Of a stretch of 45,072 nt of DNA, positions 1 through 45,072 are shown piece by piece (position 1 is the first letter of the stretch; each line of letters opens with the position of its first letter). The translations under genes and the position numbers were made by a program. This DNA comes from Brevundimonas sp. Lineage in GTDB: Bacteria; Pseudomonadota; Alphaproteobacteria; Caulobacterales; Caulobacteraceae. The stretch is from assembly GCF_016463485.1 (NCBI RefSeq), contig NZ_JAEMRD010000001.1, positions 110,245-155,316 of the forward strand. Reading direction: 5' to 3'. The notes under the pieces were generated by a model. That model made no database searches, was not told the DNA's origin, and saw only the letters and a list, made by a program, of their open reading frames with translations.

Positions 1-117
1 CGCCTTCTCCAGGATCAGGACGGATTTTCCCGCCGCCCGCATGACGAGCGCCGCGCACATAGAGCCCCCACCGCTGCCGACCACCACGAAGTCGAACTGT
101 TCGTCGAACGTGCTCAT
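1..117 (-). CDS. FAD-dependent dehydrogenase, KstD/fumarate-reductase-like, N-terminal part
   Basis: Only the first 39 codons are in the window; the gene continues beyond the left edge. The start ATG at 117 has a GGAG Shine-Dalgarno 8 bases upstream. The visible protein begins with a short acidic leader, then a beta strand and the dinucleotide-binding motif VVVGSGGG (about residues 11-18) followed by the strand SVLILEK, the ADP-binding fold of FAD enzymes. The pattern resembles 3-ketosteroid 1-dehydrogenases and related flavin dehydrogenases, which remove hydrogens from ring ketones, but 39 residues cannot fix the substrate. It lies 32 bases downstream of the fused acyl-CoA dehydrogenase on the same strand, so the two are probably co-transcribed. 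The FAD fold is well supported; the steroid assignment is only a suggestion. Confidence 0.6.
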   Translation of the reverse strand, partial: MSTFDEQFDFVVVGSGGGSMCAALVMRAAGKSVLILEKA

Positions 118-149
118 GTCTTGATCTCCAGACTGGGGGGCGGGCGAGG

Positions 150-2357
150 CTAGGCGCGGCTTCGCGGCAGACCGAGACGTCGCTCGGCGACCATGCTTCG
201 CAGGACCTCACTGGTGCCGCCGTAGATCGACGTGGCTGTCGAATGGCGATAGCCCTTTTCGACCAGTCCCAGGCCAGAGTTGCCTCGTACCAGCGAGCCG
301 GGGGCCGCGAGGTCCAGCAGGTCGGCCGACAGGTCGATGAAGGTCTGGGTTCCGAAAACCTTGGCGGCGGGTCCATAGGCCAGGTCCTGCTCGCCGGCGA
401 GACGGGTCCAGAACGCGCGCGCCGTCAGTCCCTCAGCGATGCACGCCGCGCCATAAACGCGGGCCAGCCGCGCCAGGGTCGCAGGATGTTCGATGACGCA
501 TGAGCCATCGCGCTGTTCCTCGCGCGCCCAGGCCGTCACGGCGTCGATCATCTCGCGCATCTGAACGAAATAGTAGCTGCCGCCCTGTTCCATGGTCAGG
601 GCGATGGACATGGCCTTCACACCGCCGCCGACTTCGCCGAGCCGGTAGCGATCGGGTGTCCGGACGTCGGCGTAGAAGGTCGCGTTGGTCAACTCGTCCA
701 TGAAGGTGTGAACCGGATGGATCTCCACGCCTGGTAGATCCAGCGGGACCAGGAACAGGGTCAGCCCCTTGTGCTTGGGGACGTCCGGGTCGGTCCGCGT
801 CAGCAGGAGGACATAGTTGGAGATGTCCGCCCCCGAGGTGAACATCTTCTGGCCGTTGATGACCCAGTCGTCGCCGTCGCGCACCGCGCGGGTCTTGGCG
901 GCGAAGACATCGGATCCGCCCGAAGGCTCGGTGAACCCCAGGCAGGACGTCGCCTCGCCTTTTGCAATCCGGAGCAGGACCTCGTCCTGCAACTCGGGCG
1001 AGCCCAGCTTCTGAACGAGGACGCCGGCCATGCTCGTCACGCCCCGGGAAAGCCCGGCGTAACCGAGCTCCGTCGATACAGCGTGGATGGCCCTTGTGGT
1101 GTCTGCATCGGCGTCATGCCCACCCCATCGGGCCGGCCAGTCGGGGAAGAGCAGACCTGCCTGGCCCATCGCGCGATGAACCGCCCAGTCGTGAGCCTCG
1201 AAATTCTGCTCGCCAAAATTCACGCGATCCGGGTCAAGCAATCCCGACAGGATTTCGCGGGCCTGGTCGGCGAGCGGGCTTTTGTGGTTCGGCGTTTCGA
1301 AATCGACTTCGACCGCGCCGGGATCGGGCAGGCTCGTCGTTTCGCCAAGAAACAGCCTTCTGCCGGCACGTTCCAGCTGGGCTTCGGGATCGCCCAACGC
1401 CTGGCTCCAGGACTTGGCGCGCCGGTGGTAGAGTTGGATATCGTATTCGTTGGTCAGGCCATAACCACCGAACGTATGGATCGCATGAGCGACACTGTTG
1501 CTCGCCGTCCTGCTCGCCCACCAGAGTGACAGGGCGATCAACGCGCCCGCGTCAGCCTTTTGATCCGCGACGCCTCGCAGCGTCCACCACAGCAACAACT
1601 GGGCTCCATCCGCGTCGATCGCGTCGACGGCCAGAGGATGGGCGATGCCCTGGTTGGCGCCGATCGGCTGTCCGAAGGCGATCCGCTCGCAGGCGTAGGC
1701 GGCGGCCATCGTCAGCGCCTCCTGGGACAGGCCGACCAGGGCCGCGGAGGTCAGAAGTTTCCATTCCTCGATCCCTGCGGCCCAGACGGCACCGGCGTCG
1801 GCATTGCTGGCGAGCACGATCCGGTCCCCGGAACCGGGGGTGAAGGTCGCCAGACCGGAACCTCCCAGAGTATGAGGGGCTTCAAGGGCCTGGGATGGCA
1901 CCTCGATCGCCAGGGTCTGGCCATCGAATGTGAGGATACCGCTCGCCACAGCGGCACCCGGAACCAGCTGGGCCTTGCCAGGCTCGACCTGGTTGAGAGC
2001 CAATGTGAGGACGGTCTCGCCGTCACGCAGCTTCTCGATCCACTCCGAGGCTGTTTCGCCGCCGATTTCCCCAAGAATACGAAGGGCGACGACAGACTCA
2101 GCCAGCGGAGCGGGGGCCAGGCGTCGACCCGCCTGCTCCAGCATGAGGCATGCGTCGAACAAGCTCATGCCACCACCACCGGCTTCAGCGGACAGTCGCA
2201 TAAAGGGCAGCTCGAGACTGATCAATTCCCGCCAGAAGTCAGGATCGAACCCGACCGGCTCTGAGGCGCGGACCCTCGCCACGGTCGACTCCGCAGCGAA
2301 GAATTTCTCGAACATCTCCTTCACGGGAACGCTGTCGGCCGGGAGGCTCAATTGCAT
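150..2357 (-). CDS. Fused double acyl-CoA dehydrogenase (FadE34-like)
   Basis: The 735-residue protein is about twice the length of a normal acyl-CoA dehydrogenase and contains two such units in tandem. The first (about 1-345) has the usual C-terminal signature in weakened form (FGGYGLTNEYDIQLYHRR). The second (about 365-735) keeps the FAD-contact motif GFTEPSGGSD and ends with YGGTSEVLRSMVAERRLGLP, the typical family C-terminus. In steroid-degrading bacteria such fused proteins (FadE34/ChsE3 type) replace alpha2beta2 heterotetramers and oxidise the CoA-activated side chain of sterols or bile acids; that role here is inferred from architecture. The ATG at 2357 is preceded by AAGGG at suitable spacing. 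It is followed 32 bases later by the KstD-like gene and is divergent from the thioesterase gene. Confidence 0.88.
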   Translation of the reverse strand: MQLSLPADSVPVKEMFEKFFAAESTVARVRASEPVGFDPDFWRELISLELPFMRLSAEAGGGGMSLFDACLMLEQAGRRLAPAPLAESVVALRILGEIGGETASEWIEKLRDGETVLTLALNQVEPGKAQLVPGAAVASGILTFDGQTLAIEVPSQALEAPHTLGGSGLATFTPGSGDRIVLASNADAGAVWAAGIEEWKLLTSAALVGLSQEALTMAAAYACERIAFGQPIGANQGIAHPLAVDAIDADGAQLLLWWTLRGVADQKADAGALIALSLWWASRTASNSVAHAIHTFGGYGLTNEYDIQLYHRRAKSWSQALGDPEAQLERAGRRLFLGETTSLPDPGAVEVDFETPNHKSPLADQAREILSGLLDPDRVNFGEQNFEAHDWAVHRAMGQAGLLFPDWPARWGGHDADADTTRAIHAVSTELGYAGLSRGVTSMAGVLVQKLGSPELQDEVLLRIAKGEATSCLGFTEPSGGSDVFAAKTRAVRDGDDWVINGQKMFTSGADISNYVLLLTRTDPDVPKHKGLTLFLVPLDLPGVEIHPVHTFMDELTNATFYADVRTPDRYRLGEVGGGVKAMSIALTMEQGGSYYFVQMREMIDAVTAWAREEQRDGSCVIEHPATLARLARVYGAACIAEGLTARAFWTRLAGEQDLAYGPAAKVFGTQTFIDLSADLLDLAAPGSLVRGNSGLGLVEKGYRHSTATSIYGGTSEVLRSMVAERRLGLPRSRA

Positions 2358-2569
2358 GGTGTTACCCTTTCAAGCGCCCGTAAGGCCCGCGAGACGAGGC
2401 GCCGTTACACCCCTTTCGATGCCAGCACAGCTATCGCGCATGCACCGGGGCGACCAGACGCCGACAGAGACATCGTGGCGGCGATTGTGGCGAGCGCCGC
2501 GGCCCAGGAACGCGCTCTGACGGTCTTTCGTCTCGACCTCAAAGGCCGGCTGGGCGAGGTTTGACAAGG

Positions 2570-3487
2570 ATGATTGCAGTGCGACGCCTTTCCGGCGCCG
2601 GCACAAGCAATGAGCCGCAAAGGTGTGAAACCATCTCCAGATCTCCCCCGACCGCGACGGAGCTTCTAGGCCTCGACATCGCTGGAGAGGACCGCTTTCG
2701 CGCGCGGGTGAACCTGGACAATCTTGCGGGCGTGACGTTCGGAGGGCAGGCTCTGGGCCAGGCGCTCGCAGCGGCCGGGCGTACCGCCCCCGACTGGCCG
2801 GCCTCCAGCCTGAGTGGCTACTTTCTGCGCGGCGGCGTCATTGATCTCCCGATTGAATTCGAGGTCAGGCGTCTGCACGATGGTCGGCGTTTCGCGTCCC
2901 GGTTCGTAGAGGCGAGCCAGCTGGGGCGGCCGATCTTCAGCATGTTGTGTTCATTCCACGACCCCGATGCCGGCGTATCGCACCAGACGGTCACGGCGCC
3001 GGACGTGGTCGGTCCCGCCGGCCTGGCGAACCTGCAACAGTTGGCCGTCAGCCAGTCAGACCTTCTGGCACCGGAGGTGGCAGGCATCTTTCAAAGGCCC
3101 TTTCCGATCGAAGTGCGCCTGATCGATCCGGGGTCGCTGCACCAGTCGACTGGCGAGCATCGACGCGATTTCTGGTTTCGGATGCCTTCGGCTCAAGATG
3201 TCGAGCTGCCGCGAGATCATCAGGCTCTGCTGGCGCTCATGTCCGACTACTGGTTGCCGGGCACGATCGCTATGGGCCATCAGGGCGTCCGGACGCTTCG
3301 TTCCGTGGCATCACTCAATCATTCCATCTGGTTTCATCGCCCGGCGCGCGCCGATGCGTGGCTCCTGTACACCACGGAGAGTCCCTGGGCCGACGAGGGG
3401 AGGGGATTGTCGCGCGGGCTGATCTTCGACCAGCAGAAGCGGCTTGTCGCGACGGTGACCCAAGAGGCGTCCCTGCGATGGATGTAG
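2570..3487 (+). CDS. Acyl-CoA thioesterase II (TesB-like, double hotdog)
   Basis: The protein of about 305 residues hydrolyses acyl-CoA thioesters to free acid and CoA. Family marks are visible: the N-terminal hotdog segment containing VTFGGQALGQAL (E. coli TesB has VFGGQVVGQAL), SGYFLRGG and FASRFVEASQ, and a C-terminal hotdog with YWLPGTIAMGHQGV, SLNHSIWFHRPARAD and SPWADEGRGLSRGLIF. The last two match the conserved LDHS-like and GRGL regions. The start is uncertain: TTG 2561, ATG 2570 and GTG 2579 are in frame. The AAGGA at 2566 fits GTG 2579 best by spacing, while ATG 2570 is the conventional choice. It is divergent from the acyl-CoA dehydrogenase, so its job is probably to release CoA during breakdown of the same compounds. 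Confidence 0.88.
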   Translation: MIAVRRLSGAGTSNEPQRCETISRSPPTATELLGLDIAGEDRFRARVNLDNLAGVTFGGQALGQALAAAGRTAPDWPASSLSGYFLRGGVIDLPIEFEVRRLHDGRRFASRFVEASQLGRPIFSMLCSFHDPDAGVSHQTVTAPDVVGPAGLANLQQLAVSQSDLLAPEVAGIFQRPFPIEVRLIDPGSLHQSTGEHRRDFWFRMPSAQDVELPRDHQALLALMSDYWLPGTIAMGHQGVRTLRSVASLNHSIWFHRPARADAWLLYTTESPWADEGRGLSRGLIFDQQKRLVATVTQEASLRWM

Positions 3488-3515
3488 ATTTCGACTCATG
3501 AACAAGGGGCTGGCC

Positions 3516-4400
3516 ATGAACCGCCGAAAGATCGTCCTTGCCCTCGCGTTTGCCGCCTTGGCGGCCTCGGCGGGCCCTGTATTCGCAGTCGCACAAACGC
3601 CGGTGCCCGCCGGCGACAGCGCGATCTTTGCCCCGCGATTGGTACCGTTGGCGGGAGTCCAGAATTTTCGCGACATAGGAGGTTACCGCACCCTGGACGG
3701 ACGCCATGTGGCCTGGGGTCGGATCTATCGGTCGGCCGAGCTATCGCATCTGACACCAGCCGATCTTACCGCTGTCGCAGGGCTGAATATCCACACCATC
3801 CATGACCTCCGCTCGGTATCGGAACGGCGAGCCGAGCCGACGGCCTGGGCCGGGTCCGGCGCACCCACCATCCTCACGCGAGACTATGACCTGGACCTTT
3901 CGGCCATGGCAGGTCTGTATCAGGGCACGCCCACGGTCGACGGCGCGCGCGCTGCGTTCGTCAATCTGTATGCGACATTCCTCGACACGCAGCGTCCACA
4001 GCAAGCGGCACTGTTTGACGTGCTACTGAGGAACGACGGCGCGAGCCTCTACCACTGCACGGCGGGAAAGGATCGCACTGGGCTTGCGACGGCCATGATC
4101 CTCTCCGCCCTGGGCGTGCCGCGTGAGACCATCCTCTACGACTATGAGCTGTCGAACCGCTATTTCTCGGGAGTGAGCCCGGCCGGTGCCTCCGATGCGA
4201 GTCAGGCGCGACGTCAGGCGGGGACCGGTCGTCTGCCGCCTGACGTCTCCGCCGTGTTCATGCGGGTGGATGCCGCCTATCTCCGCGCTGTCTTCGCGCA
4301 GATCGACCGGGACTACGGGTCTATCGAAAACTATCTGGACCAGAGACTGGGCGTCGATGCTGACGACATTCGTCGTTTGAAGGCACTCTACACCGAGTAG
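3516..4400 (+). CDS. Exported tyrosine-protein phosphatase (Y_phosphatase3 family)
   Basis: The 294-residue protein starts with a clear signal peptide (basic MNRRK, hydrophobic core, probable cleavage after an Ala-rich stretch near residue 25), so it acts in the periplasm or outside. The family hallmark NFRDIGGY lies near residues 50-57. The catalytic P-loop HCTAGKDRTG at about 180-189 supplies the nucleophile Cys181 and Arg187 (HCx5R). Family members dephosphorylate phosphotyrosine and sometimes phosphoinositides. ATG 3516 is preferred to the in-frame ATG at 3498 because AAGGGG lies 8 bases before it and nothing similar precedes 3498. It stands about 28 bases after the thioesterase gene and may be co-transcribed with it. 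Its tie to catabolism is unknown. Confidence 0.88.
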   Translation: MNRRKIVLALAFAALAASAGPVFAVAQTPVPAGDSAIFAPRLVPLAGVQNFRDIGGYRTLDGRHVAWGRIYRSAELSHLTPADLTAVAGLNIHTIHDLRSVSERRAEPTAWAGSGAPTILTRDYDLDLSAMAGLYQGTPTVDGARAAFVNLYATFLDTQRPQQAALFDVLLRNDGASLYHCTAGKDRTGLATAMILSALGVPRETILYDYELSNRYFSGVSPAGASDASQARRQAGTGRLPPDVSAVFMRVDAAYLRAVFAQIDRDYGSIENYLDQRLGVDADDIRRLKALYTE

Positions 4401-4441
4401 CCATCAGCCACTTGACTCCGTGACGGCCGGGCGCACACGAA

Positions 4442-4467
4442 AACGGGCGACCCTGGGGCCGCCCGTT
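4442..4467. terminator. Bidirectional rho-independent terminator
   Basis: A perfect 8-bp stem (AACGGGCG / CGCCCGTT) with a 10-base loop sits between the convergent phosphatase and TonB-receptor genes. Read on the minus strand the stem is followed by TTTTCG, which suits the receptor transcript best. There is no long T-run on the plus side. Confidence 0.65.
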
Positions 4468-4494
4468 CCTAAGTCGCTTGCCTTGATACCAGGT

Positions 4495-7014
4495 CTAGAA
4501 GTCGAAGATCAGGTCGAGACCGAAGGTCCGTGCGCGCTGGAACGCGGACGACACCAGGAAGTTGGAGAATCCCAGCGGGAAGGTCGGCGAGTCGTCGTCC
4601 GTCAGGTTGCGGGCCCACAGGGCGAGCTCAGCCGTGCCGCCGCCCAGCGAGATGTCCTTGATCGAGGCGCGAGCGTTCACGATCCAGGTGGCGTCCGAGT
4701 GGTCGATCAAACCAAAGACCGGAATGGCCGCGCTTTGCACTGGATTGGAGTAGGTGCGTTGTTCCGAGCGCCAGGCGGCGTCGGTCCGGAAGAACAGATA
4801 CGCATTGCCCCAGATCGGCGCGGTTTCGTACTGGGCCGAAAGGTTCGCGGTGTAATCCGGGACCAGGGTCGGCAGGAACTGGCCGGCACCGACCGAGGCC
4901 TGCAGGATCGGGTTTACGGGGCCGAACTCGACGTCGGTGTAGCCGAAACTGCCGTTGAGGGTCAGACCGTTCGTAGGAACATAGGTCACTTCCAGTTCGA
5001 CGCCCTTTGCTGTGGAATCGCCTTGCTGGATGACGAGCGTGCCCAGGTCCGGCCGCCCGACGTTCAGGCCGGCTGCTGCTGCCTGGAGGTTCTCGTAGTC
5101 CACGTGGAAGATGGCCAGGTTGGTTCTCAGGCTGCGATCGAGGAAGTCTGCTTTCAGCCCGGCTTCAAATCCCTTTGCGATCTCCGGCTCGAAGCCGACA
5201 CCACCGACGGAACCCCCGGACACGAACGACCGGGAATACTTGCCGTAGATCAGGATGTCGTCGTTGGGCTTGTAGTTCGCGCCGATGGTGTACGACGGCT
5301 GGGTGTCTTCATAGTCGAACGGGGTGACCCGGATCCCGGTGAACGTTCCGGCCGTCACCGAACCCGGCGACGCGGGGGTGAAGACGCCACCGGCTTCATA
5401 GCTGCCCGACTTCTCGTCTTTGGTGATCCGATAGCCCGCAACGATGTCCAGTTTCGGCGTCAGATGAAAGTCGCCCTGTGCATAGGCGGCGATCGAGGTG
5501 GCCTCGTTGTACGAGACCGATTGGTTGCCGATCGGGATACGGCCGGTCGTCGGCAGTGTCGTGAAGCTGGCCGTTCCTGGAAGGCCGAGCGGGCTGCCTG
5601 AGCGGCCCTCCTGGTGGTAATACAGTGCGCCGACCGTCAGCGAGACGAAGTCGTTGTCGAAGTTGACCTGAAGCTCGTCACTCCACTGATCGCCGTCGTC
5701 CTGGGTATTGGCTCCGACAACCAGGAAGCGCGAACCCACGAGGGGGGCGAGGCCTGCTGCAAAGGCGCCGATGGTCGCGCCCTGAACCGCCGGCGAAGCC
5801 AGGGCCAGCGAGGGGTTCTGGGAGAAGGCCACGAAGGTGGCATAGGGCACCAGAGCCGCAGAGGTGAACGTCAGGCCGCCCAGTCCGTCCAGCTGAGTGG
5901 TCGCGTTCAGGTAGGACGAACGGTACGAAGCGATATTCTTGATCGTGATCGCTTCGTTGACCTGGAAGGTGCTGGTCAGGCTGTGGCCGCTGTTCCGCTG
6001 CTCGGCCGGAACCGTGAAAGAGTTGTTGACGACGTCCGGACGGACCATCGCAGTGTTTGCGATCACCGGTGTCGTCTGGCTGGTGAGCAGGGCGTTCAGG
6101 AACGACCCGATCAGCGGGGCGGCCGCATTGATCCCAACGAAGGACGTGGCGTCCGGCGTATAGTTGTCCTCGGTGTGGTCGAACTTGTAGACCGTGCTGA
6201 AACGCTCGTTCGGCTCGAACCTCACCGCCACGAAGAACGAGTTCTGGTCCTTGTCGCCGAGGGTCTGCGGCGAAGTCTGGAGACCCAGGCCGGATTCCGG
6301 AGCGGTACGATCCCAGACCGTGCCAGCTCCGAGGTTGCGGGCATCACCGCTACGCTCGTTGTGGACATAGCTGAAATAGGCGCTGAACGGGCCCCATGTC
6401 GGGGTGTCGATGCTGGTCCGTGAACGGCGCTGGTCGTAGTTGCCGATAGTGAATTCCTGACGGACGCCGAACACACCGTCGGGATCGCGTGTCGTAACGC
6501 TGACGGCACCCGCCGTCGCGTTACGACCGAACAGCGTGCCCTGGGGACCGCGCAGCACCTCGATGCGCGACACATCCGGCACGTCGAAAATCGAACCCTT
6601 CGGATTGCCGATATAGACGCCGTCCAGATAGATCGAGACCGCCTTGTCCGAGCCGGGAACCACGCCGTAGCTGACGGCGCCGCGCATCGAGAATGCGGGG
6701 GTCTGCGAGCCACCGGCCGCAGGGCGAACCGTAACGTTGGGGGCAAGACCGCTGAGGTCGGTCACATTGGTGATCCGGTTGGCTTCCAGCGCTTCGGAGG
6801 TGATCGCCGTTACGGCGATCGGCACGTCCTGAAGCCGCTGCTCGCGCTTCTGGGCGGTGACGATGATGTCGTCGACCTGATCCGACCGTTCGGAAAGTTG
6901 CGGATCAGGCGCGGTCTGCGCCTGGGCTGCGCCGACGAGGATCATACTCGTCACCAGGGCGGTGCCGATCATCAATCCTGTGCGCGTTCTCGTGTCTTGC
7001 CTCTGGTTCGTCAT
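4495..7014 (-). CDS. TonB-dependent outer membrane receptor
   Basis: The 839-residue protein is an outer-membrane barrel with plug, importing substrates using TonB energy. ATG 7014 was chosen because GGGAG lies just upstream; an in-frame ATG at 7113 would add 33 residues before the signal peptide. After a signal peptide ending AAQAQ comes the TonB-box-like DDIIVTAQKREQ. The plug domain follows with DVPIAVTAI, SMRGAVSYG, VSIYLDGVY, RIEVLRGPQGTLFGRNA and GAVSVTTRDP. A long beta-barrel ends in the terminal aromatic residue of DLIFDF, as expected for BAM-dependent insertion. Proteins of this type in Caulobacterales and sphingomonads often serve uptake of hydrophobic or aromatic compounds. Its place beside catabolic genes suggests import of their substrate, but this is inferred. 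No N-terminal transducer extension is seen. Confidence 0.95.
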   Translation of the reverse strand: MTNQRQDTRTRTGLMIGTALVTSMILVGAAQAQTAPDPQLSERSDQVDDIIVTAQKREQRLQDVPIAVTAITSEALEANRITNVTDLSGLAPNVTVRPAAGGSQTPAFSMRGAVSYGVVPGSDKAVSIYLDGVYIGNPKGSIFDVPDVSRIEVLRGPQGTLFGRNATAGAVSVTTRDPDGVFGVRQEFTIGNYDQRRSRTSIDTPTWGPFSAYFSYVHNERSGDARNLGAGTVWDRTAPESGLGLQTSPQTLGDKDQNSFFVAVRFEPNERFSTVYKFDHTEDNYTPDATSFVGINAAAPLIGSFLNALLTSQTTPVIANTAMVRPDVVNNSFTVPAEQRNSGHSLTSTFQVNEAITIKNIASYRSSYLNATTQLDGLGGLTFTSAALVPYATFVAFSQNPSLALASPAVQGATIGAFAAGLAPLVGSRFLVVGANTQDDGDQWSDELQVNFDNDFVSLTVGALYYHQEGRSGSPLGLPGTASFTTLPTTGRIPIGNQSVSYNEATSIAAYAQGDFHLTPKLDIVAGYRITKDEKSGSYEAGGVFTPASPGSVTAGTFTGIRVTPFDYEDTQPSYTIGANYKPNDDILIYGKYSRSFVSGGSVGGVGFEPEIAKGFEAGLKADFLDRSLRTNLAIFHVDYENLQAAAAGLNVGRPDLGTLVIQQGDSTAKGVELEVTYVPTNGLTLNGSFGYTDVEFGPVNPILQASVGAGQFLPTLVPDYTANLSAQYETAPIWGNAYLFFRTDAAWRSEQRTYSNPVQSAAIPVFGLIDHSDATWIVNARASIKDISLGGGTAELALWARNLTDDDSPTFPLGFSNFLVSSAFQRARTFGLDLIFDF

Positions 7015-7056
7015 GCGTCTCTCCCTCGATGACTTTTGAAGTTGGCGTTTTTTAAT

Positions 7057-7075
7057 CAATGCCTCACAGGCATTG
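7057..7075. promoter_or_regulatory. 19-bp palindrome in the TonB-receptor leader
   Basis: CAATGCCT and AGGCATTG form a perfect 8+8 inverted repeat around CAC, 43 bases upstream of the receptor start codon. It differs from the CACCTGTTAGCT palindrome found elsewhere in the window. It could be an operator for another regulator or a leader hairpin. The surrounding 190-base gap holds no gene. Confidence 0.4.
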
Positions 7076-7210
7076 TATTTATTCTGAGGCCCGATTTGCG
7101 CCTCGCTTCGCACACTACATTACATGGTTCGGCACCGGGAGGGATTCTCTTGCGCATCGGGGGGGCGATTTCTGGGGCCCCGGTCGAACTCCTGAATCCG
7201 TCAGGTTGGT

Positions 7211-7957
7211 TCAGGCGGGAAGGTAGCGATCCCACTCGAAGGGGACGATGACGAAGAAGGGGGCCGCCAGCAAGGGCTCCACCTCACCACTGGACCAGCG
7301 CTCCGTCACTTTGGCCCTCAAGGCCTCGCCAGTTGCAACAGGGTCGGCGTCGAGGAAGCAGTAGGTGATGCGAAGCCCTCGTGCGTCGGAGTTGTATGGC
7401 GCGGGTGCCTCCAGTCCGTCGAACCACCAGACGCCCGCGACGCCGGGGATATCGACGAGCGAAGCAGGAGAGGCCTGGCCGCGCTCGATAATCAGATAGA
7501 CACCGAGCGCCGGTCTCCAGGGGATGACGTCCGCGCCGGCCACCGCCCTGGCGGCCGCAACCTTGCCGACGAGTTCAGAGGTCATGAAGCCGACGCTGGG
7601 AAGGCGGATCGGCATCCGTCCCCCTTCGTTCAAGGCATTACCCAGAACGTTGAATCCAGGAATGCCACCCTCGTCGGTGAACATATAGGTCATCACATGG
7701 TCAGCTGCGTCGTAAGGCTCTGCACTGGCAGCGCGAGCCGCGCGACAGGCCGGCGTCGAGACCAGGCGCAAGGCGTTGCGTATTTGCGGAAGCCGGTACT
7801 GCTCGGGCCGGTGATCCAGCGAGTGCCAGGCGATGTACTCCGCATCGCGGCCGTCTGGGTGTCTGGCCGACAACGAGAAGAAGACGAACCGGACGGCGGT
7901 CTCGCCGGTGCCGAGCACGTCGGGAAGCTGTTCGGATGGCGTGCCGTGAAGGATCAT
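7211..7957 (-). CDS. Conserved hypothetical protein, possibly EthD-like alpha/beta barrel
   Basis: I do not firmly recognise this 248-residue soluble protein. The first part, with the run FVFFSLSARHPDGR and then AWHSLDHRPEQYRLP near residues 43-57, looks like the strand followed by His-rich loop of dimeric alpha/beta-barrel (EthD/ABM-like) proteins. The second part (GVYLIIERG, then LRITYCFLDAD) could be a second such unit. There is no signal peptide and no membrane segment. It lies downstream of two SnoaL-type genes on the same strand and 43 bases from the nearer one, so it is probably the last gene of that operon and belongs to the same pathway. The ribosome binding site is weak. Coding is well supported by codon usage and frame length; function is not. 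Confidence 0.7.
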   Translation of the reverse strand: MILHGTPSEQLPDVLGTGETAVRFVFFSLSARHPDGRDAEYIAWHSLDHRPEQYRLPQIRNALRLVSTPACRAARAASAEPYDAADHVMTYMFTDEGGIPGFNVLGNALNEGGRMPIRLPSVGFMTSELVGKVAAARAVAGADVIPWRPALGVYLIIERGQASPASLVDIPGVAGVWWFDGLEAPAPYNSDARGLRITYCFLDADPVATGEALRAKVTERWSSGEVEPLLAAPFFVIVPFEWDRYLPA

Positions 7958-8000
7958 GACCGGGTTTCAATCTGCTTGGGTAAGGGGGCGTGATGCGCTG

Positions 8001-8489
8001 TCACTCGGGACGTGCGGGTACGTCCGTGGTCAGTGCCGTTGGGTCCAGGACGCCACCCGGCGAAGTCCGCACCTGCGTCCGCTGCAACCGGCGGCGGGTG
8101 AACACCCACTGACCATCACGTTTTTCATAGGTCTCGTGATAGAAGCCGAAGCCATGGAGCCAGTGGTCTTCGCCGTCCTGCTTCCAGAAGATGTTGTCCT
8201 CCATCGCCCAGATGCCTTTCGCGACGGTCGATCCGTCAAAGGTGATTTCCGGCGTGTGAGAGTGGTGGACGGTGATCCTCGTGTGGTCGAGGATGCGTTT
8301 CACGTTTGCGATCATCTCGTCAGCGGACGTCCATGATGGAAATCCGTCGTTGTGCGACTGATGATCAGGGGCGTGAAGGGACAGGTAGGTGCCCCAGTCC
8401 TTGGTGTCGACCGCACGATCGCGCCGGGCCTTCAGCAGCTTGATGTCTTCGATCGCCAACAGCCGTTCGATGTCGGTCATCTCTGTCAT
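8001..8489 (-). CDS. SnoaL-like (NTF2-fold) protein, copy A
   Basis: The 162-residue protein has the pattern of the SnoaL/NTF2-like superfamily, small cone-shaped barrels that act as isomerases, dehydratases, cyclases or as small subunits of ring oxygenases. Typical pieces are an N-terminal helix with LLKARRDRAVDTKDW, HSHTPEITF on the central strand, GIWAME, and the strand GFGFYHETYEKRDGQWVFTR. ATG 8489 was chosen because AAGGA lies 8 bases upstream; the longer in-frame start at 8516 has no such site. The next gene upstream encodes a close paralogue. Both would be transcribed away from the operator at 9030. The Asp/His-rich inner face suggests an enzyme, but the reaction is not readable. Confidence 0.85.
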   Translation of the reverse strand: MTEMTDIERLLAIEDIKLLKARRDRAVDTKDWGTYLSLHAPDHQSHNDGFPSWTSADEMIANVKRILDHTRITVHHSHTPEITFDGSTVAKGIWAMEDNIFWKQDGEDHWLHGFGFYHETYEKRDGQWVFTRRRLQRTQVRTSPGGVLDPTALTTDVPARPE

Positions 8490-8541
8490 GATGACCGTCC
8501 TTGCCGCGCGCCCCACCGTTCGCTTGTCTGCTTTGCGGCAG

Positions 8542-9006
8542 TCATGTTTCGACCATCGGACGGGGCGGAAAGTCCGCGCCTGGTGACGACGCCGTGTGGA
8601 GATACTTCAGCAACCGGCTAGTGAATAGCCATTCGCCAGCACGCTTCTCATAGGTCTCGAAATAGTGGCCGAAGGCGAGAAACCAGTGATCAGTTTCGCC
8701 CTGCTTCCAGAGGGAGAGACCTTTCATCGCCCAGATCCCTCTAGCCCTACTCGCGGACTCGAAGGTGATTTCCGGTGTGTGGGAATGGTGAAGCGTAGTC
8801 AGGTTTTTCATGATCTCGCGGACGTTGGCGATCATTTCCGCAGCCGTGGTCCAAGCGGGATAGTCGCCGTTGTAGGAATGGTGGTCGACGGCGTGAAGGG
8901 ACTCGTACAGAGCCCAATCCTTGGTGTCGGCCGCGCGATCGCGCCGGGCCTTCAGGAGATGGATCGCCTCTAGCGCCTTCAGCTTTTCCAGGACGGAAAT
9001 TTGCAA
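8542..9006 (-). CDS. SnoaL-like (NTF2-fold) protein, copy B
   Basis: This 154-residue paralogue of the neighbouring SnoaL-like protein shares long blocks with it: LLKARRDRA-DTKDW, AEMIANV, HHSHTPEITF, GIWAM and ETYEKR. Roughly half the residues look identical by eye. The start is probably TTG at 9006, with GGGGGCG about 7 bases before it; the ATG a few bases upstream is out of frame. It is the first gene of a leftward unit (copy B, copy A, hypothetical 7211) and is divergent from the Rieske oxygenase gene. Some aromatic-ring oxygenases use an NTF2-fold beta subunit, but these proteins lack obvious beta-subunit features. Independent isomerase or hydratase activity is equally possible. Confidence 0.85.
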   Translation of the reverse strand: MQISVLEKLKALEAIHLLKARRDRAADTKDWALYESLHAVDHHSYNGDYPAWTTAAEMIANVREIMKNLTTLHHSHTPEITFESASRARGIWAMKGLSLWKQGETDHWFLAFGHYFETYEKRAGEWLFTSRLLKYLHTASSPGADFPPRPMVET

Positions 9007-9029
9007 TACATCGCCCCCGTGTCATTGTA

Positions 9030-9047
9030 TGATTACACCTGTTAGCT
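9030..9047. promoter_or_regulatory. TetR-type operator, site 1 (divergent promoter region)
   Basis: TGATTACACCTGTTAGCT matches the exact palindrome at 11336 in 13 of 18 positions, and the right 12 bases (CACCTGTTAGCT) are identical. It lies between the leftward SnoaL genes and the rightward Rieske gene. On the minus strand a possible promoter TTGCCA (9057-9052), 16-base spacer, TAATCA (9035-9030) overlaps it, so a bound repressor would block the polymerase. Which regulator binds is inferred from the nearby tetR-type gene. Confidence 0.6.
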
Positions 9048-9156
9048 TTCGTGGCAAGCGGGGACAGGTGCAGTTGGGTTCGCTACTGTGACCACCGAGG
9101 TAACGCCTCGGCCTCGCGCAGATTGCACCGACGCCAGCTCATTTTAGGGATCCGTC

Positions 9157-10575
9157 ATGGCTATGACCCTGGACCTGAACCGCTCAACGACGATCTCCGA
9201 TGACGAGACTCTGCTGGCTGAAGTGCCGCTGCGTGTCGTTGATCAGGAGAAGATTCCGTCCCGGCGATACTACGATCAGGCCTTCTTCGATCTCGAGCGT
9301 GAAAAGCTCTGGCCGCACGTCTGGCAGGTGGCCTGCCGGCTCGAGGAGGTGGCTGAGGTCGGGGACTATGTCGAATACAAGATACTCGACCGATCGGTCA
9401 TCGTGGTCCGCACCAAGACCGGGGTTAAGGCGTTCCACAATGCGTGTCGGCATCGTGGTCTCACGTTGGTCGAGGGCGCGGGCAACTGCAAGACCAAGGG
9501 CTTCGTATGCCCCTTCCATGGCTGGCGCTGGAACATGGAAGGCGAGAACACCTTCGTCTTCGGCAAGCAGATCTTTTCCGAGGAATTGCTGGACAAGGCC
9601 GAGCTCAGCCTGGTCCCCTGTCGCCTGGAGACCTGGGGCGGCCACGCCTTCATCAATTTCGACGACGACGCGCCGTCACTGCTCGATTCACTCGGGCCGG
9701 TGGCCGAGCGCCTGGGCATCCGCAATCCCGAAGGGTTGAGGATGGAATGGTGGTACGCGACCGAGCTTCCCACCAACTGGAAGCTCGCCATGGAGGCCTT
9801 CATGGAAGGTTACCACACGATGAAGACCCATCCGCAGCTGCAGGATCTGTCGGCGTTCAATCCGTATGGACCTGATGCGGACGGCCCGACGCTCATTCAG
9901 AAAGACCTGGATTCCCGCGGACATATCGACCTGTTCACGCGCTTCCTCGCGCGGTTGAGCAGCGGGATGGCGGGCATGGTCCATTCGAGTGAGGTCAAGA
10001 TCGCCGAGAGCCTTGCGGACATGGAACTGCCTGAGGATCCCATGGCGGCCTATGGGGTCTTCCTCGATCGCCTGAAGACCGAGATCCATCAGCAGGGTGT
10101 AGCGAACGGCCTGCCCATCCCGGACCTTAACGCCGCCGACATCGCCAACCCTCACCGGACGGTCGAGTTTCTGTTCCCCCACTATTTCCTTCTGCCCTTC
10201 TACGGTTCGATGTCGGCCTATCGCATCCGTCCGCTGACCCCGGAGACCTGCCTCTTCGAAATCTGGTCTCTGGCCTTCCTGCCGGACGATCCTGCGCGTG
10301 AACCGGTAAAGGCCCCGATCGTACTTCCCTACGACAGCCCTGATTTCCCGGAGATCCCCCGTCAGGATTACGAAAATCTCCCGCGTCAGCAGCGCGGCCT
10401 TCATGCCGTCGGCTTCGACTACATGCGGCTGTCAAAGGAGGCCGAGGGGCTCATCAGCAACTACAATCGTCTGATTGACGGCTATCTGGCCGAACTGGAT
10501 CCCGCGAAACTCGCCAAGGCCCAGCACCTCACCAACGATGGCTTTGAACACCCGATCGTCGACATCGGCTTTTAG
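9157..10575 (+). CDS. Rieske non-heme iron ring-hydroxylating oxygenase, alpha subunit
   Basis: The 472-residue protein is the catalytic subunit of a Rieske oxygenase, which uses electrons from a reductase and O2 to hydroxylate or demethylate its substrate. The Rieske [2Fe-2S] ligands are visible as CRHRG and CPFHGW (Cys97, His99, Cys118, His121). The mononuclear iron site is ME-A-FMEGYHTMKTHP with His220 and His225, and the third ligand is probably Asp404 in RQDYENLPRQQRGL. ATG 9157 follows TAGGGATCC. No reductase, ferredoxin or classical beta subunit gene is in the window, so electron partners must be elsewhere. It lies opposite the SnoaL genes and ahead of the regulator. The substrate is unknown; the architecture is that of the broad aromatic/steroid-type alpha subunits. 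Confidence 0.93.
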   Translation: MAMTLDLNRSTTISDDETLLAEVPLRVVDQEKIPSRRYYDQAFFDLEREKLWPHVWQVACRLEEVAEVGDYVEYKILDRSVIVVRTKTGVKAFHNACRHRGLTLVEGAGNCKTKGFVCPFHGWRWNMEGENTFVFGKQIFSEELLDKAELSLVPCRLETWGGHAFINFDDDAPSLLDSLGPVAERLGIRNPEGLRMEWWYATELPTNWKLAMEAFMEGYHTMKTHPQLQDLSAFNPYGPDADGPTLIQKDLDSRGHIDLFTRFLARLSSGMAGMVHSSEVKIAESLADMELPEDPMAAYGVFLDRLKTEIHQQGVANGLPIPDLNAADIANPHRTVEFLFPHYFLLPFYGSMSAYRIRPLTPETCLFEIWSLAFLPDDPAREPVKAPIVLPYDSPDFPEIPRQDYENLPRQQRGLHAVGFDYMRLSKEAEGLISNYNRLIDGYLAELDPAKLAKAQHLTNDGFEHPIVDIGF

Positions 10576-10631
10576 GGCCTCAGGCGGAGAGGGAACAACC
10601 GGACTGGTGTTGGAATCGATGGCGACGCAGG

Positions 10632-11297
10632 ATGTATTCGGTGGCCAAAGGGCCGCAGTTGGGCCGAAGACCACGATCAATGACCGAAGCAGGGCTCAAG
10701 CGACAGCGGAATCTTCGCGGTGAAGGGGGTCGCCTGAGGCAGGAGGTGGTCGAGGCCGCCATGCGGATTCTGGATCGATCTCCGGGGAGCCAGCTCAGTC
10801 TTCGCACCGTCGCCAAGGAGGCCGGCGTAGCGGCTCCTTCGCTCTATCGGCAGTTCGATGACGCTTCGGCCATGTTGAGCGAGGTGGAGCGCGAATGCTG
10901 GCGGCAGCTTGGCCTGGAAATGTCTGCAGCCGCCGAACAGGTCCAGGAGGAGCCGCCGCTTTCGCGCTTGCAGGAACAACTCGGCGCCTATGTCCGGTAT
11001 GCGATGCAGCGGCCTTCTCGATATCAGCTGCTGTTCGCCACCCAGCTCTCCGGCGATACCGACGTCGACGGGCCAGTAAGACCCGCCTACCGTCCGGTCT
11101 TCGAGACCATCGAAAGTCACGCGCTTTTGGGCGGCAAGCTCCCCACGGCGGATACCGCCTCGTCCGCCATCCTGACGATCTCGCTGGCGCATGGCCGTAT
11201 CGCTTTGGCCCATTTGGCCCCGGCGCGACCGGGCAACTCTGCCCCCTTGGTCGAGGGTTTCATACGCGAGACCCTTGGCCGGCTGTTCGCTGACTGA
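10632..11297 (+). CDS. TetR/AcrR-family transcriptional regulator
   Basis: The protein of up to 221 residues has an N-terminal TetR DNA-binding domain with the helix-turn-helix LSLRTVAKEAGVAAPSLYRQF near residues 56-75. The ligand-binding C-terminal half (YVRYAMQRPSRYQLLFAT) resembles the WHG-type TetR C-terminal domain. Such proteins bind palindromic operators as dimers and release them when a pathway compound binds. ATG 10680 is an alternative start, 16 residues later; neither has a good ribosome binding site. The gene is flanked by two of the three CACCTGTTAGCT sites (9030 and 11336), the second only 39 bases after its stop codon. It is therefore the obvious candidate for a local repressor that links F420 synthesis to catabolism. 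Confidence 0.92.
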   Translation: MYSVAKGPQLGRRPRSMTEAGLKRQRNLRGEGGRLRQEVVEAAMRILDRSPGSQLSLRTVAKEAGVAAPSLYRQFDDASAMLSEVERECWRQLGLEMSAAAEQVQEEPPLSRLQEQLGAYVRYAMQRPSRYQLLFATQLSGDTDVDGPVRPAYRPVFETIESHALLGGKLPTADTASSAILTISLAHGRIALAHLAPARPGNSAPLVEGFIRETLGRLFAD

Positions 11298-11315
11298 CGG
11301 AATGGACCGCCTGCA

Positions 11316-11344
11316 TTGCATTCCTCTAGCATCCGAGCTAACAC
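11316..11344 (+). promoter_or_regulatory. Predicted promoter of the F420/catabolic operon
   Basis: TTGCAT (11316-11321), a 17-base spacer and TAACAC (11339-11344) resemble a sigma-70 promoter 62 bases before the SDR start codon. The -10 element lies inside the palindromic operator, which fits repression by exclusion. There is no experimental evidence. Confidence 0.45.
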
Positions 11345-11353
11345 CTGTTAGCT
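11336..11353. promoter_or_regulatory. TetR-type operator, site 2 (perfect palindrome)
   Basis: AGCTAACACCTGTTAGCT is an 8+8 perfect inverted repeat around a CC centre, the size and symmetry usual for a TetR dimer. It is the best copy of three in the window and sits between the tetR-type gene and the SDR that opens the F420 operon, overlapping the predicted -10 box. Confidence 0.7.
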
Positions 11354-11405
11354 AAGAGGGCCGCGTAGCCCCGTGATGCGGTTGGGCAGGACCCGGGAGA
11401 GATCG

Positions 11406-12197
11406 ATGACAGGACGCTTGGGCCGCCTCTCTGGCAAGGTCGCGATCATCACGGGCGCCAGCAAGGGTACGGGCGCCGTCATGGCCAGGCAGTTCGTGAA
11501 CGAGGGCGCCAAGGTCGTCCTGGTGGCACGACGTGAAGCCGAGGTGCTCGCGGCCGCAAAAGAGGCGGGTGAGGGCGCGATCGGCGTGCGGGCCGACATC
11601 ACCAACGAGGACGATATCCGCATCATGGTCGACCGGGCGCTCGATGCGTTCGGACAGGTCGATATCCTGCTCAACAACGCCGTCATTCCCGGGCAGGACA
11701 AGTTTGTCTGGGAACAGACGCTCGAGAACTGGAACGCTGTGATCAGCGTCGCCCTCACTGGCCCCATGCTGTGTGCGCGCGAGGTCTTGCAGCGCTCGAT
11801 GTTGGAGCGGCGGACCGGGTCCATCATAAATTTCTCATCGACGGCCGGTTGGACCGGGATGCCGCGCAAGTCCCACTACGTTACGGCCAAGGCGGCCCTG
11901 CGCGCGCTTACGAAGGTGATTGCGACCGAGGCCGGCGAGTTCGGAATCCGCTGCAACTGCCTGGTCCCCGGGGGGATCGAGACCGACCTCTGGAAAAACT
12001 GGGGCGTCCGGATGGCGGCAGAACAGGGCATCAGTTTCGAGGACTGGAAAACCAAGGCCCTTTCCGAGGTGCCGTTGCGCACGATTTCCCAGCCGGAAGA
12101 CATCGGCAACCTGGCCCTTTTCCTGGCCAGCGACGAAAGCCGAACCATCACCGGACAATCCATCAACTGTGACGCCGGTGGCGTCATGGTGGGCTGA
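11406..12197 (+). CDS. Short-chain dehydrogenase/reductase (SDR)
   Basis: The 263-residue classical SDR interconverts an alcohol and a ketone with NAD(P). The Rossmann motif TGASKGTG is at residues 16-23 and NNA at 90-92. The catalytic set is Ser144/145 (NFSST), Tyr158 and Lys162 (YVTAK), with PGGIETD and the C-terminal SDESRTITGQSINCDAGG as in 3-oxoacyl-ACP-reductase-type SDRs. ATG 11406 is preferred because GGGAGAG lies 5 bases before it; an in-frame ATG at 11373 overlaps the promoter region. It is the first gene of the run that ends with cofC, with 11 bases before the next gene. Substrate unknown. Confidence 0.93.
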   Translation: MTGRLGRLSGKVAIITGASKGTGAVMARQFVNEGAKVVLVARREAEVLAAAKEAGEGAIGVRADITNEDDIRIMVDRALDAFGQVDILLNNAVIPGQDKFVWEQTLENWNAVISVALTGPMLCAREVLQRSMLERRTGSIINFSSTAGWTGMPRKSHYVTAKAALRALTKVIATEAGEFGIRCNCLVPGGIETDLWKNWGVRMAAEQGISFEDWKTKALSEVPLRTISQPEDIGNLALFLASDESRTITGQSINCDAGGVMVG

Positions 12198-12208
12198 GGG
12201 CAAACGTC

Positions 12209-12697
12209 ATGACGAGTGAACATTCGACGCTAGAAGCCCGGCTGCAGAAGCTCGAGGACCAGCTTGCCATCTATCAGGTGGTCAATGGCTATGGGTATGC
12301 GGTCGACGGTCTGAATGCCGCAGCTGTCGGGGCCTGCTACACGGATGACGGCGTCTACGCTGTCGGCGACATCGGGGAGATGAAGGGGCGGGAGACCATC
12401 GAGGCCATCACGCGTGATCCGGGCCACCTCGCCTATGTCGGCGCCGGCTGCGCGCATATGTCGACCGTGCCGCATGTCCTGGTGGAGGGCGACAAGGCGA
12501 TCGCCACCTGTCACACGATGGTGGCCAGGCACGGCGACGACGGCTTCTTCATCGGTCGGCTGAGCGCGTCGCGCCTTGAGCTCGCTCGGCAATCGGACGG
12601 CGCGTGGAAGATTGTCCATCGCCAGAACAACATGCTGGATGGCGATCCTGCCGCCTCCCGATTGCTCGGCCGCCTGAAGGAGGGCCCGGGGCAATGA
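12209..12697 (+). CDS. SnoaL-like (NTF2-fold) protein, third copy
   Basis: The 162-residue protein belongs to the SnoaL-like superfamily (PF13577-type pattern: N-terminal helix LEARLQKLEDQLAIYQVVNGYGYAVD, then CYTDDGVYAVGD, GRETIEAI, HMSTVPHVLVEGDKAIATCHTMV and WKIVHRQNNMLDG). It is only distantly related to the tandem pair at 8001-9006. The ATG follows GAGGGCAAACGTC, and its stop overlaps the next start as ATGA, so translation is coupled with the Gfo/Idh gene. Likely a small isomerase or dehydratase of the pathway; the reaction is not determinable. Confidence 0.87.
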   Translation: MTSEHSTLEARLQKLEDQLAIYQVVNGYGYAVDGLNAAAVGACYTDDGVYAVGDIGEMKGRETIEAITRDPGHLAYVGAGCAHMSTVPHVLVEGDKAIATCHTMVARHGDDGFFIGRLSASRLELARQSDGAWKIVHRQNNMLDGDPAASRLLGRLKEGPGQ

Positions 12698-13773
12698 GTG
12701 CACAACCGCCGATCCGTGTCGGAATAGTGGGGGCCAACGCGAAGCGGGGCTGGGCGCGTGACGCTCACATCCCCGCGCTCCGAGAACTCTTGGGGGATTT
12801 TGTCCTATCGGCCGTCTCGGCCCGGACTCAGGTCTTGGCCGAGGAAGCGCGCGAAGCCTACGGGGCCGAGGCAGCCTTTGGGGATTCACTCGAACTGGCC
12901 CGCAGCCCCTCGATCGATCTGGTTTGCGTGGTGGTCAAGGTGCCCGAACATCGCGCCGTCGTCCTCGCGGCCCTGGCGGCAGGCAAGCACGTCTATTGTG
13001 AATGGCCTCTGGGTTGCGACCTTGCAGAGGCGCAGGAGATGGCCGCAGCAGTCGGTCCAGGGAGCCATGTGATGATCGGCCTACAGGGCCTCTCGTCTCC
13101 TGCGGTGCGCGCGGCGATTGATCTTGTACAGAGCGGCTCCGTCGGGCGTCCGCTGGCGATGAGGGTGTATTCCCCCACGGCCGGATGGGGCACTCAAGCA
13201 CCGCCGCACTACGCCTATCTTCAGGACAAGCGAAACGGCGCAACCCTGGAGACCATCGCGGGCGGTCACACCCTGGCAGTGATGGAGGCGCTCGTCGGTG
13301 CGTTCGTCGAGGTGGATGCGCGCAACAGCATACTACACAGTCAAATCGATGTGGTCGGGGAGGGGGCTGTCGAGCGGACCTGCGCCGATCACATGATGGT
13401 CCTGGGGCGTCATGCCGGGGGCTGTGTGTCGACCCTCGAAGTCGCGGGGGGCGTCACCGGAAAGCCCTTCCGGCTGGAGTTGGACGGCGACGCGGGATGG
13501 ATTCGCATCACCGGGGATTTCGTCGGTGGGTTCCAGGGGGGCGTTCTGACGCTGGAGACCAGCGTGAACGATCCGCCGCCGGTCGTTGCGACTACAGACC
13601 TGACCGGGCCGCCGGCGAACCTAGCTGAGAGCTATGCGCGCCTGGCCTCGGACATCCGCGCCGGACAGCGAACAGTCCCCGACTTTGAACGCGCGGTTCG
13701 GCTGAGCCGACTGCTTGAGACCATCGACCTAGCATCGACGTCCGGCCACCGGACGACAGGAGCACCGACATGA
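12694..13773 (+). CDS. Gfo/Idh/MocA-family (Gal80-like) NAD(P)-dependent oxidoreductase
   Basis: The 359-residue protein has an N-terminal Rossmann domain (VGIVGANAKRGWARDAHIPA) and the family's conserved strand-loop GKHVYCEWPL near residues 105-114. The usual Glu-Lys-Pro of the family is here Glu-Trp-Pro, as in Gal80-like members, so the catalytic Lys of EKP is missing. The C-terminal alpha/beta domain contains the repeated HTLAVMEALVG and SLN/VTG strands. Relatives oxidise sugars, inositols or related alcohols; Gal80 itself is a sensor. The true start is ATG 12694, overlapping the stop of the SnoaL gene as ATGA. The stop overlaps the next gene by four bases. Either a redox enzyme of the pathway or, because of the altered motif, something less usual. 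Confidence 0.88.
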   Translation: MSAQPPIRVGIVGANAKRGWARDAHIPALRELLGDFVLSAVSARTQVLAEEAREAYGAEAAFGDSLELARSPSIDLVCVVVKVPEHRAVVLAALAAGKHVYCEWPLGCDLAEAQEMAAAVGPGSHVMIGLQGLSSPAVRAAIDLVQSGSVGRPLAMRVYSPTAGWGTQAPPHYAYLQDKRNGATLETIAGGHTLAVMEALVGAFVEVDARNSILHSQIDVVGEGAVERTCADHMMVLGRHAGGCVSTLEVAGGVTGKPFRLELDGDAGWIRITGDFVGGFQGGVLTLETSVNDPPPVVATTDLTGPPANLAESYARLASDIRAGQRTVPDFERAVRLSRLLETIDLASTSGHRTTGAPT

Positions 13774-14723
13774 AGTTCACCATGGCCATCCCCGTCGGCG
13801 ATATCACGCCCGGCGAATTTCAGACCATAGAGGCGATGCGCGAGATGGCGGTCGCGCTTGAAGCGGCGAAGGTCGACGCCTGCTACCTCACCGACCATCC
13901 GGCCCCTTCAGCGGAGTGGCTGCACGCCAATGGCCATGACGCGGTCGATCCGTTCACGACATTCGGCTTCCTTGCGGCGATGACGACGCGGTTGAAGTTC
14001 CACACCAACATCTTGGTCATGCCGTACCGAAATCCATTCCTGACGGCGAAGGCCGCCGCCACCTTGCAGGTTCTGTCGGGTGGTCGGCTGATCCTCGGCC
14101 TGGGAGCCGGTTACCAGAAGATCGAGTTCGAGGCCCTGGGCGTGGACTTTCACAAGCGCGGCGCGATTTTCGACGAAGGCCTCGAAGTCCTGCGTCTGGC
14201 ATGGGCCGGGGGCGCCGTGGTCAAGGAAGGCCGCAACTTCATTGCCCGAGGCAACGAGCCCCGGCCCACGCCCGACACCCAGCCGCCCGTCTGGATCGGC
14301 GGCGGCAGCGACAAGGCCGTGGAGCGCGCTGCCAAATGGGGGGACGGCTGGTCGCCGTTCTTTGCCGCGCCCGGCATGACTTCCCTCAATCAGGAGTCCG
14401 GCATCCATTCGGTCGAGCAACTGAGTGGCAAGATTTCGGATCTCCAGGAGATGAGGGCCGCCCAGAACAAGGCGGGGCAGTTCGATATCTGCATCGGACC
14501 GCAAGAGAAGCTGGTGTTCGGCGCGAAGGACGGAATCCAGAAATATATCGATGACATCGGCGAGCTCGCATCCGTGGGCGTAACCTGGGCCATGGTCGAG
14601 CCCCCACACCCGAGCCGACAGGCCTATATTGAACACGTGCAGTGGTTCGGCGAGGAGATCGTCGGTCGCCTATTCCCGTCCAGCCGGTCCGATACAGCGG
14701 CGTCGCCCGGAGAAGAGTGGTGA
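13770..14723 (+). CDS. LLM-class flavin/F420-dependent oxidoreductase
   Basis: The 317-residue protein is a luciferase-like TIM barrel. Features are the N-terminal strand MKFTMAIPVGD, the cofactor-side segment CYLTDHPAP, VDPFTTFGFLAAMTTRLKFHT, the signature ILVMPYRNPFLTAKAAATLQVLSGGRLILGLGAGY, and VWIGGGSDKAVERAAKWGDGW. That pattern matches the Rv2161c-type group of probable F420-dependent enzymes more than FMN-dependent two-component monooxygenases. Co-location with all F420 synthesis genes, immediately upstream and in the same operon, strongly supports F420 rather than FMN as cofactor. Such enzymes transfer hydride between F420 and alcohols, aldehydes, imines or conjugated ketones. It overlaps the preceding gene as ATGA, and a 35-base gap precedes the CofGH gene. 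Confidence 0.9.
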   Translation: MKFTMAIPVGDITPGEFQTIEAMREMAVALEAAKVDACYLTDHPAPSAEWLHANGHDAVDPFTTFGFLAAMTTRLKFHTNILVMPYRNPFLTAKAAATLQVLSGGRLILGLGAGYQKIEFEALGVDFHKRGAIFDEGLEVLRLAWAGGAVVKEGRNFIARGNEPRPTPDTQPPVWIGGGSDKAVERAAKWGDGWSPFFAAPGMTSLNQESGIHSVEQLSGKISDLQEMRAAQNKAGQFDICIGPQEKLVFGAKDGIQKYIDDIGELASVGVTWAMVEPPHPSRQAYIEHVQWFGEEIVGRLFPSSRSDTAASPGEEW

Positions 14724-14758
14724 CGACAGTCTTCTCGTTGCGCCAGCGGAGCATGTGA

Positions 14759-17083
14759 ATGTCGGGCTTCGCGTCAGACCTGTCCGCCGGGGCGATCGCT
14801 GCAGTGTTGGAGGCCACACCGCTGCACAGCCTGGTCCGCGACGCCGAGGCCCTGACGCTGGCGCATCACGGAAGCATGGTCACCTATTCGCGCAAAGTGT
14901 TCATCCCGCTCACACGTCTCTGCCGAGACGTCTGTCACTACTGCACTTTCGCCACGACGCCGAGCCACGTCGAGAGCGCCTATCTGGATCGTGAAGCCGT
15001 GCTGACGATTGCGCGGGCGGGAGCCAAGGCCGGCTGCCGCGAAGCTCTGTTCACGCTCGGCGATGTCCCCGAGGCCCGCCATCCGGCCGCTCGCAAGGCG
15101 CTGGAAGCCCTTGGTCACGAGACGACGCTCTCCTATCTGCGCGAAGTGGCTCAACTGGTCCTCGACGAGACAGGGCTGTTGCCTCATCTCAATCCGGGCC
15201 TGATGAGCGATGCAGACTTTGCCGCGCTTCGGCCGGTCGCGGCGTCCATGGGCCTGATGCTGGAGTCCACGTCAGAACGCTTGGGTCAGCGCGGTGGCCC
15301 CCATTTTGGATCGCCCGACAAGGCGCCGGGCAATCGCCTCGCTTCGATCGAGGCGGCGGGCCGTGCGGCCGTGCCGTTCACCACCGGGTTGCTGATCGGC
15401 ATCGGCGAAACCCGGGCCGAGCGGATCGAGACCCTGGTCGCGATCCGCGATCTGCATCTGCGTTACGGTCATATCCAGGAAGTCATCGTCCAGAATTTCC
15501 GGGCCAAGCCCGGTACGAAAATGGCGGATCATCCCGAGCCCTCGCTCGGCGATCACCTTTGGACGGTCGCGGCGGCCCGGTTGATCCTGGGCGGAGAGAT
15601 GACGATCCAGGCTCCGCCCAACCTGCAGTCCGACGCTCTGCCGCAACTGCTCGCGGCCGGGGTCAACGACTGGGGCGGGGTGTCGCCCGTCACGCCTGAT
15701 CACGTCAATCCTGAAGCGCCCTGGCCGCACCTGGATGCCCTCGCCAAGGTCACGGCCTCTGCCGGACGGGTCCTGGTCGAACGTCTCGCCGTTGCGCCCA
15801 AGTTTGCCCTTGAGGCGGGCCATTGGCTGGATCCGAAACTGGCCACCGGCGTCCGCCGCGCCGTGGATGCCCGAGGACTACCGTTGGTCGAAGCCTGGCG
15901 CGCGGGAGGCGTCGAGCCTGCGCCCTCGATCCTGCAGACAGGCATCACGACGTCGTCAAGGCGGATCGACGAACTCATTGCGCGGGCATCAGTCGGCGAA
16001 CGGCTCGACGTGTCCGACATCACAACGCTGTTTCTGGCCGATGGACCTGACGTTGCGCGCCTGTGCGCCGCAGCGGACGAGCTTCGTCGTCAGGCGTCGG
16101 GCGATGCGATCACCTATGTGGTCAACCGCAACATCAACTACACCAACATCTGCCTGTACCGCTGCACCTTCTGTGCCTTCTCCAAGGGCGGCACACGGGA
16201 CCTGCGAGGGCCGGCCTATCTGGTCGAGGATGCCGAGGTCGGGCAGCGCGCGGCAGAGGCGGTCGCCCGTGGCGCTACCGAGGTGTGCATGCAGGGCGGC
16301 ATTCACCCGAAATTTGACGGGTACACCTACCACCGACTTCTGGGCGCCGTTCGCACCGCCGCCCCCGATGTGCATATCCACGCCTTCTCGCCGCTGGAGA
16401 TCAGCCACGGGGCCAGCAGCCTCGGCATGCCTCTGGACGCCTATCTCGCCTGGCTGAAAGAGGCCGGTCTCTCGACCTTGCCGGGCACCGCCGCCGAGAT
16501 CCTCGACGATGAGGTTCGCGCGCTCATCTGTCCGGACAAGGTCAACACCCAGGAGTGGCTGGACGTAATGCGGGCCGCCCACGAGGTGGGCCTGCGCTCG
16601 ACCGCCACCATCATGTTCGGCCATGTCGACAGCTATCATCACTGGGCGAAGCATCTGTTGGCCATCCGCGATCTGCAGGAGCAGACGGGTGGATTCACCG
16701 AGTTCGTGCCTTTGCCGTTCGTGCATATGGAAGCGCCCATGTGGCGCAAGGGCGGCTCTCGTTCGGGCCCCAGTTTCCGCGAGGCCCTGCTGATGCACGC
16801 GGTCGCCCGGTTGGTGCTGCATTCCTTCATTCCGAACATCCAGGCCAGCTGGGTGAAGATGGGGCCGGATGGCGTGGTTGCGGCCTTGCGAGCCGGTGCC
16901 AACGATCTCGGCGGGACGCTGATGGATGAATCGATAACCCGGGCCGCCGGCGGCCGGCACGGCCAGCTTTGCGGTGCCGAACAGATGCATGCGTTGGCTA
17001 TCAGGGCCGGTCGGCCCCTGGTTCAGCGCACCACGACCTACGGGAGCGTCGCCAGCCGCGCGCCCCTCACAACAGGAGCTTGA
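14759..17083 (+). CDS. fbiC: 7,8-didemethyl-8-hydroxy-5-deazariboflavin (Fo) synthase, CofG-CofH fusion
   Basis: The 774-residue protein joins both radical-SAM halves of Fo synthase, which build the deazaflavin chromophore of coenzyme F420 from tyrosine and 5-amino-6-ribitylaminouracil. The CofG half (about 1-400) carries the cluster motif CRDVCHYC (Cys55, Cys59, Cys62). The CofH half (about 450-774) carries CLYRCTFC (Cys465, Cys469, Cys472) and the family piece NRNINYTNIC. Fusion in this order is as in actinobacterial FbiC; archaea use separate proteins. ATG 14759 follows the LLM gene by 35 bases, and the stop is one base before the GTG of npdG. All six cluster cysteines are present, so the enzyme looks intact. 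Confidence 0.96.
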   Translation: MSGFASDLSAGAIAAVLEATPLHSLVRDAEALTLAHHGSMVTYSRKVFIPLTRLCRDVCHYCTFATTPSHVESAYLDREAVLTIARAGAKAGCREALFTLGDVPEARHPAARKALEALGHETTLSYLREVAQLVLDETGLLPHLNPGLMSDADFAALRPVAASMGLMLESTSERLGQRGGPHFGSPDKAPGNRLASIEAAGRAAVPFTTGLLIGIGETRAERIETLVAIRDLHLRYGHIQEVIVQNFRAKPGTKMADHPEPSLGDHLWTVAAARLILGGEMTIQAPPNLQSDALPQLLAAGVNDWGGVSPVTPDHVNPEAPWPHLDALAKVTASAGRVLVERLAVAPKFALEAGHWLDPKLATGVRRAVDARGLPLVEAWRAGGVEPAPSILQTGITTSSRRIDELIARASVGERLDVSDITTLFLADGPDVARLCAAADELRRQASGDAITYVVNRNINYTNICLYRCTFCAFSKGGTRDLRGPAYLVEDAEVGQRAAEAVARGATEVCMQGGIHPKFDGYTYHRLLGAVRTAAPDVHIHAFSPLEISHGASSLGMPLDAYLAWLKEAGLSTLPGTAAEILDDEVRALICPDKVNTQEWLDVMRAAHEVGLRSTATIMFGHVDSYHHWAKHLLAIRDLQEQTGGFTEFVPLPFVHMEAPMWRKGGSRSGPSFREALLMHAVARLVLHSFIPNIQASWVKMGPDGVVAALRAGANDLGGTLMDESITRAAGGRHGQLCGAEQMHALAIRAGRPLVQRTTTYGSVASRAPLTTGA

Positions 17084-17084
17084 C

Positions 17085-17750
17085 GTGAGCGAGACAGATA
17101 TCGGCACAATCGCAGTCATCGGTGGAACGGGGGCTCTTGGTTCCGCCATTGCCCGACGACTCGCAAAGGCCGGCCGGACGGTCATCGTGGGGTCGCGGAC
17201 GCTGGAAAGCGCTGCATCGGCCGCTGAAACCCTCGGGTTCGGAATCACCGGCCTTGCCAACGAAGACGCCGCCGCCGCTGCCGACATCGTGATCGTCACG
17301 GTCCCCTTCGCCGCCCAGGGCGATACGCTGCGCCAGATCGCGCCTCATCTGACCGGCAAGATCGTCGTCGACACCACGGTGCCCTTGGTCCCGCCAAAGG
17401 TCATGCGCGTCCAACTGCCGCCTGAGGGGAGCGCCGCCGTGCGGGCTCAGGGGATCCTCGGGGATGGCGTGACGGTTGTCTCCGCCTTCCACAATGTGGC
17501 GGCCCACAAGCTGATCAAGGATGAGGATGTCGCCTGCGACGTTCTGGTGTTCGGTGACGACAAGGCGGCGCGCACAAAGGTGATCGGTCTGGTCCGCGAC
17601 TGCGCCCTGCGGGGGTTACATGGCGGGGCCCTGGTGAACTCGGCCGCCGCCGAGGCCATGACCTCGCTGCTCATCTTCATCAACAAGACCTATGCGGTCG
17701 ACGGCGCCGGGTTGCAGATCACGGGAACCCTGACCGAGCCGGCCGACTGA
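17085..17750 (+). CDS. npdG: F420H2:NADP+ oxidoreductase (NADPH-dependent F420 reductase)
   Basis: The 221-residue protein passes hydride between NADP(H) and F420. It has the short Rossmann N-terminus IAVIGGTGALGSAIARRLAKAG and VIVGSRTLESA, the NADP-selective region of Fno/NpdG. Further family pieces are VIVTVPFAAQ, KIVVDTTVPLVPP, VVSAFHNVAAHKL and VLVFGDDKAAR. The start is GTG 17085, with AGGAG 6 bases upstream; in-frame ATG codons further left lie inside fbiC. It is coupled to fbiC and is followed by cofE after two bases. In a reductive catabolic system it would supply F420H2 to the LLM enzyme from NADPH. Confidence 0.94.
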   Translation: MSETDIGTIAVIGGTGALGSAIARRLAKAGRTVIVGSRTLESAASAAETLGFGITGLANEDAAAAADIVIVTVPFAAQGDTLRQIAPHLTGKIVVDTTVPLVPPKVMRVQLPPEGSAAVRAQGILGDGVTVVSAFHNVAAHKLIKDEDVACDVLVFGDDKAARTKVIGLVRDCALRGLHGGALVNSAAAEAMTSLLIFINKTYAVDGAGLQITGTLTEPAD

Positions 17751-17752
17751 GC

Positions 17753-18520
17753 ATGGGCGCGCGGTCCGTCGAGATCCATCCGCTTGTCGGAATCGGGGAA
17801 GTCCGGCCGGGCGACATCCTCGAAGACCTGCTCGTCGCCGCCCTGGATGAGGCGGGCCTGACGGTGACAGGCCACGACATCCTCGTCGTAACCTCCAAGA
17901 TCGTGTCCAAGGCCGAGGGCCGCCTTGTCGATCTTGTGACCGTTCGGCCGGGAGATGAAGCGCGTCGTCTGGCCGACATCACGCGAAAGGATGCGCGGCT
18001 TGTCGAAATGGTCCTCGGCGAGTCGGACTCGGTGGTTCGCGCCGTTCCCCACGTTTTGATTACTCGTCACCGCCTGGGATTGGTGATGGCCAATGCCGGG
18101 ATAGACCAATCCAATCTCGGGAACGCCATGGCCGATCAGGTTCTGCTCCTGCCCCTCGATCCTGACCAGTCAGCGGATCGTTTGAGAACAGCCATGGCGA
18201 AACATTTTGGCGTCGCTCCGGCCATCGTCATCTCCGACAGTTTTGGCAGGCCTTGGCGACATGGCGTCGTCAATGTCGCCATCGGGGCAAGCGGACTTCC
18301 GGCGCTGCTGGACAAGCGTGGGGAACCGGATCGTGACGGACGCACACTGGAGGTGACCCAGATCGCCTTGGGCGACATGATCGCAACGGCGGCCGGACTG
18401 GTGTGCGGCGAGGGCGACGAGGGCATTCCTGCGGCCCTTGTCAGGGGCTATCGATGGAGCGGCCAGAGCTTTCCGGCGACTGCACTTGTCCGGCCTGCTG
18501 AACAGGACCTGTTTCGGTGA
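17753..18520 (+). CDS. cofE: Coenzyme F420-0:L-glutamate ligase (CofE type, no reductase domain)
   Basis: The 255-residue protein adds glutamate residues to F420-0. Its motifs DILVVTSKIVSKAEGR, GLVMANAGIDQSNL, VISDSFGRPWRHG and NVAIGASG are those of CofE/FbiB. Mycobacterial FbiB has a second, FMN-binding nitroreductase-like domain (about 200 more residues) that reduces dehydro-F420-0. Here the protein ends after the ligase domain, like archaeal CofE. This bears on which precursor is used (see findings). ATG 17753 follows npdG directly; the last four bases overlap the GTG start of cofD. Confidence 0.95.
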   Translation: MGARSVEIHPLVGIGEVRPGDILEDLLVAALDEAGLTVTGHDILVVTSKIVSKAEGRLVDLVTVRPGDEARRLADITRKDARLVEMVLGESDSVVRAVPHVLITRHRLGLVMANAGIDQSNLGNAMADQVLLLPLDPDQSADRLRTAMAKHFGVAPAIVISDSFGRPWRHGVVNVAIGASGLPALLDKRGEPDRDGRTLEVTQIALGDMIATAAGLVCGEGDEGIPAALVRGYRWSGQSFPATALVRPAEQDLFR

Positions 18521-19449
18521 GCGGGCGCACCCTTGTCCTGACCGGCGGGGTCGGCGGCGCCAAGCTGGTGCTCGGACTTCAGCAGGTCGTGGAACCCTCC
18601 AGCATCACCGCCATCGTCAACACGGGCGACGATTTTCGCCACCTCGGCCTGTGGGTCTCACCCGATATCGACACCCTGCTGTACACCCTCAGTGGACAGG
18701 CCAATGCAGCTCAGGGGTGGGGACGCGAGGGCGAAACCTGGGCCTTCATGGACGCCCTTAGACTGTTGGGGGGCGAGGACTGGTTTGCCCTGGGGGACGG
18801 CGACCTGGCGCTTCATGTTCTGCGGTCGGCTCGGCTGGCGGCAGGAGACACCCTGACGACGATCACGGCCGATTTCGCAAGCGCCTGGGGCATCGGCGCG
18901 CGCATCCTGCCCATGAGCGATCAGCCGGTATCGACTCATCTCGATACCGAGGAGGGCGACCTGGCCTTTCAGACCTATTTCGTCGAGCAGCGGTGTCTTC
19001 CTGTCGTCCGTCGCATCAGTTTTCAGGGCGCGGCTGCCGCCCGGCCCGGGCCCGATGTTATCTCCACGATCCTGGCCGAAGACGTGCAGGCCATTCTGAT
19101 CGCGCCGTCCAACCCCTATCTGAGCATTGACCCGATTCTGGCGGTTCCGGGCATCCGAGACGCCCTCCATTCAGCGCGGGCACCCGTGGTGGTGGTGTCG
19201 CCCGTCGTCGACGGTAATGCCGTCAAGGGGCCAACGGCCAAGCTCATGCGAGAACTCGGGAGTGCTGTGTCGCCCGAAGCCGTGCTCGCGCACTATGGGG
19301 ATGTGGTTGACGCGATGCTGGTCGACGAGCGCGACGCCGTTCTTGACCTCGGCGTGCCCCATGATGTCTGCGACACCCTAATGCACACCCTGGCTGACCG
19401 CGCGCGGGTGGCCAGGGCGGCGCTGGCGTTGGCGGACCGGCTGCAATGA
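18517..19449 (+). CDS. cofD: 2-phospho-L-lactate transferase (CofD/FbiA)
   Basis: The 310-residue enzyme joins Fo to the activated side-chain precursor made by CofC, giving (dehydro-)F420-0. The N-terminal glycine motif LTGGVGGAKLV (residues 8-18), IVNTGDDF, GLWVSPDIDTLLYTLSG, the middle segment GDGDLALHVLRSARLAAG and IAPSNPYLSIDPIL are typical. The start is GTG 18517, overlapping the cofE stop by four bases, and its own stop overlaps the cofC start in the same way. Such tight coupling with all other F420 genes indicates one polycistronic message. Confidence 0.96.
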   Translation: MSGRTLVLTGGVGGAKLVLGLQQVVEPSSITAIVNTGDDFRHLGLWVSPDIDTLLYTLSGQANAAQGWGREGETWAFMDALRLLGGEDWFALGDGDLALHVLRSARLAAGDTLTTITADFASAWGIGARILPMSDQPVSTHLDTEEGDLAFQTYFVEQRCLPVVRRISFQGAAAARPGPDVISTILAEDVQAILIAPSNPYLSIDPILAVPGIRDALHSARAPVVVVSPVVDGNAVKGPTAKLMRELGSAVSPEAVLAHYGDVVDAMLVDERDAVLDLGVPHDVCDTLMHTLADRARVARAALALADRLQ

Positions 19450-20069
19450 CCGCCTGGACCGCTCTTGTGCCGATCAAGGCGGCAGGTCGGCGCAAGACCC
19501 GGCTGAGTCCGGTGTTGAGCGAGGATGCGCGAGACGAACTCGCGGATCGCATGCTGCACCGAGTGCTGGCTGCGCTGGCCGCCTCACCGTCGGTGAGGGA
19601 GGTCATCGTGCTTTCGTCGGTGCGCCCGAAGGGTTGGCGCGGGCGATTAAGCATCGATCATGGGCGCGGCCTCAACCCGGAACTGGCGGCTGTTGCCCGT
19701 GGCATTGCCGGCCGGTTGATGGTTGTCCACGCAGATCTGCCGACCCTCGCCCCGGATGACGTGGAAGCCCTGGTCGAGATGGGCGAGGGCGGCGTCGCCA
19801 TCGCACCAGATCGTTGGTCACGCGGGACCAACGCCTTGGCCGCACGCGAAGCCGGCAACCTAAGGTTCGCCTTCGGTCCCGACAGTCTGGCGCTTCATAG
19901 GAGCCTAATGCCGAGCGCGGCGATCGTGCGCCGACCTGGCCTCGCTCTCGACCTCGACCTTCCACTCGATCTGGAGGACGCCGTTGAGCAAGGATTTCTT
20001 CCACCTACGTCGCCCGGGGCAAAGGCACCGACCGCGTTTGACATTTCACTTCAAGCTTTCACCTGTTAG
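19446..20069 (+). CDS. cofC: 2-phospho-L-lactate (or PEP / 3-phosphoglycerate) guanylyltransferase (CofC/FbiD)
   Basis: The 207-residue nucleotidyltransferase uses GTP to activate a phospho-acid for CofD. The glycosyltransferase-A-like fold shows in VPIKAAGRRKTRLSPVLS (nucleotide-binding loop), MVVHADLPTLAPDDVEAL (metal-binding Asp) and AIAPDRWSRGTNALA. Bacterial homologues differ in substrate (2-phospholactate, phosphoenolpyruvate or 3-phosphoglycerate), and sequence alone does not settle it here. It overlaps cofD by four bases. Its last codons contain operator site 3 and a TTGACA hexamer, so the 3' end also serves as regulatory DNA for the next gene. Confidence 0.92.
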   Translation: MTAWTALVPIKAAGRRKTRLSPVLSEDARDELADRMLHRVLAALAASPSVREVIVLSSVRPKGWRGRLSIDHGRGLNPELAAVARGIAGRLMVVHADLPTLAPDDVEALVEMGEGGVAIAPDRWSRGTNALAAREAGNLRFAFGPDSLALHRSLMPSAAIVRRPGLALDLDLPLDLEDAVEQGFLPPTSPGAKAPTAFDISLQAFTC

Positions 20070-20071
20070 CT
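20054..20071. promoter_or_regulatory. TetR-type operator, site 3, overlapping the cofC stop codon
   Basis: AGCTTTCACCTGTTAGCT matches the palindrome at 11336 in 16 of 18 positions, and the right 12 bases are identical. A TTGACA hexamer at 20038-20043 is a possible -35 element. It covers the last codons and stop of cofC and lies about 150 bases upstream of the alpha/beta hydrolase, which it probably controls. The -10 box is not clear. Confidence 0.6.
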
Positions 20072-20222
20072 TGATGGTTCTCGTAATGCTCGGGTTTGGT
20101 AGGTCGATAGTCCGGCCATTCGGCAACGGGCGAAGGAGCGGCCACGGGTTTCACATCACAGGAAGCGACCCGGCTGACCGGGTGTCTTCAGTCACAATCA
20201 AGGTCAGCAGGAGACGACGGAC

Positions 20223-21188
20223 ATGACGGACGCCACCCCCCCGATGCAGCATGTGCCGGCGCGGGATATTCCCATCCCTGCTTTTCTGAGCGACATCGCC
20301 CGCGCCTATCTGGGTCCGGGCATGCCTAGCCCACCCTATCCGCCGATCGAGGACAAGGCGGCTTGGCGGGCGCTGGTGTCGGCGACCGATGAGGCTGTGT
20401 TGCCCTTCCTGAGCGGCATGATGGCTCATTTTCAGGCTGAGGTGGAAACCCGGGACGCCGATGGTGTGCGCGTCTACGATATCCAACCGCAAGGCCTCGC
20501 GTCGGACAGTCGGGGCGTCGTCCTCGACCTGCATGGGGGCGGGCTGATCATGTGCGGCGGGGAGCTGTGCCGCATGATGGGTATCGGTTCCGCAGCGCGC
20601 CTCCAACGCAGGGTCTGGGCGGTCGACTACCGGATGCCGCCGGACCATCCCTATCCAGCCCCCCTAGACGACTGCATCTCAACCTATCGCGCGCTGTTGA
20701 GTGTGGTGCCCGCGACCGACATCATCGTCAGTGGAGGATCGGCCGGCGGCAACCTGGCTGCCGCTTTGATCCTGAGAGCCCGGGACGAAGGTCTGCCCCT
20801 GCCGGCCGGTCTGGTTCTGGCGACACCCGAGATCGATTTGACGGAATCTGGCGACAGCTTCCACACCAACAACGGCGTTGACCCGGGGCTCAGAAGCCTC
20901 ATGCCGGTCAACCTTCTTTATGCCGACGGGCACGACCTGAACCATCCTTATCTGTCGCCATTGTTCGGCGATCTGACCAAGGGGTGGCCTCGGACCATCC
21001 TGACGACAGGCACGCGCGACCTCTACCTCTCGAATACGGTTCGGATGCACCGCGCCCTGCGGGCTGCGGGCGTGTCGGCGGAACTGCACGTCACCGAAGC
21101 CGGCCCGCACACTGGCTTCCCCGGGGCACCAGAAGGCCTGGCGATCGACGAGGAAGTCCGGCGGTTCATCGCAGAATGCCTCGGCTGA
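20223..21188 (+). CDS. Alpha/beta hydrolase, hormone-sensitive-lipase (HSL) type
   Basis: The 321-residue protein is a serine esterase of the HSL family. The oxyanion motif HGGG lies at 104-107. The nucleophile is Ser173 in GGSAGG, and the acid and base are probably Asp266 (TTGTRDLYLS) and His296 (EAGPHTGF), so the triad is complete. No signal peptide is seen, so it is cytoplasmic. ATG 20223 follows AGGAGACGACGGAC. It stands downstream of operator site 3 and is closed by a strong terminator, hence an own transcript or the tail of the F420 operon. Likely an ester or lactone hydrolase of the pathway; the substrate is open. Confidence 0.93.
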   Translation: MTDATPPMQHVPARDIPIPAFLSDIARAYLGPGMPSPPYPPIEDKAAWRALVSATDEAVLPFLSGMMAHFQAEVETRDADGVRVYDIQPQGLASDSRGVVLDLHGGGLIMCGGELCRMMGIGSAARLQRRVWAVDYRMPPDHPYPAPLDDCISTYRALLSVVPATDIIVSGGSAGGNLAAALILRARDEGLPLPAGLVLATPEIDLTESGDSFHTNNGVDPGLRSLMPVNLLYADGHDLNHPYLSPLFGDLTKGWPRTILTTGTRDLYLSNTVRMHRALRAAGVSAELHVTEAGPHTGFPGAPEGLAIDEEVRRFIAECLG

Positions 21189-21199
21189 AGTCCAGATCT

Positions 21200-21225
21200 G
21201 CGGGCGGCCATCAAAAGCCGCCCGC
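21200..21225. terminator. Terminator between convergent hydrolase and ABM genes
   Basis: A perfect 9-bp stem (GCGGGCGGC / GCCGCCCGC) with an 8-base loop containing AAAA lies 12 bases after the hydrolase stop. It can serve both converging transcripts. No long T-run follows. Confidence 0.65.
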
Positions 21226-21229
21226 TGGC

Positions 21230-21526
21230 CTAGAACAGCGACGTTGGCACGACATGGATGACCGAGGGCGTCTCGGTCATGAACGGTCCAGCCATCGCCA
21301 CGAACTCTGCGAAATCTGCGGATTTGGTGAAGATCTCGGTGTGGTCCTCGACCGTGTTCCATCCGATCCTGAGTACATAGCGGCCGGGCGTCTCGACCAT
21401 CCGCTCAAGCGCCAGGCTGGTGCAGCCCTGAGCTCTGCGGAAAAGCGGCGCGGTCGCTGCGATGGCGGCCTCGAACGCCACTGCTTTTTCGGGCGCGACC
21501 TGAATCGTGGCTTGTTCAAAGATCAT
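21230..21526 (-). CDS. Antibiotic-biosynthesis-monooxygenase (ABM)-like domain protein
   Basis: The 98-residue protein has the dimeric alpha/beta-barrel pattern of ABM proteins: strand MIFEQATIQV, helix with FEAAIAATAPLFRRAQGC, then SLALERMVE, YVLRIGWNTVEDHTEIFTKS and FAEFVAMAGPF. Relatives are cofactor-free monooxygenases of polyketides, or accessory proteins. It is the second gene of a leftward pair, 36 bases after the aldolase gene. The ribosome binding site is weak. It may act on an aldol or diketone intermediate; this is inferred only from position. Confidence 0.82.
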   Translation of the reverse strand: MIFEQATIQVAPEKAVAFEAAIAATAPLFRRAQGCTSLALERMVETPGRYVLRIGWNTVEDHTEIFTKSADFAEFVAMAGPFMTETPSVIHVVPTSLF

Positions 21527-21562
21527 CTGGGCGGCCTGTTCGCGAAAGGGGTTGAGAGTCGT

Positions 21563-22330
21563 TCAGCCCGTGAAGGCGGTGACGATCGTGCGGCAATCCG
21601 CCAGGGCGCGTTTGGCCCCACTGATCAGGAACAGGCCAGCCGCCGAGACCGGAATGAACCGGATGCCGCGGGCCAGCAGTTCCTCGACTTCGGACGCATC
21701 CATCGCCGCATTACCGGCGACCTTGCCGTGCTTGCGGCAGGCCTCCACGATCTTTTCCATCGCTTCCACCACCGGCGGAGGCGGCGAGGAGGCATAGATT
21801 TGTTCTTTGGGCAGCCCCATGCTGACGGCCAGGTCGGCCCCGCCCAGCAGGACTCCGTCCACGCCCGGCGTTGCGACAATGGCCTCCAGGTTCTGCATCC
21901 CCTCGACCGTTTCGATCATCACCATGCAAAACGGATCCTGGCTCAGCGGGTCGCCGCCCAGAGTATTTCGCGCCGCCCCAATCGATCGCGTGCCATGCGG
22001 AGGAAACCGGGTGGCGTCCGCCACAAACTTCGCCTGGTCTGCAGTGGACACCATCGGCACCACGACGCCGATCGCGCCGATATCCAATGCCCGCCCGATT
22101 TCCGCAGGATCATGCCCCGTGACGCGAACGAGCGAATGGGTTCCTCCCAGCTGCAGCGACTGGAGCAGGGACAACAGACCGTCCCAACTTGCCGTACCGT
22201 GCTGAAGATCGACGATGACCCAGTCGAAGCCGATCGCACCGCAACGCTCTGCAATAAGGTTGCACCGGATGCCGTACCACGTGCCGAGAGTGGCCGCCTC
22301 GTTCTCCAGCGCCCTGCGTATCGGGTTCAT
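21563..22330 (-). CDS. HpcH/HpaI-family aldolase (class II, pyruvate-type)
   Basis: The 255-residue TIM-barrel protein cleaves or forms C-C bonds of 2-keto-3-deoxy or similar hydroxy-acids with a divalent metal. Family marks are GTWYGIR, FDWVIVDLQHG (catalytic His of the D-x-x-H pair), RALDIGAIGVVVPMVST, FCMVMIETVEGMQNL (metal-binding Glu) and VDGVLLGGADLAVSMGLP (metal-binding Asp). ATG 22330 is preferred to ATG 22465 because AGGAG lies 6 bases upstream and the extra 45 residues match nothing in the family. It is divergent from the OYE-like gene and co-directional with the ABM gene. It would fit the lower part of a ring-opening pathway, giving pyruvate or similar. Confidence 0.92.
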   Translation of the reverse strand: MNPIRRALENEAATLGTWYGIRCNLIAERCGAIGFDWVIVDLQHGTASWDGLLSLLQSLQLGGTHSLVRVTGHDPAEIGRALDIGAIGVVVPMVSTADQAKFVADATRFPPHGTRSIGAARNTLGGDPLSQDPFCMVMIETVEGMQNLEAIVATPGVDGVLLGGADLAVSMGLPKEQIYASSPPPPVVEAMEKIVEACRKHGKVAGNAAMDASEVEELLARGIRFIPVSAAGLFLISGAKRALADCRTIVTAFTG

Positions 22331-22650
22331 GCGCAACTCCTGCTGTGAGTTCGGTCCGCCTGCATAAGCGTCTTCCATCCCCGCGACCGCCGATCGTCCA
22401 TCAGGGCCCGTACAGGTATCACGCCCGATCAGACCCGGCTCCGATATCGGCCGCAGCGGTGGCAAGGCATCGTACGGGCGGTAATCGCGGCGCGGTCGTT
22501 GCCGTCACTCGCAGGCCCGCAATAAAGGTCCAGTGCGGTCCGTCGGCCGGTTTTTAGGTCCTTGTCACCTGAGACTCGCGGTCAGGCCGAGCTCTCGAAG
22601 GACCTTGGACGCGCGCATCTCCCCTAGCGCCCTCGCACCCAGGATACGCC
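22331..22650. other. Divergent intergenic region with nested inverted repeats
   Basis: This 320-base gap between the aldolase and OYE-like genes holds no supported gene. In the OYE-like leader, AGGTCCTT (22556-22563) and AAGGACCT (22598-22605) form an inverted repeat that encloses a smaller one, CCTGA (22568) and TCAGG (22582). The CACCTGTTAGCT site is absent. It must hold both promoters, but I see no convincing -35/-10 pair. Confidence 0.35.
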
Positions 22651-24672
22651 ATGATCAACGATCCGCTGCTTCAGCCTTTCCAGACCAAGAACCTGAAGTT
22701 CAAGAACCGTATGGTCCATGCACCGACGACCATGAACATGTCGGATCCGACCGGACACGTCACCGGAAAGATCACCGGCGCTTATGAAAGCTTCGGGGCA
22801 GGCGGGTTCGGCGCGGTTTGCGTCGGTGCCACATGCGTTCGCCATGACGGGCTGATCAACGAACGGATGCTGGGGCTGTATGACGACACCTACATCATCG
22901 GACAGCGCGACCTGGTTGAGGTGATCCACAATAATGGTGCGCTTGCCGGTATCCAGCTGTTCTACGGTGGCCTGATCCCCGGCGTCGGCGCATCCTTCCC
23001 TATCGATCCCGGCAAGGGCTGGATCCCGGGCACCGTGGCCTGGGGGCCGACAGCGGCCTATGCGATTGGGAACCGGGAGCCGGGCGTGGTTCCCACCGAG
23101 GTCTATCGCAGCCTGGTCGAGGATTTCGCCCAGGCCGCCCGTCGGGCTCGCGAGGCCGGATACGACTACATCTCATACCATTTCTGCCACGGATCCTTGC
23201 CGCACGTGACGCTATCGCTGCTGGCCAACAACGGACGAAACGACGAGTATTCGGACCATTTCCTGTTCTGCGAGCAGATCATCGAGCGGACCCAGGAACT
23301 CTGCGGCAAGGATTTCCCCCAGTTCCCGCGCATGTGCTGCGACGAGAACTACGAGGGCGGCTACGACATCGATTATTTTGTCGAGCACTATGCGCCCCGT
23401 CTCCACGCCCTCGGCGTTGAGGGGATCGATGCGACCTTTGGCTCGATGTTGCCGGCCAAGGACCGCAACCCGGAATTGAGTTCGGGCGAGATGATCGGGG
23501 GGGGCTTCTACACCCCCAATCTTGTTACGCTTCCCAGCGTCGAAAAGCTCCGAGCCGGCCTTCAGGCCAAGGGCATCGATATGCCCCTGATGGGGTCGTG
23601 CAACATCAATACGCCCGACCAGATGCGCACGATGATCCGGCCGGGCGCCGCCGATCTGTTCGCCTCCTGCCGCCAGTCGCTCGACGATCCGGATTTTCCC
23701 CGCAAGATCGCCGAGGGGCGCGAGGAGGATATTCGGAGGTCGACCCGCACAGGTGCTTCGCTCCTTCAGGGCAACATCTTCAACAAGGGGTGGGCCGGTT
23801 CGGCCCAGAACGCGAACTTTGGACGCGATCGGGAATACAGGATCACGCCCACCCACAGGCCGCGAAAGGTCGCGATTGTCGGTGGTGGATCGGGCGGTAT
23901 GGAATACGCGATCGTCGCTGACGCGATCGGTCATGACGTGATCCTGTTCGAGAAATCCGACAAGCTTGGCGGCGTGATGAACTGGGCCGGCAACTATCCT
24001 CATCTGCCCAACATGGAGCAGATCGCCTACCAGCCCGAGTGGCACCGCACCATGATCGCAAAGAGCAGCGTCGAGGTCCGGCTGGGCCAGGACGTCGATG
24101 CCGAACAACTGATTGCCGAAAGACCCGACGTGGTCGTGATCGCGACCGGGGCTCGACCCATGCAAGTGCAAGCTGAAGGTCTCGACGAAGCCCTGGAGGG
24201 CGGGTTCGCGCTCCTGATCGATGACGTTCTCAAAGACAGGTCGGTCCTGCCCGCAGGCCCCATTGTCATCTGGGGTGCGGGCGAAGGGATCGAGCTCGCA
24301 CTGGACTTGGCGCGGGCGGGTCATGACGTTCGGCTGCTCGACCCCAAGGCGACGCTGGCTCCGGCTCCCTATATCGGTTCGCGGTCCAAGGCTGTGATGC
24401 GTTGGGCGGGGCAGGCCGGACTGACGTCCGAGCCAGGCATGACTCTGACGTCGGTTGGCGGCGGGTCGGTCCGCGTCGCTCACCCGGATGGGCGGACGGA
24501 AGACATCTCCTGCTCCGCGCTCATAATCGCCCCGGGCCGCACGGCGTATGATCCGCTGTCCATGGCCTTGTACGGCACAGGGATCACCGTTCAGGTGATC
24601 GGCGACGCCCGCTCGCCACGATCCTATGGCAATGCGATCCACGAAGCGGCCTATCTCGCCCGAAATATCTAA
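22651..24672 (+). CDS. OYE/2,4-dienoyl-CoA-reductase-type flavoprotein lacking the Fe-S cysteines
   Basis: The 673-residue protein has an N-terminal Old-Yellow-Enzyme TIM barrel (about 1-350; [19 protein letters not shown] at 176-194 and GRNDEYSDH correspond to the family's active-site region). The C-terminal FAD/NAD(P) part contains [14 protein letters not shown] (about 408-420) and [18 protein letters not shown]. The layout is that of dienoyl-CoA, trimethylamine or enoate reductases. In those proteins four cysteines (CxxC..C..C) between the two parts bind a 4Fe-4S cluster. Here the matching stretch (residues about 361-393, RRSTRTGAS then [10 protein letters not shown]) has none. ATG 22651 follows AGGATACGCC, and folE follows after four bases. 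Likely a divergent ene/dienone reductase; how electrons pass without the cluster is open. Confidence 0.88.
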
Positions 24673-24676
24673 ATTG

Positions 24677-25246
24677 ATGATTGATCCTGTCTCCGCCGCC
24701 GAGGCCGAAGCCGCCGTCCGCACCCTGATCCGGTGGGCCGGGGACAATCCAGACCGCGAAGGCCTGCTCGACACCCCCGCCCGCGTCGCTCGGAGCTAGA
24801 GGGAGCTTTTCGAGGGCTACGAAGGCGACCCTAGGGCTTATCTGGAACGTACCTTCGAGGAAGTCGGAGGCTACGACCAGCTCGTCGTCTTGAAGAATAT
24901 CCGCTTCGTCAGCTTCTGCGAGCATCACATGCTGCCGGTCGTCGAGGTTGCCCATGTCGGCTACCTGCCCACGGATCGGGTAGTCGGCATCTCCAAGCTG
25001 GCGCGCGTCGTGCGCGGCTATGCGAAACGACTACAAATTCAGGAGAAGATGACGGCCGAGATCGCCACGGCCATCGAGGAGGTCCTTCATCCCGCCGGCG
25101 TCGGTGTGGTCATCGAGGCTGAGCACAGCTGCATGACACTGCGCGGGATCAATGCTCCCGGTGCCAAGCTGACCACCTCCAGCCTGCGGGGCGTGGTGCG
25201 CGATGATCCGCGCACGCGCGAGGAGTTCCTGCGTCTGACGCGGTGA
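24677..25246 (+). pseudogene. folE: GTP cyclohydrolase I gene with in-frame amber stop
   Basis: The reading frame from ATG 24677 to TGA 25244-25246 encodes a near full-length GTP cyclohydrolase I (about 189 codons), the first enzyme of tetrahydropterin/folate synthesis, but codon 41 is TAG (24797-24799). Upstream it reads [13 protein letters not shown], downstream [11 protein letters not shown]. The family normally has an aromatic residue exactly there, and TAG is one base from TAC, TAT or TGG. The rest is intact: FCEHHMLP with the zinc Cys and His, [23 protein letters not shown], and the second zinc Cys in EHSCMTLRG. Internal starts such as ATG 24890 would lose the N-terminal third. It is therefore a young pseudogene, a read-through gene or a sequencing error. 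It is coupled to the OYE-like gene. Confidence 0.85.
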
Positions 25247-25339
25247 CACCGTATTCCGGCGTCCAAGCGATCCTCTTTACCCAGAGAACCCCAACACCGG
25301 CCCCGCTGCAGGAGTGCATCTGTTCAGGATCACCGGCGG

Positions 25340-25735
25340 CTAGAGGCGAAAGAGCGGCCAGATCGCCATGCCGAGGCCGACCAGGCTTGTCAGAAAAATG
25401 AGCGTGCGAACCTTGGGGATTCCAGCCGCATAGACGGGGAGGTATACGAGCCGCGCACCGAGCCAGATCCAGCCGCCGATCGCAGTCCAAAGATCGCCAC
25501 GGCCGCTGACGACCACGCCGAGCAGAGCGATGACGGCAATCGGCAACGTCTCCAGGTAATTCGATTGAGCGCGCACGAGACGTCCGGCACCGGGATCGAG
25601 CGGGGCGAGGACATCATCACGAGCCCCCATATTCCAGTCGACGCCGTACTGTTTTGTTTTCAGGTGAGCGGCTGCGAAGATGTGAACCATCAGCAGAACG
25701 GCAGCCAGCGCCAAGATGAGGAGTTCAGAATTCAT
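25340..25735 (-). CDS. MAPEG-family membrane protein
   Basis: The 131-residue protein has four membrane helices: residues about 3-22, then after the loop a second after RAQSNYLETLPIAVIALLGVV, a third with IGGWIWLGARLVYLPVYAAG and a last LIFLTSLVGLGMAIWPL. RAQSNYLETLP is the conserved motif of membrane-associated eicosanoid/glutathione proteins (PF01124 type). Bacterial members have uncertain function, some with glutathione transferase activity. ATG 25735 has AAGGGCG in front; the 30-residue longer form does not fit the family. It stands alone and is not obviously tied to the F420 block. Confidence 0.87.
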   Translation of the reverse strand: MNSELLILALAAVLLMVHIFAAAHLKTKQYGVDWNMGARDDVLAPLDPGAGRLVRAQSNYLETLPIAVIALLGVVVSGRGDLWTAIGGWIWLGARLVYLPVYAAGIPKVRTLIFLTSLVGLGMAIWPLFRL

Positions 25736-25882
25736 GGCGTCGCCCTTCGATAGGATCAGATTGGAAGATCGTCCGGGCAAGCTGTCAATCCAGGCCAAGT
25801 CGTTTATCGGGGCGGCGATGGGCACATCCGGCTTGACCGAGGCGCGGGTTCGGGAGCGCGCTCCACAGGGCTGGAGACGACC

Positions 25883-27226
25883 ATGACGCCACAGTGCGCG
25901 ATGACGCCAGAGATGACGCTGGGCATCGACTTCGGCACGACCAATACGGTGGTCGCCCTGACGGGCGTGGACGGTGCGGTCGCGGTGTTACGGTTCGCAG
26001 CTCCGGACGGCGATCTGACCGCCTTCCGCTCGACCTTGAGCTTCCAGATCCATGAGGACGCCGACGGCGTGGCCGAACGGGTGGTGGAGGCCGGTCCCTG
26101 GGCCATAGACGCCTACGTCGAGGATCCGCTCGACACCCGTTTCATTCAGTCATTCAAGACCTTCGCCGCCAGTCCAGCCTTCACGGAGACCGTCATCGAC
26201 AACCGCCGATACGGCTTCGAGGACCTGCTATCGTCCTTCCTGCTCCGGTTGCGTCAGCGTGGTGGGCCGGCAATGTCCGTGCTCCCAGCGCGGGTTATCG
26301 TTGGACGGCCGGTGACCTTCGCCGGTGGATCGGACGAGCAGCTGGCGCTGGATCGTTACGAGACCGCCTTCGCCCGGCTGGGGTTCACCGACATCCGCTA
26401 TGCCTATGAACCGGTTGGAGCCGCCTTCTTCTTCGCGCGTCAACTCACGAAAGCAGCCACGGTCTTGGTCGCCGACTTTGGAGGAGGCACCAGCGACTTC
26501 TCCATCGTGAGATTCGAACCGTCGGCCTCTGGCCCGAGCTCTACCGCTCTGGCGCGCGCAGGGGTGGGAGTGGCTGGGGACGCCTTCGACTACAGGATCA
26601 TTGACCAGCTGGTATCGCCGGAGCTGGGCAAGGGCGGCGAGTACCGCAGCTTCGAAAAGGTGCTGCCCATTCCCCAGCGGTACTACGCCGCCTTTGCCCG
26701 CTGGGATCAGCTCGCCCTTTTGCGGGCGTCTCGGGACATGAAAGATATCCGCGATATCGCACGTAACGCCCTGCAGCCTGAAAGGCTGTTTCGACTGATC
26801 GAGGTACTGGACGATAATCACGGCTACGCCCTCTACCAGGCTGTATCCCGTCTGAAGATGGATCTGTCACGCAACGAGGTGGCGACGTTCCGCTTCGAGG
26901 CCGGCACGATCCGGATCGAGACGCCCGTCGCCCGATCGGACTTCGAGGGCTGGATCGCTCCAGAGCTCGCGGCCATCGAACGCGCCGTCGACCAGGCCAT
27001 CGCCATGTCACATCTGGAGCCACACCAGATCGATCGCATCTTCTTGACCGGCGGATCCTCTTTTGTACCGGCCGTACGCGACATCTTCCGACGCCGCTTT
27101 GATCCCAATAGGATCGAAACTGGCGGCGAGTTCGAGTCGATCGCGGTGGGCTTGGCCCTGATCGGTCGCGAGCCGGAACTCGAGCTGTGGACCGAGCGGC
27201 AAGAGAGGGGCGGACAGGTCGCCTAA
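25883..27226 (+). CDS. Hsp70-family ATPase, YegD-like
   Basis: The 447-residue protein has the actin/Hsp70 nucleotide-binding fold without the usual substrate-binding domain. Visible parts are the phosphate-1 motif LGIDFGTTNTVVAL (about 12-25), VIVGRPVTF, YEPVGAAFFFARQL, phosphate-2 LVADFGGGTSDFSIVRF, and the adenosine motif IFLTGGSSFVPAVRDIF. This arrangement and length match YegD, a poorly known chaperone-like protein of many Gram-negative bacteria. ATG 25883 has GGAG 6 bases upstream; ATG 25901 and 25913 are alternatives closer to the domain. Confidence 0.9.
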   Translation: MTPQCAMTPEMTLGIDFGTTNTVVALTGVDGAVAVLRFAAPDGDLTAFRSTLSFQIHEDADGVAERVVEAGPWAIDAYVEDPLDTRFIQSFKTFAASPAFTETVIDNRRYGFEDLLSSFLLRLRQRGGPAMSVLPARVIVGRPVTFAGGSDEQLALDRYETAFARLGFTDIRYAYEPVGAAFFFARQLTKAATVLVADFGGGTSDFSIVRFEPSASGPSSTALARAGVGVAGDAFDYRIIDQLVSPELGKGGEYRSFEKVLPIPQRYYAAFARWDQLALLRASRDMKDIRDIARNALQPERLFRLIEVLDDNHGYALYQAVSRLKMDLSRNEVATFRFEAGTIRIETPVARSDFEGWIAPELAAIERAVDQAIAMSHLEPHQIDRIFLTGGSSFVPAVRDIFRRRFDPNRIETGGEFESIAVGLALIGREPELELWTERQERGGQVA

Positions 27227-27231
27227 TCCTG

Positions 27232-27450
27232 TCACGGGGTCGTTCTCGTCGGAGGTGGTCTGATGGCCATGGGGGCGACGTCACGCTCGTCCTCGATCGT
27301 AAAGGCCCCGGCCGGCGCGAGATCTTCGAACCAGGCAATGGCTCTGGCGCGGGTTCGCGCGCCGTCATCGTGGTCGATCAGGACGGGATGGCTGGGATGA
27401 TCGTCTTCGACCAGGGACGCCGCGCCAGGCGGCACGTGCAGGGTGGGCAT
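27232..27450 (-). CDS. Small hypothetical protein
   Basis: A 72-codon frame on the minus strand begins MPTLHVPPGAASLVED and ends near the Hsp70 stop. Codon third positions are rich in G/C as in neighbouring real genes, and the sequence is acidic and Pro-rich with no recognised motif. The frame stays open further upstream (to 27855) but there lies antisense to a better supported gene, so the ATG at 27450 is my choice. The ribosome binding site is weak. Real coding is possible, not proven. Confidence 0.4.
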   Translation of the reverse strand: MPTLHVPPGAASLVEDDHPSHPVLIDHDDGARTRARAIAWFEDLAPAGAFTIEDERDVAPMAIRPPPTRTTP

Positions 27451-27543
27451 GGGTCGCTCTATCTCGGGGGTGAAGGACAACGCGCGGAACGGCGCTGCGG
27501 TCAGGGACGCGACACTTTCTCCGATCTCTGACGTTGGCCCCGG

Positions 27544-27924
27544 ATGAGCAAGGCCGACATCCCGCGAAACGACCAGCAACCGTCTGTGACGTTGGACGGT
27601 CGTTACCTGATCCGCGGCGGTCTGTGGCGCCGCGCCGATCCCGCCCTCACGCCCGACCAGCGCGGGGCACGGGTGCATGAGCTCTTGGCGGCCCGCCGCG
27701 CGGTTCGGGATGCCCTGGGGTATCCAGACGCCGATGCGCTTGCGGCCGCACGCGGGCGCGTCGACGCGGCCAAGACACCGCTGGGCGAGCGTGGGCCGGT
27801 GTGGTGGAGCGACGGCGCGCCGGACCTCAATCGCAACATGGCGAGAACGACGCACTATGCGGCCTGGTTCGAAGCAGTCGAGGACAGGCGCGCGAACTGG
27901 GCGCGAGCGCGGGCTTCGTCGTAG
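27544..27924 (+). CDS. Conserved hypothetical protein (126 aa)
   Basis: A soluble, basic, Arg- and Ala-rich protein. It begins with VTLDGRYLIRGGLWRRADPALT, has a helical middle with VHELLAARRAVRDALG and AAARGRVDAAKTPLGERGPVWW, and ends with DGAPDLNRNMARTTHYAAWFEA. I recognise this GRYLIRxGxLWR...ERGPVWW...DGAPDxNR layout as a widespread hypothetical family of Proteobacteria but know no function for it. No convincing Shine-Dalgarno precedes ATG 27544. Confidence 0.75.
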   Translation: MSKADIPRNDQQPSVTLDGRYLIRGGLWRRADPALTPDQRGARVHELLAARRAVRDALGYPDADALAAARGRVDAAKTPLGERGPVWWSDGAPDLNRNMARTTHYAAWFEAVEDRRANWARARASS

Positions 27925-28512
27925 ATAACCTCGGCCTGACGGGGCTGGGCGATCAGGTTAGAACTGGGTGACGGAAAACCGGTCGGACCGCACCCGTCGC
28001 CACAGGTCTATGGGTTCAGCGGCTTCTAGCCGCGTCCATTTTCCCGGTTCGTTCGGATGCTCTGGTTTGCGCATTGTCGAACGATAGCCAAAAGATGGCC
28101 ATGGGCGGAGGGGACGCGACGAGCCCGGGACACGGTGGGCTCCCGGTGATGTTCCTTTTACGTTCGCTGCCCGGGCGTTGATGCCGGCAGGCGTGCCTGG
28201 AGGTTGGATAAATGTGCCTCGGTGTACATCGCTTTGATAGGGTCGGGCATGTTCAGACCTTGAGCGCGGCAGCGGCTAGCGCCTCTGCCAAGCGAGTTAA
28301 GCGGCCGAACGGAAGGCGATCTTCGTGCAGAGCCAAAAGCTCGAACACCGGTGAAACGAGCCGGGACACGCTAAGGGTTGGGGCACCCCATTCTGAAAAA
28401 ACGTTCGGTGTTTCTCCAGCGTCCGATAGCGCGTCCTCAGACTGCTTACAGACTGCACACATGTCGGCGGCGTCGCTTAAAACTCAACTAAAACAATGGC
28501 CACTGCTAGGTA
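27925..28512. other. Gene-poor gap of about 590 bases
   Basis: No well supported gene is seen. A short inverted repeat GAGCCC...GGGCTC lies near 28120-28141. Base composition from about 28250 is lower in G+C than neighbouring genes. The only frame of note is the small minus-strand one at 28253-28462, listed separately. Confidence 0.4.
28253..28462 (-). CDS. Doubtful small ORF
   Basis: A 69-codon frame starting MCAVCKQSEDALSDAGETP with a CxxC pair and ending in a helix RLTRLAEALAAAALKV. Codon use is less GC-rich than its neighbours and there is no good ribosome binding site. The opposite strand is also open. It could be a foreign or decayed remnant, or not coding at all. Confidence 0.2.
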   Translation of the reverse strand: MCAVCKQSEDALSDAGETPNVFSEWGAPTLSVSRLVSPVFELLALHEDRLPFGRLTRLAEALAAAALKV

Positions 28513-28535
28513 GTAGGCGGCCCGTCGCCGCCTAC
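28513..28535 (-). terminator. Terminator of the autotransporter gene
   Basis: A perfect 9-bp stem (GTAGGCGGC / GCCGCCTAC) with a 5-base loop begins 2 bases after the autotransporter stop codon. No T-run follows directly; a T-rich stretch (TTGTTTTAG) comes about 18 bases later. Confidence 0.55.
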
Positions 28536-28537
28536 CG

Positions 28538-31500
28538 TCAGAACCGGAAGCTGGCCCGCAGCAGCAGGGTGTAGCGGACGTAGTCCTCGATCATCTCGGC
28601 ATCGGCGCTCACCGTCAGCATCCCCAGGTCGTTGCCGACCGCCAGACGGATGCCCGCCAGGGGACCGCCACCTTCGATCGAGGCCGGCGACAGGGTGTAT
28701 TTCGAGGTGCCGGAGGTGAAGCGCGCGATCGTCTCACCCGCATCGACCGAGACGTTCTGACGCCAGCCGAGGCGCAGCTCGGGCCGGATCCAGCCGTTTT
28801 CGCCGAAGCCATAGCCGACGTTGACCGCCGCAACGGTCGAGAAGATGTGCCCCGTCCGCTCGTCGATCTCCAGATCGAACCCGGAGCCCCCGCCGGTCTC
28901 GGTATGGGCGTCCTCGCTCAGGCCGAAATACTCGGCATAGACCTCGGGCCGGATATTCAGGCGACCGAAGTTCCGCTCGTAGGAGGCACCGCCGGCCAGG
29001 GCCAGGGTGAAGCCGTTCCAGCTCGACTGGTTGTTCAGGTACAGGTTCTCGGCGACCAGCGACCGCGTTGAATCGAAGGTGGCGTAACCGCCCGCCGCCC
29101 GCGCCCAGGTCGTCCAGTTGCGACCCTGGGCCCGCCAGTAGAGGCCCAGTTCGACCAGGCTGGCAGACAGGACTTCCTCGGCCTCGGACTCGGGATCCTC
29201 AATGTCGGAGGAGGTGAAGGCCAGGGAAACGCCCAAGGCACCGAACCCGGTGCCATGCTCGATCCCGCCGGCGACGCCGAAGCCCTCGGAGCGGAAGCCG
29301 TAGGTGTCGGTCTTGTCCTTGTCGGCGTAGAAATTGATTTCCTGCAGCCAGGCGCTGGTTTCGCCGACGCCGGCCGAGGCGTTGCGCCCCGTCAGCGCCC
29401 GCGTCACCGCATCGACGCCCGAGGCCAGCGACAGCAGCGGTCCGCCCGAGTGATCGGGCAGCATCTGCTCGTACAGATCGATGAAGCCCTCGCGTGTCGT
29501 CTGTCCGAGGAAGGCGCTCAGCAAGGTGCTGTTGTCGTCGATCGAGGCATAGATGACGTCAAAGGCCGAGGCTTCGACCGGGATCAGTCCGGCCTCGGAG
29601 GCAGTGCGACGGCGCGCATCAATATAGACATCGGCGGCCGCGATATCCGCGCCGGCGCTGACCACATAGAGATACGGCGAGTTGGCCTGAATGCCGGTCT
29701 GGTTCAGTGTGCCGATGGTCAGGGTGTTGGCGTCGATGATGGTGAAACGTTGCGGCGACTGCAGCAGCGAGGTGAAGCGGATGCCCAGGCTGGCCCCGTT
29801 GGCCAGATTGGCGGCACCGTTGACGCGGAAGCCGCCGCTGGCCCCGGTGCCGGCATTGAGCCCCACCAGAAGGGTGCCGGTCGCGCCGACATTCAGACTG
29901 GTCACATTCGTTCGCGACGCCTGTTGAGCCTCAAGCGTACCGTTGGCGATGTCGATGGCGAGCCGGCCGTCGCTGTCGGTGATGGCGCCGCGAACAATGG
30001 CACCGCCCGAGATGTTCAGCTGGTCCGCGCCGGCTCCGAATGAGATGTCGCTGTTGACCTGGCCGTTCTTGATATTGACGCCGTCGTCCCCGGATCCGAG
30101 CAGAATGGCACCGAGGGTGAAGGGCTCATCGACGTCATCGACGCCGTCATTATCGGTGTCGTCTTCGGTGCTGGCCGTGGGGCTGAGCACGCCCGTCTGG
30201 GTGAAGTTGACCCCGGTCGTATTGGCGCGGGCATCTAGCGCGATCGCCGTGCCGGTGAGGGGCGCGCCGGCGGCGTTGGCGACCAGGTTGGCCTGGAGCG
30301 AGCCGGTGTTGAGCACCGCAGTCAGGGTGCCGCTGAGATCCTGGATTGCGGTCAGGTTGGCGGTCCCGCCGCCCGCCGTGGCCAGGATGTTGCCGTTGTT
30401 GGTCAGGGTCGCCACGTTGGCACCGCTTTCGATGCGGATGGCGTTGACGCTGTTAGCCAGCTCGGTCGCCGCCGCGGCGGTGATGAAGCCGTTGTTCAGG
30501 ATGGTCGGCGTTGTGACGCCCGACCCGACGCGCAGGGTCGTGGCATTGGCTGCATTGGCCAAGGTGCCCAGGGTTCCGTCGTTGCGCACGCCACCGGCGA
30601 TCGACACGGCCTGGCCACCGGTGACGCCCAGTCGAACCGCGTTGGAATCGATGTTGGCGTAGACGCCGTTGCCGACGATGGAGCCGCGGTTGATGAAGCC
30701 ATAGGCAGCCTCGCCCGTGCCGACGGCACCCAGAGTGACCGTCTGGGTCGTCGAACCGACCGTTACGGCCGGTGCGGAGCCGAAGCTGGTGATCGAGGCG
30801 GAGCCCTCGCTGCTGTCGAGGCGGCCGTCGGCATCGTCGTCATTCGACGTGCTGTCGGACTCGGTGGGTTGGGTGTCGAACACCACGCCGCCGCCGACGT
30901 TGCCGGCCACGATCACCGTCGATCCGCCCTGCAGCAGGTCGTCGGCGTCCAGCTTGGCGACAAAGGCGTCCGTACCGAGCGACCTGTAGCGATAGCCTGA
31001 CGAGGTGATCGCGCCCTGGAGCGTCAGACGGCCGCTGACATTGCCCTGAATGGCGACCGCACTGGTGCCGCCGCCGTTGGAACTGATGGTGCCGTCGAGT
31101 GTGACCGAGCCAGTGATCGGGGCCGTCGTCCGAACGCCGAACGAGTTGTCGCCGAACGTGGTCAGCGTGCCGTAGCTGTTCAGATTGCCGATCAGGGCGG
31201 TGTCCACGGCGATACCGGCGGAATTGTTGCCCTCGACCTGCAGCGTGCCGCTGGTGTCCAGCAGGATGTTTCCGGTTACTGCGCCGGTTCCGGCCAGGCG
31301 GATGCCGTAACGGCCTGTACCGGTGGCCCAGGGCCCGTCGACGTCGCCGTCCGTGTCGGTATCCGGGTAGTCGCCCAGGCTGTCGCTGACCAGGATCTGG
31401 CCGCCGATGGTCACGCCCGTGGTCACGCCGCCGTTGACCAGAACACCGATCGAGCCGTCGGCCGAGTTCTGAATGTTGATGTTGGTGCCGGAATCGACCG

Positions 31501-31714
31501 TCAGCGTATTGTTGGAATCGATCGTGACGCCGGTTCCGGACGTCAGGTTCAGACCGCCGCCCGTGCTGAAACGAATGTTGTCCGCCGCAGTGCCGGTGGC
31601 GTTGGAAGTCAGGATGGGCGTGGTGCGCACGGTCGAGATGACGACGTCCGCGCTGGCCCCGGAAGCGACCAGCAGCGGAGCGATCGCTGCGGCGGTCGCG
31701 AGCAGTTTACGCAT
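28538..31714 (-). CDS. Autotransporter outer-membrane protein with acidic DxDxDG repeats
   Basis: The 1058-residue type V secretion protein carries its own export barrel. A signal peptide (MRKLLATAAAIAPLLVASGASA) starts at ATG 31714, preferred over ATG 31792 since 26 residues without signal character would precede it. A long passenger of Thr/Gly/Asn-rich beta-helix-like sequence follows (many TLT.., ILNTGSL, VTLGAVGTGEA-type strands). It is broken three times by acidic inserts of calcium-binding type: DTDTDGDVDG, DDDADGRLDSSEG and DTDNDGVDDVDEP. The last about 280 residues form the beta-barrel (GFRSEGFGVAGGIEHGTGFGALGVSLAFTSS, WTTWARAAGGYATF), ending in Phe (ASFRF). The passenger is presumably shown on the cell surface; no protease or adhesin motif is recognised. 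Confidence 0.92.
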   Translation of the reverse strand: MRKLLATAAAIAPLLVASGASADVVISTVRTTPILTSNATGTAADNIRFSTGGGLNLTSGTGVTIDSNNTLTVDSGTNINIQNSADGSIGVLVNGGVTTGVTIGGQILVSDSLGDYPDTDTDGDVDGPWATGTGRYGIRLAGTGAVTGNILLDTSGTLQVEGNNSAGIAVDTALIGNLNSYGTLTTFGDNSFGVRTTAPITGSVTLDGTISSNGGGTSAVAIQGNVSGRLTLQGAITSSGYRYRSLGTDAFVAKLDADDLLQGGSTVIVAGNVGGGVVFDTQPTESDSTSNDDDADGRLDSSEGSASITSFGSAPAVTVGSTTQTVTLGAVGTGEAAYGFINRGSIVGNGVYANIDSNAVRLGVTGGQAVSIAGGVRNDGTLGTLANAANATTLRVGSGVTTPTILNNGFITAAAATELANSVNAIRIESGANVATLTNNGNILATAGGGTANLTAIQDLSGTLTAVLNTGSLQANLVANAAGAPLTGTAIALDARANTTGVNFTQTGVLSPTASTEDDTDNDGVDDVDEPFTLGAILLGSGDDGVNIKNGQVNSDISFGAGADQLNISGGAIVRGAITDSDGRLAIDIANGTLEAQQASRTNVTSLNVGATGTLLVGLNAGTGASGGFRVNGAANLANGASLGIRFTSLLQSPQRFTIIDANTLTIGTLNQTGIQANSPYLYVVSAGADIAAADVYIDARRRTASEAGLIPVEASAFDVIYASIDDNSTLLSAFLGQTTREGFIDLYEQMLPDHSGGPLLSLASGVDAVTRALTGRNASAGVGETSAWLQEINFYADKDKTDTYGFRSEGFGVAGGIEHGTGFGALGVSLAFTSSDIEDPESEAEEVLSASLVELGLYWRAQGRNWTTWARAAGGYATFDSTRSLVAENLYLNNQSSWNGFTLALAGGASYERNFGRLNIRPEVYAEYFGLSEDAHTETGGGSGFDLEIDERTGHIFSTVAAVNVGYGFGENGWIRPELRLGWRQNVSVDAGETIARFTSGTSKYTLSPASIEGGGPLAGIRLAVGNDLGMLTVSADAEMIEDYVRYTLLLRASFRF

Positions 31715-31922
31715 TCGGAAAAAGACCCCTGTGGACACGACGCGCGCAAACGCTGTGGCCCCTCTAACAGGGGTCGCGTCGGCATGCTTCAAGTTTCGCG
31801 AATTTGAGGCGATTGCAAGGCCTGAACACTGTGTTTCAAAGCGCCACGCCGGGGCGCGGCCGAATGCATCGTCTCAAGACACACCCTCTTGAGCTTGACC
31901 GTGGCTGGGTCTAGGGGCGCTT

Positions 31923-33254
31923 ATGGTCACGCGTAAATCATCCGGACGCATCCAAACTCGAAGGTCAGGCGTTGCCCGGCCGACACCTTCGGAGACCTCC
32001 CCTGTGAGCATGATCGACCACGACGTGCAGGAAAGCGAACTGCGTCTGATTCCAGGCTTCGACGACGAGGTCGCCGATACCTTGCGGGCCTTGAAGGCGT
32101 CCAGCAACGATCCGCGTCCGCGTCTCGTCGACACTACCATGCTGTACGCGCCGCGCTCCGGAGGCGTGAAGCGCTATCTGCTGTCCAAGAAATCGTGGCT
32201 GGAAGCGAACCGTCCGGGCATCGCCCATTCCCTGGTCGTGCCGGGCGCGACCCACTCGGCGGGTGACGATGGCATCGTCAAGCTGCACGCGACGAAACTG
32301 CCGTTCGGAGACGGTTATCGCTGGCCGACGTCGGTCAAGCGCTGGGGGGCCTGGGTTGCCTCGCTGAAACCGTCGATCATCGAGGCGGGCGATCCCTATA
32401 CGCCGGGGCAGGGCGCGCTTGAGGCTGGCCAGCGTGCCGGGTGCCCCGTGGTGGGCTTCTGCCACTCCGACCCGGCGGGACTTGCCGCACTGCATTTCGG
32501 CGAGTGGGCCAAGAAGCCGGTCGAGCGGCGCTGGGCCAGGCTGTTCGGCCAGTTCGACCGGGTCATATCGCCCAGCAAATTCATCGCCGAGCGGCTGATC
32601 GAGGCCGGCGTCGGCAACATCGTCATCCGGCCGCTTGGCGTCGAGATCGACACCTTCCGCCCTGACCGGCGCGACCGCGACTGGCTGCTGAAGCGGCTGG
32701 GGCTCGGCGCGGATGCCAGACTGCTGTGCTTCGCGGGCCGGCCGGCCAAGGAAAAAAACATCGATGTCCTGATCGAGGCGGTCCAGAAGCTGGGTGCGCC
32801 CTATCATCTGGTCCTGGTCGGTGCCGGCACCGGGATGCCGCCCGAGGACCGGGTCATCGCCCTGCCTTATGAGCGCGACCCGCGAGCGGTCGCACGGATC
32901 ATCGCCAGCTGCGACGCCTTCGTCCACGCCAACGACAAGGAGCCGTTCGGCCTTATCGTGCTGGAGGCCATGGCCTGTGGCCGGCCGGTCGTGGGGGTCA
33001 ATGCGGGCGGGGTCGCGGAGACCGTGGACGACAGCGTCGGCCAGCTTGCGACCTCCGCTGATCCCACCGAATACGCCGCCGCCATTGAGGCTCTGTTTGA
33101 GCGGGACATCGAGGCGATCGGTGCGGCGGCGCGCGTCCGAACGGTCGAGCGTTTCGCCTGGAACCGCGTCTTCGAGGATCTGTGCATGGTCTATGGCGAC
33201 GTGAGCGGGCAGAGCGCCTTCGTCCAGCCGGCGGAGACCTGGGCGGTTCACTGA
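31923..33254 (+). CDS. Glycosyltransferase family 4 (group 1)
   Basis: The 443-residue GT-B enzyme transfers a sugar from a nucleotide donor, probably to a polysaccharide or lipid. The N-terminal domain contains TTMLYAPRSGGVKRYLLSKK, VEAGDPYTPGQGALEAG and VISPSKFIAERLIEAG. The C-terminal donor domain has FAGRPAKEKNIDVLIEAV, HLVLVGAGTG, SCDAFVHANDKEPFGLIVLEAMACGRPVVGV (the Ex7E motif) and GGVAETVDD. ATG 31923 with AGGGGC 5 bases upstream is taken; GTG 32004 with GGAG is an alternative 27 residues shorter and closer to the domain start. No neighbour suggests the acceptor. Confidence 0.9.
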   Translation: MVTRKSSGRIQTRRSGVARPTPSETSPVSMIDHDVQESELRLIPGFDDEVADTLRALKASSNDPRPRLVDTTMLYAPRSGGVKRYLLSKKSWLEANRPGIAHSLVVPGATHSAGDDGIVKLHATKLPFGDGYRWPTSVKRWGAWVASLKPSIIEAGDPYTPGQGALEAGQRAGCPVVGFCHSDPAGLAALHFGEWAKKPVERRWARLFGQFDRVISPSKFIAERLIEAGVGNIVIRPLGVEIDTFRPDRRDRDWLLKRLGLGADARLLCFAGRPAKEKNIDVLIEAVQKLGAPYHLVLVGAGTGMPPEDRVIALPYERDPRAVARIIASCDAFVHANDKEPFGLIVLEAMACGRPVVGVNAGGVAETVDDSVGQLATSADPTEYAAAIEALFERDIEAIGAAARVRTVERFAWNRVFEDLCMVYGDVSGQSAFVQPAETWAVH

Positions 33255-33269
33255 GCGCTGACAAAGTTC

Positions 33270-33298
33270 GGCGCGCCGCCAGCAGGGGGTGGCGCGCC
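33270..33298 (+). terminator. Terminator of the glycosyltransferase gene
   Basis: An 11-bp stem (GGCGCGCCGCC / GGTGGCGCGCC, one G-T pair) with a 7-base loop lies 16 bases after the stop, then ACTTCTCGTTTC. The right arm is shared with the hairpin at 33293-33332, so only one of the two can form at a time. Confidence 0.6.
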
Positions 33299-33332
33299 AC
33301 TTCTCGTTTCGATTTTCATGAGAAGTGGCGCG
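33293..33332 (-). terminator. Hairpin over the tRNA-Asp 3' end and trailer
   Basis: CGCGCCACTTCTC (33293-33305) and GAGAAGTGGCGCG (33320-33332) make a perfect 13-bp inverted repeat with a 14-base AT-rich loop. Read on the minus strand the first arm includes the last nucleotides of the tRNA and its encoded CCA (33326-33332). It may be a terminator or a processing structure. Confidence 0.5.
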
Positions 33333-33402
33333 AGTGACGGGACTCGAACCCGCGACCTCCGGCGTGACAGGCCGGCACTCTAACCAACTGAGCTACACCC
33401 GC
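33326..33402 (-). tRNA. tRNA-Asp (GTC)
   Basis: The minus strand folds as a complete cloverleaf of 77 nucleotides including encoded CCA. The acceptor is GCGGGTG with CACTCGC (one G-T pair). The D arm contains TAGCTCAGTTGGTTAGAGT. The anticodon arm is GCCGG-CCTGTCAC-GCCGG with anticodon GTC, and the T arm is CGGGTTCGAGTCCCG. The discriminator base is G, an identity element of tRNA-Asp. Confidence 0.96.
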
Positions 33403-33405
33403 ATT

Positions 33406-33437
33406 CCTCGCCGCGAAGACAGTGCGTCGCGGCGAGG
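33406..33437 (-). terminator. Hairpin between the AbgT gene and tRNA-Asp
   Basis: A perfect 11-bp stem (CCTCGCCGCGA / TCGCGGCGAGG) with a 10-base loop lies about 60 bases after the AbgT stop and 4 bases before the tRNA, on the minus strand. No T-run follows. It probably ends the AbgT transcript. Confidence 0.5.
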
Positions 33438-33497
33438 GGCGTCGTTTAGGCGGGGGGTGCTTGCACTGTCAAGCGACCCCTCGTCATAAAATCGCGA

Positions 33498-35153
33498 TCA
33501 GCGTTGTGCGGTCGCGATCGAGGGTGCCGCAGCGGGTTGAGGCGGGCTTTCGGGCCCCAAAATTCCGCCGTCCACAGGGGGCTGCGCGGCGATGGCAGCG
33601 GCCGGCACGTCGTAGTGGACGCCGACGCCCGGCCCCAGGGGCAGATCCAGCGCAACCCAGGCCGCCACCATGATCAGACCTGCCACCAGGAAGGACCCCG
33701 CATAGGGCAGCATGGTGGCCATCAGCGAGCCCAGGCCAAACCGGGGATCCCAACGCTGGGCGAAAGCGAGGATCAGCGGGAAGTAGCTCATCAGGGGTGT
33801 GGCGATGTTGGTGACCGAATCGCCCATCCGATAGGCGGCGGTGGTCATTTCCGGGCTGATCCCCAGCAGCATGAACATGGGCACCACGATCGGGGCCAGC
33901 GCCGACCATTTGGCCGAGGCCGAGCCGATGAACAGGTCGAAGAAGCACGACACCAGCACCACCGAGATCAGCAGCAGCGGCGTCGGCATGGCCAGTTCGC
34001 GCAAGGACGCGGCGGCGTTGACGGCCAGGATGGGGCCCAGACCCGACCAGTTGAACATGGCCACGAAATGGGCGGCGAAGAAGGCGAGCACGATGTAGGG
34101 GGCGAGCACCGCTATGCCTTCGCCCATCATCCGCACCAGATCGCGGTGGCTGCGGATCGTGCCCGCACCGGCGCCGAAGGCCGCGCCGGTGACGAAGAAG
34201 GTGACCGCAAAGAATGCGGCCAACGAGCGGTACAGGGGATTGAATTTCTGGGCCGGCTCCGCCTCCGGGTCGATGAAGGGCGAGCCGGGCAGGGCGGTGA
34301 TCAGGGCCCACAGGGCGATCATGGCTAGAAGCGCGAGGCCAGCGAACAGCAGGCCGCGCTTCTGTAGCGCCGTCAACGGCTCTCGCTCTTCCTGGGCGGG
34401 GGGCGCGACGCCCGCGGGCGGAAGCCACCGGCCGAGGCGCGGCTCGATCACACGATCGGTGATGAACCAGACGATCGGTGTGAAGACGATCACGACCCCG
34501 ATGATGAAGAACCAGTTGCCCGCGATGCTGACCTGATAGGACGGATCGATCAGATGGGCAGCGGGCTCGGTGATCCCTAGGATCAGGGCGTCCGATGCTC
34601 CGGGAAACAGATTGCCCGCATAGCCCCCGGAGACGGCCGCGAACCCGGCAGCCAGCCCCGCCAGCGGATGCCGACCGGCGGCGGCGAAGATTACGGCGGC
34701 CAGCGGGATCACGACGACATAGGAGGCGTCCGAGGCATGGTGCGAGACCATGCCGACGATCACGACGACGGGAGTCAGGATCAGTTTTGGCGCATTCAAC
34801 AACGCACCGCGAATGGCGGTCGTGAACAGGGCGGTGCGCTCCGCCACCGCCGCGCCGTAGATGATGGTGATCACGATCCCCAGCGGGGGAAAGTCCGCCA
34901 GCGTCCGGGGCATGCCGATAATCAGCTTCTCCAGGTTCTCCGACGACAACAGGCTCTGGGCGATCAGCGTGTCGCCCGTCACCGGATTGACCGCCTGCCA
35001 GCCCAGCCCGGCTCCGACGATGCTAAGCGCCATCAGCCCCACGATGAGCCACAGGAACAGGAAGACGGGATCCGGCAGCCGGTTTCCTGTGCGCTCGACA
35101 AAGCCGAGAAAACCCTTGTTGGGCGGCAGGACGTCGGTGGGGGTCTCGCTCAT
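33498..35153 (-). CDS. AbgT-family transporter
   Basis: The 551-residue inner-membrane protein belongs to the AbgT family (p-aminobenzoyl-glutamate import in E. coli; several members such as MtrF export sulfonamides and related drugs). It has about 12 hydrophobic spans. Family segments visible are RLPDPVFLFLWL near the N-terminus, FPPLGIVITIIYGAAVAERTAL, VGMVSHHASDASYVVVIPL, GLAAGFAAVSGGYAGNLFPG, LFIGSASAKWSALAPIVVPMFM and MGDSVTNIATPLMSYFPL. The last contains the hairpin re-entrant residues typical of the family. The gene stands alone between tRNA-Asp and the nuo promoter region. Confidence 0.92.
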   Translation of the reverse strand: MSETPTDVLPPNKGFLGFVERTGNRLPDPVFLFLWLIVGLMALSIVGAGLGWQAVNPVTGDTLIAQSLLSSENLEKLIIGMPRTLADFPPLGIVITIIYGAAVAERTALFTTAIRGALLNAPKLILTPVVVIVGMVSHHASDASYVVVIPLAAVIFAAAGRHPLAGLAAGFAAVSGGYAGNLFPGASDALILGITEPAAHLIDPSYQVSIAGNWFFIIGVVIVFTPIVWFITDRVIEPRLGRWLPPAGVAPPAQEEREPLTALQKRGLLFAGLALLAMIALWALITALPGSPFIDPEAEPAQKFNPLYRSLAAFFAVTFFVTGAAFGAGAGTIRSHRDLVRMMGEGIAVLAPYIVLAFFAAHFVAMFNWSGLGPILAVNAAASLRELAMPTPLLLISVVLVSCFFDLFIGSASAKWSALAPIVVPMFMLLGISPEMTTAAYRMGDSVTNIATPLMSYFPLILAFAQRWDPRFGLGSLMATMLPYAGSFLVAGLIMVAAWVALDLPLGPGVGVHYDVPAAAIAAQPPVDGGILGPESPPQPAAAPSIATAQR

Positions 35154-35368
35154 CAGGCGGGCTCGAATAGTTGATCCGTGAAGCGCTGGCGCGGCTCGCG
35201 CGGCATCGACGCCTGGGCACTATTCACGATCGGGCCGATCCGATCCAGTCGCAGCATAGGGCCTGTCGCCGCAGGGTCTTGATCGCCAATCGGGAGCGCC
35301 CGGACGGCGATTCAAGGCCGTCAATTTCTGCGAACCATTCTCAAGAAAATCCCTTTTGCCGCATGGGT

Positions 35369-35397
35369 TTGAATGGCGACGATCTTGGGTCTAGAAA
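35369..35397 (+). promoter_or_regulatory. Possible promoter of the nuo operon
   Basis: TTGAAT (35369-35374), a 17-base spacer and TAGAAA (35392-35397) resemble a sigma-70 promoter 57 bases before nuoA. The rest of the 300-base gap to the AbgT gene contains no gene that I can support. Confidence 0.35.
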
Positions 35398-35454
35398 GCG
35401 CCGATTCCGCCGTCCTCCCCAGCCTGCGGATCGCCGCACGAGGCCCCGTCGTCC

Positions 35455-35832
35455 ATGAATGCTTTTCTACTCCAGTACCTGCCGATCGTGATCTTCATCG
35501 GGATCGCGGCGATCGTCGGCGTCCTGTTCATCGTCGCCGCCCTGGTCATGGCGCCGTCCAGCCCCGATTCCGAAAAGCTGTCGGCCTATGAGTGCGGGTT
35601 CAACGCGTTCGACGACGCGCGGATGAAGTTCGACGTGCGGTTCTACTTGGTGTCGATCCTGTTCATCATCTTCGATCTTGAGGTCGCATTCCTGTTCCCC
35701 TGGGCCGTGTCGATCTTTGATCTGTCCAAGGGCGGGATGATCTTCGCCTTCTGGTCGATGATGGTCTTCCTGGGCGTGCTGACCGTGGGCTTCGTCTACG
35801 AATGGAAGAAGGGCGCGCTGGAGTGGGAATAG
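35455..35832 (+). CDS. nuoA: NADH-quinone oxidoreductase subunit A
   Basis: The 125-residue membrane subunit of complex I has three helices, at about 8-31, 62-84 and 94-115. The conserved [22 protein letters not shown] and [13 protein letters not shown] mark it clearly; the first contains the Cys loop that lies at the quinone entry. It opens the nuo operon. The stop shares a base with the GTG start of nuoB. Confidence 0.97.
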
Positions 35833-36437
35833 TGGACAACAAGCTGCCCATAATCGGCCGTGGCAACACCGGCGCGTCGCCGGTGCTGAGCCCGTATGGC
35901 CAGGGCGCGCGCTCGACCGTCGAGGGCTATGACCCCAAGCTGCACGACAAGTTCTTCGAGGCGGTCAATACCGAGGTCACCGAGCAGGGCTTCCTGACGG
36001 CACCGCTCGATGATGTGATCCAGTGGGCCCGCACCGGCTCGCTGATGTGGATGACCTTCGGCCTGGCCTGCTGCGCCGTGGAGATGATCCAGGCCTCGAT
36101 GCCGCGCTATGACCTGGAGCGGTTCGGCATGGCCCCGCGCGGCAGCCCGCGCCAGTCGGACCTGATGATCGTCGCCGGCACCCTGACCAACAAGATGGCC
36201 CCGGCCCTGCGCAAGGTCTACGACCAGATGCCGGACCCGCGGTATGTCCTGTCGATGGGCAGCTGCGCCAACGGTGGCGGATATTATCACTACAGCTACA
36301 GCGTCGTTCGCGGCTGCGACCGGGTTGTGCCGGTCGACGTCTATGTGCCGGGGTGCCCGCCGACGGCGGAGGCGCTGCTGTACGGCCTGTTGCAGCTGCA
36401 GAAGAAGATCCGGCGCACGGGGACGATCGAGCGATGA
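35832..36437 (+). CDS. nuoB: NADH-quinone oxidoreductase subunit B
   Basis: The 201-residue peripheral-arm subunit binds cluster N2, the last Fe-S centre before quinone. Ligands are Cys80 and Cys81 (LACCAVEM), Cys145 (GSCANGGG) and Cys175 (VPGCPPTAE). The likely start is GTG 35832, overlapping the nuoA stop, with GGAG about 9 bases upstream; GTG 35823 and ATG 35802 are longer options within nuoA. The N-terminus carries about 40 residues of extra polar sequence before the core, as in other alphaproteobacterial NuoB. Its stop overlaps the nuoC start. Confidence 0.97.
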
Positions 36438-37087
36438 ACGCGCTGGCGAAACTGCAGGAGATCGAGACCACCCTGACGCCGCTGGGCGCGGAGATGGTCG
36501 GCGAGCTGGGCGTTCAGGCCCAGGTGGCGTTCGGCGAGTTGACTTTGATCGCCGAGCGCGATGCGATCGTGAATGTGTTGACGGTGCTGAAGGACCGGTT
36601 CGGCTTTCATCAGCTGTTGGACATCTGCGGCGTGGATTTCCCGGATCGCGAGGAACGGTTCGAGGTCGTCTATCACCTGCTGTCGATGACGCGGAATGCG
36701 CGGGTGCGGGTCAAGGTGACGACCGACGAGGTCCAGCCGGTGCCTAGCGTCATCTCCGTCTTCCCTTGCGCCGACTGGTTCGAGCGCGAGGCGTTCGACA
36801 TGTACGGCATGCTGTTTTCGGGTCACCCCGATCTGCGTCGCCTGCTGACCGACTATGGCTTTCAGGGGCATCCGCTGCGCAAGGACTTCCCCATGACGGG
36901 CTATGTCGAGGTCCGGTACGACGAGGAGCAGAAGCGGGTGGTCTATGAGCCCGTCAAGCTGACGCAGGAATACCGCAACTTCGATTTCCTGAGCCCCTGG
37001 GAAGGTGCCGACTATCCGGCCCCCGTCCTGCCAGGCGACGAGAAGGCGGTCGGTTCGGCGGGATCGCCGTCGGGAGGCAAGGTCTGA
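36434..37087 (+). CDS. nuoC: NADH-quinone oxidoreductase subunit C
   Basis: The 217-residue (30-kDa type) subunit sits between NuoB and NuoD in the peripheral arm. Conserved parts are [32 protein letters not shown], the signature [35 protein letters not shown] (family-specific) and [21 protein letters not shown] 36434 overlaps the nuoB stop as ATGA; longer frames to the left lie in nuoB. NuoC and NuoD are separate genes here, not fused as in E. coli. Confidence 0.96.
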
Positions 37088-38373
37088 TGGCCGACGGTCA
37101 CGCTATCCAGAACGCCACGCCCGACCTCGCCTCGCTAGACGTGTTCGAGGACGACCTGGGCCGTATCGACGGCCGGACCGCGCACGCGCGTGAGATGGAC
37201 GATCGCAAGTTCACGATCAATTTCGGCCCGCAACATCCGGCCGCCCACGGCGTGCTGCGCCTGGTGCTGGAGCTGGACGGCGAGATCGTCGAGCGCGTCG
37301 ATCCGCATATCGGCCTGCTGCATCGCGGCACCGAAAAGCTGATGGAGGCCCGAACCTACCTTCAGAACGTGCCCTATCTGGACCGGCTTGATTACGTCGC
37401 GCCGATGAACCAGGAGCACGCCTTCTGCCTGGCCATCGAGCGGCTGCTGGAGCTGGAGGTGCCGTATCGCGCCCAGCTGATCCGGGTGCTGTACTCGGAA
37501 ATCGGCCGGATTCTGTCGCACCTGCTGAACGTGACGACCCAGGCGCTGGACGTCGGTGCCCTGACCCCGCCGCTGTGGGGCTTCGAGCAGCGCGAACAGC
37601 TGATGGTCTTCTACGAGCGGGCCTCGGGATCGCGACTGCACGCCAACTATTTCCGGCCCGGCGGGGTCCATCAGGACCTGCCGATGGCCCTGATCGACGA
37701 CATCGCGGCCTGGTGCGCCCAGTTCCCGCAGAAGCTCAAGGACATCGAGGATCTCGTCACCGAGAACCGGATCTACAAGCAGCGCAACGTGGAAATCGGC
37801 GTGGTGTCCAAGCAGCAGGCGCTGGATTGGGGGTTCACCGGCGTCATGCTGCGCGGCTCGGACATCCCGTGGGACCTGCGCAAGTCGCAGCCTTACGAAT
37901 GCTATGCCGATCTGGAATTCGACATCGTCGTCGGCAAGAACGGCGACTGCTGGGATCGGTACCTGTGCCGCGTCGAGGAGATGAAGCAGTCGATCCACAT
38001 CATGGAGCAGTGCATCCACAAACTGCGCAACTGCCCCGGCGAACCGGTCATGAGTGAGGACAACAAGGTCGTTCCGCCGCGTCGTGGCGAGATGAAGCGG
38101 TCGATGGAATCCCTGATCCACCACTTCAAACTCTACACCGAAGGCTTCAAGACCCCCCCGGGCGAGGTCTATGCCGCCGTCGAGGCGCCCAAGGGCGAGT
38201 TCGGCGTCTATGTCGTATCCGACGGCACCAACAAACCCTACCGCGTCAAGATCTCCGCGCCCGGCTTCCGCCACCTCCAGGCGATGGACTGGATGAACCG
38301 CGGCCACCAGCTGGCCGACGTATCTGCGATCCTGGGTTCCCTCGACATCGTGTTCGGCGAGGTCGATCGGTAA
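37087..38373 (+). CDS. nuoD: NADH-quinone oxidoreductase subunit D
   Basis: The 428-residue (49-kDa type) subunit helps form the quinone site with NuoB. Typical segments are [78 protein letters not shown]-like ([17 protein letters not shown]) and [10 protein letters not shown]-like sequence near 276. The C-terminus [14 protein letters not shown]-type sequence is standard. The start codon shares a base with the nuoC stop, and the stop with the next start. Confidence 0.97.
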
Positions 38374-38708
38374 TGTCGGTGTCCGCCTTCCTCATCGTGA
38401 TCTGCGTTGTCCTGGCCGGAGCGGCACTGCTCGGCGTCGTCATCCTGGCTGTTGCGACGGACAGCAAGATCTCGCGTCACCCCGGTGGACGCAGAGGGTT
38501 CGTGCAGGACCAGTTTCTGATCTTGAGCCCGCTGCTGTCCCTCGGAGTGATGATGAGCCTGAAGGCGTTCACGACCCTGGATGAATCTCCGTTCTGGCTA
38601 GGAGCCTGGGGTCTGATTCTGGTGGCGACGTTCGCGGTGCTCTGCCTTCCGGTCGTGAAGCGGGCGCGTGAGCGGCTGTCGGCTGCGAACCGGTTTCCGC
38701 CCCGATGA
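38373..38708 (+). CDS. Small membrane protein in the nuo operon (1)
   Basis: A 111-residue protein of unknown function with an N-terminal membrane helix (about 4-27), a polar loop RHPGGRRGFVQDQ, and two further helices (about 48-65 and 75-93), ending in a basic tail. It resembles no complex I subunit that I know. Start and stop overlap nuoD and the next gene, so it is fully coupled with the operon. Confidence 0.85.
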   Translation: MSVSAFLIVICVVLAGAALLGVVILAVATDSKISRHPGGRRGFVQDQFLILSPLLSLGVMMSLKAFTTLDESPFWLGAWGLILVATFAVLCLPVVKRARERLSAANRFPPR

Positions 38709-39103
38709 GCGCCTTCGCCGTGACCCCCGATTTTACCCTGTTGCAAGCCATGGTCTTCGCGGTGCTGCTGACGCTCGGCGTCGCCGTGCAGTTCTTCTTC
38801 TCGCCGCGTCGCCGTGAACTGATGGGCAACGCCAAGTTCTCCCTGGCGTCCGCTGTGATCGCCACCCCCGGGGTCGCGGGGGTCACGCTCGTGCGTGGGG
38901 CCTATCGCGCCGGCTATCTGGCGGAGGGCAGGGGCTTTCTGGAGGCGAACCTGCGCTCGATCGTCTGGATGAGCGGCTTCATCTTTCTCAGCCAGATGGC
39001 CGTGCGGTTCCTGCCGCCGCTGTCCTGGCTTTCCCGCGACCTCTCGAAAGCCGGAAAGGCTGTCTGGGGCGCGCGCCTGAACCGTTGGATGGGTAGAGCA
39101 TGA
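38705..39103 (+). CDS. Small membrane protein in the nuo operon (2)
   Basis: A 132-residue protein with a first helix around LLQAMVFAVLLTLGVAVQFFF, a basic loop SPRRRELMGNAKF, a weaker span ASAVIATPGVAGVTLV and a third helix IVWMSGFIFLSQMAVRFL, then a basic C-terminus. Overlaps with both neighbours (four bases each) show translational coupling. No function can be read; it could help assembly of complex I or be unrelated. Confidence 0.85.
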   Translation: MSAFAVTPDFTLLQAMVFAVLLTLGVAVQFFFSPRRRELMGNAKFSLASAVIATPGVAGVTLVRGAYRAGYLAEGRGFLEANLRSIVWMSGFIFLSQMAVRFLPPLSWLSRDLSKAGKAVWGARLNRWMGRA

Positions 39104-39762
39104 GCGTGCGTCGTCTCGCAAAGGTCCAGCCGGCCTCCTTCGCCTTCTCCAAGGCGACGAAGGCCAAGTGTGACTGGTGGATACAGAAATACCCCGCCGA
39201 CCGGAAACAGTCGGCGGTGATCCCGATCCTGTGGCTGGTGCAGAAGCAGGAGGGCTGGGTCTCGGAACCTGCCCTTCGCGCCATCGCCGACCTGTTGGGC
39301 ATGGCCTACATTCGGGTGCTCGAGGTCGCGACCTTCTACACGATGTTCATGCTGGAGCCGGTCGGATCGGCCGCCCTGATCCAGGTCTGCGGCACCACGC
39401 CCTGCATGCTGCGTGGCTCGGGCGAGCTGATGAAGGTCTGCAAGGACCGGATCGGGCCGAAACAGACCCTGTCGGCCGACGGTAAGTTCTATTGGGAAGA
39501 GGTCGAATGCCTGGGCGCCTGCGTAAACGCGCCGATGGCCATGGTGAACGACTACTATTTCGAGGACCTGACGGCCTTGGACATGAACGCCATCATTGAC
39601 GGGTTCGCGGCGGGCAAGCCGCTGAAACCCGGCCCCCGCGTCGACCGGGTCAACTCGGCACCTGAGGGCGGGGCGCTGACCCTGACCGATCCCAAACTTT
39701 ACGACGGTTCGGCGGCCAAGCCGATCAAGACGCTGCCGAACAGCGATCCGGTGCCGGCATGA
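39100..39762 (+). CDS. nuoE: NADH-quinone oxidoreductase subunit E
   Basis: The 220-residue (24-kDa type) subunit binds [2Fe-2S] cluster N1a. Ligands are Cys97 and Cys102 (VCGTTPCML) and Cys137 and Cys141 ([10 protein letters not shown]). A thioredoxin-like fold follows the helical N-terminus with [16 protein letters not shown]. The C-terminal 50 residues ([16 protein letters not shown] and onward) are a low-complexity tail common in alphaproteobacterial NuoE. ATG 39100 overlaps the preceding small gene. Confidence 0.97.
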
Positions 39763-40025
39763 CGTCGTCCGACACAGAAACCGCAGCACGCGTCGCCACC
39801 TACCGAGCGGAACTGCGCACGGTCGGCCGGACCCAGCGCCTCGCGGGCTTTGGGCTGGTGCTGCTGGGTGCCATCCTGGTCTGGCTGGCTACGCGCGCAG
39901 GCGACCTCGCCGGCATGGTGCAACTGTCCGGCTATGGCGCGCTTGCCGCCGGTTGGGCCTTGATGCTGACCGCCATCTTCCTGCGCACCCGCTATCACCG
40001 CCGTCGTCTGCGGGAGTTGAATTGA
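39759..40025 (+). CDS. Small membrane protein in the nuo operon (3)
   Basis: An 88-residue protein with two predicted helices (about 27-43 and 52-72) separated by a short loop, a charged N-terminus ([19 protein letters not shown]) and a basic end HRRRLRELN. It is coupled to nuoE by a four-base overlap and ends two bases before the ATG of nuoF. Function unknown. Confidence 0.83.
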
Positions 40026-40027
40026 AC

Positions 40028-41341
40028 ATGGTCGGTATTCTCGAAGACAAGGATCGCATCTTCACCAACCTGTACGGGCTCCAGGACTGGGGTCTCGAAG
40101 GGGCGAAGAACCGCGGCTGCTGGAACGCCACGGCCGATATGCTGGCCATGGGCCGCGACTGGCTGATCACCAACGTCAAGAATTCGGGCCTGCGCGGGCG
40201 CGGCGGTGCCGGCTTTTCGACGGGTCTGAAATGGTCCTTCATGCCCAAGGAGCTGAAGGATCGTCCTCATTACCTGGTCGTCAATGCCGACGAGTCCGAG
40301 CCCGGCACCTGTAAGGACCGGGAGATCATGCGTCATGATCCTCACCTGCTGATTGAAGGGTGTCTGATCGCGTCGTTCGCGATGCAGGCCCACGCCTGCT
40401 ACATCTATCTGCGCGGGGAATATGTGCTCGAGCGCGAGCGCATGGAGGCTGCGGTCAAGCAGGCCTATGAGGCGAACCTCATCGGCAAGAACAACGTCCA
40501 CGGCTGGGATTTCGACGTCTACATCCACCACGGCGCGGGCGCTTACATCTGCGGCGAAGAGACGGCCCTGCTGGAGAGCCTGGAGGGCAAGAAGGGCCAG
40601 CCGCGCCTGAAGCCGCCGTTCCCGGCCGGTGCCGGCCTGTACGGCTGTCCGACGACGGTGAACAACGTCGAGTCGATCGCGGTGGTGGGCACGATCCTGC
40701 GCCGCGGGGCCGACTGGTTCGCGGGCTTCGGCCGGGCGAACAACACCGGCACCAAGCTGATGTCGATCAGCGGCCACGTGAACAAGCCGTGCAACGTCGA
40801 AGAGGCCATGTCGATCCCGCTGCGTCAGCTGCTGGAAGAGCATTGCGGCGGCGTTCGCGGCGGCTGGGGCAACCTGAAGGCCGTGATCCCGGGCGGGGTC
40901 TCCGTGCCCCTGATCACGCGCGAGATGTCCGAGACGGCGCTGATGGACTTCGATTCCCTGCGCGACATGAAGTCGGGCCTTGGGACCGCCGCCGTCATCG
41001 TCATGGACAACGACACCGACCTGGTGAAGGCGATCGCCCGCATCAGCTATTTCTACAAGCATGAGAGCTGCGGCCAGTGCACGCCGTGCCGCGAAGGCAC
41101 CGGCTGGATGTGGCGGGTGCTGGAGCGGATGGCGGTGGGCGAGGCCGATCCGTCCGAAATCGACCTGTTGCTCGACGTCGCGTCCCAGGTCGAGGGTCAC
41201 ACCATCTGCGCCCTCGGCGATGCGGCTGCCTGGCCGGTCCAGGGCCTGATCCGGCATTTCCGCCACGAGATCGAGGACCGCATCCAGACCTATCGCACCC
41301 GCCGCGCGAACTTCGCCGGCCACGCGATCGCGGCGGAGTAG
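40028..41341 (+). CDS. nuoF: NADH-quinone oxidoreductase subunit F
   Basis: The 437-residue (51-kDa type) subunit binds FMN, NADH and cluster N3. [16 protein letters not shown] (about 54-69) is the FMN/NADH glycine-rich loop. [15 protein letters not shown] and [27 protein letters not shown] are family-specific. The 4Fe-4S ligands are Cys348, Cys351, Cys354 ([11 protein letters not shown]) and Cys394 (TICALGD). ATG 40028 follows GGGAG; the frame to its left lies in the small gene. Confidence 0.97.
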
Positions 41342-41345
41342 GGGC

Positions 41346-42107
41346 TTGGGTTCGATCCTCGGACGGCTGGCTGTGACGGGGTGCCTGATCGCCCTGTTGA
41401 GCGCGTGCGCCACCAGCGCACCGCCCGCGGCCGCTGCCGTTCAGGTCGTCGATCCCTTCGCCACGCAACGGCCAACCGCCGCCGCCGTCGGCGTGAGCCA
41501 GCCCAGCCAGTTCGCGCCCGGTAGCTGGATAAACGGCTCCTATGTCGATCATGTCACCCAGTTCGCCATCCTGCCGTCTCAGCCCGGCGGCATCGCCATG
41601 GTGGGCGACAGCATCACCGACGGCTTCCGCTGGAGCGAGGCCTTCCCGGGTCGCAACATCCGCAACTGGGGCATCGGCGGCGACACCAGCTTTGGCCTTC
41701 TGGGTCGGGCCGGCCAGATCATCGCCACGCGGCCGGCCAAGGTCTTTATCCTCATCGGGACCAACGATCTGGCCAGCTATGAGCAGACGCCGGACGACAT
41801 CGCCGCCAACGTCGACACCCTGGTCGCGCGCTTCAAGGCCGAGCTGCCGACCGCAGAAATCTACGTTCAGTCCGTGATGCCGCGACAGCCCGAGTTCCGT
41901 GAGCGGATCGAGGCTCTGAATACGCAACTGTCGGCGAACGCGACGGCGCGCGGGGCTCGCTACATCGATGTCTATGCGCCCCTGCTGACCGGCGACCGGC
42001 TCAACCCGGCCTATACGATCGACGACCTGCACCTGACCGGCCAGGGCTATCAACGCTGGCTGTCGGTCATCGGCGGTTGCCTGACGGGCGAGGGGCGATG
42101 CGGATGA
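41346..42107 (+). CDS. SGNH/GDSL-family hydrolase, lipoprotein
   Basis: The 253-residue protein is a predicted lipoprotein: GRLAVTGCLIALLSAC gives a lipobox with Cys21. All four SGNH blocks are visible: GDSITDGF (Ser nucleophile), GIGGDTSFG (Gly), IGTNDLAS (Asn) and DDLHLTGQGY (Asp and His). Such enzymes hydrolyse esters, often acetyl groups of polysaccharides or lipids, at the cell envelope. The start is probably TTG 41346, four bases after nuoF, since the shorter GTG form would lose the basic signal start. Why an esterase lies inside a complex I operon is unclear. Confidence 0.87.
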   Translation: MGSILGRLAVTGCLIALLSACATSAPPAAAAVQVVDPFATQRPTAAAVGVSQPSQFAPGSWINGSYVDHVTQFAILPSQPGGIAMVGDSITDGFRWSEAFPGRNIRNWGIGGDTSFGLLGRAGQIIATRPAKVFILIGTNDLASYEQTPDDIAANVDTLVARFKAELPTAEIYVQSVMPRQPEFRERIEALNTQLSANATARGARYIDVYAPLLTGDRLNPAYTIDDLHLTGQGYQRWLSVIGGCLTGEGRCG

Positions 42108-42604
42108 TGCGCGCCCACGCCATGGTGTTGCCGGTCGGTCTGGTTCTCGCGGCCTGCGAGGCTGCGCCCGAGCCCGCGCCGACGCCGTCCGAGCGGGTAT
42201 CGGCCACGGTTCCGGTCAGCGACGCGGTGGTCAAATCCTCGCAGGCTCCGCTGTCCGCGGCCGACCTGCGTCGTGTGTGCCGTGCCGGGCTGGCGTCAGT
42301 CCATGGTCAGGATGTAGATGCGGTCCAGGTCGACAGCCTGGAAGGCGTTATCGTCAACGCCTCGTGGCGCGCGCCGGTCGACGGCGGCCGGATGCGCGCG
42401 CAGTGCCGGGTCGACGGCGACCTGATCACCTGGAAACCGGTCGATCGACCGGTGGCCGAACAGAACCGCTGGATGAACCAGTCCGGCGACCCCGTGGTCC
42501 GCTTCGTCCTCGACGACGCAGCGGTCACAGTCATGACAACCCTCCCGGATGGGACGATCTCGACGGACGAATACGCCGTCGCGGTTCAGGAAGAGGCTCG
42601 CTGA
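42104..42604 (+). CDS. Hypothetical lipoprotein in the nuo operon
   Basis: The 166-residue protein starts MMRAHAMVLPVGLVLAACEA, a lipoprotein signal with lipobox LAAC, then a Pro-rich linker (EPAPTPSERV) and a small globular part with two Cys (LRRVCRAGLASV, RAQCRVDGD) that may form a disulfide. No known family is recognised. ATG 42104 overlaps the SGNH stop, and its stop overlaps the nuoG start. Confidence 0.78.
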   Translation: MMRAHAMVLPVGLVLAACEAAPEPAPTPSERVSATVPVSDAVVKSSQAPLSAADLRRVCRAGLASVHGQDVDAVQVDSLEGVIVNASWRAPVDGGRMRAQCRVDGDLITWKPVDRPVAEQNRWMNQSGDPVVRFVLDDAAVTVMTTLPDGTISTDEYAVAVQEEAR

Positions 42605-44652
42605 TGCCCGTCGCCAAGGTCAACGGCGTAGACGTCGAATTCGAAGCCGGCATGACCGTGCTCCAGGTCGCCGAGCGCGCGGGTGCCGAGATTCCGCGCT
42701 TCTGCTATCATGAGCGGCTGTCGATCGCCGGCAACTGCCGCATGTGCCTGGTCGAGGTGAAGCCCGGACCGCCCAAGCCTCAGGCCTCGTGCGCCCTGCC
42801 GGCCGCCGAAGGCCAGATGATCTTCACCGACACACCGATGGTAAAGAAGGCGCGCGAAGGGGTGATGGAGTTCCTGCTCATCAACCATCCGCTCGACTGC
42901 CCGATCTGCGACCAGGGCGGCGAATGCGACCTGCAGGACCAGTCGGTCGGCTACGGCCGCGACGGGTCGCGCTATTCCGAGAACAAGCGCGCGGTCGAGG
43001 AAAAGGCCATGGGCCCGACCGTCAAGACCTTCATGACGCGCTGCATCCAGTGCACCCGGTGCGTTCGGTTCATCAGCGAAGTGGCGGGCGTGCCGGACAT
43101 CGGCATGATCTCACGCGGCGAGGACGCCGAGATCACCACCTACCTTGAAAAGAACATCGACAGCGAGCTATCGGGCAACGTCAACGACCTGTGCCCCGTC
43201 GGTGCCCTGACCCACCGGCCGTGGCAGTTCCACTATCGTCCGTGGGAGCTCAAGAAGACCGAGACCATCGACGTCATGGACGCCCTGGGCGCCAACATCC
43301 GCGCCGATGCCAAGGGTGCCGAGGTGATGCGCATCCTGCCGCGCGTCAACGAAGGCATCAACGAGGAGTGGCTGACGGACAAGAGCCGCTATGTCGTCGA
43401 CGGCCTGCAGAAGCGCCGCCTGGACCGCCCTTACGTGCGTGAGAACGGTAAGCTGCGCGCCGCGTCCTGGGATGAGGCGCTGTCGGTTGTCGCTGCGAAG
43501 CTGAAGGCGGCTCCGGCGAACCGGATCGGCGCGATCGCGGGGGACCTTCAGGACGCGGAGTCGATGAAAGCGACGCTGGACCTGTTCCGCGCGCTGGGCT
43601 CGTCCAACACGGATTGTCGTCAGGACGGGTCGTCGCTGGGTGATGGTGCGCGCGAAAGCTGGCTGTTCAACTCGGGTCTGCGCGGGATCGAGGCGGCGGA
43701 CTATGTGCTGCTGGTCGGGGTCAACCCGCGGACCGAAGCTGCGCTGCTGAACACCCGCCTGCGCAAGATCTGGCTGTCGGGCCAGGCCGAGATCGCCCTG
43801 ATCGGTGAACAGGCCGACCTGACCTATCCGTATTCGTATCTGGGCGCCGGGTCCAAGACCTTGGCGAAACTGCCCAAGGCGGCGCTCGACGCGCTGACGA
43901 AGGCCGAGCGCCCGGCAATCATCGTCGGCGGCGGGGCCCTGGCCGGTAAGGGCGGGGCGGCGGTACTGAACGCGCTCGGTGCACTGGCCAAGAAGGTCGG
44001 CGTGATCGGCGAAGGCTGGAACGGGTTTAACGTCCTGCACCATGCCGCGTCGCGGGTGGCGGGTCTCGACATGGGCTTCGTGCCTGCGGACGGCGGCCTG
44101 ACGGTCGCCGAGATGCTCAAGCCCGACGCTCTGGACGTGCTGTTCCTGCTGGGCGCCGACGAGGTCAATGCGACGGCGTCGAACGCGTTTCGCGTCTATC
44201 TGGGCAGCCACGGCGACAACGGTGCCCACGGCGCCGACGTGATCCTGCCGGGCGCGGCCTATACCGAAAAGTCGGGAATCTACGTCAACACCGAGGGCCG
44301 GGTACAGATGGCCGAACGGGTCGTCTTCCCCAAGGGCGACGCCAAGGAAGACTGGGCCATTCTCCGCGCCCTGTCCGAGCGGGTGGGCCACAAGCTGCCG
44401 TTCGACACCCTCGACCAGTTGCGCACCAAGCTGATGGCCGACCACCCGACCTTCGGACGTATCGATTATCTGCCGACGCCCGCCGCCTTCGATCCGTCGA
44501 AGCTGGGCGTGAAGGGCGACCTGGGCGACGCCGCCTTCGTTTCTGCGGTGATCGACCCCTACCTCAACAACCCGATCGCGCGCGCCAGCGCGACGATGGC
44601 CGAGCTGTCCGCGCTGCGGATCGCGCCGGCCACGGCGATGGCGGCGGAGTAA
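42604..44652 (+). CDS. nuoG: NADH-quinone oxidoreductase subunit G
   Basis: The 682-residue (75-kDa type) subunit carries several Fe-S centres. Ligands for the [2Fe-2S] cluster are Cys34, Cys45, Cys48 and Cys63. For the His-ligated 4Fe-4S cluster they are His95, Cys99, Cys102 and Cys108. For the next 4Fe-4S cluster they are Cys147, Cys150, Cys153 and Cys197. The remainder is a molybdopterin-oxidoreductase-like domain without cofactor ligands (WDEALSVVAAKL, YSYLGAGSKTLAKL, LPGAAYTEKSGIYVNTEGRVQ). No additional N7 cluster motif is evident. ATG 42604 shares a base with the preceding stop. Confidence 0.97.
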   Translation: MPVAKVNGVDVEFEAGMTVLQVAERAGAEIPRFCYHERLSIAGNCRMCLVEVKPGPPKPQASCALPAAEGQMIFTDTPMVKKAREGVMEFLLINHPLDCPICDQGGECDLQDQSVGYGRDGSRYSENKRAVEEKAMGPTVKTFMTRCIQCTRCVRFISEVAGVPDIGMISRGEDAEITTYLEKNIDSELSGNVNDLCPVGALTHRPWQFHYRPWELKKTETIDVMDALGANIRADAKGAEVMRILPRVNEGINEEWLTDKSRYVVDGLQKRRLDRPYVRENGKLRAASWDEALSVVAAKLKAAPANRIGAIAGDLQDAESMKATLDLFRALGSSNTDCRQDGSSLGDGARESWLFNSGLRGIEAADYVLLVGVNPRTEAALLNTRLRKIWLSGQAEIALIGEQADLTYPYSYLGAGSKTLAKLPKAALDALTKAERPAIIVGGGALAGKGGAAVLNALGALAKKVGVIGEGWNGFNVLHHAASRVAGLDMGFVPADGGLTVAEMLKPDALDVLFLLGADEVNATASNAFRVYLGSHGDNGAHGADVILPGAAYTEKSGIYVNTEGRVQMAERVVFPKGDAKEDWAILRALSERVGHKLPFDTLDQLRTKLMADHPTFGRIDYLPTPAAFDPSKLGVKGDLGDAAFVSAVIDPYLNNPIARASATMAELSALRIAPATAMAAE

Positions 44653-44655
44653 GTC

Positions 44656-45072
44656 ATGGATTTCTGGTCCTCCCCCCTCGGCTGGTTCCTGATGACCACC
44701 GGTGCCGTGCTGCTGGTGACGGTCGGCGTGCTGATCGCCGTGGCCTTCCTGCTGCTCGCCGACCGCAAGATCTGGGCGGGCATCCAGATGCGCAAAGGGC
44801 CCAATGTCGTGGGTCCGTTCGGCCTGCTGCAGTCCTTCGCCGACATGATCAAGTTCGTGCTTAAGGAGGTCGTCGTGCCGGCCGGGGCCGACAAGGGCGT
44901 CTTCCTGCTGGCCCCGGTCATCACCGTGATCACGGCCTTCATCGTCTGGGCGGTGATCCCGTTCGCGCCGGGCTGGGTCATCTCCGACCTGAACGTCGGC
45001 ATCCTTTACGTCTTCGCGATCTCGTCCCTTGGCGTCTACGGCATCATCATGGGCGGCTGGGCGTCGAACTCG
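44656..45072 (+). CDS. nuoH: NADH-quinone oxidoreductase subunit H, 5' part
   Basis: The first 139 codons are in the window; the gene runs over the right edge. This membrane subunit forms the quinone tunnel with NuoB and NuoD. Helix 1 (about 8-31) is followed by the conserved [33 protein letters not shown], and two more helices follow. ATG 44656 comes 3 bases after nuoG. The rest of the operon (nuoI to nuoN) presumably follows outside. Confidence 0.97.

Follow-up and report, generated by a model that had tools for sequence, protein, structure and literature searches.

An interrupted third copy of folE at the end of an F420 gene island in Brevundimonas is very probably a pseudogene of a redundant paralogue

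How should a GTP cyclohydrolase I gene (folE) be read when its frame is closed by an in-frame TAG at codon 41 while both of its halves are otherwise well conserved? The gene in question lies in a stretch of 45,072 nucleotides (here called the window, C61:110245–155316 of assembly G000), from a genome of 3.70 Mb in 261 contigs (95.24% complete, 3.37% contamination) that was assigned as Brevundimonas-like, most of its nearest named relatives being Brevundimonas. A sequence-only reading of the window had offered three explanations for the stop codon, namely very recent loss, a base error in the assembly or amber read-through, and had added that the copy may be, or may have been, devoted to a local pathway together with the adjoining OYE-like gene. 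We consider it very probable that the window folE is a pseudogene of a redundant paralogue, a case of ordinary gene decay, and very recent loss proved the best of the three options; the evidence for this, and the alternatives, are discussed below.

The folE frame (24677–25246, forward strand) comprises 189 codons and on translation contains a single internal TAG (24797–24799, forward strand), which agrees with the sequence-only reading and with a whole-genome search of G000, where the gene is likewise listed with one TAG inside. The stop falls after 40 of the 189 codons and is an inactivating lesion. Matches to PF01227 lie on both sides of it, at 3.5e-06 for residues 1–40 and at 8.3e-57 for the 148 residues past the TAG, and take up profile positions 2–30 and 34–178 of 179 in order, such that homology extends over the whole domain but no single open frame spans it. 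Compared with FolE as known from this family and its solved relatives (4uqf, 1fb1, 1fbx), both halves match in order, whereas the window frame is closed at codon 41 and the Gly of codon 90 is replaced. C81, H84 and C152, which from the E. coli and human enzymes we take to be the zinc and catalytic residues, are all retained. The codon 41 residue is Tyr in all 81 aligned intact relatives of the same subfamily, and in 95/95 rows when codons are counted (TAT in 63, TAC in 32; five of the rows are duplicates), confirming that the TAG occupies a normally aromatic position. Besides the stop, there is one striking replacement: codon 90 (24944–24946, forward strand) encodes Glu, whereas all 95 rows have Gly, making it the second invariant position to be changed. 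The window copy departs from its relatives at 3 of 101 conserved columns; more such departures are seen in seven of the 81 intact relatives and as many in five, and, the TAG and codon 90 aside, the window copy is no outlier among them, although the relatives used for these counts are the best 80 of 564 and the counts are biased towards close relatives.

The whole-genome search identified three folE genes in G000, two of which, on contigs C215 and C3, contain no stops, as anticipated by the sequence-only reading, which held that another folE should exist. The C215 gene (L001) has 86% amino acid identity to the window copy and adjoins fliQ and fliR, while the C3 gene has 51% identity and sits between cysS and exbD (these names were read from translations, FliR being confirmed by PF01311). 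Judged by their uninterrupted sequences, these two genes can cover folate synthesis in G000. A bin mix-up was considered as the source of the extra copy and rejected, as G000 has a single NuoD (on C61) and a single FliR (on C215) and neither contig resembles a foreign duplicate. A contaminant contig is also unlikely, since the same set of three folE copies is present in G595, a genome of the same genus assembled as one contig of 4.0 Mb, in which two of the three are again free of stops.

A folE match was found in 120 of the 121 genus genomes searched, and by count of rows there are two matches in 86 genomes, one in 27, three in seven and none in one. Both genomic settings recur in the genus: among the 30 best-scoring genus folE loci, 14 carry the subfamily of the window copy, 12 of these having fliQ within reach, and 16 carry the other kind of folE, every one beside cysS. 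Three matches were recorded in G000, G006, G013, G023, G059, G117 and G118. The apparent third copy of G059 consists of two contig ends that have 149 identical bases in common and represent one gene, and that of G023 of two end pieces covering complementary parts of the profile, presumably also one gene. In G013 two overlapping pieces lie in different frames on one contig (C123); these matches belong to its cysS-linked folE (L126 and L133), which looks as if frameshifted. In G006, G117 and G118 (L124, L128, L129) the additional folE belongs to a different subfamily and is 58–62% identical to the window copy.

The most informative comparison is with the orthologous locus of G595. The first searches of relatives and of the class with the OYE-like protein returned nothing but the window itself; G595 surfaced in a draw of the family in which three candidates were scored per genome, and is the only one of 389 other family genomes with an orthologue above 90% identity (96% identical, the next best being 60% and 61%). 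Between TetR and HSP70, F420 genes included, the gene order is as in the window, with 86–99% amino acid identity for all but folE, and additional DNA of approximately 5.6 kb separates the hydrolase gene from the HpcH gene. A folE lies at the equivalent spot and is also broken, in this case by a frameshift that results from a one-base insertion in the N-terminal part; it contains no TAG, and codon 41 in register is not Tyr. Each of the two lesions rests on one assembly. For 14 other genes the alignment of the window frame to G595 is uninterrupted, and the only other broken gene is cofE, in G595 (L210:7163–7923), where a one-base deletion near residue 134 causes a frameshift; the window cofE is intact, and the G595 frameshift reflects either decay of F420 synthesis in that genome or a base error. 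Nucleotide identity between the two islands (window 10591–27301 against L210/L211) is uneven, at 99% just past folE, 97.5% in the MAPEG gene, 95% in HSP70, 92% in folE, 91% in the OYE-like gene, 85% in HpcH and 96% in cofGH, as if stretches may have been exchanged.

In a FastTree phylogeny of 93 sequences, from which five identical rows had been removed, the third copies of G000 and G595 cluster with support 1.0, and this pair is sister to the fliQ-linked folE genes of the same two genomes (L001 and L213) with support 0.991. Since the third copies are sister to the fliQ-linked copies of both genomes, the duplication appears to be older than the split between G000 and G595, and the extra copy would then have been retained for some time. 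The two pairs have evolved very differently: 23.0 non-synonymous and 20.0 synonymous changes separate the third copies (dN/dS 0.377), compared to 5.5 and 47.5 (dN/dS 0.032; Fisher p 1.2e-5) for the fliQ-linked pair, which is strongly constrained and whose G000 member, unlike the window copy, has no stop. In 12 neighbouring genes dN/dS between the window and G595 ranges from 0.064 to 0.249, and the third folE differs both from their sum (p 1.0e-4) and from the OYE-like gene alone (p 2.4e-5); these 12 are drawn from the 15 other genes common to both loci, the remaining three being HpcH, a SnoaL gene and cofE, which is frameshifted in G595.

The G595 branch accounts for most of the relaxed constraint of the third-copy pair, and relaxation is not demonstrated for the window branch alone. 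Of 100 columns with at least 95% conservation among relatives, three are changed in the window copy and 12 in the G595 copy (p 0.029). Measured against the fliQ-linked copies, and leaving out sites at which those two differ, the window copy has three private amino acid changes and seven private synonymous codons, and the G595 copy 14 and two respectively (Fisher p 0.0085), although these counts are small. The window copy still looks constrained, with dN/dS of 0.105–0.172 to the 14 nearest of the 95 rows, in a codon comparison that excluded two gapped relatives (L009, L039), matches below 70% identity and matches shorter than 175 residues. As it is little changed beyond its TAG and codon 90, and its dN/dS is that of a constrained gene, its loss must be recent, and we infer that it was lost more recently in the window lineage than in that of G595.

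From the lesions as assembled, the stop-free paralogues, the tree and the excess of amino acid changes, all of which are shown above, we propose that the fliQ-linked folE was duplicated in an ancestor common to G000 and G595 and that one copy ended up downstream of the OYE-like gene, where the F420 gene island ends. There it would have been under purifying selection for a long time before losing its use, after which a nonsense codon would have disabled it in the window lineage and a frameshift in that of G595. As the lesions differ between the two lineages, inactivation was probably independent in each, although an ancestral nonsense codon shared by both and later changed in G595 would require no more base changes at codon 41. 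The interrupted window gene probably makes no enzyme. An inactivating lesion, stop-free paralogues, raised dN/dS and differing lesions are the marks of ordinary bacterial pseudogenes. The window folE likewise has a lesion and stop-free paralogues, and the third copies likewise show raised dN/dS and different lesions in two related genomes; the window copy stands out only by how little it has decayed so far.

A further reading concerns the neighbourhood of the gene. Directly upstream lies a gene for an OYE-like FMN/FAD oxidoreductase (22651–24672, forward strand; PF00724 and PF07992), whose stop codon is separated from the start of folE by four bases. Downstream, a MAPEG-family gene (25340–25825, reverse strand; PF01124) converges on folE from the opposite strand, and folE is therefore the last gene of its strand here. 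ARAGORN also called a 96-base tRNA-Phe at 24531–24626 on the reverse strand, antisense to the end of the OYE-like gene, but none of the RF00005 matches in the genome corresponds to it and it looks false. Further upstream are the F420 cofactor genes cofGH, npdG (NADPH:F420 reductase), cofE, cofD and cofC (14759–20069, forward strand), identified by NCBIfam equivalogs over cut-off, and the window also encodes an F420-type luciferase-like oxidoreductase (TIGR03619, over cut-off) as well as Rieske oxygenase, SDR, acyl-CoA dehydrogenase and thioesterase genes. This island of F420 biosynthesis and catabolic-type genes (window 9157–24672) is rare in the genus, CofH being found in two of the 121 genus genomes drawn, with G595, from outside that draw, the third. 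The other CofH genome of the draw, G059, has a cofGH 62% identical to that of the window and two folE genes, one of them split over contigs, and no third.

It could be argued that the third FolE was long dedicated to this island, supplying pterin for one step, and that selection maintained it from before the G000/G595 split until both lineages, in parallel, discarded it upon a change in that step. Because the third folE was retained for so long, a past role in the island is conceivable, but we consider this scenario unlikely, and a dedicated link between the window folE and the OYE-like gene or the F420 island is not supported by the comparisons made here. The OYE–folE pair was seen in G000 and G595 alone and folE is broken in both, which speaks against a lasting tie to the OYE-like gene of the kind that the sequence-only reading had allowed for. 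In G546, whose OYE-like protein is 60% identical, there is no folE within the 14.9 kb read, while in G545 a contig end lies too near the OYE-like gene for this check. Across 133 folE loci (L001–L133, with flanks of varying length) no OYE match lies beside folE except at L003 and L084, both of which correspond to the window, and no OYE match was found on plasmids at 1e-60. A comparison of 30 window genes with the HSP70 side of the locus in G034, G012, G001 and G019 revealed no empty site; HSP70 itself is common to these four genomes, and otherwise the only match was an acyl-CoA dehydrogenase at 29% identity in G019. The main text of a review of F420 (PMC8498797) returned neither 'GTP cyclohydrolase' nor 'folE' in a term search, and our literature search found no paper joining Brevundimonas, F420 and GTP cyclohydrolase.

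A simpler objection to a pseudogene of a redundant paralogue is that the TAG is a base error and the window copy an intact third folE. The codon is known from one assembly only, in 261 contigs, and the gene still looks constrained apart from the TAG; these two points speak for an erroneous base call. However, the orthologue in G595 is broken in a different way and there too codon 41 is not Tyr, the window copy holds its second change at the otherwise invariant codon 90, and the 14 other window frames align whole with G595, the one further break, in cofE, lying in G595 and not in the window. Taken with these observations, an assembly error is improbable as an explanation for the interrupted frame.

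Read-through of the TAG by amber suppression, yielding some full-length enzyme, is less probable still and would be very surprising. The frame past the TAG is still well conserved in G000, which favours read-through, but no tRNA with a CTA anticodon is present among the 34 tRNA genes called by ARAGORN at 35 RF00005 matches, a set that lacks Ile and Glu tRNAs in a genome 95% complete and from which a suppressor could thus be missing. Nor is TAG kept free of use as an ordinary stop, being the apparent stop of nine of 34 window frames (chosen because they are open), including nuoA and nuoF. In addition, G595 has a frameshift in place of the TAG, and the two stop-free paralogues remove the need for suppression. 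A restart of translation past the TAG to give a shortened FolE core that works alone is just as improbable, for while C81, H84 and C152 would all lie within a product begun at the TTG of codon 72 (24890), inspection by eye of the 18 bases preceding this codon revealed nothing resembling a Shine-Dalgarno sequence, the product would be without the N-terminal part of PF01227, and invariant residues inside the core are lost in G595.

Recoding is thus made unlikely, and on our preferred reading, that of a pseudogene, the interrupted gene is a decaying spare and not the only folE of the cell. It provides a small, clean example of two related lineages in which distinct lesions have disrupted the same supernumerary paralogue, decay having gone further in one than in the other.
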